This document shows, piece by piece, positions 1-64,000 of a DNA stretch of 64,000 nucleotides; positions within the stretch are counted from its first letter, which is position 1; every line of letters starts with the position of its first letter. The notes under the pieces were generated by a model. It saw only the letters and a list, made by a program, of their open reading frames with translations, was not told where the DNA came from and made no database searches. The position numbers and the translations under genes are program-made. Source of the DNA: Asterias amurensis (Eukaryota; Echinodermata; Asteroidea; Forcipulatida; Asteriidae); assembly GCF_032118995.1 (NCBI RefSeq), contig NC_092649.1:15770332-15834331 (forward strand), given 5' to 3'.

Positions 1-538
1 CCTGATCAGCACCCCAAGAATAGGAAAAAAAAACACCAGCAGTACCATCTACAAGTTCTGGGAAAGGCAAAACTACTATGAGAGTAGCTAAAAATATAAA
101 GGTAACTAATTTGTTTTTCTCTTTTGATTCAAAAACTTAATTTTGTAAAAGTAAAGTGATTGTTATAATATAGACACTTAACATAACTACGGTACGTCGT
201 CTGGCAAATAGACTGCTGCATCGCTGCTATGCTGTTGGAGCGACACATCAGCCATCCCTGGCTCGGTTTTTATTTATAAATTATGTTAGGCCTACTAAAT
301 TGTAGGCCTTGGTTTGTTCGCGGGAGGAAAAACAGGATTCTCAAAGTCAAAGGCTGTGGGAACAACCCTCATTTTGTTTCTCTTCGCCTGATGTTATTGT
401 CATATGTTATAAAGGCCATTCGACTGTCATGACTGTCACAAGGTCTGCTGATCTTTCGAATGTGAAATTTGGGATTGCTAGCTGCATGCAAACACTTGTT
501 TAATAATAATTTTTTATGACTTTGCGATTCTTTTTCAG
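1..538. other. Intronic/unassigned sequence left of the first exon
   Basis: No coding exon was recognised here on either strand. It is AT-rich and ends in a good polypyrimidine tract and AG acceptor for the + strand exon that follows. The missing C-terminal exons of BBS2 were looked for on the - strand and not seen. Confidence 0.4.
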
Positions 539-687
539 CACACATTTTCAAGATATTCCAATTGCCATTTGAGGAGGAGAAGAAGAGTTGGGACAGGATT
601 GTACTGAAGCTGAATGTCAAGATTCGAGCGGTGAAGAACAACAAATACAAACTCCCTGAGGAGCTTAAAGTCAAATTAGTGCAGTGA
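539..687 (+). CDS. Terminal coding exon of an unidentified gene
   Basis: A pyrimidine-rich tract ending in TTTTTCAG precedes an open frame of 48 codons closed by TGA at 685-687. The exon begins with two bases completing a codon from an upstream exon outside the window. The peptide is charged and lysine-rich: it starts HIFKIFQLPFEEEKKSW, has a basic middle and ends LPEELKVKLVQ. I do not recognise the family. It does not match the expected C-terminus of BBS2, which would be on the other strand. Support is the acceptor, codon-like composition and a poly(A) signal about 370 bases downstream. It could still be a spurious exon. Confidence 0.5.
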
Positions 688-1059
688 CTTCACTTGAATT
701 AGTGTTAACATTCAAAACTAGAAGAGCTCCTTAATCTTTCTTTTCCTCTTTTTTTCAACGTTGGGTTGTGCTGCATTTGAACCGAAAATGGCGTTCAGCA
801 ACCAAATAGCAACCATGTGACCAAGAAAACTGGTCCCTCTATGTTGAACTCTTTCAATACACACGTCTGGTCAGGAAGACATAGACTATTATGCTCACAA
901 AACAGTGGTATTCAAGGAAGATGATTCCAGCTTGTGATTCCAGTGTGGAATTCAGCAATTGTATGTACGTACACGAGATGAATAATTTTTTTTTGTCAGA
1001 TAGGATGCAGTTTGCACATAATGATGAGAATAATGTTTGAACAGTGTGTAAAAGATGAC

Positions 1060-1065
1060 AATAAA
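1060..1065 (+). terminator. Probable poly(A) signal AATAAA
   Basis: AATAAA lies about 370 bases after the TGA of the unidentified + strand exon, a plausible 3' UTR length. No other gene on this strand could use it. Confidence 0.45.
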
Positions 1066-1155
1066 ATAGTAAATGTATAAAAACCTATTTTTTTTCCCAG
1101 TTCTTATTTCAGCTTTCTCACAGGTGGATATTAACCATATCCAGATGAGTTGCCA

Positions 1156-1676
1156 GATATCCTGGTGGGATACGTTGGGATCCCATCGGGATCCCGATCA
1201 GTATCCCGTCGGGACATTTTGCCGGGATCCCGACCTATCCCGTCGGGATCCCGATGGGATAGGTCGGGATCCCGACAAAATATCCCGACGGGATAGGTCA
1301 GGATCCCAGTCATTATCCCGACGGTATCCCGACGGTATCCCGATCAGTTTCCCGTCGGGATACGTCTGGATACTGACCGGGATCCCGACCTATCCCGTCG
1401 GGATATTTTGTCGGGATCCCGGCGGGATAGGTCGGGATCCCAACCAATCCCATCGGGATCCCGTTCAGTATCCCGTCGGGATAATGACTGGGATCCCGAC
1501 CTATCCCGTCGGGATATTTTGTCGGGATCCCGACCTATCCCGTCGGGATCCCGACGGGATAGGTCGGGATCCCGACAAAATATCCCGGTGGGATAGGTCG
1601 GGATCCCGATCAGTATCCCAACGGGATTCCCGACCTATCCCACCGGGATATTGGTCGGGATCCCGACCACATTTTT
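1156..1676. repeat. GC-rich array of self-complementary words
   Basis: The stretch is built almost entirely from GGGATCCC (a perfect palindrome), CCCGTCGGGAT and CCTATCCCGTC in both orientations, with occasional inserts reading ATATTTTGTC. Because the words are their own near reverse complements, both strands read alike. A 215-codon frame opens at 1073 and runs through the array to 1720, giving RDPDLSRRDPDG-like repeats. The - strand also encodes a similar peptide, so the frame is best seen as a by-product of a period compatible with three. It borders the satellite directly on its right. Confidence 0.85.
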
Positions 1677-4600
1677 TAAGGGGATGCCGGCATAGGTCGA
1701 TTTTTCAGATTCGGGGGTGAACAAAATTTCTGTGATTTTATGCTTTCAAATGATACAAAAGATACTACTGAAGACATTTTATCAGTGCGGACTGGGTATA
1801 TAAGCGAAAGTTTGAGATTTTTAAAGAATTTTGTGCGTTTGAGTTTTTTGGTAAAAAATCCCAAAAAAATCTGTGATGCCGACATGGGTCGATTTTTCAG
1901 ATTCGGGGTGAACAAAGTTTCTGTGATTTTATGCTTTCAAATGATACAGAAGATACTACTGAAGACATTTTATCAGTGCGGACTGGGTATATAAGCGAAA
2001 GTTTGAGATTTTTTAAGAATATTGTGAGTTTGAGTTTTTGGTCAAAAATCCAAAAAAATCTGTGATGCCGGCATGGGTCGGTTTTTCAGATTTGGGGTTA
2101 ACAAAATTTGTATGATTTTATGCATTCAAATGATACAGAAGATACCACTGAAGATATTTTATCAGGGCGGACTGGGTATATAAGCGAAAGTTTGAGATTT
2201 TTAAAGAATTTTGTGAGTTTGAGTTTTTTGTCAAAAATCCGAAAAGATCTGTGATGCCGGCATGGGTCGATTTTTCAGATTTGGTGTAAAAATACTTTCT
2301 GTGATTTTATGCTTTCAAATGATACAGAAGATACTAATAAAGACATTTTATCAGTGCGGACTGGGTATATAAGGGAAAGTTTGAGATTTTTAAAGAATGT
2401 TGTGAGGTTGTGTTTTTGGTCAAAAATCCCCAAAAATCTGTGATGCCGGCATGGGTCGATTTTACAGATTCGAGGTGAACAAAATTTCTGTGATTTTATG
2501 CTTTCAAATGATACAGAAGATACTACTGAAGACATTTTATCAGTGCGGACTGGGTATATAAGCGAAAGTTTGAGATTTATAAAGAATTTTGTGAGTTTGT
2601 GTTTTTGGTCAAAAATCCCAAAAAATCTGTAATGCCGGCATGGGTCGATTTTTCAGATTCGGGGTGAACAAAATTTCTGTGATTTTATGCTTTCAAATGA
2701 TACAGAAGATACTACTGAAGACATTTTATCAGTGCGGACTGGGTATATAAGAGAAAGTTTGAGATTTTGAAAGAATTTTGTGAGTATGTGTTTTTGGTCA
2801 AAAATCCAAAAAAAAATATCTGTGATGCCGGCATGGGTTGATTTTTCAGATTTGGGGTGAACAAAAATTCTGTGATTTTATGCTTTCAAATGATACAGAA
2901 GATACTACTGAAGACATTTTGTCAGTGCGGACTGGGTATATAAGCGAAAATTTGAGATTTTCAAAGAATTTTGTGAGTATGTGTTTTTGGTAAAAAATCC
3001 CCAAAAAATCTGTGATGCCGGCATGGGTCGATTTTTCTGATTTGGGGTAAAAATATTTTCTGTTATTTTATGCTTTCAAATGATACAGAAGATACTACTA
3101 AAGACATTTTATCAGTGCGGACTGGGTATATAAGCGAAAGTTTGAGATTTTTAAATAATTTTGTGAGTTTGAGTTTTTGGTCAAAAATCCCAAAAAATCT
3201 GTGATGCCGGCATGGGTCAATTTTTCAGATTTTGGGTGAACAAAATTTCTGTGATTTTATGCTTTCAAATGATACAGAAGATACTACTAAAGACATTTTA
3301 TCAGTGCGGACTGGGTGTATAAGCGAAAGTTTGAGATTTTTAAAGAATTTTGTAAGTTTGTGTTTTTGGTCAAAAATCCAAAAAAAATCTGTGATGCCGG
3401 CATGGGTCGATTTTATGCTTTCAAATGATACAGAAGATACTACTAAAGACATTTTATCAGTGCGGACTGGGTATATAAGCGAAAGTTTGAGATTTATAAA
3501 GAATTTTGTGAGTTTGAGTTTTTGGTCAAAAATCCCAAAAAATCTGTGATGCCGGCATGGGTCGATTTTTCAGATTCGTGGTGAACAAAAATTCTGTGAT
3601 TTTATGCTTTCAAATGATACAGAAGATACTACTAAAGACATTTTATCAGTGCGGACTGGGTAAATTAGCAAAAGTTTGAGATTTTTAAAGAATTTTGTGA
3701 GTTTGAGTTTTTGGTCAAAAAAACAAAAACATCTGTGATGCCGGCATGGGTCGATTTTTCAGATTTGGGGTGAAAATATTTTCTGTGATTTTATGCTTTC
3801 AAATGATACAGAAGATACTACTGAAGATATTTTATCCGTGCGGACTGGATATAAAAGCGAAAGTTTGAGATTTTTAAAGAATTTTGTGAGTTTGAGTTTT
3901 TGGTCAAAAAACCAAAAAAATCTGTGATGCCGGCATGGGTCAATTTTTCAGATTCAGGGTAAACAAAATTTCTGTGATTTTATGCTTTCAAATGATACAG
4001 AAGATACTACCAAAGATATTTTATCAGTGCGGACTGGGTATATAAGCGAAAGTTTGAGATTTTAAAAGAGTTTTGTGAGTTTGTGTTTTTGGTCAAAAAT
4101 CCCAAAAAATCTGTGATGCCGGCATGGGTCGATTTTTCAGATTTGGGGTGAAAACATTTTCTGTGATTTTATGCTTTCAAATGATACAGAAGATACTACT
4201 GAAGACATTTTATCAGTGCGGACTGGGTATATAAGCGAAAGTTTGAGACTATTAAAGAATTTTGTGAGTATGTGTTTTTGGTCAAAAATCAAAAAAAAAA
4301 TCTGTGATGCCAGCATGGGTCGGTTTTTCAGATTCGGGGTGAACAAAATTTCTGTGATTTTATGCTTTCAAATGATACAGAAGATACTACTGAAGACATT
4401 TTATCAGTGCGAACTGGGTAAATTAGCGAAAGTTTGAGATTTTTTAAGAATTTTGTGAGTTTGAGTTTTTGGTCAAAAATCCCAAAAAATCTGTGATGCC
4501 GGCATGGGTTGATTTTTCAGATTTGGGGTGAAAACATTTTCTGTGATTTGATGCTTTCAAATGATACAGAAGATACTACCAAAGACATTTTATCAGTGCA

Positions 4601-7600
4601 GACTGGGTATATAAGCGAAAGTTTGAGATTTTTAAAGAATTTTGTGAGTTTGAGTTTTTGGTCAAAAATCCAAAAAAATCTGTGATGCCGGCATGGGTCG
4701 ATTTTTCAGATTTGGGGTGAACAAAATTTCTGTGATTTTATGCTTTCAAATGATACAGAAGATACTACTGAAGATATTTTATCAGTGTGGACTGGGTATA
4801 TAAGGGAAAGTTTGAGATTTATAAAGAATTTTGTGAGGTTGTGTTTTTGGTCAAAAATCCCCAAAAATCTGTGATGCCGGCATGGGTCGATTTTTCAGAT
4901 TCGGGGTGAACAAAATTTCTGTGATTTTTGCTTTCAAATGATACAGAAGATACTACCAAAGATATTTTATCAGTGCGGACTGGGTATAAAAGCGAAAGTT
5001 TGAGATTTTTAAAGAATTTTGTGAGTTTGTGTTTTTGGTCAAAAATCCAAAAATATCTGTGATGCCGGCATGGGTCGATTTTTCAGATTTGGGGTGAAAA
5101 CATTTTCTGTGATTTTATGCTTTCAAATGATACAGAAGATACTACCAAAGACATTTTATCAGTGCGGACTAGGTATATAAGCGAAAGTTTGAGATTTTTA
5201 AAGAATTTTGTGAGTTTTTGTTTTTGGTCAAAAATCCAAAAAAAATTGTGATGCCGGCATGGGTCGATTTTTCAGATTTGGGGTGAAAACATTTTCTGTG
5301 ATTTTATGCTTTCAAATGATACAGAAGATACTACTAAAGACAATTTATCAGTGCGTACGGGTATATAAGCGAAAGTTTGAGATTTTTAAAGAATTTTGTG
5401 AGTTTGTGTTTTTGGTCAAAAATTCCAAAAAATCTGTGATGCCGGCATGGGTCGATTTTTCAGATTCGGGGTGAACAAAATTTCTGTGATTTTATGCTTT
5501 CAAATGATACAGAAGATACTACTAAAGACATTTTATCAGTGCGGACTGGGTAAATTAATGAAAGTTTGAGATTTTTAAAGAATTTTGTGAGTTTGAGTTT
5601 TTAGTCAAAAAACCAAAAAAATCTGTGATGCCGGCATGGGTCAATTTTTCAGATTCGGGGTGAACAAAATTTCTGTGATTTTTGCTTTCAAATGATACAG
5701 AAGATACTACCAAAGATATTTTATCAGTGCGGACTGGGTATACAAGCGAAAGTTTGAGATTTTTAAAGAATTTTGTGAGTTTGTGTTTTTGGTCAAAAAT
5801 CCAAAAATATCTGTGATGCCGGCATGGGTCGATTTTTCAGATTTGGGGTGAAAACATTTTCTGTGATTTTATGCTTTCAAATGATACAGAAGATACTACT
5901 GAAGACATTTTATCAGTGCGGGCTGGGTATATAAGCGAAAGTTTGAGATTTTTAAAGAATTTTGTGAGTTTGAGTTTTTGGTCAAAAATCCAAAAAAATC
6001 TGTGATGCCGGCATGGGTCGATTTTTCAGATTTGGGGTGAACAAAATTTCTGTAATTTTATGCTTTCAAATGATACAGAAGATACTTCTAAAGACATTTT
6101 ATCAGTGCGGACTGGGTGTATAGGCGAAAGTTTGAGATTTTTTAAGAATTTTGTGAGTTTGAGTTTTTGGTCAAAAAACCAAAAAAATCTGTCATGCCGC
6201 CATGGGTCGATTTGTCAGATTTGGGGTGAAAATATTTTCTGTGATTTAATGCTTTCAAATGATACAGAAGATACTGCTAAAGACATTTTATCAGTGCAGA
6301 CTGGGTATATAAGCGAAAGTTTGAGATTTTTAAAGAATTTTGTGAGTTTGAGTTTTTGGTAAAAAATCCAAAAAAATCTGTGATGCCGGCATGGGTCGAT
6401 TTTTCAGATTTGGGGTGAACAAAATTTCTGTGATTTTATGCTTTCAAATGATACAGAAGATACTACCAAAGACAATTTATCAGTCCGGACTGGGTATATA
6501 AGCGAAAGTTTGAGATTTATAAAGAATTTTGTGAGTTTGAGTTTTTGGTCAAAAATCCCAAAAAATCTGTGATGCCGGCATGGGTCGATTTTTCAGATTC
6601 GTGGTGAACAAAAATTCTGTGATTTTATGCTTTCAAATGATACAGAAGATACTAATAAAGACATTTTATCAGTGCAGACTGGGTAAATTAGCGAAAGTTT
6701 GAGATTTTTAAAGAATTTTGTGAGTTTGTGTTTTTGGTCAAAAATCCAAAAAAATCTGTGATGCCGGCATGGGTCTGTTTTTCAGATTCGGGGTGAACAA
6801 AATTTCTGTGATTTTATGCTTTCAAATGATACAGAAGATACTACTGAAGACATGTTATCAGTGCGGACTGGGTATATAAGCGAAAGTTTGAGATTTATAA
6901 AGAATTTTGTGAGTATGTGTTTTTGGTCAAAAATCCAAAAAAATCTGTGATGCCGGCATGGGTCGGTTTTTCAGATTCGGGGTGAACAACATTTCTGTGA
7001 TTTTATGCTTTAAAATGATACAGAAGATACTACTGAAGACATTTTATCAGTGCAGACTGGGTATATAAGCGAAAGTTTGAGATTTTTAAAGAATTTTGTG
7101 AGTATGTGTTTTTGGTCAAAAAACCAAAAAAATCTGTGATGCCGGCATGGGTCGATTTGTCAGATTTGGGGTGAAATTATTTTCTGTGATTTTTATGCTT
7201 TCAAATGATACAGAAGATACTACTGCAGACATTTTATCAGTGCGGACTGGGTATATCAGCGAAAGTTTAAGATTTTTAAAGAATTTTGTGAGTTTGAGTT
7301 TTTTTGGAAAAAAAACAAAAAAATATGTGATGCCGGCATGGGTCAATTTTTCAGATTCAGGGTAAACAAAATTTCTGTGATTTTATGCTTTCAAATGATA
7401 CAGAAGATACTACCAAAGATATTTTATCAGTGCGGACTGGGTATATAAGCGAAAGTTTGAGATTTTAAAAGAGTTTTGTGAGTTTGTGTTTTTGGTCAAA
7501 AATCCCAAAAAATCTGTGATGCCGGCATGGGTCGATTTTTCAGATTTGGGGTGAAAACATTTTCTGTGATTTTATGCTTTCAAATGATACAGAAGATACT

Positions 7601-8459
7601 ACTGAAGACATTTTATCAGTGCGGACTGGGTATATAAGCGAAAGTTTGAGACTTTTAAAGAATTTTGTGAGTATGTGTTTTTGGTCAAAAATCAAAAAAA
7701 AAATCTGTGATGCCAGCATGGGTCGGTTTTTCAGATTCGGGGTGAACAAAACTTCTGTGATTTTATGCTTTCAAATGATACAGAAGATACTACTGAAGAC
7801 ATTTTATCAGTGCGGACTGGGTATATAAGCGAAAGTTTGAGATTTTTAAAGAATTTTGTGAGTTTGAGTTTTTGGTCAAAAATCCAAAAAAATCTGTGAT
7901 GCCGGCATGGGTCGATTTTTCAGATTCGGGTGAACAAAATTTCTGTGATTTTATGCTTTCAAATGATACAGAAGATACTACTGAAGACATTTTATCAGTG
8001 CGGACTGGGTATATAAGCGAAAGTTTGAGATTTATAAAGAATTTTGTGAGTTTGAGTTTTTGGTCAAAAATCCCAAAAAATCTGTGATGCCGGCATGGGT
8101 CGATTTTTCAGATTCGGGGTGAACAAAATTTCTGTGATTTTATGCTTTCAAATGATACAGAAGATACTAATAAAGACATTTTATCAGTGCAGACTGGGTA
8201 AATTAGCGAAAGTTTGAGATTTTTAAAGAATTTTGTGAGTTTGAGTTTTTGGTCAAAAATCCCAAAAAATCTGTGATGCCGGCATGGGTCGATTTTTCAG
8301 ATTTGGGGTGAAAACATTTTCTGTGATTTTATGCTTTCAAATGATACAGAAGATACTACTGAAGACATTTTATCAGTGCGGACTGGGTATATAAGCGAAA
8401 GTTTGAGATTTTTAAAGAATTTTGTGAGGTTGAGTTTTTGGTAAAAAATCCAAAAAAAT

Positions 8460-11057
8460 CTGTGATGCCGGCATGGGTCGATTTTTCAGATTTGGGGTGA
8501 ACAAAATTTCTGTGATTTTATGCTTTCAAATGATACAGAAGATACTACTGAAGATATTTTATCAGTGCGGACTGGGTATATAAGCGAAAGTTTGAGATTT
8601 TTAAAGAATTTTGTGAGTATGTGTTTTTGGTCAAAAATCAAAAAAAATCTGTGATGCCGGCATGGGTCGGTTTTTCAGATTCGGGGGTGAACAAAATTTC
8701 TGTGATTTTATGCTTTCAAATGATACAGAAGATACTACTGAAGACATTTTATCAGTGCAGACTGGGTATAAAAGCGAAAGTGTGAGATTTATAAAGAATT
8801 TTGTGAGTTTGAGTTTTTGGTCAAAAATCCAAAAAAATCTGTGATGCCGGCATGGGTCGATTTTTCAGATTCGGGGTGAACAAAATTTCTGTGATTTTAT
8901 GCTTTCAAATGATACAGAAGATACTACCAAAGACATTTTATCAGTGCGGACTGGGTAAATTAGCGAAAGTTTGAGATTTTTGGTCAAAAATCCAAAAAAA
9001 TCTGTGATGCCGGCATGGGTCGATTTTTCAGATTTTGGGTGAAAATATTTTCTGTGATTTTATGCTTTCAAATGATACAGAAGATACTACTGAAGACATT
9101 TTATCAGTGCGGACTGGGTATATAAGCGAAAGTTTGAGATTTTAAAAGAATTTTGTGAGTTTGTGTTTTTGGTCAAAAATCCCAAAAAATCTGTGATGCC
9201 GGCATGGGTCGATTTTTCAGATTTGGGGTGAAAACATTTTCTGTGATTTTATGCTTTCAAATGATACAGAAGATACTACTGAAGACATTTTATCAGAGCG
9301 GACTGGGTATATAAGCGAAAGTTTGAGATTTTTAAAGAATTTTGTGAGTATGTGTTTTGGGTCAAAAATCAAAAAAAAATCTGTGATGCCAGCATGGGTC
9401 GGTTTTTCAGATTCGGGGTGAACAAAATTTCTGTGATTTTATGCTTTCAAATGATACAGAAGATACTACTGAAGACATTTTATCAGTGCGAACTGGGTAT
9501 AAAAGCGAAAGTTTGAGATTTATAAAGAATTTTGTGAGTTTGAGTTTTTGGTCAAAAATCCCAAAAAATCTATGATGCCGGCATGGGTCGATTTTTCAGA
9601 TTTGGGGTGAAAACATTTTCTGTGAATTTATGCTTTCAAATGATACAGAAGATACTACTGAAGACATTTTATCAGTGCGGGCTGGGTATATAAGCGAAAG
9701 TTTGAGATTTTTAAAGAGTTTTGTGAGTTTGAGTTTTTGGTCAAAAATCCAAAAAAATCTGTGATGCCGGCATGGGTCGATTTTTCAGATTTGGGGTGAA
9801 CAAAATTTCTGTGATTTTATGCTTTCAAATGATACAGAAGATACTACTGAAGATATTTTATCAGTGCGGACTGGGTATATAAGCGAAAGTTTGAGATTTT
9901 TAAAGAATTTTGTGAGTATGTGTTTTTGGTCAAAAATCAAAAAAAATCTGTGATGCCGGCATGGGTCGGTTTTTCAGATTCGGGGGTGAACAAAATTTCT
10001 GTGATTTTATGCTTTCAAATGATACAGAAGATACTACTGAAGACATTTTATCAGTGCAGACTGGGTATAAAAGCGAAAGTGTGAGATTTATAAAGAATTT
10101 TGTGAGTTTGAGTTTTTGGTCAAAAATCCAAAAAAATCTGTGATGCCGGCATGGGTCGATTTTTCAGATTCGGGGTGAACAAAATTTCTGTGATTTTATG
10201 CTTTCAAATGATACAGAAGATACTACCAAAGACATTTTATCAGTGCGGACTGGGTAAATTAGCGAAAGTTTGAGATTTTTGGTCAAAAATCCAAAAAAAT
10301 CTGTGATGCCGGCATGGGCGATTTTTCAGATTTTGGGTGAAAATATTTTCTGTGATTTTATGCTTTCAAATGATACAGAAGATACTACTGAAGACATTTT
10401 ATCAGTGCGGACTGGGTATATAAGCGAAAGTTTGAGATTTTAAAAGAATTTTGTGAGTTTGTGTTTTTGGTCAAAAATCCCAAAAAATCTGTGATGCCGG
10501 CATGGGTCGATTTTTCAGATTTGGGGTGAAAACATTTTCTGTGATTTTATGCTTTCAAATGATACAGAAGATACTACTGAAGACATTTTATCAGAGCGGA
10601 CTGGGTATATAAGCGAAAGTTTGAGATTTTTAAAGAATTTTGTGAGTATGTGTTTTGGGTCAAAAATCAAAAAAAAATCTGTGATGCCAGCATGGGTCGG
10701 TTTTTCAGATTCGGGGTGAACAAAATTTCTGTGATTTTATGCTTTCAAATGATACAGAAGATACTACTGAAGACATTTTATCAGTGCGAACTGGGTATAA
10801 AAGCGAAAGTTTGAGATTTATAAAGAATTTTGTGAGTTTGAGTTTTTGGTCAAAAATCCCAAAAAATCTATGATGCCGGCATGGGTCGATTTTTCAGATT
10901 TGGGGTGAAAACATTTTCTGTGAATTTATGCTTTCAAATGATACAGAAGATACTACTGAAGACATTTTATCAGTGCGGGCTGGGTATATAAGCGAAAGTT
11001 TGAGATTTTTAAAGAGTTTTGTGAGTTTGAGTTTTTGGTCAAAAATCAAAAAAAATC
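8460..11057. repeat. Satellite higher-order repeat, two ~1299-bp units
   Basis: About 8460-9758 and 9759-11057 are nearly identical over seven monomers. They share private variants such as TCGGGGGTGA (around 8683 and 9982) and a short monomer lacking the AAAGAATTTTGTGAG segment (near 8975 and 10274). One visible difference is a lost base in the second copy (CATGGGCGATT near 10314). Confidence 0.85.
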
Positions 11058-12595
11058 TGTGATGCCGGCATGGATCGATTTTTCAGATTTGGGGTGAACA
11101 AAATTTTTGTGGTTTTTATGCTTTCAAATGATACAGAAGATACTACTAAAGACATTTGATCAATGCAGACTGGGTAAATTAGCGAAAGTTTGAGATTTTT
11201 AAAGAATTTTGTGAGTTTATGTTTTTGGTCAAAAATCCCCAAAAATCTGTGATGCCAGCAGGGGTCGATTTTTCAGATTCGTGGTGAAAACATTTTCTGT
11301 GATTTGATGCTTTCAAATGATACAGAAGATACTACCAAAGACATTTTATCAGTGCAGACTGGGTATATAAGCGAAAGTTTGAGATTTTTAAAGAATTTTG
11401 TGAGTTTGAGTTTTTGGTCAAAAATCCCAAAAAATCTGTGATGCCGGCATGGGTCGATTTTTCAGATTTGGGGTGAACAAAATTTCTGTGATTTTATGCT
11501 TTCAAATGATACAGAAGATACTACTGAAGACATTTTGTCAGTGCGGGCTGGGTATATAAGCAAAAGTTTGAGATTTTTAAAGAATTTTGTGAGTTTGAGT
11601 TTTTGGTAAAAAATCCAAAAACATCTGTGATGCCGGCATGGGTCGATTTTTCAGATTTGGGGTGAACAAAATTTCTATGATTTTATGCTTACTAATGATA
11701 CAGAAGATACTACCAAAGACATTTTATCAGTGCGGACTGGGTATATAAGCGAAAGTTTGAGATTTTTAAAGAATTTTGTGAGTATGTGTTTTTGGTCAAA
11801 AATCAAAAAAAATCTGTGATGCCGGCATGGGTCGGTTTTTCAGATTTTTGGTGAAAATATTTTCTGTGATTTTATGCTTTCAAATGATACAGAAGATACT
11901 ACTGAAGATATTTTATCAGTGTGGACTGGGTATATAAGGGAAAGTTTGAGATTTATAAAGAATTTTGTGAGGTTGTGTTTTTGGTCAAAAATCCCAAAAA
12001 ATCTGTGATGCCGGCATGGGTCGATTTTTCAGATTTGGGGTGAACAAAATTTCTGTGATTTTATGCTTTCAAATGATACAGAAGATACTACTGAAGACAT
12101 GTTATCAGTGCGGGCTGGGTATATAAGCGAAAGTTTGAGATTTTTAAAGAATTTTGTGAGTTTGAGTTTTTGGTCAAAAATCCCAAAAAATCTGTGATGC
12201 CGGCATGGGTCGATTTTTCAGATTTGGGGTGAACAAAATTTCTGTGATTTTATGCTTTCAAATGATACAGAAGATACTACCAAAGACATTTTATCAGTGC
12301 GGACTGGGTATATAAGCGAAAGTTTGAGATTTTTAAAGAATTTTGTGAGTTTGCGTTTTTGGTCAAAAATCAAAAAAAAATTTGTGATGCCGGCATGGGT
12401 CGATTTTTCAGATTTGGGGTGAAAATACTTTCTGTGATTTAATGCTTTCAAATGATACAGAAGATACTACCAAAGACATTTTATCAGTGCGGACTGGGTA
12501 TATAAGCGAAAGTTTGAGATTTTTAAAGAATTTTGTGAGTTTTTGTTTTGGGTAAAAAATCCAAAAAAATCTGTGATGCCGGCATGGGTCGATTT

Positions 12596-15500
12596 TTCAG
12601 ATTTGGGGTGAACAGAATTTCTGTGATTTTATGCTTTCAAATGATACAGAAGATACTACCAAAGACATTTTATCAGTGCGGACTGGGTATATAAGCGAAA
12701 GTTTGAGATTTTTAAAGAATTTTGTGAGTATGTGTTTTTGGTCAAAAATCAAAAAAAATCTGTGATGCCGGCATGGGTCGGTTTTTCAGATTTTTGGTGA
12801 AAATATTTTCTGTGATTTTATGCTTTCAAATGATACAGAAGATACTACTGAAGATATTTTATCAGTGTGGACTGGGTATATAAGGGAAAGTTTGAGATTT
12901 ATAAAGAATTTTGTGAGGTTGTGTTTTTGGTCAAAAATCCCAAAAAATCTGTGATGCCGGCATGGGTCGATTTTTCAGATTTGGGGTGAACAAAATTTCT
13001 GTGGTTTTTAAGCTTTCAAATGATACAGAAGATACTACTAAAGACATTTTATCAGTGTAGACTGGGTATATAAGCGAAAGTTTGAGATTTTTAAAGAATT
13101 TTGTGAGTTTGAGTTTTTGGTCAAAAAACCCCCAAAAATCTGTGATGCCGGCATGGGTCGATTTTTCAGATTTGGGGTGAACAAAATTTCTGTGATTTTA
13201 TGCTTTCAAATGATACAGAAGATACTACTGAAGACATGTTATCAGTGCGGGCTGGGTATATAAGCGAAAGTTTGAGATTTTTAAAGAATTTTGTGAGTTT
13301 GAGTTTTTGGTCAAAAATCCCAAAAAATCTGTGATGCCGGCATGGGTCGATTTTTCAGATTTGGGGTGAACAAAATTTCTGTGATTTTATGCTTTCAAAT
13401 GATACAGAAGATACTACCAAAGACATTTTATCAGTGCGGACTGGGTATATAAGCGAAAGTTTGAGATTTTTAAAGAATTTTGTGAGTTTGCGTTTTTGGT
13501 CAAAAATCAAAAAAAAATTGTGATGCCGGCATGGGTCGATTTTTCAGATTTGGGGTGAACAAAATTTCTGTGATTTTATGCTTTCAAATGATACAGAAGA
13601 TACTACTGAAGACATGTTATCAGTGCGGGCTGGGTATATAAGCGAAAGTTTGAGATTTTTAAAGAATTTTGTGAGTTTGAGTTTTTGGTCAAAAATCCCC
13701 AAAAATCTGTGATGCCGGCATGGGTCGATTTTTCAGATTTGGGGTGAACAAAATTTCTGTGATTTTATGCTTTCAAATGATACAGAAGATACTACCAAAG
13801 ACATTTTATCAGTGCGGACTGGGTATATAAGCGAAAGTTTGAGATTTTTAAAGAATTTTGTGAGTTTGCGTTTTTGGTCAAAAATCAAAAAAAAATTGTG
13901 ATGCCGGCATGGGTCGATTTTTCAGATTTGGGGTGAAAATACTTTCTGTGATTTAATGCTTTCAAATGATACAGAAGATACTACCAAAGACATTTTATCA
14001 GTGCAGACTGGGTATATAAGCGAAAGTTTGAGATTTTTAAAGAATTTTGTGAGTTTTTGTTTTTGTTTAAAAATCCCCAAAAATCTGTGATGCCGGCATG
14101 GGTCGATTTTTCAGATTCGGGTGAATAAAATTTCTGTGATTTTATGCTTTCAAATGATACAGAAGATCCTACCAAAGACATTTGGTCAGTGCGGACTGGG
14201 TATATAAGCGAAAGTTTGAGATTTTTAAAGAATTTTGTGAGTTTGTGTTTTTGGTCAAAAATCCAAAAAAATCTGTGATGCCAGCATGGGTCGATATTTC
14301 AGATTTGGAGTGAAAAAAAAAATTCTGTGATTTTATGCTTTCAAATGATACAGGAGATACTACTGAATACATTTTATCAGTGCGGACTGGGTAAATTAGC
14401 AAAAGTTTGAGATTTGTAAAGAATTTTGTGAGTTTGTGTTTATGGTCAAAAATCCAAAAATAATTGTGATGCCGCGATTTTTCAGATTTGGGGTGAACAG
14501 AATTTCTGTGATTTTATGCTTTCAAATGATACAGAAGATACTACCAAAGACATTTTATCAGTGCGGACTGGGTATATAAGCGAAAGTTTGAGATTTTTAA
14601 AGAATTTTGTGAGTATGTGTTTTTGGTCAAAAATCAAAAAAAATCTGTGATGCCGGCATGGGTCGGTTTTTCAGATTTTTGGTGAAAATATTTTCTGTGA
14701 TTTTATGCTTTCAAATGATACAGAAGATACTACTGAAGATATTTTATCAGTGTGGACTGGGTATATAAGCAAAAGTTTGAGATTTATAAAGAATTTTGTG
14801 AGGTTGTGTTTTTGGTCAAAAATCCCAAAAAATCTGTGATGCCGGCATGGGTCGATTTTTCAGATTTGGGGTGAACAAAATTTCTGTGGTTTTTAAGCTT
14901 TCAAATGATACAGAAGATACTACTAAAGACATTTTATCAGTGTAGACTGGGTATATAAGCGAAAGTTTGAGATTTTTAAAGAATTTTGTGAGTTTGAGTT
15001 TTTGGTCAAAAAACCCCCAAAAATCTGTGATGCCGGCATGGGTCGATTTTTCAGATTTGGGGTGAACAAAATTTCTGTGATTTTATGCTTTCAAATGATA
15101 CAGAAGATACTACTGAAGACATGTTATCAGTGCGGGCTGGGTATATAAGCGAAAGTTTGAGATTTTTAAAGAATTTTGTGAGTTTGAGTTTTTGGTCAAA
15201 AATCCCAAAAAATCTGTGATGCCGGCATGGGTCGATTTTTCAGATTTGGGGTGAACAAAATTTCTGTGATTTTATGCTTTCAAATGATACAGAAGATACT
15301 ACCAAAGACATTTTATCAGTGCGGACTGGGTATATAAGCGAAAGTTTGAGATTTTTAAAGAATTTTGTGAGTTTGCGTTTTTGGTCAAAAATAAAAAAAA
15401 AATTGTGATGCCGGCATGGGTCGATTTTTCAGATTTGGGGTGAACAAAATTTCTGTGATTTTATGCTTTCAAATGATACAGAAGATACTACTGAAGACAT

Positions 15501-16364
15501 GTTATCAGTGCGGGCTGGGTATATAAGCGAAAGTTTGAGATTTTTAAAGAATTTTGTGAGTTTGAGTTTTTGGTCAAAAATCCCCAAAAATCTGTGATGC
15601 CGGCATGGGTCGATTTTTCAGATTTGGGGTGAACAAAATTTCTGTGATTTTATGCTTTCAAATGATACAGAAGATACTACCAAAGACATTTTATCAGTGC
15701 GGACTGGGTATATAAGCGAAAGTTTGAGATTTTTAAAGAATTTTGTGAGTTTGCGTTTTTGGTCAAAAATCAAAAAAAAATTGTGATGCCGGCATGGGTC
15801 GATTTTTCAGATTTGGGGTGAAAATACTTTCTGTGATTTAATGCTTTCAAATGATACAGAAGATACTACCAAAGACATTTTATCAGTGCAGACTGGGTAT
15901 ATAAGCGAAAGTTTGAGATTTTTAAAGAATTTTGTGAGTTTTTGTTTTTGTTTAAAAATCCCCAAAAATCTGTGATGCCGGCATGGGTCGATTTTTCAGA
16001 TTCGGGTGAATAAAATTTCTGTGATTTTATGCTTTCAAATGATACAGAAGATCCTACCAAAGACATTTGGTCAGTGCGGACTGGGTATATAAGCGAAAGT
16101 TTGAGATTTTTAAAGAATTTTGTGAGTTTGTGTTTTTGGTCAAAAATCCAAAAAAATCTGTGATGCCAGCATGGGTCGATATTTCAGATTTGGAGTGAAA
16201 AAAAAAATTCTGTGATTTTATGCTTTCAAATGATACAGGAGATACTACTGAATACATTTTATCAGTGCGGACTGGGTAAATTAGCAAAAGTTTGAGATTT
16301 GTAAAGAATTTTGTGAGTTTGTGTTTATGGTCAAAAATCCAAAAATAATTGTGATGCCGCGATT
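12596..16364. repeat. Satellite higher-order repeat, two ~1885-bp units
   Basis: About 12596-14480 and 14481-16364 repeat with a constant offset of 1885 bp (ten monomers). Shared private variants include GGTGAACAGAATTTC (12611 and 14496), GATCCTACCAAAGACATTTGG and the truncated GATGCCGCGATTTTTC near 14471 and 16356. The match indicates a recent tandem duplication of a ten-monomer block. Confidence 0.85.
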
Positions 16365-16910
16365 TTTCAGATTCGGGGTGAAAAAATTTCTGTGATTTTA
16401 TGCTTTCATGTCTATTATACAAAAGATACTACTGAAGACATTTTGGCAGTGCGGACTGGGTAAACTAGCGAAAGTTTGAGATTTTTAAAGAATTTTGTGA
16501 ATTTGTGTTTTTGGTAAAAGTTCAAAAAAAATCAGTGATGCCGGCATGGGTCGATTTTTCAGATTTGGGGAGAAAAAGTTTTTGTTGATTTTATGCTTTC
16601 AAATGATACAAAAGATACTACTAAAGACATTTCATCAGTGCGGACTGGGTATCCTCGCAAAACTTTGAGAGTTATTGTTAATTTTCTGAGTTTGGGTTTT
16701 TGGTCAAAAATCCCCCAAAGGGGTGATTCAGGCATGGGTCATGTTTCAGATTTTGGGTGAATCAACTTTCGGTGATTTTATGCTTTCAAATGATACAGAA
16801 CAGACGACTACTGAAGACATTTTGTCATTGCGGACTAGGCATATAAGCAAGAATTCGAGATTTTTTGAGAATTTTTTTTTTTTACTATCAACCATTGCTC
16901 GTTACCACTT

Positions 16911-17419
16911 CTACTTGTAAACTCCGTAGGGTCCATAAGACAGGACGTTAAGCCGAGTAAGTTGTATGCTAACAACTGTTTTGATTAAGAACCAATAGTA
17001 TCCAGTGCCTTTAAAGCCATTATACACTTTCGGTACAAAAAAAAAAGAGTTAAAAGATTTACAAATAATTTACAGGGTTTACAGAAGGTAATGGTGAAAG
17101 ACTTCTCTTGAAATATTGTTCCATGAAATGCTTTACTTTTTGAGAAAACATTAAAACAATATCAATTCTTGATAGCGAGAATTACGGATTTATTTTAAAC
17201 ACATGTCATGACACAGCGAAACGCGCGGAAACAAGAGTGGGTTTTCCCGTTATTTTCTCCCGATTCTGATGACCGATCGAGCCTAAATTTTCACAGGTTT
17301 GTTTTTTTATATATTAGTTGTGATACACCAAGTGTGGGACTTGGACATTACTGTTTACCGAAAGTGTATAATGGCTTTAAACCAAAACAAAGGTGGGAAA
17401 ATTCCTTTAAAAATCTGAC
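16911..17419. mobile_element. Degraded copy of the GGACACTATTGG inverted-repeat element
   Basis: The stretch between the satellite and BBS2 exon 14 carries pieces of element family B, such as CCAGTGCCTTTAAAGCC near 17006 and TTTTCACAGGTTTG near 17290. It also carries a diverged TTACAGGGTTTACAGAAGGTAATG segment like the foldbacks at 24.6 and 30.0 kb. No BBS2 exon was recognised in it. Confidence 0.5.
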
Positions 17420-20400
17420 CTTTATGAGAACATTGTTGAGTTCCTCCATGTGCATTGGGAAGTCGGCGATGACTTGCAGGTCTTCAATACCAAGGAAATT
17501 ACTAATGGCCTGAATCAGGTCTCCAGCTAGATCCATGTCGTCCGTCTTAATGCAGATCTGATATATACAAAAACCACAAGGGAAACTGACTGAGTTAGTT
17601 TTAAATGACTTGGAGTGGCACAAATTTACTAGAGTGGGATTTCGAACTAGCGACCTCCGGATAGGTGCTGGTGCCCCACCAACTGTGCTTTCTAGCTCTT
17701 TGTTGGGGGTTTCGCTGTTTTGTCAATATATTTATTCTTCGCTCCACCAACTGAGCTATCTGGCTCTATGTTTGGGGTTTACTGATTTTGTCAATAAATC
17801 TATTTTTTTCGGGAGTGTAAGTCAGAAGCCACACAACCGTTCATTGCTGTATAGCCAGGGATCACACCCAAGTTTAGGATACAACCAGGGAAGCGGCAGA
17901 TCGAATACAGCAACACAAACAATAACACTTCATAAACACCTCGAAGAGTCCTTCGTTAGCGCCAATAACAGAATGAATAGGAAATGAGAAAATTAGGAAA
18001 TTAGAAAAAATGTTTGTATTGTATTTGTATTTGCACACATTTATTTCATTGCTGCCCTACATTTAAACTTACACATTTTACAAAGTTTTATAAGTATATT
18101 CAAATTATGAGTAGTTTACAGTATTACTTAGTATCTTAGGATATGAAAGTTTACAATGATTTAGATAGTTATTTATTAGGAAGCTTTTAAAGTCATGTTA
18201 AGTTTTATATGTGAAAGGAAAACCCTCATTTAAAGAAAACCAACAAACCAGGTAGGGACTGAAAACCCAACCCACATGCAAGGCTCTGTCCTGAGCTTGG
18301 GTTAGAACAAAGAGTTATTTATAAGAACTAGAGGGCGCACTGGTGATGCTTCTTGCACAAACGCGATGGGACCGCAAGGAGACACGCGCGTGGCGTGCGT
18401 TGAATATGAAACACACGTTGGAGTTTTGTGTTTATTGAACACTACCCCATGCTGTTTTGTCAACTCACAAAATGGCCGCACAAACACACCTTAAATAAGC
18501 CTTAAATAAACCTCAAAGAAAACAGGACAGGGTTAATTTTAAGTGATTTGGGGTTTAACAAAGACAATTTGTAAGTGGACATTCCAAAAAACAATTGTTG
18601 GCTTCTGTAAATGCCCCCATTGGTTTTCTCTGTATTATTTTCATTTCATTACTCATTTTTGGTCCTTATTAATAATTTTTCTCGTCCAGTTATTAACTAC
18701 TATTCTTGACGGTCTTTGACCTAAATTATTGTACAAATTTTTTTGTCAACAATATGGAAACAAAATTGTTGACTTGATTTTAATTTGAATCCCGACAAAC
18801 TAAAACAGTATAGGTAAAAACCACAATTAATATTCTTTATCCCCGATGTAAATTTAACAGCTCTTATATGGTTGTGGTACCCCCTGCTAGGATTCGAAAC
18901 TGCCTCTAGCTACCGGGCAACCTCGGTAGTCTAGTTGGTAAGACACTGCTCTAGAATTGCAAGGGTCGTGGGTTCGAAACCCACCCAAGTAACATGCCTG
19001 TGATATTTTTTCACAGGACTCTGGGAAAGTACTGAGTATACAGTGCTAACACACATTGGTGTATGGGTAAAAACCAATAAACTAAAACAGGTTTCTCACC
19101 AGTCCATTGGTCTGCATGTTGATAAACACTGGTCCTGAACCACGCAGCGATATGAAGCCAATGTTGAGCTCACCCTTACAGGTAATGTCCTCATTCAACA
19201 AGAAATTCTGATTGACCCACATCAAGACCTGGACAAAAATAAAGAGAGTAATAATATCAAAGTCTTATATAAATATATATGTATATATATATCAAATAAT
19301 AAACCACAAGGGAAACTGACTATATATATATACATTTTTTGTTTTAGATAGATAGATAGATAGATATGTAGGTAGGTATAAACGTTTATTCAATGTTGCA
19401 AATAGTGTATAATACAGGGTGATATTGACAAAATTAATGTAAATATAAAATATATTAAAAGGTGAAACTTTAAACAAAAGGCAACATCTAGGTTCGGGGA
19501 GAAGCACAGCTTTTGTTCCCCAGCCTATGAACAGACAGACCAAAAAAACAGACAGACATTAAAATTACAGGACAAAACTAACAGGACAAAATTGACAGGT
19601 GTAAGACAGAAAATAAAGCCGTTACAATTTCTACATAAAAAAATAACATCAGAATCTTAGTATAGCACGCATATCTACCAAACAAGATACTCAAAGTGCT
19701 GAGTATATACAAACTTTCAGAATGATAGGTAAATTGCAGTGATGGATTTTGAGACCCAATTATTTAGCACCTTATAAGGGTTTACAAGGTGCTACGGCGC
19801 ATACAGCAGCCACAGCCAGGAACACCGGTACGAACCCCTTCTCTTTTCCAAAAGTGCACTTGGTTCTTATACATGCGTAACACAACACATGGGACCAATG
19901 GCTTTCCGTCCAATCCGAAAGACAAAGCAATAGTTAAGTGTCTTGCTTAAGGACACAAGTGTCACGCACGGCTATAGAACAGATTCAAAACAGCTGGGGT
20001 ATACCATTGGAATTACCTGGATCTGAAATAGTTAATTGTTTGGTGACAACAAAGAGAACATTATCAAATTAACAGGGCCCAATTTCATAAATCTGCTTAG
20101 CGGCCAATTTCATGCTTACAGTGTGATTTCCATTTCATAGCGCTGCTATTACCGTAAGCACAAGATAAGGTATGCTAACCATCGGGTGCAAATCCATGGA
20201 TAATGCACAAGACGGCCGCCTAAAGAGTTTGCTTATCTATGAAATTCGCTTAAGCTTAAGCAAATGTTTTAGCAATAGTTAGCACAAAAAAAGTGTGTAC
20301 AGTTGAGCAGCAATAAGAAATTGGCCCCTGAAATCCAATTTAGAAAAAGTGGATCCAAAATGGTTAGTCATTTGGTGACCATGGACAGGTTTCATACAGC

Positions 20401-23400
20401 TACTTTTAAAGCAGACAAGGGTGCTTTACAATTTTCTGCTAAAAAAATAATAAAAGCAATTCCTGCCATCAGCACCCCTAAGTTATCTTTCATAAATAAA
20501 TAAAAACAATGGCCTTGAAGAAGGTACTTTATCGAGGGGCACTACAGCTCCTTCCAAGAGCTCCGAGCCGCCAAGGTCATCGTGAAATTTGAGGTTTTGG
20601 GGGCAATTGCCACAATTCTACCTGTATCAGTCTCGCGGGAAAAAAAAGGAGGGAGTTATAACAAATCTAAAGTGTGAATTAGTTTTAGAAGAACATACCC
20701 TTTGGATTCTTTCATTGACAGTGAAGGAAACACTGCTCTTTGGTTCTGGTGTATCCTCTGGACATGGCAAGTACATAGAGAAGCGTGGTAGCTGCCTTGT
20801 TAACTCAAACACATGGTATTGGTTGCTGAAAAAAAAAATACATACACATCACAGGTTAAAATAATAGTAAGAAAGTTTTCCTTTTGAATTTTGCCCCAAA
20901 CAAGGGGCTAAAAGCCATTCTTGGTAAGGGGCTACACGAATTGTTTTTATTTAAGTGTAGTATGAAAAATAACTTAGGGTGATGATGGTATGAATTGATA
21001 TTCCTTGTAAAACAGTCCAGGGCCCAATTTCATATCGCTGCTTAGCGGCCGACTTTGTGCTTACTGCGCGATTTCCATTTCATAGCGCTGCTAATCTTAA
21101 GCACACGAAAAGGCATGCTAACCTTCTGGTGCTTACCGCACGAACATAAATGACATCACAATGCAAATCCATGGTAAACGCGCAATATGGCCGCCAAATT
21201 TTTCTGCTAATCTGTGAAATACGCTTGCACCTTAGCAAATTTGTCTGCTAAAGTAAGCATGAAAATTTGCTTACCTTTAAGCAGCACCATGAAATTGGGC
21301 CCTAATTTTAAGGCGGAGGGATACCTGCATCAGGCAAGGAGTTCAAAAGAGATGCAATATGTAAAGCCATACGTAAAATAAAGCTGTTGGAATGGCTCCA
21401 TGTTCTACATCTCAGCAAATCATGACTGTACGGGTGAGAAGAAGCAGAAAGTCTGGTTTCACACTGAAACATTCTAACAGGAGGAAGTGGGTCGGACAAA
21501 CTTGTGGCTATTTTCACACGAAAATATCTGTTGAAAAGACAGAGGCTGGCTACAGACCTAGGGTGGGAAAGAGGTTGTAACCTTGATCATCTACTATAAT
21601 TTTACCATTTACAATAATTTTTGTTTTTCCTTTAAAGAATACTTTTATCCAAAAAAGTAATGTTATTTTTCAAACGATTGTGTCTAAAAAACTGTGCAGG
21701 ACAAATCGTGTATCAAGTGTGCAGGAGTGATACAAATACTATTGAGAGCGACCTCACGCGGTCAAAAATACAATGCTATAAGTAATTACTCCTGCATTAC
21801 CTGGATTTGCCTCCAACGAACGCCTTGATGTGAAGATCAACAGGTACATCTTTGGGAGGAATAACTTGGACTTTGACTGAGTTGCAAAGGTTCTGAGCAC
21901 TGGGATGACTGTTGGTGAGATGGTTGGGAAAAACAAAGGAGAAAAGTTGACTCAGGTTGTCTGCTCTTTCAAGATAATACTCGCATAGTGCTCTAGAGGT
22001 ACTTTGAATCCAAACAAATCATTTGTGACAATATTTCTTAAAGTGATTCATCTTTCACAAGAACACTATTGTATTAAAAATAATAATAATAATATTAAAA
22101 TAAAGACATTTGTAAAGCGCCTAATGCAAAAGCCTCTAAGCGCATAAAGAGAACAATAAAATATACAATGAGTGAAAGATACAATTACAAACGAGCAGAT
22201 TACAAACAAGCAGCTTCAAACAAATGAGTTTTTAAATTGAGTTTATCAAAGCTACCAGACTAGTATGTAGGTTGACTGTCGATCCTATAGAATTTGGTAA
22301 AAACGGTATCCATTTGTTATTGTTGTGGGATAACCAGGGTCCTTGTTGAAACCAAAGGCTTTGACTTTGGCTATGGCTAACAAACACTACATCAAAAGCA
22401 CACACTTTGAAAAAGAACGGACAGAGCCTAAGCTGGAGCCCAAGTCGAAGCTGTTGGTTTCGCAAAGGCCCTCAACAAATTTTCTACAAAGTATTGCATG
22501 AAGCTTTGCATGGTCTGATAATTAGAAAATTTAAGGTGTGGTCTCTTTCAGAGCCAACACTCCCACAAAGGAGATTTACACATGGTTGTACACGCAAGTT
22601 TACTATTTATTGATAGTTTCTTCATAGATTTTCCTCAGTTTGTCTGTTCCCTGATTGAGTTAAGATGTCTGTTTGACTTACACCACATGGCTCTCCCCTT
22701 CAAAGATTCCTTCAGCAAAGATCAGAATGGCTCTGACAACTGTGTCGTTAGTTGTAGACACGGAGAGCTCAACATGGGGCTGAAAACAGAAAGAATCATG
22801 CAAGTTAACATAGACACAATCAACCATGTTGGGATGGATCATGATTTTAAGGTCCCTATATAGAACTCTTTCTTTGTGCTGTACACGGATACAGAGTCCT
22901 AACTATTAGGGATTTTTCTGGGGCGGAAAATTCCAAAGCTTCAGAACTCAAATCTTACCTGCAGGAAGCCACTAATCTCAATAGATTCACATTCTATGGC
23001 GGCATACATTTTTCTGCGGTGGGTTTTGGTCGTCATATATTCCTCAAAGATCCGTCATTTTGGTGAAATAATGCAGCTCCCAACGTTAACAAATTTTTGT
23101 TTTGATCGTACTCTCACAGTGTTGTCTGCTGCCGTGCGCTTTTTGACCTCGGTGTGGGAGCTTTTTTGACCTCAGTGAGGGCGCTTTTTGGCATCAGTGA
23201 GGGCGCTTTTGGGCCTCAGTGAGGGCGCTTTTGGACCTCAGTGAGGGCGCTTTTTGGCCTCAGTGAGGGCGCTTTTGGGCCTCAGTGAGGGCACTTTTGG
23301 GCCTCAGTGAGGGTGCTTTTTGGCATCAGTGAGGGCGCTTTTGGGCCTCAGTGAGGGCGCTTTTGGAGCCCAGTGAGGGTCCTTTTTGAGAGTGTGCTAT

Positions 23401-26400
23401 CACATGCAAGAGGGTCTATACCAGAATAGTGTGATGTTTTATCAAGCTATGACAATGGAAAGCCAGGTGACAGCAACATCTAAGTCTGTTTTCATGTCAA
23501 TCAGGAACATTGGCAGAATACGCAATCACCTCACAAGGGAAGCTGCTGAAACCATTGTCCATGCCTTCATCACATCCAACGTAGATGCATGCAACTCGCT
23601 CTTATACGGAATTAACAATACGCAACTCTCTCGCCTTCAACGATTACAGAATATTGCAGCAAGGATGATCACTTACACCAAGAAAACGAAACACGTCACA
23701 CCAGTGCTAGCCGGCTTGCACTGGCTCCCCATCCAACAAAGGGTTAAATATAAACTGTGCCTCATTATTTTAAAGATCTTAAAGGTGATGCCCCAGCATA
23801 TTTAAGTGATCTTGTGCAGATATACACCCCAGGACATCGTGGCTCACGGTCTACAAAACACAAACTCCTCCAGGAAAACACAACTAAACATGTATGGGGG
23901 TAGAGAAGTTTTCAGAGTGCAGCACCAAAGCTTTGGAACTCCCTCCCGGACACTGTGAAACTCTCCAAATCGCTCAACACATTCAAGAATAGTTTAAAAA
24001 CTCATTTTCATAGAGATGCTTTTTGTTAAGTTTATTTTTTTATTTTGTTGTTTGCTACTTTCATTGCTTATAGTTGTTTTTTTGTGGAGTAGTGCCATGA
24101 GCGCCGTTTGCGGCGGATACTGGCGCTTTATTAAGTGTCCATTATAATAATTATTATTATTATTATTATTAGTGTACTCACAGGTTTGTTAGTATCTCCT
24201 GCAGTCACCATGAGCGACGTCTGGAGCTGTGTGTTAGCCGGAATGATCCCCATCTGGGCCTTGTCTAGCTCACCCATCCCTGATGGCCGCTGGGTCTGCC
24301 CCGCCTTCAAAACAAATCAAGCAATAATGAATAATAATATTCAATATAATGGTAACAAATACTAAACCACAAGGGAAACTGACTGGGTAAATTTGAAATG
24401 ATTTTGGGGTTGAACAAAGACAAATTTACTAGAACAGGATTTGAACCAATGACCTACGGAACAACCTAAAAGAAAACCTCTGATAAAAGTCTGAAATTTC
24501 TCATCCGTGTACTAAAAAGGGTAGCGACGAGTTCTTAAACGGCCGTTTACAACTGGCAGGGTCGTTGCCGTGTGATTATTGCACGGCAACGGCCCTGCAA
24601 GGTTTTAAACGGCAGTTTAAGAATCAGTCACTACTCTTTTATTCCCATTCATAATGCCTTTTTGGTTAAATGATTAGGGTACTTTTTCAAAATGTCCATA
24701 GATTTACATTAAACTTACAGGGTTTGAAGATAATGATAGTGGAAAGCTTCCTTTCAAGTATTACTTACTGAGGTGCTGTAGTTTTTGAGAAATGAGTAAA
24801 CAAATGTCATGAAAATACGTTTGTAAATGATTAAAATAATTTTCGTCTCATGAGACGAAAATTATTTTCATGACATTGTTTTACTCATTTCCCAAAAACT
24901 TAAGCACCTCAACAGGTAATATTTTCAGGGAAGCTTTCTACTATCATTATCTTCAAACTGTGTAAGTTTAGTGTAAATCTGTGAACATTGTGTTTTTTGT
25001 CCTACAAAAGTTACATAGACCCTTTAAAGGCGTAACAAAGTAAGAAACTCTGTGTAAAAACTTATCCGTTTTCCGACGTGCTTGAGCTCTGTACGTCCAT
25101 GTGTTGCATTGTTATGACTTATACGACAGCATTTGGATCCGTTCGTGCGCGTAGTCTTGGTGCAAGACGTTTCTCGTTTTCCTTTCACACACAGTGTGGC
25201 CAACTCACCGACAGCGCCCGCATCGCTAGTAACGAGAAATGTCTTGCAGCAAGACTAGCGCGTAGTATCCGAAAACAACTGGTTATCAACAGAGCTCAAG
25301 CTGGTCATTATCAACTGTTTAAACACCCCCACGTAACACGCTCTCCACCAAAAGGAATAGCGAAACTGTCTGAGGTATTTATGAATACATATAGAAACAC
25401 CTAGGTCCTTTTGAAGTACTTTTAAATCTGAGCTTAAAACATGTTGATGTCTCGGGCCTTTTCTCACTCATTGTAATTATGATCATCACCTTCCATGTAT
25501 AAATTTGATAATTTTTTGTAATTTATTGTATTGTAATATTGTAGGCGGCTTGGGCACTCTATTGGTGGATATGTGCGCATTATAAGTTTTGCAATTATTA
25601 TTATTACAATTATTACCTTTGCATTCTCTTCATAGTTTTTGAGTTCCAGCAGTAGATTCTGTTTCCTCTGGCTGAGCTCTCTGATGGTCTCTTGCTCTAC
25701 GTTGGTATCCATCAGGTTCCCCTTCAGCTCCTGAGAGGCCGGTAAGTAGCCACGTACTGTTAACATTAATTAATCATTCAACTATTATTTTTTAAATCAT
25801 TTATTTTGTGTTCTCTTGCTTTGTTTTCCATGATACGTCTTTTTGCTCTTGACTAAGTTTGTCTGTTTTAGGTACTTCCATTTTTTTGTGCCGTTTTTGT
25901 GAGGACCCAAATGGAAATAAGTCTAAGTTATTCGCTTTTTGGGGCCATCCTTGGATAATTTTGTGCAGTATTTCGATAGATAGATAGGTAGATAAAAAAT
26001 TGCGACCCCCTTACATGCCTGATTATGCCCCAATGCATCTTAGGAATTAAAATTTAGTTACGACAAATGAGGCGCAACTAGGCGATTAGTAAATTTCATT
26101 AGTCGCCCAGCACTAATACCCACCATGCAAAGTTAGCAAATTCTACAAATAAGACTGTATCTCACCTTCTCCTTCGACGGAGCAGCAGATAAGCTCACTG
26201 TGTCCATCCATTCTATAGTCTCCTTCCACAATACCAGCGACTGATGAGGATAGATTATCTTTGAATATCACCTCCCCAGTGCGATCGCTGCGGGCGTCCA
26301 CCTGGTAACAGGAAAACATTTTTTTGTTATAAATAAAACAACTATTTATTTTATGTTAATATGACCATCCTTGTATGATTTCAGAGGATTGCCTCACAAA

Positions 26401-29400
26401 ATTTCACAGGAGATGGGAAAAAACATAATCAATATCCTTCCCTCAGGGTACGTAATTTGTTCCGTGTTGGGAATAAAAACATGAATACAAAAAATTGACA
26501 TCTTTAAATTTAGTCATAACACTTTACCTTGCCATTACTCCAGCCTGTGATCAACTCTGGTATCCCGTCTCCATTCAAGTCAAAACTATGAATACTAACA
26601 GCCTGGTTCTTGGACTGTACAGAAAGGGAAATTACAGGGATATAAAAGTGGCTAATTTCATGTCATCTTATAAAGTCAGTTCGAATGGTCGAATTACAGG
26701 AAAATAAACAGAGAATACACAATTTAAAAAGAAGAAAAACTTACAAACTTGAGACATAATTGGTTTAGGAGAGAAAATATTCATAATAAATAAAACAACA
26801 TTTTTTGTTGAAAAATAGTGAAAAATGTTTTAGAGGCAGCCTTGAACTAGACGATGGTGCGGCCAAGTTCACTGTACTCAAGCTCTGTCATTCACAACAA
26901 GTGGGTTCGAATCCTGGCCTGGCTGGTTAAGATGCTCGTTTCCTTGAGCAAGTCGCTAAATACCCTATGATTATTTGTCTATAGGATGGAATGTTAAACT
27001 GTAGAAATACTAGAAATAGTTCATGTAGATTTGTTTCTGCTTCACAGCAAGCGTCCCTAGAAAAGGGATGAAATTCCTGAAAAATGGCTTGCGGTCCCAG
27101 ATTCCCTCTTATATATTAGACCCAGAGCCTACCAGCTGTTACAATTCAGGAGTTCTGCAAAACAATGTCAACTATTTCTTTCTCCTTTTTGGTAACTGCA
27201 TTACTACTTGAGAAAATTTGAGGGCTCGAGCAGATTTTTAGAAAATCCTGAATACAGGAAAATTTCCTGAAATATCACATGCCTGTTAAAGACAGTGGAC
27301 ACTATCGATAATTGTCAAAGACCAATATTCTCACTTGGTGTATCTCAACATATGCATAAAATAACAAACCTGTGAAATTTGAGCTCAATTGGTCGTCGCA
27401 GTTGCGAGATAATAATGAAAGAAAAAAACACCCTTGTTAAATGAAGTTGTGTGCTTTTAGAAAGTTGTGTGCTTTTTCCAAACCTGAGGTCTCGAAATCA
27501 AATTCGTAGAAAATTACTTCTTTCTCGAAAACTACTCCACTTCAGAGGGAGCCGTTTCTCACAATGTTTTATACTACCAACCTCTCCCCATTACTCGTTA
27601 CCTAGTAAGGCTTTATGCTAATAATTATTTTGAGTAATTACCAATAGTGTCCACTGCCTTTAAAGCTTCTTCAGACTTCAAGTTAGTTTAAGTTCCCTTA
27701 GGAGGCAATCCTTGGATTCAAAAGACAAGTTTATGACAATAATATTGTAGCAAATGGTGGTTTGGGGGTTTGTCCAAAACTCCCCCAAAAACAGACCACC
27801 CACCTTGATTCTCCAGTAACGCGAGTTGTTCTCGTACACACCAACTGTTCCATTTGCCAAAGCATAACCAAAACGGTTGTTTGCCATTGCACATAATGCT
27901 GATATTGCCTGGAAACAATGTCACAAACCAACGACAGATAAGTTACAAAAAACATTGACATAAATAACAAGTAATGAATTCTAACATGCATTGGGTGAGT
28001 GAAGGTAGGTATTTATTGATATATTTTGTTCTTTAGAGAACTGTTTTGCTATATATTCTACAATTGCTGAGTAGATTTTTTGATTTTGGGAGACTTCTCA
28101 GTTCTTGAAACCTCTCCCCATTACTCGTTACCAAGTAAGGTTTTATGCTAATAATTATCTTGAGTAATTACCAATAGTTTCCACTGCCTTTAAACTGCCA
28201 GCAACTGTTTTTCTAGCAAAAACCAATTCTGATTTTTGGGGTTGAACAAAGAATTGTAATGTTCCTTTAAGTTTGTCATTGAGTTGTCATTGAGTTGTCA
28301 TTGAGTTGTCATTGATTTCATTATATATTTATAAACAAATAACCAACCTCTGTCTCTGTCATTTCAGCTATAATTTCATCTTTCTTGAAGACACGAATAT
28401 CAAAATCTTCTGATCCCACGATAAGCTCTTGTTCTCCATCATTAGTGACGTCACAAAGGACGAGAGAACATACATTGTCTCCTGTCACCTGAAGACAATA
28501 GAATAAATATTGGTATAAAAAATAGACAATAGTAACTTGACATTTAAAAGACACTGGACACCTGTGGTACTTGTCAAAGACCAGTCTTCTCACCTGGGCC
28601 CAATTTCATGGCTCTGCTTACCATAAGCACAAAATCGACGCTTAGGGAAGCAGGGAATTCTGTGCTTACGGCAAGCGTACTTCACGGGTTAGCTGCGAAT
28701 TTTGACTTCTGCGCTTGCATACTGCACGTTACTAGGCATTCTACGCTTGCAAGGCTAGCACAGAAATTCGGCGCTTGCACATAAGCGGGGAGTCGTGATC
28801 GTAAGCGCAGAGTTCGGCGGTAAGCAGAGCCATGAAATTGGGCACAGGTGTATCTCAACATATGCACAAAATAGCAAACCTGTGAAAATTTGAACTCAAT
28901 TGGTTGTCAAAGTTGAGAGATGATAATGAAAGAAAAAACATCCTTGTCACTCAAAGATGTGTGCTTTCAGATGCTTGATTTCAGGTCCTTAAAATCTAAC
29001 TCTGAGGTCTCGAAATCAAATTCATGGAAAATTACTTCTTTTTCGAAAACTACGCTACTTCAGAACCACCCGTTTCTAACAATGTTTTATACTAGCAACC
29101 TATCCCCACTACACGTTACCAAGTAAGTTTTTATGCTATCAACTATTTTGAGTAATTAGATACCACTAGTGTCCACTGCCTGTAATAAGCTTTCTAGCTA
29201 GTCAGTGATAACTTTTTCACTGGTACCTTATTTAGTGAAAATATATTAAATGGAGTTTTGTGAAGCACATCAACGATAAGTGACATTCATCACAAATAAT
29301 TACAAAGAAAAGACATTCCAAACAGTATTGTTGGGGAAAACCTATTAGTGTTGAGGGAACTTTGAATAAAGACAGTTGTAGTTTGAAAAACTCCTTGAAT

Positions 29401-32400
29401 GTTCTAAACTCCCTTGGAAACTAGAGAGAAATTCTCAGCTGAGAAAAATGTGCTCCTTCAGGTTCAGAGTGAAACAAAAAAAGAGTGAGTTCAAGGGTCG
29501 AGGACCCCAACTTAACTTTCTCACAGAACACTCAGGGTTCCCTACAAGAGACCAGGGCCCAATTTCATAGAGCTGCTAAGCATGCAAATTTGCTTAGCAT
29601 GAAACTTCTGCCTCGATAAGAACATGATTACCAACAAAATTTCCACATGATTTTCAGGATGAGCAAACATCAGCTGAATACCATTAACAAGCAATATGCA
29701 ACAAATTTTGTTGGTAATCCTGTTTTTATCAAGGAAGAAATTTCACGCTCAGCAAATTTTTGTGCTTAGCAGCTCTATGAAATTGGGCCCTTATCGCAAA
29801 TACTTGGTACACGCACATTATGCGTGAAAAAAGGTGCATGCTGGTCTAGCTAGCGATCAAGTTTGATCGATAGCTAGACCAGTTTTCACCTCATTAAACA
29901 GTTAGCGCTTACATTTATAGGTATTTTCCAAAAGGTCTATTATGAGAATCAATCATACACTTTCCCTTGAATTGGAATTGTGAATTCACATTTTGTGTTT
30001 TTAAAGGATTTGGGTACCTTTTCAAAATGTCCATAGATTTACATTAAACTTACAGGGTTTGAAGATAATGATAGTGGAAAGCTTCCCTTCAAATACTACT
30101 TACTGAGGGGCTATACTATAGTTTTTGAGAAATGAGTTAAACAATGTCATGAAATAACGTTTGTAAATGATTAAAATATTTTTCGTCTCATGAGACGAAA
30201 ATTATTTTCATGACATTGTTTTACTCATTTCCCCAAAACTACAGCAACTCAGCACATAATATTTTCTACTATCATTATCTTCTAAGTTTAGTGTAAATCT
30301 GTGGACACTGTGTTTTTTGTCCTACAAAGACCTTTTAAGAAAACCTTGCCTTCAACTACTTTAACTACAATTTTCTTAGAATCGCTGAAAAGAGAAACTT
30401 ACAGTCCAGAAGAGATCATTTCCCTCACTGTCAAAGCCTTGCAGTGAGCAGTTACCTCCAATGATGGCCAATGGAGTCTCAATGTCTCCTAGTTGACCAA
30501 CGGCGATTGCATTCACACCATCTGGAGCCTGTAACGGACACAGTCATTAACCAAAGGAAATAATAATAATTATTATTAGTTCAATTCATTTCAATTCATC
30601 AACATTTATTTCCACATGGAAAAGCACTTTATGAAAAGAAAAAAACAATTGTTACAAGAAAACTACTACCTGGAGGCATTACACAAGAAGCCGAAGCTTA
30701 TAAACGGAATGCCTTAAACACAACAAAAATATATTATTATTATTTAATCGGCCATTTCACACAGTACAATAACAATTTTGTTTGCGGTAACACCATGTGT
30801 GTGTCTACTTGCCAGGTAGATTTTATTCTTTAGAGAACTGTCTTGCTATTATTATATCACTGCTGAGTAGATTACTGGCTTTTCGTGAGACTTCTCAGCT
30901 GTGATAAGAATTGTCCTGCTTTTTAACTAACTACCTCGACAGAAGGTAGAAAATAAAATAACATGTTCTACAGAACTACCGGAAGCCCAACAGGCTAAAT
31001 AGCACCAAAAGCACTTGTCCTGAATGAAGATGGCTTACAGAAGGCTTGGATACAACAAGATAATGTAAAAAATAGATGATGAATTAGGGACAGTATTGCT
31101 TCCAGATTTTGTTTTCAAACTGCAGATTAAACTCTTCATGCGTGAAAAAAAAACCTAATACTTTTTGGCGATCTCAAAAACGCTATCACCTTTTGAAACT
31201 AAATTTTCACAATTTTCTACAACTGTTAAAACATGCAGTGATTTCAAAAGTATAGCACCTTTAAGTGCCAAATAAGTGCTAAAATAAATTTTATTTTTTA
31301 AAGCAGGGAGCGATTTCACAAAGGGTAATCCTAGGAGATGTTAAAAACTCAAGGCTAGTCCTAAGTTAAGATGAGTAACTCGTCCTAACTCGAGATAAGA
31401 CTAAGTGAAATCCGCCCCTAAAAGTGTTTGCTTACATCTTTGTAAAACACATCAGTGTTATTCTGTACATCATAAGCCAGCAGGTTTGTCTGCGTCCCAA
31501 CCATCAAGACGTCAGTGACTCCCATGGAATCAAGAGACCCGGCAGAGACTGCGCTGATCTTCTGGTTGATACTGAGCAAGCTGATATCTGAATCAAGACT
31601 CGCTTCTGATGCACGGCCAGTCGAATGAGCCATTCGAGTGTGGGGGTTATGGACGAAGACCTAAAGAAGAAAAGCAAGGGGAATTTTTATACAAGTTACG
31701 AAAAATCAAAACAAAAATGTTTTTTTAAGAGGAAGAGAAATGACATATTAATTCAATTTTGTGATGAGCTCTGGCCTGATACTTCACTGGGCAACGAAGA
31801 TGATTGCATCTGTGGCCAATAGTCATTGCCTTAGTGCCCTTAAAATGCTCTAGTATGGCTCTAGAATGAGCCATTCGAGTGTGGAGGTTATGGACAAAGA
31901 CCTAAAGAAGAAAAGCAAGTGGAATTTTTACACAAATTACAAAAATAAAAGATGGTTTTTTTTTTTTTTTTAAGAGGAAGAGAAATGACATTCTAATTCA
32001 ATTTTGTGATGAGCTCTGGCCTGATACTTCATTGGGCAACGCAGGTGATTGCCTCTGTGCCCAATGGTCATTGCCTTAGTGCCCTTAAAATGCTCCAGTA
32101 GAAATTTGTGATTTCCTCATACATGTAGGTCGCCCTTTACCAAGGAGAAGATGCCTTAAGTGCCCTTGCCCTTTCAAAAACGAAGCATACAAGCTTGTGT
32201 TCTCAGTCTCCAATAGATATAAGTGCTCATGTGAGTGGAGAAAAACAACAAGGCTCTGACCTCGCATTAAAATGGTGTAAATTGCCATTGTATTTGATAC
32301 CCAGTCAGTTAAATGGGACTCTACATAATTTTGTTGCGAACATGGTCATTTCCCTTCCTTTTTTAGTTTTTTAGCAAAAGAAAAATCGCACTTAAAACTC

Positions 32401-33316
32401 TTACGATGCTACGCAACAACATGCACAAATTGTAACAGTTGTTGTAATCTGTTGCATTTGGCAGTCAACTCAGATGTCATTTTTTGACTGAATTTGTTGC
32501 GTTTTAGAGGTCAAGTGACGTCATATTGGTGTTGCCTTTTGCTGAATATGTATATTGTCAGAAAACTTAAATTCATACCTGGATGGAATTTGTTGCATTT
32601 GACTGAGTTCATGGTCCCACACATTAGCCAAGTCACCACAGAGTGCATACTTTAGCAGGGCAAACAGCCTTACTCAGTCCTAACACAAGCAAGCCTGCAC
32701 TATGCAACACAATTTCTTGTTGCTTCGTTGCATTTGATCTGGTTCTCATTTCAACAGTGTTGCATTCTATTCGGCTGGGTATTAGAGGGACCCTAATGGG
32801 GGTTAGTTTTTATATTTTAAATGTACAAAATGTCCTTTCCTTGGAATTGGATTGGAGATTTGTTTGTTTGGATGATCTTTCCACAAAGGAAACTCGGCAA
32901 ACTCCCACAAGAGGAAATCAACACCAAGCTGGAAACAACCAATCTCTCTCATTCAAACATTGGTTTAACGTCTATGATTAGGAATCGCACGAATCAAGAA
33001 ATTGTGAAACAGTAACTAGACGACAATACTTATTCTAGGCATTGTGAAATCTGCAATTAGCTTAGTGATTCAAACCCACAACCTTGTGATTGCAAGTCCT
33101 GCAGTCTAACCACTGGACCATTGTGACTAAATGGAATTTAGAAAGCCAAGTTAGGTAAAGAAAGCCTGCCATGTTTGATTTAAAAACAAAATTAATTACC
33201 TTGCCTGCCGTGGTAGCAGCTGTCAAATTTGGATGTTTGCCATCGTACTTGCCCAGTGTCACCATACGAGGGTTAATCTTATGGTTCAATTTCAAGGTGA
33301 AGATCGGGACCAACAT
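17420..33316 (-). CDS. BBS2: BBS2, Bardet-Biedl syndrome 2 protein (BBSome subunit), 3' incomplete
   Basis: BBS2 is a core subunit of the BBSome, which carries membrane proteins to and from cilia. Exons in transcript order are 33316-33200, 31660-31436, 30528-30403, 28488-28348, 27908-27804, 26614-26528, 26301-26166, 25756-25617, 24304-24182, 22779-22682, 21908-21801, 20825-20699, 19228-19100 and 17557-17420. All have AG acceptors and GT donors, and phase is kept throughout, giving 600 codons. The N-terminus [18 protein letters not shown], then [43 protein letters not shown] and [20 protein letters not shown] closely match the family as I know it. Domain order is beta-propeller (about 1-330), coiled coil, gamma-adaptin-ear-like domain, then platform domain (to 600). 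The family is usually about 720 residues. The C-terminal helical part is missing, and read-through of the last donor would stop at 17348 after 24 unrelated residues. Confidence 0.95.
17573..17830 (-). mobile_element. tRNA-headed SINE-like repeat
   Basis: Read on the - strand, AGCTCAGTTGGTGGAGC looks like a tRNA A-box region and CGCTAGTTCGAAATCCC like a B-box. The trailing AACCACAAGGGAAACTGACT motif recurs near 19302 and 24364. It lies in the BBS2 intron between exons 13 and 14. The head is too diverged and interrupted to call a working tRNA. Confidence 0.55.
18306..18491. mobile_element. Family C inverted-repeat element, truncated
   Basis: It starts with AGAGTTATTTATAAGAACTAGAGGGCGCACTGG and continues with the same internal sequence as the fuller copies at 44.6 and 63.0 kb. 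The right terminal repeat is missing. Confidence 0.6.
18884..19080 (+). mobile_element. tRNA-derived SINE
   Basis: The head CGGTAGTCTAGTTGGTAAGAC matches an A-box and GTGGGTTCGAAACCCACC contains a B-box (GGTTCGAAACC). It is followed by a conserved body (TGCCTGTGATATTTTTTCAC, AGTACTGAGTATACAGTGCT) and a TAAAAACCAATAAA tail. A second copy in the opposite orientation lies at about 33455-33657. It lies in the intron just downstream of BBS2 exon 13. The shared non-tRNA body marks it as a SINE, not a tRNA gene. Confidence 0.75.
19645..20000. mobile_element. SINE-like interspersed repeat
   Basis: It shares order and words with about 39340-39730: TACTCAAAGTGCT, GAGACCCAATTATTTAGCAC, GAACCCCTTCTCTT, CATGCGTAACACAAC and AAGTGTCTTGCTTAAGG. 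This indicates two diverged copies of one family. It has no open frame of note. Confidence 0.5.
20075..20329. mobile_element. Family A short inverted-repeat element (MITE-like)
   Basis: The ends are GGGCCCAATTTCATAAATCTG and, inverted, CAATAAGAAATTGGCCCC. There is no coding capacity. The same termini define further copies across the window. Confidence 0.7.
20880..21585 (+). mobile_element. Dispersed repeat interrupted by a family A element
   Basis: The flanks (CAAACAAGGGGCTAAAAGCC before, GTTGGAATGGCTCCATGTTC and CTACAGACCTAGGGTGGGAA after) match an uninterrupted copy at about 62443-62815. A family A element occupies 21020-21302, with GGGCCCAATTTCAT at one end and ATGAAATTGGGCC at the other. 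The region lies between BBS2 exons 11 and 12. Confidence 0.7.
22075..22270. mobile_element. LINE/SINE 3'-end-like fragment with ATA-rich tail
   Basis: AATAATAATAATATT joins a segment reading TTGTAAAGCGCCTAATGCAA, which resembles other GCGCA-containing tails at 25.5, 36.4 and 52.6 kb. This suggests a family of related 3' ends. There is no open frame of note. Confidence 0.4.
23143..23390. repeat. ~22-bp minisatellite, about 11 units
   Basis: The unit reads CCTCAGTGAGGGCGCTTTTGG with minor variants (CATCAGTGAGG, GGGCACTTTT). It lies in the BBS2 intron between exons 9 and 10, just before a LINE remnant. CCTCA-G-TGAGG makes an inverted pair around a single base in every unit. Confidence 0.9.
23391..24170 (+). 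pseudogene. 3' remnant of a CR1/L2-like non-LTR retrotransposon
   Basis: A frame from 23386 to 23805 encodes motifs typical of the end of CR1/L2-type reverse transcriptase proteins: [44 protein letters not shown] and [13 protein letters not shown]. Homology continues in other frames to about 24030, so at least two frameshifts have disabled it. A short 3' tail follows with GCGCCGTTTGCGGCGGATAC and an ATT microsatellite, as in LINE 3' ends. It lies in a BBS2 intron, sense strand opposite to the gene. Confidence 0.8.
24362..24475. mobile_element. Partial SINE-like repeat
   Basis: AACCACAAGGGAAACTGACTG is followed by GATTTTGGGGTTGAACAAAG, ACAAATTTACTAGAACAGG and a B-box-like TTTGAACCAATGACC. It belongs to the same family as 17573-17830. 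Confidence 0.5.
24640..25025. mobile_element. Foldback element centred on TCTCATGAGA
   Basis: The two halves are inverted copies that meet at TTTTCGTCTCATGAGACGAAAA. The arms contain ATGATAGTGGAAAGCTTCC and its reverse complement. A second copy lies at 29995-30335. Confidence 0.8.
25143..25270. repeat. Inverted repeat with ~35-bp arms
   Basis: GTCTTGGTGCAAGACGTTTC near 25152 pairs with GAAATGTCTTGCAGCAAGAC near 25235. It lies in the intron after BBS2 exon 8's upstream neighbour, between exons 8 and 9 on the - strand transcript. No function is visible. Confidence 0.6.
26870..26965 (+). mobile_element. tRNA-like SINE fragment
   Basis: GTGGGTTCGAATCCTGGCC is a B-box-like core followed by CCTTGAGCAAGTCGCTAAAT, words common in tRNA-derived SINEs. 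No complete cloverleaf is evident. Confidence 0.4.
27286..27663. mobile_element. Family B inverted-repeat element, near complete
   Basis: It starts GACAGTGGACACTATCGATAATTG and ends with the inverse, AATTACCAATAGTGTCCACTGC. The interior holds CACTTGGTGTATCTCAACAT, GAGCTCAATTGGTCG and CTCGAAAACTACTCCACTTC. There is no protein frame. Other copies lie at 28111-28194 (partial), 28545-29182, 37473-37545 (partial) and 52214-52595. Confidence 0.8.
28111..28194. mobile_element. Family B element, right-end fragment
   Basis: CCTCTCCCCATTACTCGTTAC to CCACTGCCTTTAAA matches the right end of the copy at 27286-27663. Confidence 0.65.
28262..28316. repeat. 11-bp tandem repeat, GTTGTCATTGA
   Basis: GAGTTGTCATT repeats about four to five times in tandem, just downstream of BBS2 exon 4. 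Confidence 0.8.
28545..29182. mobile_element. Family B element carrying a nested family A element
   Basis: A family B copy starts at ACACTGGACACCTGTGGTAC and resumes after 28844 at AGGTGTATCTCAACATATGC. Between them (28596-28844) is a family A element with GGGCCCAATTTCATGGCTCTG and its inverse CAGAGCCATGAAATTGGGC. Family A therefore moved after family B here. Confidence 0.75.
29555..29790. mobile_element. Family A element
   Basis: The ends are GGGCCCAATTTCATAGAGCTG and CAGCTCTATGAAATTGGGCC. The interior has CATGAAACTTCTGCCTCGAT and a related inverted segment. It lies between BBS2 exons 3 and 4. Confidence 0.8.
29843..29880. repeat. Near-perfect hairpin, ~18-bp stem
   Basis: GGTCTAGCTAGCGATCAA faces TTGATCGATAGCTAGACC. 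There is no adjacent poly-T or gene end, so a terminator role is unlikely. Confidence 0.7.
29995..30335. mobile_element. Foldback element, second copy
   Basis: It shares both arms and the TTTTCGTCTCATGAGACGAAAA centre with 24640-25025. Its right arm is shorter (missing sequence after TAATATTTTCTACT). Confidence 0.75.
31305..31422. mobile_element. Small inverted-repeat element (single copy here)
   Basis: GGGAGCGATTTCACAAAG at the left pairs with ACTAAGTGAAATCCGCCCC at the right. The interior has CTCGTCCTAACTCGAGATAAG. It sits just downstream of BBS2 exon 2. Confidence 0.5.
31619..32100. repeat. ~241-bp tandem duplication across the BBS2 exon 2 acceptor
   Basis: About 31619-31859 and 31860-32100 are tandem copies. 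Each has GAGCCATTCGAGTGTGG, then ACCTAAAGAAGAAAAGCAAG, an A-rich stretch, and TGATGAGCTCTGGCCTGATAC. On the - strand the second copy reproduces the exon 2 acceptor and its first dozen codons (acceptor near 31902, true one at 31661). Confidence 0.85.
33060..33130 (-). mobile_element. tRNA-like SINE head
   Basis: On the - strand, ATGGTCCAGTGGTTAGACT is an A-box-like segment and GTTGTGGGTTTGAATCAC a B-box-like one. It lies in the first BBS2 intron. It could be a decayed tRNA or a SINE; the SINE load here makes the latter likelier. Confidence 0.5.
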
Positions 33317-35393
33317 CTTGACATCGACGGGTATTGCTCAACTCAGGAAGTAAGAAACACTAAAACGCTAACAATGGAGGTTCTTTTCTTTTATGCAAGG
33401 TTTATAAACTGTGGACAGAAGGATACCGGACAACTGTTATTCAATATTAAATGTTGGTTTTTTACCCATACACAATGTGTGCTAGCACTGTATACTCAGT
33501 ACTTTCCCGAGTCCTGTGAAAAAATATCACAGGCATGTTACTCGGGTGGGATTTGAACCCACGACCCTTGCAATTCTAGAGCAGTGTCTAACCAACTAGA
33601 CTACCAAGACTGCCCGGTAGCTAGAGGCAGTTCGAAGCCGATGTTTTGGCAATAAAATAGCTGTTAAATTTGCATCGGGGAAAAAGAATATTAATGTATC
33701 TAGGTAAGAACCAAAATGTGATATTATTTTCACAGGACTCGGAAAAGTATACAGTGCTACGGGTAAAAACCCAAATTAATATTACTATAGTAGTTTAATA
33801 ATGATAATAGTAACAGCAAACTGACCCGCAGGACTTTTGGGGTTGCTCAAAAACAAAATAATGTTGGGTTCGATAAGGAGTCCTACTCCGGACTGCATAA
33901 TAGATTACTGCACATGCGCGATATCGAATATCCGAGTATAGATTTGCCCACGTGATCGGCTGAGTGTTGAGACCCGATTGGGATCGGCTTCTTCGCAAGG
34001 CATGCTGGGATACATTGTAGCTTCACCTGACGATCTGACTCCTTTTTTATACACTATCGTAGCTTCCAGTTGAAAAAAGTAACCATTGAATTTGACCATA
34101 TTTTTGCTGATTTGTGGACACATTAAATGTCGATAGGCCCAAATACTTTTTTATGTAATTTTATGACACATGCATGTAGGTTGGGGTGGCTCAAATACAA
34201 TGCCAGAAATGGAAAGATCAATAGCACATTTAAGTAGGTAAGTACTACTTTAATAACTTGTTTGGATGGACTGTACATGTGTACAACACCCCAACATCAG
34301 TGACTGCCTGGTTGCCATGGTTTCTACCATTAAAATGACAGCAACACTACAAATTGCACTACTGAAAGGATGATTCCCACGGTTATCTCTAGAATTCCCA
34401 AATAGTTGTTCAAACCTCAACAGGTGGCCCATATCCTCTGTCAGCCTATGTCCAGTAAAGAGCCACCAATCACATTCCTGACCCCCTACCCTTACCCCCA
34501 CCCCCCCCCCCCCCCCAACCAAAACTTTAAAATTTTCAACACACCATGAAGTGTAAGTGTTTTTGTTAAAAAATTGGATAGATGATTTAAGAAAAAAAAA
34601 TAGTTTTTGAATATGAACAATTTTCTTGTTATCCTACTGAAAACACATGACACCAGGATAGCTCCATTCAATTCATTCACTAGTTTTATGATACAAGAAA
34701 CAGCAAGTGATACTTACATCATGTACTACAAATCAGACATCACAGTCTTCTTAAATCCAGGAAAATCCACGTTAAACAGTCCTTCCAACAGTCCGGTCAT
34801 AACAATAAAGAATCACCAATCATTCAATCCATCCATCCAAGCATGATATGACAGGGCAAGTCCGACCAAGAAAAAATATTGCACTTTACTTTGCAGGTGA
34901 CAGCGCAACGCAACTTGACAGAGTGCGACACTGACAGTGCAAGAAGATAACAGTTAAAAACTCACTGGTCAGTCATTATTAACTGGAAGTGTTAGTTCAC
35001 ATTTGACAGCTACTATATATAAACATGGAGGTATAAACCAGCTTTTTCACTAAATGTAGGAACTGTACTCACTCGTTGCTACACATAAACAAAATCCACC
35101 GAGCTGCACACTAGGAATTTTTGTACACACCGTTCGCGCTACAGGGCGCCACCTGCGGGCCCAATATTCACCACGCTAGATAGAGGGCGCGCTTTCATCA
35201 TAATGCCCAAAATTCACCTTCTCAGCATGCAACATGGGCTAGTCTAGGTTCCACTCAGTCAAACGTAAACAAACAAACACACGTGACAAAGTGACCACGG
35301 CGTGACACTGGATCGGAATGTCAGCTTAAACCATGCGAAACAGGTAGCGTATAGCCGGCCGTGATATACATACGGGTGCTTAAACAGGAGCAT
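33317..35393. other. Intergenic region between BBS2 and the ankyrin/SOCS gene
   Basis: The two genes diverge from here. It contains an inverted SINE (33455-33657), a tail fragment near 33715-33775, a C homopolymer at about 34500-34516, and unassigned DNA. A likely 5' UTR exon of the + strand gene ends at 35393 (CAT followed by donor GTAAGTA). BBS2's transcription start was not located. Confidence 0.4.
33455..33657 (-). mobile_element. tRNA-derived SINE, reverse copy
   Basis: On the - strand it repeats the 18884-19080 element: GGTAGTCTAGTTGGTTAGAC, then GTGGGTTCAAATCCCACCC and the TGCCTGTGATATTTTTTCAC body. Confidence 0.75.
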
Positions 35394-35769
35394 GTAAGTA
35401 CTGAAGACTTTATTTAAATCATGGATGCTTAAATTTACTCAACTGTTAAGTTAAGCAATGAGAGAAACAGGCACTGAACTATCTCAACTCATGATCTCTA
35501 TCTAAACTAACTTGTTCAATCTCTCGCCTCGGATCTCTCACTCTGGCTGTGAGTGTGAGTGTGTGACCGTTGAAAGAGGTTACTCAAGTGAAACCACCAC
35601 TAGCCAGCCGGACTTGACAAGTCCTCATCACATGTTTACCAGCCCGACACTAAAATAACTAATCAGCAATATGACCTTTTTTACTCTAGGTATGACGACA
35701 GACATTAGAAATAAGTTTACTTAGAACTATATCCAGTGGTTGATAATTTTTTATTTGTGTGTACTTTAG

Positions 35770-38700
35770 GATGGAGCGGACAGATGACAAATATCCCTAC
35801 ATCATCAATCATGGTAAGGAAGAGTTGACATTGAAACTGGTCCCTCCTATATGTATAATAAGAGAGGAGAAGAGAGGAGCAGGGCCAAATTTCATAAAGC
35901 TTTTATTAAGCAGAAAATATTGCTTAGCAGAATTATTTGCACAATCGGCAAGACAACCTGTTTAAGTTATTTGTTCTATGTCTAAGAAGATCGTAAAAAT
36001 GTATCCCTTTTTCTACCAAAAAATAAATAAAAGAGAGAAAAAAGGAGTCAACCTCTAAAATGGAAGCTTAGTATGTGTTTGTTTTTTGCCTTTTTGTCGC
36101 TAATTAATGACTTTCCCATATACCAGATTCTAGGGATGTTGCGGAACGAACCAGATTGCACCAAGCAGCAAGCAATGGGCAGCTACAGATCTTACAGTCT
36201 CTCATCCAAGAAGGCTCAAGTGTGAATTGGACTGTCAATGGTGTCACCCCTTTACAGGATGCTTGCCAAGAAGGGAAAGTGGACTGTGTTAGAGCACTCA
36301 TCGATGCAAATGCCCAGGTCCAGATATATTCCTGATTATTATGTACAAATTATTTTACCCATGAATTTTTGATTTATGATGATAATAATAATAAGACTTG
36401 TAATGCGCACGTATCCACCCTGCTGGGTGTTCAAGGCGCAGTATAAAAACCAAAAACTAACACAATTTAACAAAGTCTCCATAAGTTTCAAGGTTCAATA
36501 TTCATCTACTCTCCACAGTATCCAAAAACAAAAGACATTATCACTCAAGAGCAACCTGCAATAAAGAAATATCAAGAACTAGGTGAAAACAAGTGTGACA
36601 CTGCAGTGGGATCCATTTTAGAAGCAGTTTGAGCAAAAGCTCTTTATTAAACCTCTTGGCCAATAGCTGGTATAAAGTGTCAATAAAAGAAGTCGGTATA
36701 AACTTCCAAAATAATTCACAAGGGCTAATATATTTTTGTTTTCATCAACCAAACTGCAGTTGAATTGCATGGATATTGACTGGCATACCCCACTGACCCG
36801 TTCATGCTCTCAAGGACACCATGAGTGCGTTCAACTTCTCCTTCAGTCAGGTGCTCTACCCAATATCCACCATGGTGAAAGGTTTTCACCACTTCACTGT
36901 GCAGTATTCTCAGGTAACACAATGGACACTTTTATGGCGCCGATATCCGCCGCAAGCGGCCCTCATGGCACTGCTCTACAAAAGAACAACCAACAAGCAA
37001 CGGAAGTAGCATAACATAATAATACAAATATACTTAATAAAATGCTTCTCTATGTTGATCAGTTTTTAAACTGTTCTTGAATATGTTAATTTAGTTGGAA
37101 AGTTTCACAGTTTCAGGTAGGGAGTTCCAAAGCATCGTGCGATGCATCAGGGGGCATGGAGGCAACCGTCTTATGCACATCTTGTTGCTTCTGTGAAGCA
37201 CCAAGCCTTTGGCCTATATTGCATAGTCAAAGTCCCATTCTGATTGCACTGAAAAAGAGCCCTTTCACAAACAGGGAGACCTAATGCAATTTAGATCCCA
37301 GCATGTTCTTTCCTTTCATTATGCAAGTCAGTACTGCAAACATTCACATTGTTATAGTTTAAGGCTGGTGAAGTGTGTACACTGGGTAAAGTGTTGAGCT
37401 GGAAGTGCAATGTAAACAAATAGTGGGCTTAGCATTAACAGTGAATTTATAAACGAAACAGTGTATACATTGGAGACACTGGACACTATTGGTAATTGTC
37501 AAAGACCTGACTTCTCACTTGGTGTATCTCAAAATTAAAATAAAAAACCTTTTTAGATCTCTTATACATCAGTTTTTCATAACATTTTGTTTTCACCAAC
37601 TATTCCGGTGATGTTATGGTGACTCGTACAAAGTTTTTGTGTTATTTTTGTTTGGTTATTTTCATAGGATGTATCGACTCCACTAACTTACTCTTGCAAG
37701 CAGGAGCCGAGGTAGATAAATTAGACTACAACAGATCTGGGACTCCACTGCATGCAGCAGCAAATGGCCACCAGACAATGTGTGCTAGAGCACTGCTACA
37801 AGCAGGTACAATATCAACTATTACGATCTTGTCATAGCAGACATATTTCTCTTGGTTAAAGGACATTTCCAAGAGGGGAGGAAATGTGTACTGCATCATT
37901 TCAACGTGTATTAAGACAATGGCCAGGGGCATCAAGACAATGGCCAGGGGCATCAAATGCAACGGTCAGGGCCAGAAAGGCAATGGCCAAAGGCATTAGG
38001 ACAATCGTCGGTTGCATCAGGGCATTAAGGCAACAGAGAGGGTGATATATAAGGCATTGGCCAAAGGCATCAGGACAATTGTCAGAGGCATCAGGGCAAA
38101 GGCCAGGGGCAGGGCTTAAGTCAGGGCATTAATGCAAGGGCCAGGGCAGGGCTTAAGTCAGGGCATTAATGCAAGGGCCAGGGCAGGGCTTAAGTCAGGG
38201 CATTAATGCAAGGGCCAGGGCAGGGCTTAAGTCAGGGCATTAATGCAAGGGCCAGGGCAGGGCTTAAGTCAGGGCATTAATGCAAGGGCCAGGGCAGGGC
38301 CTAAGTCAGGGCATTAATGCAAGGGCCAGGGCAGGGCCTAAGTCAGGGCATTAATGCAAGGGCCAGGGCAGGGCCTAAGTCAGGGCATTAATGCAAGGGC
38401 CAGGGCAGGGCCTAAGTCAGGGCATTAATGCAAGGGCCAGGGCAGGGCCTAAGTCAGGGCATTAATGCAAGGGCCAGGGCAGGGCCTAAGTCAGGGCATT
38501 AATGCAAGGGCCAGGGCAGGGCCTAAGTCAGGGCATTAATGCAAGGGCCAGGGCAGGGCCTAAGTCAGGGCATTAATGCAAGGGCCAGGGGTGTTGAGGC
38601 ATCTGCCTTTGTTGCTGGTATTGAATTATGTTGTCTTTTTGCTGACAATTAACATTGGATGAATATATAAATAATTGATTGAAATGCCTTAAATCCTTTT

Positions 38701-39894
38701 GTTTTGCCAGGCGCAGATATCAATTCTGCTAGACCAATGGACAATAAAACTCCTCTCCATGTAGCAGCATCCGTGTCTGCGCCAGCAGAAATGATCACTT
38801 TGCTCTTACAGCATGGAGCTAAGATACATGACCAAGACACAGAGGGCAAGAAAGCAGTAGACTTGGCACCGATGGATAGCCAGGCTTATGGTGTTCTCAA
38901 ACATTATGCAGGTAAAAAGAGAATTAAAAATATGCAGAAATATATACTCGGACATATTATAGACTACGTATCAAAAGCAACTTGATTTTTTGCCACAGCT
39001 TAAAAGCTGGTTTATTCACACACAAAATTGTGAAATTTTCTCTTAAGGCAAGGAGCTGATCAGGGCAAGCCGGCTAAACAGACATACATCAACCCATGCA
39101 TTACAACATAAATTTTGAGGACTACCATCGTTCAAAACCACATTGGACACCATGTCCAACCAAAACACAAATTGTCTACTACGCCCAAACCTAGTGGCCA
39201 CCCAAAGGGCACAATGCCTAAGCAGCATTTCAATAATACAGACTCACTTGTCCATTCCCACAACAAGCTAGTTGCTCTTGCTTTCTAGTTACTGAAAATG
39301 TTTATGGGATCTTGGTAAGCTAAGTTTATGGTAAGCTTCTAAGTGTTCATAATAATACCAAAGTCTTGTACATAGCGCACGTCCAACAAGGTACTCAATG
39401 TGCTTAGTATGAACATTTTTTCCGAAAGCAGATAGTTGAAGTTATGGATTCTGAGACCTAATGTAGCACCTTATCAGGGTACAGGTGCAGCAAGGTGCTG
39501 CCAGGGAACACCAAGGCGAACCCCTTCTCTTAGCAATAATTGTTACTGGGATCTTTTACATGCATTACACAACGCACGGGAACAACAGCATTACGTCCCA
39601 TATGAAGGATGAAGCAATAAAGGTATAAGTGTCTTGCTTAAGTTTCATGCCTCTCTAACCCACACTCTGCTGATCAGAAACACCAGAACTTGAGTCCGGT
39701 GATTCTTAACCTCTCGGCCATGACATGGCACTAAAACTAAAATGCCACATGTATTTGTTTTTATCCTAGAAAATGCCAGATTACTGAGCGAGCTGTGCAG
39801 GGAGTGCGTTCATCAACATCTCATATTGGATGAGTCCGTCAACTCACTACCTCTTCCAGAAAGACTCAAGGAATTCCTTCAATTCAAACTATAA
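35770..39894 (+). CDS. Ankyrin-repeat and SOCS-box protein, ASB5/9/11/13-like
   Basis: ASB proteins bind substrates through ankyrin repeats and recruit Elongin B/C and Cullin-5 through a SOCS box, acting as ubiquitin-ligase adaptors. Coding exons are 35771-35813, 36127-36317, 36760-36913, 37668-37805, 38711-38911 and 39770-39894, all in phase, giving 283 residues and a TAA stop. That suits small ASB members (about 280-290). The start ATG lies one base after an acceptor, so a non-coding 5' exon precedes it. About six ankyrin repeats run from residue 22 to about 215 (RTRLHQAASNGQLQ, TPLQDACQEGKVDCVRAL, SPLHCAVFSG, GTPLHAAANGHQ, TPLHVAAS). The SOCS box is about residues 246-283, with LSELCRECVHQHL and a C-terminal LPLPERLKEFL motif. 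Which vertebrate ASB is orthologous I cannot say. Confidence 0.92.
36379..36440 (-). mobile_element. LINE/SINE 3'-end fragment
   Basis: GATAATAATAATAAGACTTG is followed by TAATGCGCACGTATCCACC, the reverse of the tail seen near 25560-25610 (TGTGCGCATTATAAG). It lies in the intron between exons 2 and 3 of the ASB-like gene. Confidence 0.5.
36919..37150 (-). mobile_element. CR1/L2-like LINE 3' end
   Basis: AATGGACACTTTTATGGCGCC and CCGATATCCGCCGCAAGCGG are the reverse complement of the LINE tail near 24090-24150. Further sequence (AGTTTCACAGTTTCAGGTAGG) continues that element on the - strand. It begins within a few bases of an ASB-like gene splice donor. Confidence 0.7.
37915..38590. repeat. 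37-bp minisatellite with degenerate ~20-bp lead-in
   Basis: From about 38118 the unit GGGCATTAATGCAAGGGCC plus AGGGCAGGGCTTAAGTCA repeats about 13 times almost without change. The first five units read GGGCTTAAG and the later ones GGGCCTAAG. From 37915 a looser repeat of GGCCAGGGGCATCAAGACAA precedes it. It lies in the intron between exons 4 and 5 of the ASB-like gene. GCATTAATGC is a perfect palindrome in every 37-bp unit. Confidence 0.95.
39340..39730. mobile_element. SINE-like interspersed repeat, second copy
   Basis: It shares TACTCAATGTGCTTAGTATG, GAACCCCTTCTCTTAGC, CATGCATTACACAACGCACG and AAGTGTCTTGCTTAAG with 19645-20000. It ends in a tRNA-like CTTGAGTCCGGTGATTCTTA stretch. It lies in the last intron of the ASB-like gene. 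Confidence 0.5.
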
Positions 39895-40890
39895 TAACAT
39901 TATTTTTCAGTGCCTTTAAAGATTTTCATGCAATCAATAATTTCCTCCGTGTGCTTCCGCCCCTGTGCTTTATTGAAATACTTTTAGTAATTTTATTTTT
40001 AACGGTATATTTTAGATGGAAGGTTTATTCTTTATGGTTAATCAAATTGATACAATGTAGTTTACCTTTGCAAACAAATGCTTGGTAAAACCTTTCCAGA
40101 AACATTATTTGCTCGTTATAACTGGAGTATCTATGCACTACTGAAATGCCTGTCAGTAATTTGTTAAATATTGATAGTTTTTATACTGGTTTGATTGGAT
40201 ATACTTTCATGAAACATATTGGGATAATCATTTATGGGGGGAAACACTGCAGTTATATTTCAATTTTTGTTTTGATGATTCGTAAACATCTCATTGTTAA
40301 ACTTTACAAAACCAGAAAAAGTATTAAGTTAAATACATGTACAGTTTTGTGTTGAAGATTTGATTTTTACTACTGTGTGTGAAATACTGCTTGCTGATCT
40401 CATTTTTTATGTAGGAGTATTATTTTGAAATGTGCTTAAAATGTGCTTATTATTTAATTAATGGTGCTATTTTTTTTTAAGAGGCGAGTATTTGTGACTG
40501 TATTCAACTCTTTATATGACTTTCAAGTTATATTACATTTTAGTTAACTTTATTATGCTGCCTTTGAATGGTGTGAACTTTGAACTAAACTCTGTAGACT
40601 GATGAAAAGTTTCTTTCAAACAAATGTCAGAAACGACTCTGGGGGAAATAACAGATTGTCCCCTTCAATTTGTAGGGATATGTAAACTAATTTGTTTGGC
40701 TGGATAAATTCTGCTATCTGTTCTTAGTATACAACCATGCAACTCTTGAATAAATAATACCATGTTGGACTTTACATTTTTGTCTCTTGAACAATTGTAA
40801 CAATTACATCTCTTAACTGAAATTGTTCATAGAATCATAATTGGAATCACTTCAAAAGCTCAATGAAAATAAAGTTCATTAAAGAGAAAT
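39895..40890 (+). other. Probable 3' UTR of the ASB-like gene
   Basis: The stretch is AT-rich and has no open frame of note. AATAAA lies at 40868-40873 (in AAAATAAAGTTC), with another AATAAA candidate near 40750. Either could end the transcript. Confidence 0.5.
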
Positions 40891-41394
40891 ATTTGCATCT
40901 GAACTATTGTTGAAATCAAGATAATAGTATTCTGGAGACCCCCATAACAGCACATGGGAACACAATTTTAAAGTTGGTTTGTGACCATGTCTACTTGTTC
41001 AAACAAAAGGAATTTGGTGTTGTGACAAAGCAAGGATGTACTCGCTTTGCTTTCGTGTGCAAAACTAATGGGGACGGCACTACAATGAGATAAACCCTTG
41101 CCTCAAGGGATTCACAAACGGGTGTTGGCTTACAGAAGGACCCTTGTGGGACCCTGACAACAGAACAAAGGACCCTACAAGGAAAACTCAATAAGAACAA
41201 TGGACCGCACAAGACAATCTCAATGCGAGACTTTCCAACGCTAGGTGGCAGCAGACTAACCAGGTAAATTTCCATTGCTTACGTAGTTCTGAACATGCGC
41301 ATAACTCTGAGAACAATGGCTTTATCCGGTAAGTCTGCTGCCACCTATAGTCCCAGAAAGTCTCCTATACATAGTAATAGACCACACATTGAAG

Positions 41395-41580
41395 TTCTAT
41401 AGAAAAGGGGACAATGTAAGTTATCACACAAGCGCGAGTGGAATACGGAAAAATATAGCGCTTCTGCGTCCCATATCCAACGAGGCCGAAGGCCGAGTTG
41501 GATATGGAACGCAGACGCGCTATATTTTTCGTATTTCCACGAGCACGCGTGTGATAACGTATTTATCTTCAAGCAAACTT
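41395..41580. repeat. Long hairpin with ~70-bp arms
   Basis: GTTATCACACAAGCGCGAG at the left and CACGCGTGTGATAACG at the right begin two inverted arms. They meet at CGAGGCCGAAGGCCGAG and include TATAGCGCTTCTGCGTCCCA and its near reverse complement. It lies between the ASB-like gene and PPP4R2. Confidence 0.7.
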
Positions 41581-41636
41581 GGCGCGTGACATAGAACACA
41601 CAAGACACATGGTAGTGATATTAGCCGTGCAATATA

Positions 41637-41765
41637 GGTTTTTATCACCACTCCATTCTGCCAATCTGATTGGAGGATTAGCGCGTACTTGAAGATAAAG
41701 GTTTTTATCACCACTCCATTCTGCCAATTTGATTGGAGGATTAGAGCGTACTTGAAGATAATTAG
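41637..41765. repeat. ~65-bp tandem duplication
   Basis: GGTTTTTATCACCACTCCATT through GATTGGAGGATTAG and CGTACTTGAAGATAA occur twice in tandem with few changes. Confidence 0.85.
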
Positions 41766-42734
41766 TTTTATCAATGCAGGACCCACAAACATCCGTAAGG
41801 ATGTGTGTGTGAGTGAGTAGGTACATGTATACACATTCAAACTGAGGACCTATAACAAAAGAGGACAATAGAGTTCATGGTTTGGGACAATCGGGAGAAA
41901 AAACTGCATTAGGGCATATCAAATTTTGTACATTCAAGAAAAGCAAATATATATATCAATCAAAGACAAAAACACTTTTCAAACAGTTTCCATTTTTTAT
42001 AAACACAAAAATTGATTTATTCTCTAAACAGTAAAACTATAAAAGAAAAAACCTAAAACCAAACGGACATCTACACATGACAGTGGATTTGATATACATG
42101 TACATGTAGCCTTGCATTTCTGCCTATCCCATTTATTGGTATGCCTTTTTTTCAAGGTGTCATTACAGTATTAATTTTAAGCCTTTTCAAAGCTCTGGTT
42201 CCTTGCCACATTGTGAGACATAAAACAGTCACAACCAGAAACAAACTAAAGCCAGGAGCATAGTTCCTACGAATGCGAAGCAAATTTGATGTAAATTCGA
42301 CGTCACAACTCTATTTTTGCAGCAAATTACAACTCTGTTTATGCAGCAAATTGATGGTGTTACCGCAAACTCTTCTTTATCTTATTTCCACAATGCAAAA
42401 TTTCAAATCCTACTAAGCAAATTATTTGTTGCAAATTTGTGACGTCAACATTCATTTGCCTTCGCAGGAAGTATGAACCAAGCTCATGGCACAATGTTAT
42501 AGAGTTGCTGTTCACAGCTACAAGCTGACAAGTAGCATTGAACAAGTGACAACTAACTTTTAAACAAAGGTTAGAGACTTGTAAAATTTTCCCATTTTCA
42601 TAATAAGGAATCTAGCAAATGAAAATAAGCAATCTTAAAACTGCATTTGACCTTTTCAACCATCTTTAACTATTGAAGGGTAAAAGCAGCAATCTAAATA
42701 GTGACAGTTTCTTTACATTTTTAAAGTAGACTAT

Positions 42735-42926
42735 GGGCTTAATTTCATGGAGGTGTTCTAGCACAAAAACTGGCTCGGCACAAAAACTGTTTGTACGAAA
42801 ATATGGTTACCAGCCAAAATGGCATTTCACATGTACAATATGTGACTGGTACCCTGCTATTTTTTGCTTAGCAGAAAACTTTTAGGACAATATTTCCTGC
42901 TTAAGCATCTCTAAGAAATTGGGCCC
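42735..42926. mobile_element. Family A element
   Basis: GGGCTTAATTTCATGGAGGTG opens and CTCTAAGAAATTGGGCCC closes it. The interior includes GTTACCAGCCAAAATGGC and GTGACTGGTACCCTGC. Confidence 0.7.
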
Positions 42927-43104
42927 AGTTTTGATGGGTCCATAAATGAAAAGGCTGGAGCTTAGCAAATCATAGTATTTGGGAAATAGACTTGATATTG
43001 TTGGAAAACACTTGTGGAACAAAAAGACTAAATAATATGCTAGTTGCTAGGGTATGCTCTGCATAATTGAGTTTCTGTGTTTCAGACTTTTTGAAGCCGC
43101 ATCA

Positions 43105-43275
43105 GGGCACAATTTCATAGAGCTGCTTTAGCACAAAAATAAGCTAAGCAAAACAAAATTATGCCAACCAGAATAAAGTTACCAGCCAAAATACCATGTC
43201 ACATGTACACTTTGTGACTGGTATCCAGCTACCTATTGCTAAGCAGGGTTTCTTAAGCAGTTTTTTTCTGGGCCC
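43105..43275. mobile_element. Family A element
   Basis: AGGGCACAATTTCATAGAGCT opens it and the terminal GGGCCC closes it. The GTTACCAGCCAAAATACC and GTGACTGGTATCCAGC interior matches the copy at 42.7 kb. The right terminal repeat is worn. Confidence 0.65.
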
Positions 43276-43801
43276 TTCTAAAAATGTTTTGCAACTCTTT
43301 TTTTGGTCACCGTTTATTTCATTATAAAAATCTGAGACACCGATCTAAATCTGTTAAGAATACAATCTGATTCATAACAGTATTGATTTCATCAAAATTC
43401 TTTGAATGGTATTTTTTGGTCATTTATAATTGAGTGTAATAATCTACATACATGTGAAGTGCTTTATTGCCCATGAACCATGTAAGTAAAAAATACACTG
43501 ACGAGTTCCATTTGTTGTCTAGATAACACAAAATAACAAATAAAAAGAAAAAAATCCTAGGCTTATAAAAATGAGTTCTTTTTTAACTGACTTCCCACTG
43601 TCACCATGTCTGTCATGTTCTGTGTGTAATATGGATAAAAAACATACTTGTTCATAATAAGGGGTCCGACTGGTTGCCAGCTGTGCAAGTTTACACCCTG
43701 GTTTGTTGACACTGATGGAAAAGGGAAGTTTAAAATGGCCGCATTATCATCATACTTCAGTTATCTTTGCTTGAATCACTGTTCCCCAGTATGATAAAAG
43801 T

Positions 43802-43977
43802 TGGCCTGGAATTTCACAGGGGGCCACGGATGCCATGACCTGTGTTGCCCTGGTCTTGGTCTCTGCCTTGGTGCCCCTTCAAAAGTTTCACATAGGCTTC
43901 AAGATTTTCCAGAGGAATTGCCTTTTTCAATATAAAAATGGCCTTGCCCTTTCAAAGATGAAATTCCAGGCCTGACA
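43802..43977. mobile_element. Family D inverted-repeat element
   Basis: GGCCTGGAATTTCACAGGGG at one end and GATGAAATTCCAGGCC at the other are terminal inverted repeats. A related copy lies at 47667-47816. The repeated segment at 31.8-32.2 kb shares words such as GTGCCCTT and TTGCCCTTTCAAA. Confidence 0.7.
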
Positions 43978-44601
43978 AAAGAGTAATTACATGTTGGCAT
44001 TACAAGGAAACACTTAGCTACACCTTCTCTGCTTCACTATGCTTGGAGGGGAGAATGCACATTTTGAAAAATTCAAAAAATAAATAATAGATTTTCAAAA
44101 TTAAAAAGGCTGGCGTATTATACTACTGTACAGGCCGAACCATTTTAGGTCTTCACTTTTGCTCAACATACACATGGCGGGAAGGCTTTACTTAGTATCA
44201 ACATCATTGGTCACAGAAGCCCATAAAAAACAGAGGCAGAAAACAACATTGTTACAAGACATAAAAAAACCGGATTGGAATTACTTAGCACTTTATATTT
44301 TCCTTTTCTAACAATGACCTTCAGAGCCTCAAGTTCGGTGTACCCGTAGTTAATCAAGTTACATGGAGTAACTCAGGTTTTGCGGACAAAATCACCCACC
44401 GCCCCTTTCTTATAAAAAACTCAAATACACACGACAGGAAGGCATCAATTAGTGTCGTCATCATTGGTCACAAATGTCTGTGTTCATAAAAAAAAACTAT
44501 AAAAAGAAACTTGGTGCTTTTGCGTTCCAGTAATGGCGGATAACAGCACTGTAACAGGACATCAACGAATAGATTGGAATAGCCAGTTTCCTCTTATCCA
44601 T

Positions 44602-44898
44602 AGAGTTATATTATAAAAACTAGAGGGCGCACTGGTGATGTTGCTTGCACAAACGCGACAAGACCGCAAGGAGACACGCGCGCCATTCTGTACGCGTGTT
44701 GAGTATGAAGTACACGTTGGAGTTTGTGTTTATTGAACGCCACGCGATGCTGTTTTGTCAACTTACAAAATGGCCGCGCAAACACACCCTGTGCGATGCC
44801 CTTTTGTCAACTTAGAAAATGGCCGCATGCGCGCATGCCGGGGTCGCGTATATAGGCCAGTGCGCCCTCTACAATGTAGTTCTTATATACAACTCTTT
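44602..44898. mobile_element. Family C inverted-repeat element
   Basis: AGAGTTATATTATAAAAACTAGAGGGCGCACTGG opens it and CCAGTGCGCCCTCTACAATG then GTTCTTATATACAACTCT closes it, making long terminal inverted repeats. The interior holds ACAAAATGGCCGCGCAAACA twice in related form. There is no coding capacity. Confidence 0.75.
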
Positions 44899-45929
44899 GA
44901 TGTAGTTTGACAAAGATGCAATACTGACAATGAAGAGTCAAGTTTTACAAACAGCTTCACATAAAAGATGAAGAAAATGCTGCCATCGGGAACACCATGT
45001 GCATTTTTCACTAATTGGTTCACAATTTTATTTTATTTTAAATATTTTTTTTTTTGGGGGGGTACAGTATCAGCAATAATTCCTTACTGTATTATTTTGC
45101 CAGCTTAGGATGTGTGCATTTGCATATTGAATCAGTTTTCTAAAGCAACCTTGGAACTTCTTCAAATGAGCTTCTTGTACCTCAGTAGTAATTGCTGGGT
45201 GCATTTGTGACCTGTGCCCATAAACTTACTGCCCACTTAGATAATGGCCGACAAACATACAATATACCATGGCAGGTAAAGCCAACATGTTTCTTACAGG
45301 CCTAATGCTGAAATGTTCATGACTACAAGTTACCACAGTATAAAAAAACAAAATTGACAAAACATTGTTGTTCTAGAAACAAAATACAGCACCTCTCAAA
45401 AACAGCTTAGAGATATGATCAAAATTACACATTTCAGACATGAACATTATTCACAGACGTACATAGTTTGTTCTAAACGTTAAGTGTCTCTCTAAAAGCA
45501 AATTCTCTGAAAATTTCAACAATAATCAGATTTCTGATGATAATAATATGCACCTTTATCAGGCTGAATGTAATTAATTGCCTAGCACTTCATTTCTTCC
45601 TTTTTTTAAGTGCTTATTTTAAATATGTACAGATAAATTACACATAAACATTGTACACAATGCCCTGCAGTTTTTTTTGTCTTTCACAACACGTAACAAA
45701 TGGTAAGTGAACAAAATTGTCTCACAATTTCCATTTTGCTTGAACAAAACAAAAACAAGTATTTAAAACTCCAATGGAAAAAATTTGACATCAATTACAA
45801 AGTATTTTACAAATACTCTATTTTCTCCAACTTGCAATCTACAAAAACGAAAACATTACCTCTTTGCAGTGTTTTACAAAACTATTTTGCATGTGGTACA
45901 AAAAAGCGCATCAGCATGTTCACAAAACA

Positions 45930-46132
45930 GGGCCCAATTTCATGGCTCTGCTAACGGCCGAATTCTGCCCTTACAATCACCATTCTCCGCTTGCACAGCA
46001 AGCACCGAATATCTACGCTAGCCTTGTAAGCGTAGAATGCCTAGTAACATGGGAGTACACACGCGCCAGAAATACGCTTGACGTAAGCACAGATTCTTTG
46101 CTTACGGTAAGCAGAGCCATTAAAATGGGCCC
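45930..46132. mobile_element. Family A element
   Basis: GGGCCCAATTTCATGGCTCTG pairs with CAGAGCCATTAAAATGGGCCC. The interior with GTAAGCGTAGAATGCCTAGT matches the copy nested at 28596-28844, so these two form a subfamily. Confidence 0.75.
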
Positions 46133-46581
46133 TGATCACACCTTTGACTTAGATAGAGTTGTGACTGGACAGCATTTATGAGTAGCTTTAAACTATGAAT
46201 GGGGTTTCTCGTGTTTGGCACATACAAAGGAACTGTCTAAAAACTGGACGATAAACTTTGATATTTCCTGATAAGAAGAATACATGGCAATTACGATCAA
46301 TTTAACTCATGTACTGATAACATTGGGGATACAAAAACGAGCGATTTGGTTTGCCAGTAGATACTGTGTGCCATGCGGGAAAGGAAACAAGACTATAAAG
46401 TACAAAACAATCCATATGATTGTAAAATAGATCCAAAAAAACTTGACTCCTACCATGCCCAAATACAGCTCGAAACAGCCATGTGCACATTCTTCAGGCA
46501 TCTGTATGCAACCAAAACCACCATCATCATTTAAAATATCTTTGTTGTTAAAAAAAAATACATTTAATTTGAGTGTTTGGA

Positions 46582-49500
46582 TCAATCCTGTTCCATTGGA
46601 GTGGTTTCACTGACATTGTTAAGCCCAGAGTCCACCTCAGATTGGTCTGCAGCCTCCTGACTCTTGTTCTTCTCATCCTTTTCCGATGGTTCTGTGGTCA
46701 TGGCCTCGGAGGAACATGTAGATGCTGAAACTGTAGATGTCCCTGGTGTTGAGGCCCCACTGGTTGAAACATTCATCTCAGAGGTGGATTGGTCAACGAT
46801 GGATGTTTCAGTGCTTGAGGCTGTAGGGTCTAACGCCTCCGCTGTTGTTGCCTCAGTAGACGACGTCTCAGAGGTACATGCCTCAGAGGTAACTGCCTGA
46901 GAGGTAGCTGCCTCAGAGGTAGTCGCCTCAGGTGCAACTGCCTCAGATGTAGCCGCCTCGGAGGTAACTGCCTGAGAGGTAGCCGCCTCAGAGGTAGTCA
47001 GCTCAGACGGACTTGCCTCAGAGGTAGCCGGCTCAGAGATAGCCGGCTCAGAGGTAGCCACCTCAGAGGTAACTGCCTCAGACGTAAATGCCTCAGAGGT
47101 AGCCGGCTCAGAGCTAGCCGGCTCAGAGGTAGCTGCCTCAGAGGTAGCCATCTCAGAGGTTACCGCCTCCGCGGTAGCAGCATCCGAGGTAGCCGCGTCA
47201 GAGGTAACCACCTCAGAGTTTGAGGTTTCAGGTGGAGACTCTCCCTCCATAGGAGTACCCTCCTCCTCCTGTCCGTCTGTTCTTGTGTCACTAGATTCTA
47301 CAGCGGCAGAACTGATTGATGGAGGTGGTGGGGGTGGAGGGGGTGGGGAAGACTGCTGTTCTCTTCCCAGTGCTGGTGGGCTAATACTGTAATGACTTTG
47401 GTCTGGTTGGGGCATTGAACTGGGCCCTGAGGTTGATTTGTCTTCATCTCTTGGTGGTGGAGCTGCTGCTGCTGAGCATGATGAGGAATCCACTGTGTCT
47501 TGTACTAAAAGAAAATGCCATATAAATGTTCAAACAAACTGTTATATATAAGCCAATAAACATTATATCCATATTGGTTGAGTGTTATGTAAGAGCTCCA
47601 ATAGTTGGCTTTTAAATTTAGGTTGAAAACAAATGAAATTAAACATTTGCTATCCTTATTTCAGTTACAGGCCTGGAATTTCATCTAGGAAAGGGCGATG
47701 CCCTTTCATTTTGTAAAGTGCACTTTTCCATTAAACAAATCTATGAGAAACTTTTAAAGGGGCACCAAGGCCAAGAAGAAGACCAGCGCAACTGAGGCTA
47801 AAATTCCAGGCTTGTTAAGTACCAGTCACCAGCGTATACACTAAAAACTATAGAAAACATGGTCAGGCAACAGTAACTTTGTAGTGCAGAGTGTGTAATC
47901 GTGCTTTTGATAATCTGTGGTTTTTGATAATGAATAATTCTAAGCTTATTGATAGAACAAGATCAACTGGCGAACAAATCGACTAATCACTTGTTTATTG
48001 ACTGAGAATAAAACAAACCTTTTTTGTCTGGTGTTGTAACCTCTCGATGTAACGTGTTAAAGAAACCAGTGGTAGGAGGTAAGGCTGAATCTGGTGAGCT
48101 ACCACCGCTATCGGCACTGTCCATGGAGGAACAGCTATCTTGATCAACATCTCCTGCATTGACAAAACAAAGCGTCAATCACTTTCAATTAATCTCACTT
48201 TAATTGCTTATTGCTGTATCTTTGAATGTTTTTACCTAATTAATGTGCATTATTGTACTTTTTATCTATAAGAAACTAAGAAACTAAATAATATAAATAC
48301 ATATAAAATATAAATCTCCAAATCAGACAACAACCGTACATCAATAACTAACTGTGTGAGAGTGGATTGCGCTACATAAACCACACAAAACAAAGAAAAA
48401 CTATCAATTCCAAGTGCTCGGTTTCTTTAAGTTACAAAACTCACAGGAGTGGTAAAAATTCCCATTGAAAACATAAAATAATTACGGTAAATATTTTGCA
48501 TCTGGACACAAGTGCAATGAACCTCAGTGTATAGCCTAGACTACAAATACTAATCAATAAATAAATAAATAATTAATACACAAGTACCCGCAAGTTTTAA
48601 TACTATTATTTATAGTAAATCTTAAGAACAATGCTATTATGTAGTAGGTGCTTCAGATGGCCCTTGCGCTGTATCAATCACTGTACTAGTATGATGCTAA
48701 GACACCACACAAAGTATGATGCTAAGACACCATACGCAGTATCATGAGAGTCGATATCACACATTGACTTCAACTCCAAAAAGCAACATCATCATAAGCT
48801 TCCACAAGACTTAAAAATTCCAAAAGTATGAACCCGGCTTTACGTCATCGAATCAAGACCGATCCATTAAGTTCCGCCCCATTGCGTATTGACCAATCGC
48901 AGTCCATTGAACAACCAAAGTCTGACACTATACAGTCCAATGTGCATTCGCGTATGCTTGGCGCGCGCAGCAGTGTTGAACAGAATGCATAATGCCATTG
49001 AAAGGCTCACGTGTTCTTGCTCACACGTGCGCCGTGGGCGGAGCCTAAGGGATCGGTGTATTGGTGGCTACAGCTATGGCTACCATATTCTGGCCGGTAA
49101 ACTGTTACTGTTGAGCAAACAGTTGGTTATCCTTCAACAAGTGTGTGCGCTAGAGAAGATCTGTGAAACAAAACCCTCCTGCGAGAGGTGAGCTGGAATT
49201 TGGAAAAACCCCAAACTCAAAATGATTAAAGTAAAACAGGAACCACTACCCAAACTACAGGCTCATCAGTGACGATACAGTGATTAAACTGTATACACCA
49301 CCACAGGAGAGTTTCAAGATGTGAAGATCTGGACCCAGTTTCATAGAGCTGCTTAAGCACAAAAAGATGCTAAGCACAACAAAAGTATGCCTACTACATG
49401 TATAATAAGGTTACCAGGCAAAATGCCAAGTCACGTTTAGAATTTGTGACTGGTATCCTGCTCATTACTGCCAAGCAGGGATTTTTAAGCACTATTTTCT

Positions 49501-52500
49501 GCTTTAAAGCAGCCTTATGAAATTGGGTCCTCTTCTCAAAAGATTCTCAAGACCATAAATTACATGTATTGTACTTGTACATGGCCACTTCTTGACTAAT
49601 CTTGAAAAATATGTTGACTCTGTCCAGCATAAATTAAATCAACTTAGTTCTCATTAATTAAATCAATGATTTTAATCACATTCCAAACCAACAATAGGTA
49701 TTTTGTACTACATTGTACTTATTCTACAACGCACCTTTATTTCCGTCACTGTCGTCCGAATCAACGACACCTGTCCTGCTTTCAACTTCCATCATTTTAC
49801 AAGCCTCAGCTTCATTGTGCTCCGACGTCTCTTTAATGTCCTTAACTGGTAAACTGTCATCACTGCTACTAGTTCTTTCACTGGTATCCATTGCAGGTTT
49901 GGATACCGAGGCATTGGCATAATGCCTCGTGGAATCAACGTCTTGTTCACTGGCAGCAGGGGAACAAACGACGGCATCATTTGGTGGCTTGGGGACTAGG
50001 GAAGAACTGGCTGTGTTTCCGTTGGTGTGGTTGGTTTCATCCGATGGCGGGGTGGTCTCGACTGGCTGGGATTCACTAGACACTGTACTTGCTGTTTGGG
50101 TGTGGGTATCAGAGGGTATCCCGTTCATCAGAAGGGTTGTATTCCGTACCTCACAGGAATGGGTGATGCGTTTCCCGGCTGGCGTTATGGTGCTTACAAC
50201 CTGGACATTCTGCAAACATACAATGTAGACCACAATCAAGATTAATAACAATAATAGTAATAATAATATGAATGATACTTAAACAGCGCAGTTTCCATAC
50301 TAAAAATTATCAAATGAGCTAACAATTAAATGATTATGATGTAAACAAAAACAAGATTCATTTCAATTTAATTAATTAAAGTTTCTTGAATGTTCAATTA
50401 AAAAAATACACAACAGTAGTTAAACAGACTAAAATCTATGTGTTTTTAAAAATAACAATTTTAAACAAACAAAATTTGTAAAACTAAAAAGATAAAACCT
50501 AAAGGCGATTAAAAAAGGGGAGACCAAACACATTGAAACAAATTTTAAGATTTAACACATAAAGCATTGTTCTGAAAAAAAGGTGAATACATGTAAGAGG
50601 CCACACACAAAAATATAAGAGCAAATAATGCAATTGTCTGGACATCACTTGGCAGGGCTAACAACAATATAAGAAGGGGAACAAACATTACAAAGGCCAG
50701 GTTAGATAAAAGTATTACTATAGGTTTTCTCGGTCAAATCCAGCAAATGAGCAGCCAATTTCTTTTTCATGCGTACGAAATAAAGCTGTTTTGCCTCTCC
50801 AGTTGTGACTGTGTTTCAAATTCAGAATTCGGCCATTCAATTTTGTTTTGAGTCGAGTCAAATTCCTATAGCACTATGATAAGTTTAGTGTATCGTCATT
50901 CTTTTTCGAGACACAGACGCCTCCAGAAGCGACTGCGAATTTGAATGCTGCTTTGATGAATTGTTAAATTGAATTGTTATTTTGTTAAATCGAATGACGC
51001 AACATTACATTTGACTAATCATAAAACGAAGTCGAATGACCCTTTTCAGTAGCATTCTATTTCGTGCGAAATAGAAAAGCTTGGTGGTTAAATTGGCTGC
51101 TCTTTTTCCTAAATTAGCCGAGAAAACCTATTTTAAAATAAGAATATCAAAGCACAGCAACAATCTTCATGCTTTTTTGCTGGCCAAAGGCATCTCCCCT
51201 GCAGCTTCGCACCCACAACAACATGCAGTTCATTCATCCCCTAATAATAAAGTATTCGCATATCCGTTGGATCGAGGTGATGGATACCACTATGGGGATG
51301 GCAGCGCTGTAAGAAACACAAGGCCTAAGAAATAAATATTCACACCGATAGAGCACCTTCGGCCAATCGAAAAGCGGAAATCAGCCAATCATAAACATTT
51401 TAAGAATAAACAAACTAAAAGAAAACAGAAGAAGATCAATTTAATTTAAATATTCTTCACAAAATATTTATCAAGTAAAACATCTCGAAACAATAACAGG
51501 GCTGCATTACCTTTTCCACGCCTCTCATGAACTTGTCACTCCTTTGGTAATACCGCTTAGGATGCGTCAGTAGTTCACAAAGCCGTTGCATGGTAAATGG
51601 AGCACTGGTTTGAAGAAGAAACAAACAAGAAACACACATAATCATTGCATTGTTCGGACTTGAGTGATTGTTGATTTGGCAGATATAAAAATGAATGTTC
51701 TACAACATATTGGTATAAATTGGTAAATTTTATTAACATAATCACATACATTGTAGTGACCAAAACTGGTTGAAAATTTACAAGACAAAAACATCACAGT
51801 CTGACAAGTCAACAATTTTAAGAAATAATTATAAATTGGAAAATACCCAGTAAAAATGTTAAGATACAAGAACAAGAAAAAGTAAATTAAATACACATTG
51901 CAAGTAGATTTGTCTGCCTCAAATCGGTAAAAAGTCTCCTAAATCAAACTTTTAACTCTAAAAACAGGGGGGAAAGTAGATGAGGGAAAATCAGTTGTCA
52001 GAGTGGGAGATAATAGTTCATACATGTAGTTGATGATTACCACAAGCAGGAGAAGAAAAACAAACCATGTATATACCAACTAGAGTGCTAACTATTTGAC
52101 TCATGATTCTAAATATTTAACTCACTATATTGTTTTCACCCTCCAGAGAGCAGACGTGCTTGTATAGCATGTGCATGCTTGAGGAACATTTACCAGCAAA
52201 AAATGAAAGCATGAAAGGCAGTGGACACTATTGGTAATTACTCAAAATAATTATCATCATAAAACCTTTCTTGGTTACGAGTAATGGGGAGAGGTTGATA
52301 GTATAAAACATTGTGAGAAACAGCTCCCTCTGAAGTGACGTAGTTTTCGAGAGAGAAGTAATTTTCTACGAATTTGATTTCAAGACCTCAAGTTTAGAAC
52401 TTGAGGTCTCGAAATCAAGCATCAGAAAGCACACAACTTCGCGTGACAAGGGTGTTTTTTCTTTCATTATTATCTCGCAACTTCTATGACCGATTGAGCT

Positions 52501-53349
52501 CAAATTTTCACAGGTTTGTTATTTTATGTATATGTTGAGATACACCAAGTGAGAAGACTGGTCTTTGACATTTACCAATAGTGTCCACTGTCTTTAATAA
52601 TAATAATTAGAACGACAACTTATAAAGCGCACAAATCCATCGAAGTATTCATGGTGTAAAAAACAAACAATAACAAACACCTATATAATAACCAAAATCA
52701 AGCTAAGAAGAAATCAATGTGGTAGAGAAGTATAAAATACAATCTAAAAAAAACATTGAAGTGTTACTTGGTGATGTACAGTATAAAAATCACAACAAGT
52801 AATTGTGAACTTAATTTCAACTCGAGTTACAATGCTCCAAGGTTTGCCGTGTGGCAAACTCAGTTGAAAATATAACCAATGAGACTTTATTAAAGACTCA
52901 TTATTAAAGCCACACATGGTTTTCTGGATAAAATAATAATAATAATAATGAATATATATGAATTGTGCAATATCCACATCACAAGGTGCTCAAATCGCAA
53001 GAAAAGAAAACCAGCATCAATGTAGAATTTGTTGTTAGAATAGAGAAACGCACAAGAAAAAAAAAGGAACAGTATAAAGATAGGGGCCTATAGGGAAAGA
53101 AAAGAAAGAAAACATACTTGACACACCACATCGTCTCTAAGAGCTCACATGACTTACCTGTTGAATGCATTGAGTGAACGCATGAGTCTCTCTCTCATAT
53201 CATCAAACTTGACATTCTCCACGTTAGGAAGCATTGGGACCTCCTCACAAGGGTTGGTCTGGATATATTCTTGTATGACATTCTCAAGCTTGGTGACTAC
53301 AAGAGGCTTGAGCTTACACCATGGAAATCTGTGAATAGTAATAATAATG

Positions 53350-53381
<32 letters not shown>

Positions 53382-56300
53382 GAATAATAATGATAAAACA
53401 GCTTTAACATGTATTTAACGCCCTTAACCCAAAAGAGTCTCGAGGCACTTGAAGTTACAAATTTAACCAAGTTTAGGAAAATATGGAACCATTTTTAGCC
53501 ACATACAATAACACTACAAATGGATGGAAACTACAACCAGTCGACTAGCCCAAGAAGGCTAGTCAACTTGCCATTGTACTACTGGTTTAATAAGGATTTG
53601 GGCTTGATAGGGCCAGTGGAACAAACAAAAATGTTCACTTTGATGCCAGCATGATCTTGGCAAGAGAAACAGCATGTCCTTCTTCACAAATTCCAAGTCT
53701 CTACCCTACATGTACATGTAGCTGGTCTCTACCTGTAATGTAGCTGGACACTATTTCAATTAAATTAAAACTCACATTTATTTCCATGCTTCATGAAAAC
53801 AGTTCACAGGAATAACAATAGTTTATAAAGAAGTAACCAATAAACAAAGCTCTTTGACGAGGCAGAGAAATGGAGGCATCATCTAGAAGCCTGAGGTTTG
53901 TGGTTAGATGGACAGACAAACCTAACATACATGTAACAGGCATGCAACTGCCCGTAGAAAAAAAAAAGAGGAAAATTTTCAAAGGCACAACGCAAGTGCT
54001 GAGCGAGGCAGCCGAAACGCCCCGGGACATGATACCCACAATGGTACCCTAGAAATTGTTGAGGTTTATTATGCTCTTAGGTGCATTGTTAGCATGTACT
54101 AGGCTTATTTTACATGATTGTAGTTGTACACTGTTAATGCCAGGCATATATTAGCAAAAAAAAAAAAAAAAACGAGAACAAAATTAAAAAAAAAAAAAAC
54201 GCGGAAATCCGCAGAAACGCGGAAGAATTGCATGCCTGATGTAATTATTATATTATAAATACGAACAAGAACAAACGGACAGACAATTAGAACAAAGACA
54301 GAAAAGATGAAGATAACAATGATGAGAATAATAATATTGACAATGTATTGATGGCTTGCACAGCAAATTAGAGCATAAGTGACGCCAAGCGTATGCAGCT
54401 TAGCAGCCTAACATTTGTACATGAACACGTAGCAAGCTTGTATTGACTAAAAAATCTTACATCTATTTATTGCACTACATGTATTTACATGCTTTTCAAA
54501 TACAACATTCAACTGAAGAGGGCACTGTGCATCAAAAGTACATTTTCAACAGTTAGCCCGGTACGAGACTACTTAGTTCCAAGTAATTTTGAAAATGTTA
54601 CAAATTTGAGAATGATCAAAATCGCTTGAGAAGATTAAAAAGAAAATAGAAAACATTTAAACCTGTTCAAGTTTCAGAAACAATTTTAAATTAAGTCTGA
54701 AATGGGTAAACATCTTGTTGTCCCTTGGTGGTGTCTGTCATCATCAAGCGGCCATCTTAGAGGAAAAAATGGTGGCGTAATAATCGCACAGATTTGTACT
54801 CGTGGTGCACAGGATTGGCCAATGATCAACCTTCAACCTGCTCAAATGACATGATGCGCATTCATAAGGTCTATTTGGTGGGAGTTCAGACTACACAAGA
54901 GCTGGCACTCCACTTTTTGCGGGATGAGCTTGTCATTTATACTTACAATGGTTCACCGTTGCGAGCTATCCTACATAGTAGCTCTTCCAGTTCTTTAGGA
55001 ATCTCTTTTGATGGCTTGCGTTCAAATGCTGGGTGGGGGAAAAGGAAAAGACTGAATAAAACAACAAACAAACTGTGCAGCATGCTTTGACCAAAATATA
55101 AGAAGTTTGGTCAAAGCATGCTGAATTGAAAACAAGGTCCTTTTTTTTATAAATTGAAGTAGTATTTGTTTAATTTTTCATAAATTCTTAATGCAAGCCC
55201 TACTCTATTTTTTCTAAACTTTACTTTAAAAAAATATATGAGTAGGATGGGTTAACAGAACATTTGCACAAAATTCAACCGTTAAATATGTGAACAAGAG
55301 TCATATACATCTAAATCACTTTCAAACTGTGGAAAAAAATTGTATTTTTAACTGTAAAAAAGGTGTTTTTTACCCCGAATTCAGTAACGATGGAAATATT
55401 CGCCATGTTGTCTTTCGACGCACTTGGACGATTCTATTACACCGCAGGGGGCGGGGTAATTTCTGAGGGCTGAGTTTTATTTATTCGTTTTGGTTTTAGC
55501 TGCTGATTTTTTCTTTCTTGTTAGTAACTAAGCCACCACTCTGGAATTCGAAGTTATAAGGGGAAAGTTAAATATAATATTGTTTTAAACTCCATGAAAA
55601 ACATTTTTAAAAAGGTAAATAATCATCTTGCATATTGTATTACCCCTGCGGCATAATAGAATCGTCCAAGTGCGTCGAAAGACAACATGGCGGATATTAC
55701 TGTTCGTTACTAAATTCGGGTAAAAAAACACCTTTTTTACAATTAAAAATACAATTTTTTCAACAGTTTGAAAATGATTTGGGTGCATATGACTCTTGTG
55801 CATATATTTAACGGTTGACTTTTGTTCAAATGTTCTGTTAAAGTGCATTTAAAAATTGTTGTCGTGAGTTGTCGTGAGGGGTCGTGAGTTGTCGGTATTT
55901 AGTGCGACCCCACATGAAAGCAAATGAAGGCCGGTCACTTCTGTCAGACTCAGAGTCAGACAATTGGGGTAAGAAGTGACTTGGCTACGAAATGACTTGG
56001 GTATGAAGTGACTTGGGTACTCCTAGAACTATTTCGGTTTCGTCCGGCTATCGTCTATCTATACACAGGGTACCAGTATGTACACGGCTGTGTGCAAAAC
56101 TGTGCGAGCTTCGTGGTTCCGTGTATGTTTTGTACACAAATCACGGATCGTACTCGCCCTCTCGTGACGCATTCTCGCAAAACGAGGTCGGGTAATTTTC
56201 AATTATTGTTGGCAGAGGAGTAACACGTACAGTAGATAGGGAATCCGAAATTACGGTAAGAATTTATCATTTTTAACAATTTTTGAGATGCGGAGTGGAT

Positions 56301-58060
56301 TCTCTAGTCGCAGCATTACAAGTTGATATATCAAAGGACACATAGAGCCTAATTTTGGCGAGATTAAAAAAAAAAAAAAGAGAGATTTCTGATTCCAAAA
56401 TTCATTGAACCATGGGTCGTTAAACGCGTGAAAGATGGTCGTCTATTAGTTGCGATAACGTAACCCTCCTGCCGACGGCGTAGCCGGAGGGTTACGAGTC
56501 GCTTCAATCGAAAAACTGCGAAATGGTCAAACGCGTACAATTTCAACAGCTAGTCAACAGATTTGCTCAATTTTTTCCCCTTTTGAAAATCATGACTTAA
56601 ATTCTAAGAACACGACCTTAATCCTCAATATCTAATGAATAACATTCAACACACTATTGAGAAAGTATTTTGAACTAAAGTACAAAAACTTCCCAGATCC
56701 CCAAGCGAAACAGTCCCAGGTTCTATTTTGAACCTATCGCTTCGCCATTTTGTGACTTCCCGATGTTCATTGCTGTTAGACTAAACCATTCTGTAAAAGG
56801 GGTGTTATAAGGCAGCGCGGCAGTGCGTGTGCGCTGTCCGTTTACTATGCCCGCTGTTCACTCACTTAAAGCAATGCCGCACTGCAGCACCCCTTGTAAC
56901 ACCCCTTTTACAGAATGGTTTAGTCAAACTCGGCTGCGGCTCGGTCGGCTGGTACCTGCGGTTGGGTTCAGCGCTTGGGGCTGCGCATGGTAACCAGCGA
57001 CAGGTTCAAAAATAGAACCTGGGAAATTTGTGACTGTTTCGCTCCCGGAATCTGGTAAGTTTTTGTCCTTTTTTTTCAAAATATTTTCTCAATTGTGTTT
57101 TTGAATCTTATTCATTAGACATTGAGGATTACGTTCGTGTTCATAGAATTTGTGTCATTATTTTTTCAAGTGGTAAAAAATGAGCAAATCTGTTGACTAA
57201 AATATTTCGCTGTTTTTCGATTGAAGCGACTCGTAACCCTCCGGCTCCGCCGTCGGCAGGAGGGTTACGTTATCGCAACTAGTCGTCTATGAGGTTACGG
57301 GAGATGATAGCCAGACGAAACCGAAATAGTTCTAGGAGTATGACTTGGGTACCACAATTTGGGTATGAAGTGACTTGGGTACGAAGTGACTTGGGTACAA
57401 AGTGACCGACATCGACCGCCATCTTCCTTCCTTCCTTCCTGTGAAGTGCAGCCTCGCATATGTGAGGATAAATGCACTGCGTGTTTGCGCATCGCTTTGT
57501 AAGGGGTGTTTTTGTAAGTGAGTGGAGGGAGACTTTGCTGGGGGCGAGTTGACTGGCATTCCTATTAAAAGAGAAAATGTTTCTGTATCCTGCCGTCACT
57601 TTTTCATTCATTTATTTATTAACAAAAACAATAAATATGAAATAAACTAGCATCTATAAATGGAACAGGCCTATTCCTTTTTGAAAAAATGAAAGGAAGA
57701 ATGAACATCATGAATGAGTGAAAAGGTGGTGGCCGGCAGGAGGAAACGGAGTTTTCCACGAGTGGCAACTTTCAGTTAAAAAATCTCAAGTGTGTCGCCG
57801 ATCACCATAATTGTGAATATCGCACAAGGTCATTTAACAAAAATCAAATCTACTGTAAGTGTAGTAACATAAACATTTTCATTTAACAAACGAAATTGAA
57901 ATACTCAATCACATCATCATCATGGAGAAATAAGATTCATTCAAAAATTATATCTTATCATTCAGATTATAAATTTAAAAAGTCAGAAATTCTCACCATT
58001 AAGGGCGTCCAAATAGTTTTCCATATTCTCCCCCATTTCAGCGGGCGTTTTGGCCAACAT
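46582..58060 (-). CDS. PPP4R2: PPP4R2, protein phosphatase 4 regulatory subunit 2
   Basis: PPP4R2 binds the PP4 catalytic subunit and, with PPP4R3, forms a complex acting in DNA-damage signalling and other nuclear processes. Coding exons in transcript order are 58060-57997, 55028-54947, 53328-53158, 51604-51511, 50209-49735, 48153-48019 and 47504-46582, in phase with good splice sites, giving 647 residues. The conserved N-terminal region is recognised by [42 protein letters not shown] and [15 protein letters not shown] then KFMRGVEK. The protein ends PMEQD, as I recall for vertebrate PPP4R2. The tail is acidic and Ser/Thr-rich as in the family, but the last exon adds a poly-Pro run and a long [12 protein letters not shown] repeat. 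This makes the protein clearly longer than the roughly 417-residue human one. The start could be the first Met (58060) or an internal Met eight codons on. Confidence 0.93.
46860..47240 (-). repeat. 15-bp-based coding repeat in PPP4R2 (TSEAA-like)
   Basis: GCCTCAGAGGTAGC and variants recur about 24 times. On the gene strand they encode TSE followed by two to four small residues. The period is a multiple of three, so the frame is kept. Confidence 0.85.
47667..47816. mobile_element. Family D element, shorter copy
   Basis: CAGGCCTGGAATTTCATC opens it and TAAAATTCCAGGCTTG closes it. It lies in the PPP4R2 intron before the last exon. Confidence 0.65.
49331..49530. mobile_element. Family A element
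   Basis: GGACCCAGTTTCATAGAGCTG opens it and CTTATGAAATTGGGTCC closes it. The interior has GTTACCAGGCAAAATGCC and GTGACTGGTATCCTGC. Confidence 0.7.
50717..51134. mobile_element. Family F inverted-repeat element, ~45-bp ends
   Basis: The left ATAGGTTTTCTCGG and GAGCAGCCAATTTC blocks have reverse-complement partners at the right, AAATTGGCTGCTC and CCGAGAAAACCTAT. The interior is not coding. It lies between PPP4R2 exons 4 and 5. Confidence 0.65.
52214..52595. mobile_element. Family B element
   Basis: AAGGCAGTGGACACTATTGG opens it and CCAATAGTGTCCACTGTC closes it. It contains a short internal palindrome around AGACCTCAAGTTTAGAACTTGAGGTCT. It lies between PPP4R2 exons 3 and 4. Confidence 0.8.
53338..53400. 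repeat. AAT/ATG microsatellite
   Basis: Runs of ATAATA and ATAATG follow PPP4R2 exon 3 by about ten bases on the + strand. They may mark a LINE/SINE tail. Confidence 0.75.
55256..55850. mobile_element. Foldback element, ~200-bp arms
   Basis: The left arm (about 55256-55460) and right arm (about 55642-55850) are inverted copies around a ~180-bp spacer. TTAACAGAACATTTG pairs with CAAATGTTCTGTTAA, and GACAACATGGCGGATATTAC with AATATTCGCCATGTTGTC. It lies in the first PPP4R2 intron. Confidence 0.85.
56441..57286. mobile_element. Foldback element, ~370-bp arms, inside a larger inverted pair
   Basis: ACGTAACCCTCCTGCCGACGG near 56459 and CCGTCGGCAGGAGGGTTACG near 57250 begin inverted arms. These run inward to CATTCTGTAAAAGGGGTGTTA and TAACACCCCTTTTACAGAATG around a short loop near 56840. 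An outer pair, TCCTAGAACTATTTCGG near 56021 and CCGAAATAGTTCTAGGA near 57322, is offset by about 370 bp of extra sequence on the left. No protein was recognised. Confidence 0.8.
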
Positions 58061-58587
58061 ATCTTGAGCTACAAAACGATAAACTAACCTAAAATCGCGG
58101 TCACACTACGCCGTCTTAAAAATTTTGACGATTTTGCGGCCTCAGTGGTCAGTCTGGTAGCCCGTTTGAAATTGTGTATGTAAAACACCGTGTGCGGCGG
58201 GGATTAGGTAAAAGGATCAACATTTAACTGGTAGTCGTTTTGCTTGCATTGCAATTAGGGGAATTGAGTAGTTGTACACCATCGAAAATAGAAACGCATT
58301 ATAAATTCGTATGGTTTTCAAGTTGTTTTTTGGTTAATTGGGTCTTGGATCCTACCTGGAAATGACATTTTTAGAATTGAAGTTAAAATTATATAATGTC
58401 AATTTTTTTTTTTTTTGGGGGGGGGGGGGGAAATCATCATTTAACAGCAACTTAAATGTTAACTTGCATGTGGGGGAGGGGGCGGGGCGTGGGCTGAGTG
58501 AGTATTCCTCTACGTCAACAGAGGGCGATACAAATGATGGCGCCGCCCTTGAACATAAGTTGTTTGTAAACACTCCCATTGTCAATA
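58061..58587. promoter_or_regulatory. Likely shared promoter region of PPP4R2 and the NUBP1-like gene
   Basis: The two start codons face away from each other across 527 bp. It contains a GC-rich GGGGGCGGGGCG segment near 58477 (GC-box-like) and a T/G homopolymer stretch near 58411-58430. No experimentally defined start is visible; the shared role is inferred from spacing. Confidence 0.55.
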
Positions 58588-61500
58588 ATGGAATCTCAGG
58601 GGAAATCAGATGCTGCAGCTGCCGTTGGTTGCCCGGCAGAAACAGTAAGTAACATTTCTTCACAGAACAAGGACCAGCATCTGAGCATACTATCCAGAGA
58701 CTGTAGTTAGGCAGTTTCATCAAGTTGATTTTACGTGTACCAAAACACACACGCACACAGCCCCGAAAAAAAAGAACGAAATATATTAAATCATAACTCA
58801 CATTTTGTACAACTCATAACTATGAGACTTGACAGCAGGCAGGAGCATTCTCTCCTCGTGCTTACATTTTAAAAATATTCGAAATCGGATGAATAGTTTC
58901 GGAGATATTGTAAAAAAAAGAGAGCAACGACAAAAAAAAGAGGCTTGGCCTGGCGTGCAGCGCCCATTCGTTTGTGCATGACGTCAACTTTGAACCCCGT
59001 GGACAACGGATTTCGGAAATCTTCGGAAAGCGCCGAAGAAGCCCGAAGTCGGTTTTTTGCGATGCGGGAGCACATGTTTACACAAAATGAGATAACGATT
59101 ACATCATCGTGTAGCCGATAAAATTCCGCACATCGTACAGCTAGTCGCATAGCTTTTACCATAAAAACCTATTTTTGTCGGCGTTTTCCATTTTTTGAAT
59201 CAAGATTTCTTCCAGAGACAATCATCAAAATTGAATGCGACTTTGTCAGTGCTAATTCCCATACTTTTAAGTTAAACTTGTGAAAATTTGGTGTAATTTG
59301 ATTATGTTTTCTTCTCCCGCAGAAAGGTTTTGTTAGACCATTTCTTGCAAAGTTGTCCTAAATACGCACGATTGTACATGTACGTCGTACTCGTACATCT
59401 TCGTGTTTCCGTGATGTGCCACCACAAGAGGGCGTGTGTTACAATAAGTTTGATAGGCCGGGGCTCTAATAATAGAAAGCTGGAAAGCTGCCCGATCTTG
59501 TTTCTTTGATAATTTCTACGTTCTGAATTGATAATAACAGACTGCTCATCTTGAGTCAAAAGAAACTAGTATTGTTACATACTTTTAAAGGCCTATACTA
59601 ATTGAAACGAAAGTTGAACAAAAAAATTGATTGTATATAGCCATTGGTTTTTAGAAATTGTCTTTGTAAATATAACAAAAATAATCGATGTATACCAATG
59701 CCTTCATCCTCAAGTTTTTTAAAGATTGTTCTAAATTTTTACTGTGTTAATGCTACAATTTTAAATCAAAGGATCAACTGATCTTAAATTAAAGAAAACA
59801 CCAGTCATAAACTCTTTAATTTTATTCCATTCTGGTTAATTTAATAATGCTATTTGTTGACATAATTATAAAGAATATTCACACAAACACCTGCAAAACT
59901 TAACACATATTTAATTTTTATAGTTAACAATTTCCCCCACGATGCCGCTCCTTAGTTTTATTCACAAAATATCACTTTTTGCCGTTCATAAAAAATCATA
60001 CTAGCGCCTCCTCAAAGCACAGTTTGTAAACCTCCCCAGTGATAGAGGGCGCTCGCCTAGTGTGCGCCCTCTATTGCCATAGGCTGTGCATTAAACTTGG
60101 CCGTGGCCGATATGAAGAAAAACATAAGAATTGAACTTGAACACGGGTACGTTTTTTTCACGATCCTCGCTCATTAAAAACGGTATATCTCTGCAACCAA
60201 ACATCCGATTTCAAAATTTTAAATTGATTTTTACTTCTAAGAATACACCTTAACAGACCACATCTTGTCAGAGAAAAAATCACCTGCATTAAATTTGACT
60301 GAAACAGCCTACTGTAGTTGGGATCGGTTGATGGATTTTTACCTCCTCAATCAAATCAAAGTCAAATTCATGGGGATGGGGGAGTCATGGACTCTGGTCA
60401 CTGGAGGTAGTACTAGTAGAAATAGATGCTCCACTCCAGTCCATCTGTCTGACACTGTGACAGTGAGTGACAGGTGACATATCAATATTGACATTAATTT
60501 GAAATGTCATTCATGTAAAAAATTAATTAATTAATCAACTGCATGGGTGTGAATAATTTTCCGTATGGCGCCACTACTTTTTCACAAATTTTTACAAAAA
60601 GGGATATCTCAATGAGGTAAATTAGATACTGTCTGCTATTGTTTCAAATCGAATGAAAAAGTGGTGGCACCATACGGAAACTTTTCCTGAATAAATAAGG
60701 AGAAACTATATAAATAAATAGTAAATTTCTTTTGTAGAGTGTTGGCTCAGACACTGACAGTCTGAAAAGAGCCGGTGTGGTCTTGAGCTTTGCGAACGGT
60801 TTAGAACAGTATACTCTGCTCATCTTCAGGAGAAAAAAAGATGATGAACATATAGTATGGTATACTGTTCGAAGCATTGAGACCACACCGGCTCTTTTCA
60901 GAGCCAACACTCCCACAAAAGAGATTTACACATGGATGTACCCGTAGGCGCAAGTTTACTGTGTAGTGTTAGTTTCTTCCTATGCTTTGTATATAATGCA
61001 ACATGTTCCCATTCTGAATCAGAGTTCTTCTAAATTGACATGATGCTTTTTATTTCAGTCACAAGCAGGGAGAGCTGATATCTGCAAGGGATGCCCAGGG
61101 CAAGCAATGTGTCAAAAGCAAGGTAAGGACAAATAAAATTTGTAATAACCCGCCCGCTTCCTTTTCAGAGGATGCCACTTTTCTGTTTTCATGCTTTTGT
61201 TTGTCCTTATGTCAAATGTTCTTCCTGGGTTAGCGGGGAATTTTGTGCACAGGCCTACTCCACGTTACTTTGCATTCTATGCTTTACACAGCTAGCGCAG
61301 CTGAATAATGCATATAGAGACCACCACCCCATACAGTGATTGTACCCTTGAAACAGTAGCCCATTGATAAGTATATTTCTTACATTGTACATTAAGCAAG
61401 ACATATTTATGAGACACAATAAACCAAGCAAGCATCAAAGCAACAGCTCTTGTGAAACTCAAGACATTACAGTAAGCACAGAATTCGGCGCTTAGCAGAC

Positions 61501-61702
61501 CCATGAAATTGGGCCCTTATTTTCATATTGGTAAACTTCTTACCATTTTTTTTTTCTATCATCAGGTGGTACAGATCCAGATCAAGAGATGATTGACTTA
61601 AGGATGAATGCAATCAAGCATAAGATTCTTGTCATATCAGGAAAAGGAGGCAAGTAACTTACTGTAGTGCCAAACAAGTTTGTGTCCAATACATGAATGA
61701 TG

Positions 61703-61740
<38 letters not shown>

Positions 61741-62966
61741 AAGTATTCGGATCAAAATGGAGCAAGAACATTTCAAAAATGCATTCATAACATAAGGAGA
61801 GAAGACAATGAAATAAGATAAACAAAAATAAACCACAAGATCATCCAAGGGTAGCCCCCAAAAAGCCAATAACTTAGACTTTCCATTTGGGTCTTTACAA
61901 AAAAACAATGAAGTTTTCTATCAACCTAAGGAAGTTTCTTCTCAAAAGGTGCTTATCGATAGCACAAAAAAACACCTTCAACACACTTTTACCTGGACCT
62001 TCTTAAATAAACACCCTAAGATGCCTCAACACTGTTAATTCTATTTCAAGTTGATCTTTAATCTGTACTGTGTACTGATCTTTAATCTGTATTGTTGGTT
62101 CCTTATAAATATAAAGAGAATTGCTTGTTTTGTTTTGATTCATCTTTTTTAGGCGTAGGTAAATCCAGTTTAGCAGCAACACTGTCAATGGCTTTTGCAA
62201 AGTCTCATCCAAACAAGGTGAGATCATCAGTCCAATACAACTGAATGAGGAATTAATGGTTTCATGGAGGAGGGGATGTATTTTATCAACCGATTCTCCC
62301 AGATCAACCATTTAACACATTTAAAAATCTCAAAGACATCAAGAAGTTGGAATCTTGGAAGTTATAAAATATCAATGAAATTTCAATGCTGTGATATTTT
62401 GAAGCATTACAATAATTGTTTTTGTTAATATGCAAGTTCACCCCCAAACAAGGCTAAAAGCTGCTCTTGGTATGGGGCTACAAAAGGAAGAATTATTTAG
62501 GTGAAAAGAACTCGGGGGGGGGAGCTGAAGGTAGAAATTGATATTCCTCTTCAAACAGTCTAGATTGTAGGATGGGGGGAAACATGCACCAGGCAGGGAG
62601 TTTCAAAGAGATGCAGTACAGGGAACAAAGCTGTTGGAATGGCTCCTTGTTCTACATCTCAGCAGATCAAGAGTGTATGGATGAGAAGAAGCAAAAATTC
62701 TGATAGGTGGAACTAGGTCAGGCACACTGGTGGCACATTTACCATGAAAATATCTGTAGAAATGACATAGGCCGGCTACAGACCTAGGGTTGGAAAGAGG
62801 TTGTAACATTGATCCCAACACTTCACCAACAAGATTAACAATTGAAAGGTTATTTATTATAGGTTGGACTTGTTGATGTTGACGTCTGTGGTCCAAGTTG
62901 TCCAAGATTAATGGCTGTCGAGGATCAGAAAGTTGTAAACACTGAGTGGGGATGGACACCACTAAA
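58588..62966 (+). CDS. NUBP1/NBP35-type cytosolic Fe-S cluster assembly ATPase, 5' exons only
   Basis: These P-loop ATPases (MRP/NBP35 family) scaffold 4Fe-4S clusters for cytosolic and nuclear proteins. Coding exons are 58588-58644, 61059-61122, 61566-61649, 62153-62217 and 62863-62966, in phase and giving 124 complete codons; the gene continues past the right edge. The N-terminus carries the cysteine cluster typical of NUBP1, absent in NUBP2: C-x12-C-x2-C-x5-C in CPAETSQAGRADICKGCPG and AMC. The deviant Walker A motif is SGKGGVGKSS, followed by GLVDVDVCGPSCPRLM. Human NUBP1, as I recall, has a 13-residue first gap and differs around this last motif, so the gene may be a divergent paralogue. 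The third intron uses a GC donor. Confidence 0.88.
58645..61058. other. First intron of the NUBP1-like gene
   Basis: No exon was recognised. It contains an inverted pair near 60560 and 60665 (CGTATGGCGCCACTACTTTT and AAAGTGGTGGCACCATACGG). It also has a hairpin at 60738-60910 and a short palindrome near 60045-60080 made of GAGGGCGC and GCGCCCTC. Confidence 0.4.
60738..60910. mobile_element. Hairpin element, ~75-bp arms
   Basis: AGTGTTGGCTCAGAC and AAGAGCCGGTGTGGTC in the left arm pair with GACCACACCGGCTCTTTTC and AGAGCCAACACT at the right. A related right arm occurs near 22545 (CAGAGCCAACACTCCCACAA). The interior is short and not coding. Confidence 0.75.
61228..61515. mobile_element. Family A element, left end lost
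   Basis: The right terminus CCATGAAATTGGGCCC is present. The interior resembles the 28.6 and 45.9 kb copies (CCACGTTACTTTGCATTCTA). The left terminal repeat is missing. Confidence 0.55.
61706..61741. repeat. (GATT)n microsatellite
   Basis: About eight perfect GATT units lie in the third intron of the NUBP1-like gene. Confidence 0.9.
62443..62815 (+). mobile_element. Dispersed repeat, uninterrupted copy
   Basis: It shares GGCTAAAAGC, GATATTCCTCTTCAAACAG, AAAGCTGTTGGAATGGCTCC and CGGCTACAGACCTAGGGTTG with 20880-21585 but lacks the family A insertion. It lies in the fourth intron of the NUBP1-like gene. Confidence 0.7.
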
Positions 62967-62981
62967 GTAGGTTCAACACAT

Positions 62982-63273
62982 AGAGTTATATATAAGAACT
63001 AGAGGGCGCACTGGCCTATATACATGTACGCGCTCCGGCATGCGCACAGGCGACTATTTTCTAATTGACAAAACTGGCATCTCACAGCGTGTGTTTTGCG
63101 GCCATTTTGTAAGTTGAACTAAACAGCAGCGCGTAGCGTTCAATAAACACAAACTCCAACGTGTTTCATATTCAACGCGCATACAGAATGGCGCGCGCGT
63201 GTCTCCTTGCGGTTCTGTCGCGTTTGTGCAAGAAGCATCACCCGTGCGCCCTCTAGTTCTTATATTCAACAGT
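62982..63273. mobile_element. Family C inverted-repeat element, inverse orientation
   Basis: AGAGTTATATATAAGAACTAGAGGGCGCACTGG opens it and GTGCGCCCTCTAGTTCTTATATTC closes it. It begins about 15 bases into the intron after exon 5 of the NUBP1-like gene. Confidence 0.75.
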
Positions 63274-64000
63274 AAACTGTATCAGACCTTTATTTGTATG
63301 CAAGCAAAGTCAGATTCTCAAGAAAAGGCACATCCATAAAACAAACTAAAAATATATAAAGGGCCATCATGGTCATGACTGAGCAAGGGACCACAATACA
63401 AGGGCACACTTAAACTGTAAACAAAAACACTTTATAAGTCATTAAGTTGGAAACAAGGTGAAGCATAGCTTTTGTACCTTTCCCTAGAAAACTGGACAAT
63501 ACTTCAAAACAACATCAAACAGACAAAGACAGGACAATTTAATAAGGGGTGAGACTCGATTTAAAGTCACCTGGAAATAGAATTTCTCCAGAAGACGATC
63601 AGAGCATACTGATCGAAACGTCGAGTTAACCCAACGGTTCTTTTCAGAACCACCCCAACTCATTTAGAGATTGTTATTACATGGTGTTACCGCAAACTCT
63701 TCTATATTAGAGTATATGTTAATGAACAATAAAATAATTTTTTGAGTAATTGTTTGTAACGATTTAAATGTTTAAAAAATAGATAAAGTTGTTTGGGGGT
63801 TGACTCCGCCTACCACTTTTGTGACGTCAATCGAGGCAGACTTTGCCTCGATCGAACATCGAACACACGTCAGTGCAAGTACATGCAAGTCCTAGTCGTG
63901 AGTTTGTATATTTTGAAAAAAGGTTTATTTCTTGCATTTTTCCGGCAATGTCGACTAGGTGTATTGCTACTGGTGTATGTTTGCAAAGTGGTCTGGTCCA
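63274..64000. other. Intronic sequence to the window edge
   Basis: It should lie within the NUBP1-like gene. ACTGATCGAAACGTCGAG and GGTTCTTTTCAGAACCACCC near 63610-63650, and TGGTGTTACCGCAAACTCTTC near 63682, look like repeat family fragments. The last also occurs near 42357. No exon was seen. Confidence 0.35.

What the first reader, a model, noticed from the sequence alone, without database searches (positions are those of the whole stretch)
1680..17420. A 15-kb satellite array sits where the last BBS2 introns should be
BBS2 reads cleanly for 600 codons to a donor at 17419, but the C-terminal exons (about 120 codons in the family) are not seen in the 17.4 kb to the left. That stretch is satellite, then a + strand gene's last exon. 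Either BBS2 spans a centromere-like satellite intron and its last exons lie beyond the window, or the gene was broken by the array, or the assembly joined unrelated arms at the satellite.
Basis: partly seen in the sequence, partly recalled or inferred. Interest (0 to 1): 0.75.

Follow-up and report, generated by a model that had tools for sequence, protein, structure and literature searches.

The report
Satellite array in starfish BBS2 intron
A starfish gene for a cilium protein appears to have a 15,000-base block of repeated DNA inside one of its last introns, a known kind of oddity rather than a broken gene, although reads spanning the block are still needed to rule out an assembly error.

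Summary
The array is real: 81 head-to-tail ~189-bp monomers, one orientation, at 1683-16875. BBS2 on the minus strand is open for exactly 600 codons in 14 exons, ending at a donor next to 17420. The spliced protein is 596/600 identical to Asterias rubens BBS2, which is 720 aa and listed on a 25.66-Mb contig. So the window is from Asterias or a very close relative, where the gene is complete. Codons 601-720 were found on neither strand of the window.

The "+ strand gene's last exon" at 541-687 is unsupported: no Pfam hit, no homologue in two searches, an unremarkable codon score. That weakens, without removing, the main objection to the simple reading: a 15-kb satellite in BBS2 intron 14, with the last exons left of the window. 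A misjoin inside the array cannot be excluded; the window's own assembly did not complete (12 requests). I found no higher-order repeat, no carrier-transposon ends and no gene decay.

Intronic satellites are known (Tribolium TCAST, Drosophila Y genes). This is a new member of a known kind, of modest interest.

The parts
1683..16875 (+). Satellite array: 81 monomers, consensus 189 bp (51 of 81 are exactly 189 bp), mean pairwise identity 92.4% (gaps left out), all in one orientation
   Evidence: TRF; nhmmer 81 of 81 hits on +; monomer alignment
12590..16373 (+). Recent adjacent block duplication inside the array: 12590-14488 repeated at 14475-16373, 1896 of 1899 identical
   Evidence: shift scan
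8075..11106 (+). Second recent adjacent block duplication, shift 1298-1299 bp: 8075-9019 repeated at 9374-10318 (929 of 945 identical) and 9021-9808 at 10319-11106
   Evidence: shift scan; monomers 37-42 and 44-49 identical pair by pair
1160..1682 (.). Palindromic GC-rich minisatellite (units around CGGGATCCCG and ATCCCGTCGGGAT) abutting the left edge of the array
   Evidence: TRF rows; 53 inverted-repeat pairs in 900-1760, 25 shown, the longest with 131-nt arms; exact forms of four motifs found only between 1187 and 1668
16876..17419 (.). Proximal intron DNA between array and BBS2 exon 14: dispersed-repeat pieces and a TIR element (arms 17010-17035 and 17356-17381, 26/26)
17420..17557 (-). 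BBS2 exon 14 (last exon in the window), codons 555-600; donor AAG|gtcaga; read-through would add 23 residues and stop
   Evidence: platform-domain match E 0.00032, below Pfam's cut-off on this piece alone
19100..33316 (-). BBS2 exons 1-13: 33200-33316, 31436-31660, 30403-30528, 28348-28488, 27804-27908, 26528-26614, 26166-26301, 25617-25756, 24182-24304, 22682-22779, 21801-21908, 20699-20825, 19100-19228
   Evidence: spliced model 596/600 identical to P0001; Pfam BBS2_N, BBS2_Mid, BBS2_GAE, BBS2_pf
541..687 (+).

Best explanation
The window holds a functional BBS2 gene of a starfish (Asterias or a very close relative). Its 14th intron begins at 17419 and contains a 15.2-kb satellite array that grew in place by unequal exchange. 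The pre-mRNA is transcribed through the array, read on the minus strand, and the intron is spliced out; the last exons (codons 601-720) lie left of position 1. Shown: the array, the 600 open codons, a donor, the failure to find the last 120 codons in the window, and a full-length BBS2 in A. rubens. Inferred: that the last exons lie to the left, that the intron is transcribed and spliced, and growth by unequal exchange (from block duplications).
For: 14 exons with AG/GT borders (required by the script) and no stop give a 600-codon model, 596/600 identical to A. rubens BBS2. That protein is full length (720 aa) and is listed for one contig of 25.66 Mb, so its last 120 codons should be linked to the rest there (linkage inferred). 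Five of the six orthologues printed go on past this point with V after the K; the sixth, P0009 (553 aa, sea cucumber), stops before it. The donor AAG|gtcaga resembles the other 13, though C at +3 is unique among the 14. Codons 601-720 were not found in the window, as expected if they lie further left. The supposed intervening gene at 541-687 has no support. Array structure looks natural: no higher-order repeat, 92.4% mean identity, two adjacent block duplications, decayed last three monomers at the right edge, and equal similarity within and between the two halves (0.913, 0.916, 0.914, gaps counted, last three monomers left out).
Against: The 13 introns in the window are 226-1914 bp (median 1189), so an intron of at least 17,419 bp is a strong outlier. 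The last exons were not seen. The left 1160 bp share no repeat with the right arm, but neither do 8 of 40 equal chunks of the right arm with the rest of it. Around monomer 52 (about 11.4 kb) only 4 of 77 trimer windows have their best partner across the point, against 37 if partners were random; local duplications can explain this, but it is where a join could hide. The + strand ORF does follow an AG and is followed by an AATAAA.
Confidence: 0.72

Rival explanations
1. Assembly misjoin: the right arm (BBS2) and the left arm come from different loci that both carry this satellite, and the assembler joined them inside the array, dropping the BBS2 last exons.
For: Intron far larger than the other 13. 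Fewest cross-links between monomer groups around monomer 52 (4 of 77 trimers). Two 1.3- and 1.9-kb block repeats could confuse an assembler. Left arm has no repeat in common with the right.
Against: Monomers differ by about 8% on average, so long accurate reads should resolve the array (general knowledge; how this assembly was made is not known). Mean identity between halves equals that within halves, which two arrays of one homogenised family would also show. A 1160-bp stretch without shared repeats is common here (8 of 40).
Confidence: 0.18
2. Broken or truncated BBS2: the array replaced the last exons, or the window holds a truncated second copy of BBS2. Read-through of the donor would give 600 codons plus 23 residues, with an AATAAA on the minus strand at 17189.
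For: Codons 601-720 not found in 64 kb. A read-through stop and a poly(A) hexamer exist. 4 of 600 residues differ from A. rubens.
Against: No stop or frameshift in the 14-exon model. AATAAA is a common hexamer in AT-rich DNA (general knowledge). The retained donor suggests splicing to something downstream. Whether a second copy exists was not testable.
Confidence: 0.08
3. The array is the tandem-repeat core of a mobile element (Helitron-like, as in oyster satellites) inserted in the intron. This does not exclude the best explanation.
For: Oyster satellites of nucleosomal length sit inside Helitrons (PMC8268682, passages). A different, palindromic repeat abuts the left edge.
Against: No exact direct or inverted match between the two flanks longer than expected (9 nt each; 60 shuffles of the left flank, direct orientation only: mean 8.6, largest 12). 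One oyster satellite family in such elements averages about six monomers; here there are 81. The TIR element at 17010-17381 has both its ends on the right side of the array.
Confidence: 0.1

Closest known systems
TCAST satellite-like elements in Tribolium castaneum euchromatin (PMC3411249; abstract and passages seen)
   Same: Satellite-derived repeats in introns and near genes in euchromatin (29 of 68 TCAST-like elements, satellite-like or transposon-like, in introns); more divergent than in heterochromatin.
   Different: The satellite-like ones are partial monomers up to tetramers; here 81 monomers over 15 kb. Whether the starfish satellite also builds heterochromatin is not known.
Drosophila Y-linked kl-3 and kl-5 satellite-rich gigantic introns (PMC6508621; abstract and passages seen)
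   Same: A satellite array inside an intron of a gene of cilia or flagella; there the introns are transcribed, here that is inferred.
   Different: Megabases of simple repeats on the repeat-rich Y, genes expressed in spermatocytes; here 15 kb of 189-bp monomers in a stretch with several genes. The cilium link may be coincidence.
Pacific oyster satellitome (PMC8268682; passages seen)
   Same: Marine invertebrate, monomers of 160-180 bp predominate, satellites scattered outside heterochromatin.
   Different: Many oyster satellites are tied to Helitrons, with short arrays; no element ends found here.
Asterias amurensis genome reports (PMC11090083, PMC10625585; passages seen)
   Same: Same genus; one prints 'satellite (1.80%)' among its repeats.
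   Different: The passages seen name no satellite family, no BBS2 and no intronic array.

Membership tests
BBS2 (BBSome subunit 2) | BBS2_N, BBS2_Mid, BBS2_GAE and platform domains in order | tested here: met
   Pfam hits on exon pieces, some below cut-off on a single piece; 596/600 identity to A. rubens BBS2
BBS2 (BBSome subunit 2) | C-terminal part, codons 601-720 (PF23353 and PF23351 are listed for the whole protein P0001; that they lie there is recalled) | tested here: inconclusive
   Not found in the window, but the gene is cut by the window edge
Satellite DNA array | Long head-to-tail array of similar non-coding monomers | tested here: met
   81 monomers, 92.4% identity, longest open stretch 125 codons in any frame
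Intronic satellite | Array lies between two exons of one transcript | tested here: inconclusive
   Upstream exon and donor present; no downstream exon in the window
Centromeric satellite | Higher-order repeats, or CENP-A occupancy | tested here: inconclusive
   Lags 1-15 flat apart from the recent block duplication; many centromeric satellites lack higher-order repeats (recalled); occupancy not testable here
Helitron-borne or transposon-borne satellite | Element ends or target-site duplications flanking the array | tested here: not met
   No flank match beyond chance; Helitron end signatures were not searched specifically
Satellite-rich gigantic intron (kl-3 type) | Array transcribed with the gene, special RNA-binding factors needed | not testable with these tools
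   No transcript data

The most novel reading that the evidence does not exclude
A mid-sized satellite array is fixed in the last part of a housekeeping ciliary gene, and its length controls how much full-length BBS2 (against a form ending just after codon 600, without the C-terminal part) is made, so that array length variation would change ciliary traffic between individuals. The most conserved 24 bp of the monomer (positions 57-80) would be the bound site.
Probability: 0.04. Interest if true: 0.65.

Novelty: new member of a known kind. Interest (0 to 1): 0.27.

Why it matters
It is a compact, sequence-resolved case of an animal gene that seems to carry a 15-kb satellite inside an intron without loss of its reading frame, in a group for which my searches listed no satellite paper (only the rows shown). 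It is also a useful test site: an intron at least nine times longer than the longest other intron seen, whose array can be compared among Asterias species and individuals. If it proves to be a misjoin, it flags a fault in the assembly.

Tried and rejected
Rejected or without result: (a) C-terminal exons hidden in the window on either strand: none found. (b) The + strand 541-687 ORF as a known gene: PDB best E 0.34, Pfam none, protein database none at E<=10 (26 and 10 candidates shared words) for candidate lengths of about 165-525 and 511-1627 aa; proteins outside those lengths were not searched, and only close relatives sharing exact words would be drawn. An upstream piece that could be joined to it in frame added no Pfam match. 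Its codon score (5.1; one frame of the opposite strand scores 3.8) is reached by 10.1% of 1890 overlapping stop-free windows, a null that also contains real exons of the other genes. (c) Higher-order repeat: identity by lag 1-15 is flat (0.923-0.938), the small rise at lag 10 fitting the 1.9-kb duplication. (d) Transposon ends around the array: none beyond chance. (e) Coding array: no long open frame. (f) AA/TT/TA spacing in the array: autocorrelation at lags 8-39 computed without a null, highest at lag 9 (0.167), lowest at 13 (-0.181); nothing built on it. (g) A 29-base piece of the satellite core in viral and prokaryote contigs: 0 exact matches (the tool may leave out the window's own genome), as expected for an animal repeat. 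(h) Conserved core: positions 57-80 are 99.2% conserved (substitutions only); 5000 column permutations give 0.0006 for the best 24-bp window (0.0002 with runs of four or more left out), but a 60-bp window is not unusual (0.41), and monomers are not independent, so this is a lead only. (i) Species: 4 of 600 residues differ from A. rubens, so another individual or a close relative; not resolved.

Papers: no paper in the library holds both 'BBS2' and 'Asterias'. Searches for echinoderm or starfish satellites listed no paper on an Asterias satellite among the 15 of 42 and 12 of 717 rows shown. Further listings were used only to look for papers; I read passages of five.

Full report
What is there. 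Tandem Repeats Finder puts a 189-bp repeat at 1683-16875. A consensus search gives 81 hits, 81 of 81 on the + strand, contiguous from 1683 to 16875 and nowhere else in the 64 kb at E<=1e-5. 51 of 81 monomers are exactly 189 bp; mean pairwise identity is 92.4%, gaps left out. In the 1-kb windows wholly inside the array GC skew is +0.29 to +0.36; in those wholly outside it lies between -0.18 and +0.21. No frame is open for more than 125 codons. On the left the array abuts about 520 bp of a palindromic GC-rich minisatellite.

BBS2. A spliced model of 14 exons runs from 33316 to 17420 on the minus strand and gives exactly 600 codons without a stop; the script allowed only AG/GT borders near each protein match, so canonical borders are by construction. 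It matches Asterias rubens BBS2 (P0001, 720 aa) at 596 of 600 residues; the four differences are at 61, 256, 552 and 554. The best database hit is that protein, named in the listing and placed on a contig of 25,660,236 bases; it shows 85% there, presumably because the query lacked two exons. The next seven hits are at 65-68% (best 120 of 1240 listed). The window is therefore from Asterias or a very near relative (family Asteriidae); the four differences mean it is not the same sequence as that record, and I cannot name the species.

The missing end. Codons 601-720 were not found on either strand of the window. tblastn with the last 125 residues of seven orthologues gave no hit better than E 0.76, while with P0001 each of the 14 exons present was found at E 7e-14 or better. 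Since the true exons should be nearly identical, I take them as absent from this window. That says nothing about the genome beyond the edge.

The supposed + strand gene. The 48-codon ORF at 541-687 follows an AG and has an AATAAA at 1060. But it has no Pfam match, no PDB match better than E 0.34 and no homologue in two database searches that drew candidates of about 165-525 and 511-1627 residues, although that database holds at least the A. rubens BBS2. Its codon score is reached by 10% of 1890 overlapping stop-free windows. It may still be an unannotated, short or very long gene; it is not evidence against a BBS2 intron, since genes can also lie within introns.

How the array grew. There is no higher-order period: identity by lag 1-15 is flat. 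There are two adjacent block duplications: 1899 bp with 1896 identical (12590-14488 to 14475-16373), and a 1298/1299-bp shift over 8075-9808, of which 8075-9019 has 929 of 945 identical. The last three monomers on the right are decayed (0.84, 0.82, 0.67 identity to consensus), and monomers 10, 39, 46, 68 and 78 are also below 0.90. This is what unequal exchange gives. Positions 57-80 of the monomer are more conserved than a random arrangement of columns would give, a lead only.

Intron or misjoin. For the intron: a donor, an open frame, a full-length gene in A. rubens, similar monomers throughout (0.913 and 0.916 within halves, 0.914 between; gaps counted, last three monomers left out). Against it: 13 introns in the window are 226-1914 bp and this one would be at least 17,419 bp; the left 1160 bp share no repeat with the right arm, though 8 of 40 equal chunks of the right arm share none with the rest either; and best-partner links across the array are fewest after monomer 52 among the points tested (4 of 77; 37 expected if partners were random), which local duplication can explain but which does not exclude a join. 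The window's own assembly would settle this; the tool for it did not complete (12 identical requests).

What it is like. Satellite-derived repeats in introns are known: 29 of 68 TCAST-like elements in Tribolium euchromatin (PMC3411249, abstract and passages), and megabase satellite introns in the Drosophila Y genes kl-3 and kl-5 (PMC6508621, abstract and passages). Many oyster satellites are tied to Helitrons (PMC8268682, passages); no element ends were found here. So this is a new member of a known kind, larger than the Tribolium arrays and much smaller than the fly ones. 'Centromere-like' has no support here.

Noticed in passing
31623-32100: A 245-bp tandem duplication (2 copies, 88%) takes in the start of BBS2 exon 2; tblastn finds a second copy of its first 13 residues (12 of 13 identical) at 31863-31901.
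   Followed up: no
1160-1682: Palindromic GC-rich minisatellite made of CGGGATCCCG and ATCCCGTCGGGAT units, with arms up to 131 nt, directly abutting the satellite; exact forms of four motifs not found elsewhere in the window.
   Followed up: partly
63631-63677: Rfam histone 3'-UTR stem-loop on + (35.6 bits, cut-off 34); by eye no histone-like ORF of 60 aa or more nearby; it directly follows CTGATCGAAACGTCGAGTTAAC (once in the window, up to 3 mismatches), perhaps part of a mobile element.
   Followed up: partly
46585-47529: A minus-strand 315-codon open frame rich in Ser/Thr/Glu repeats, part of it encoded by a 15/75-bp minisatellite (46867-47218), no Pfam match; PPP4R2 exons lie to its right at 51460-51699 and 53157-53414, so it may be the PPP4R2 tail.
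   Followed up: partly
36715-38982: Three + strand open frames with ankyrin repeats, with a 37-bp minisatellite (13.7 copies, 98% matches) at 38081-38590 between the second and third.
   Followed up: partly
18920-18991 (+) and 33541-33608 (-): Two tRNA-family matches (40.7 and 41.2 bits), one in BBS2 intron 13 and one just upstream of exon 1; possibly tRNA genes or tRNA-derived repeats.
   Followed up: no
23136-23388: 22-bp minisatellite (about 11 copies) in BBS2 intron 9.
   Followed up: no
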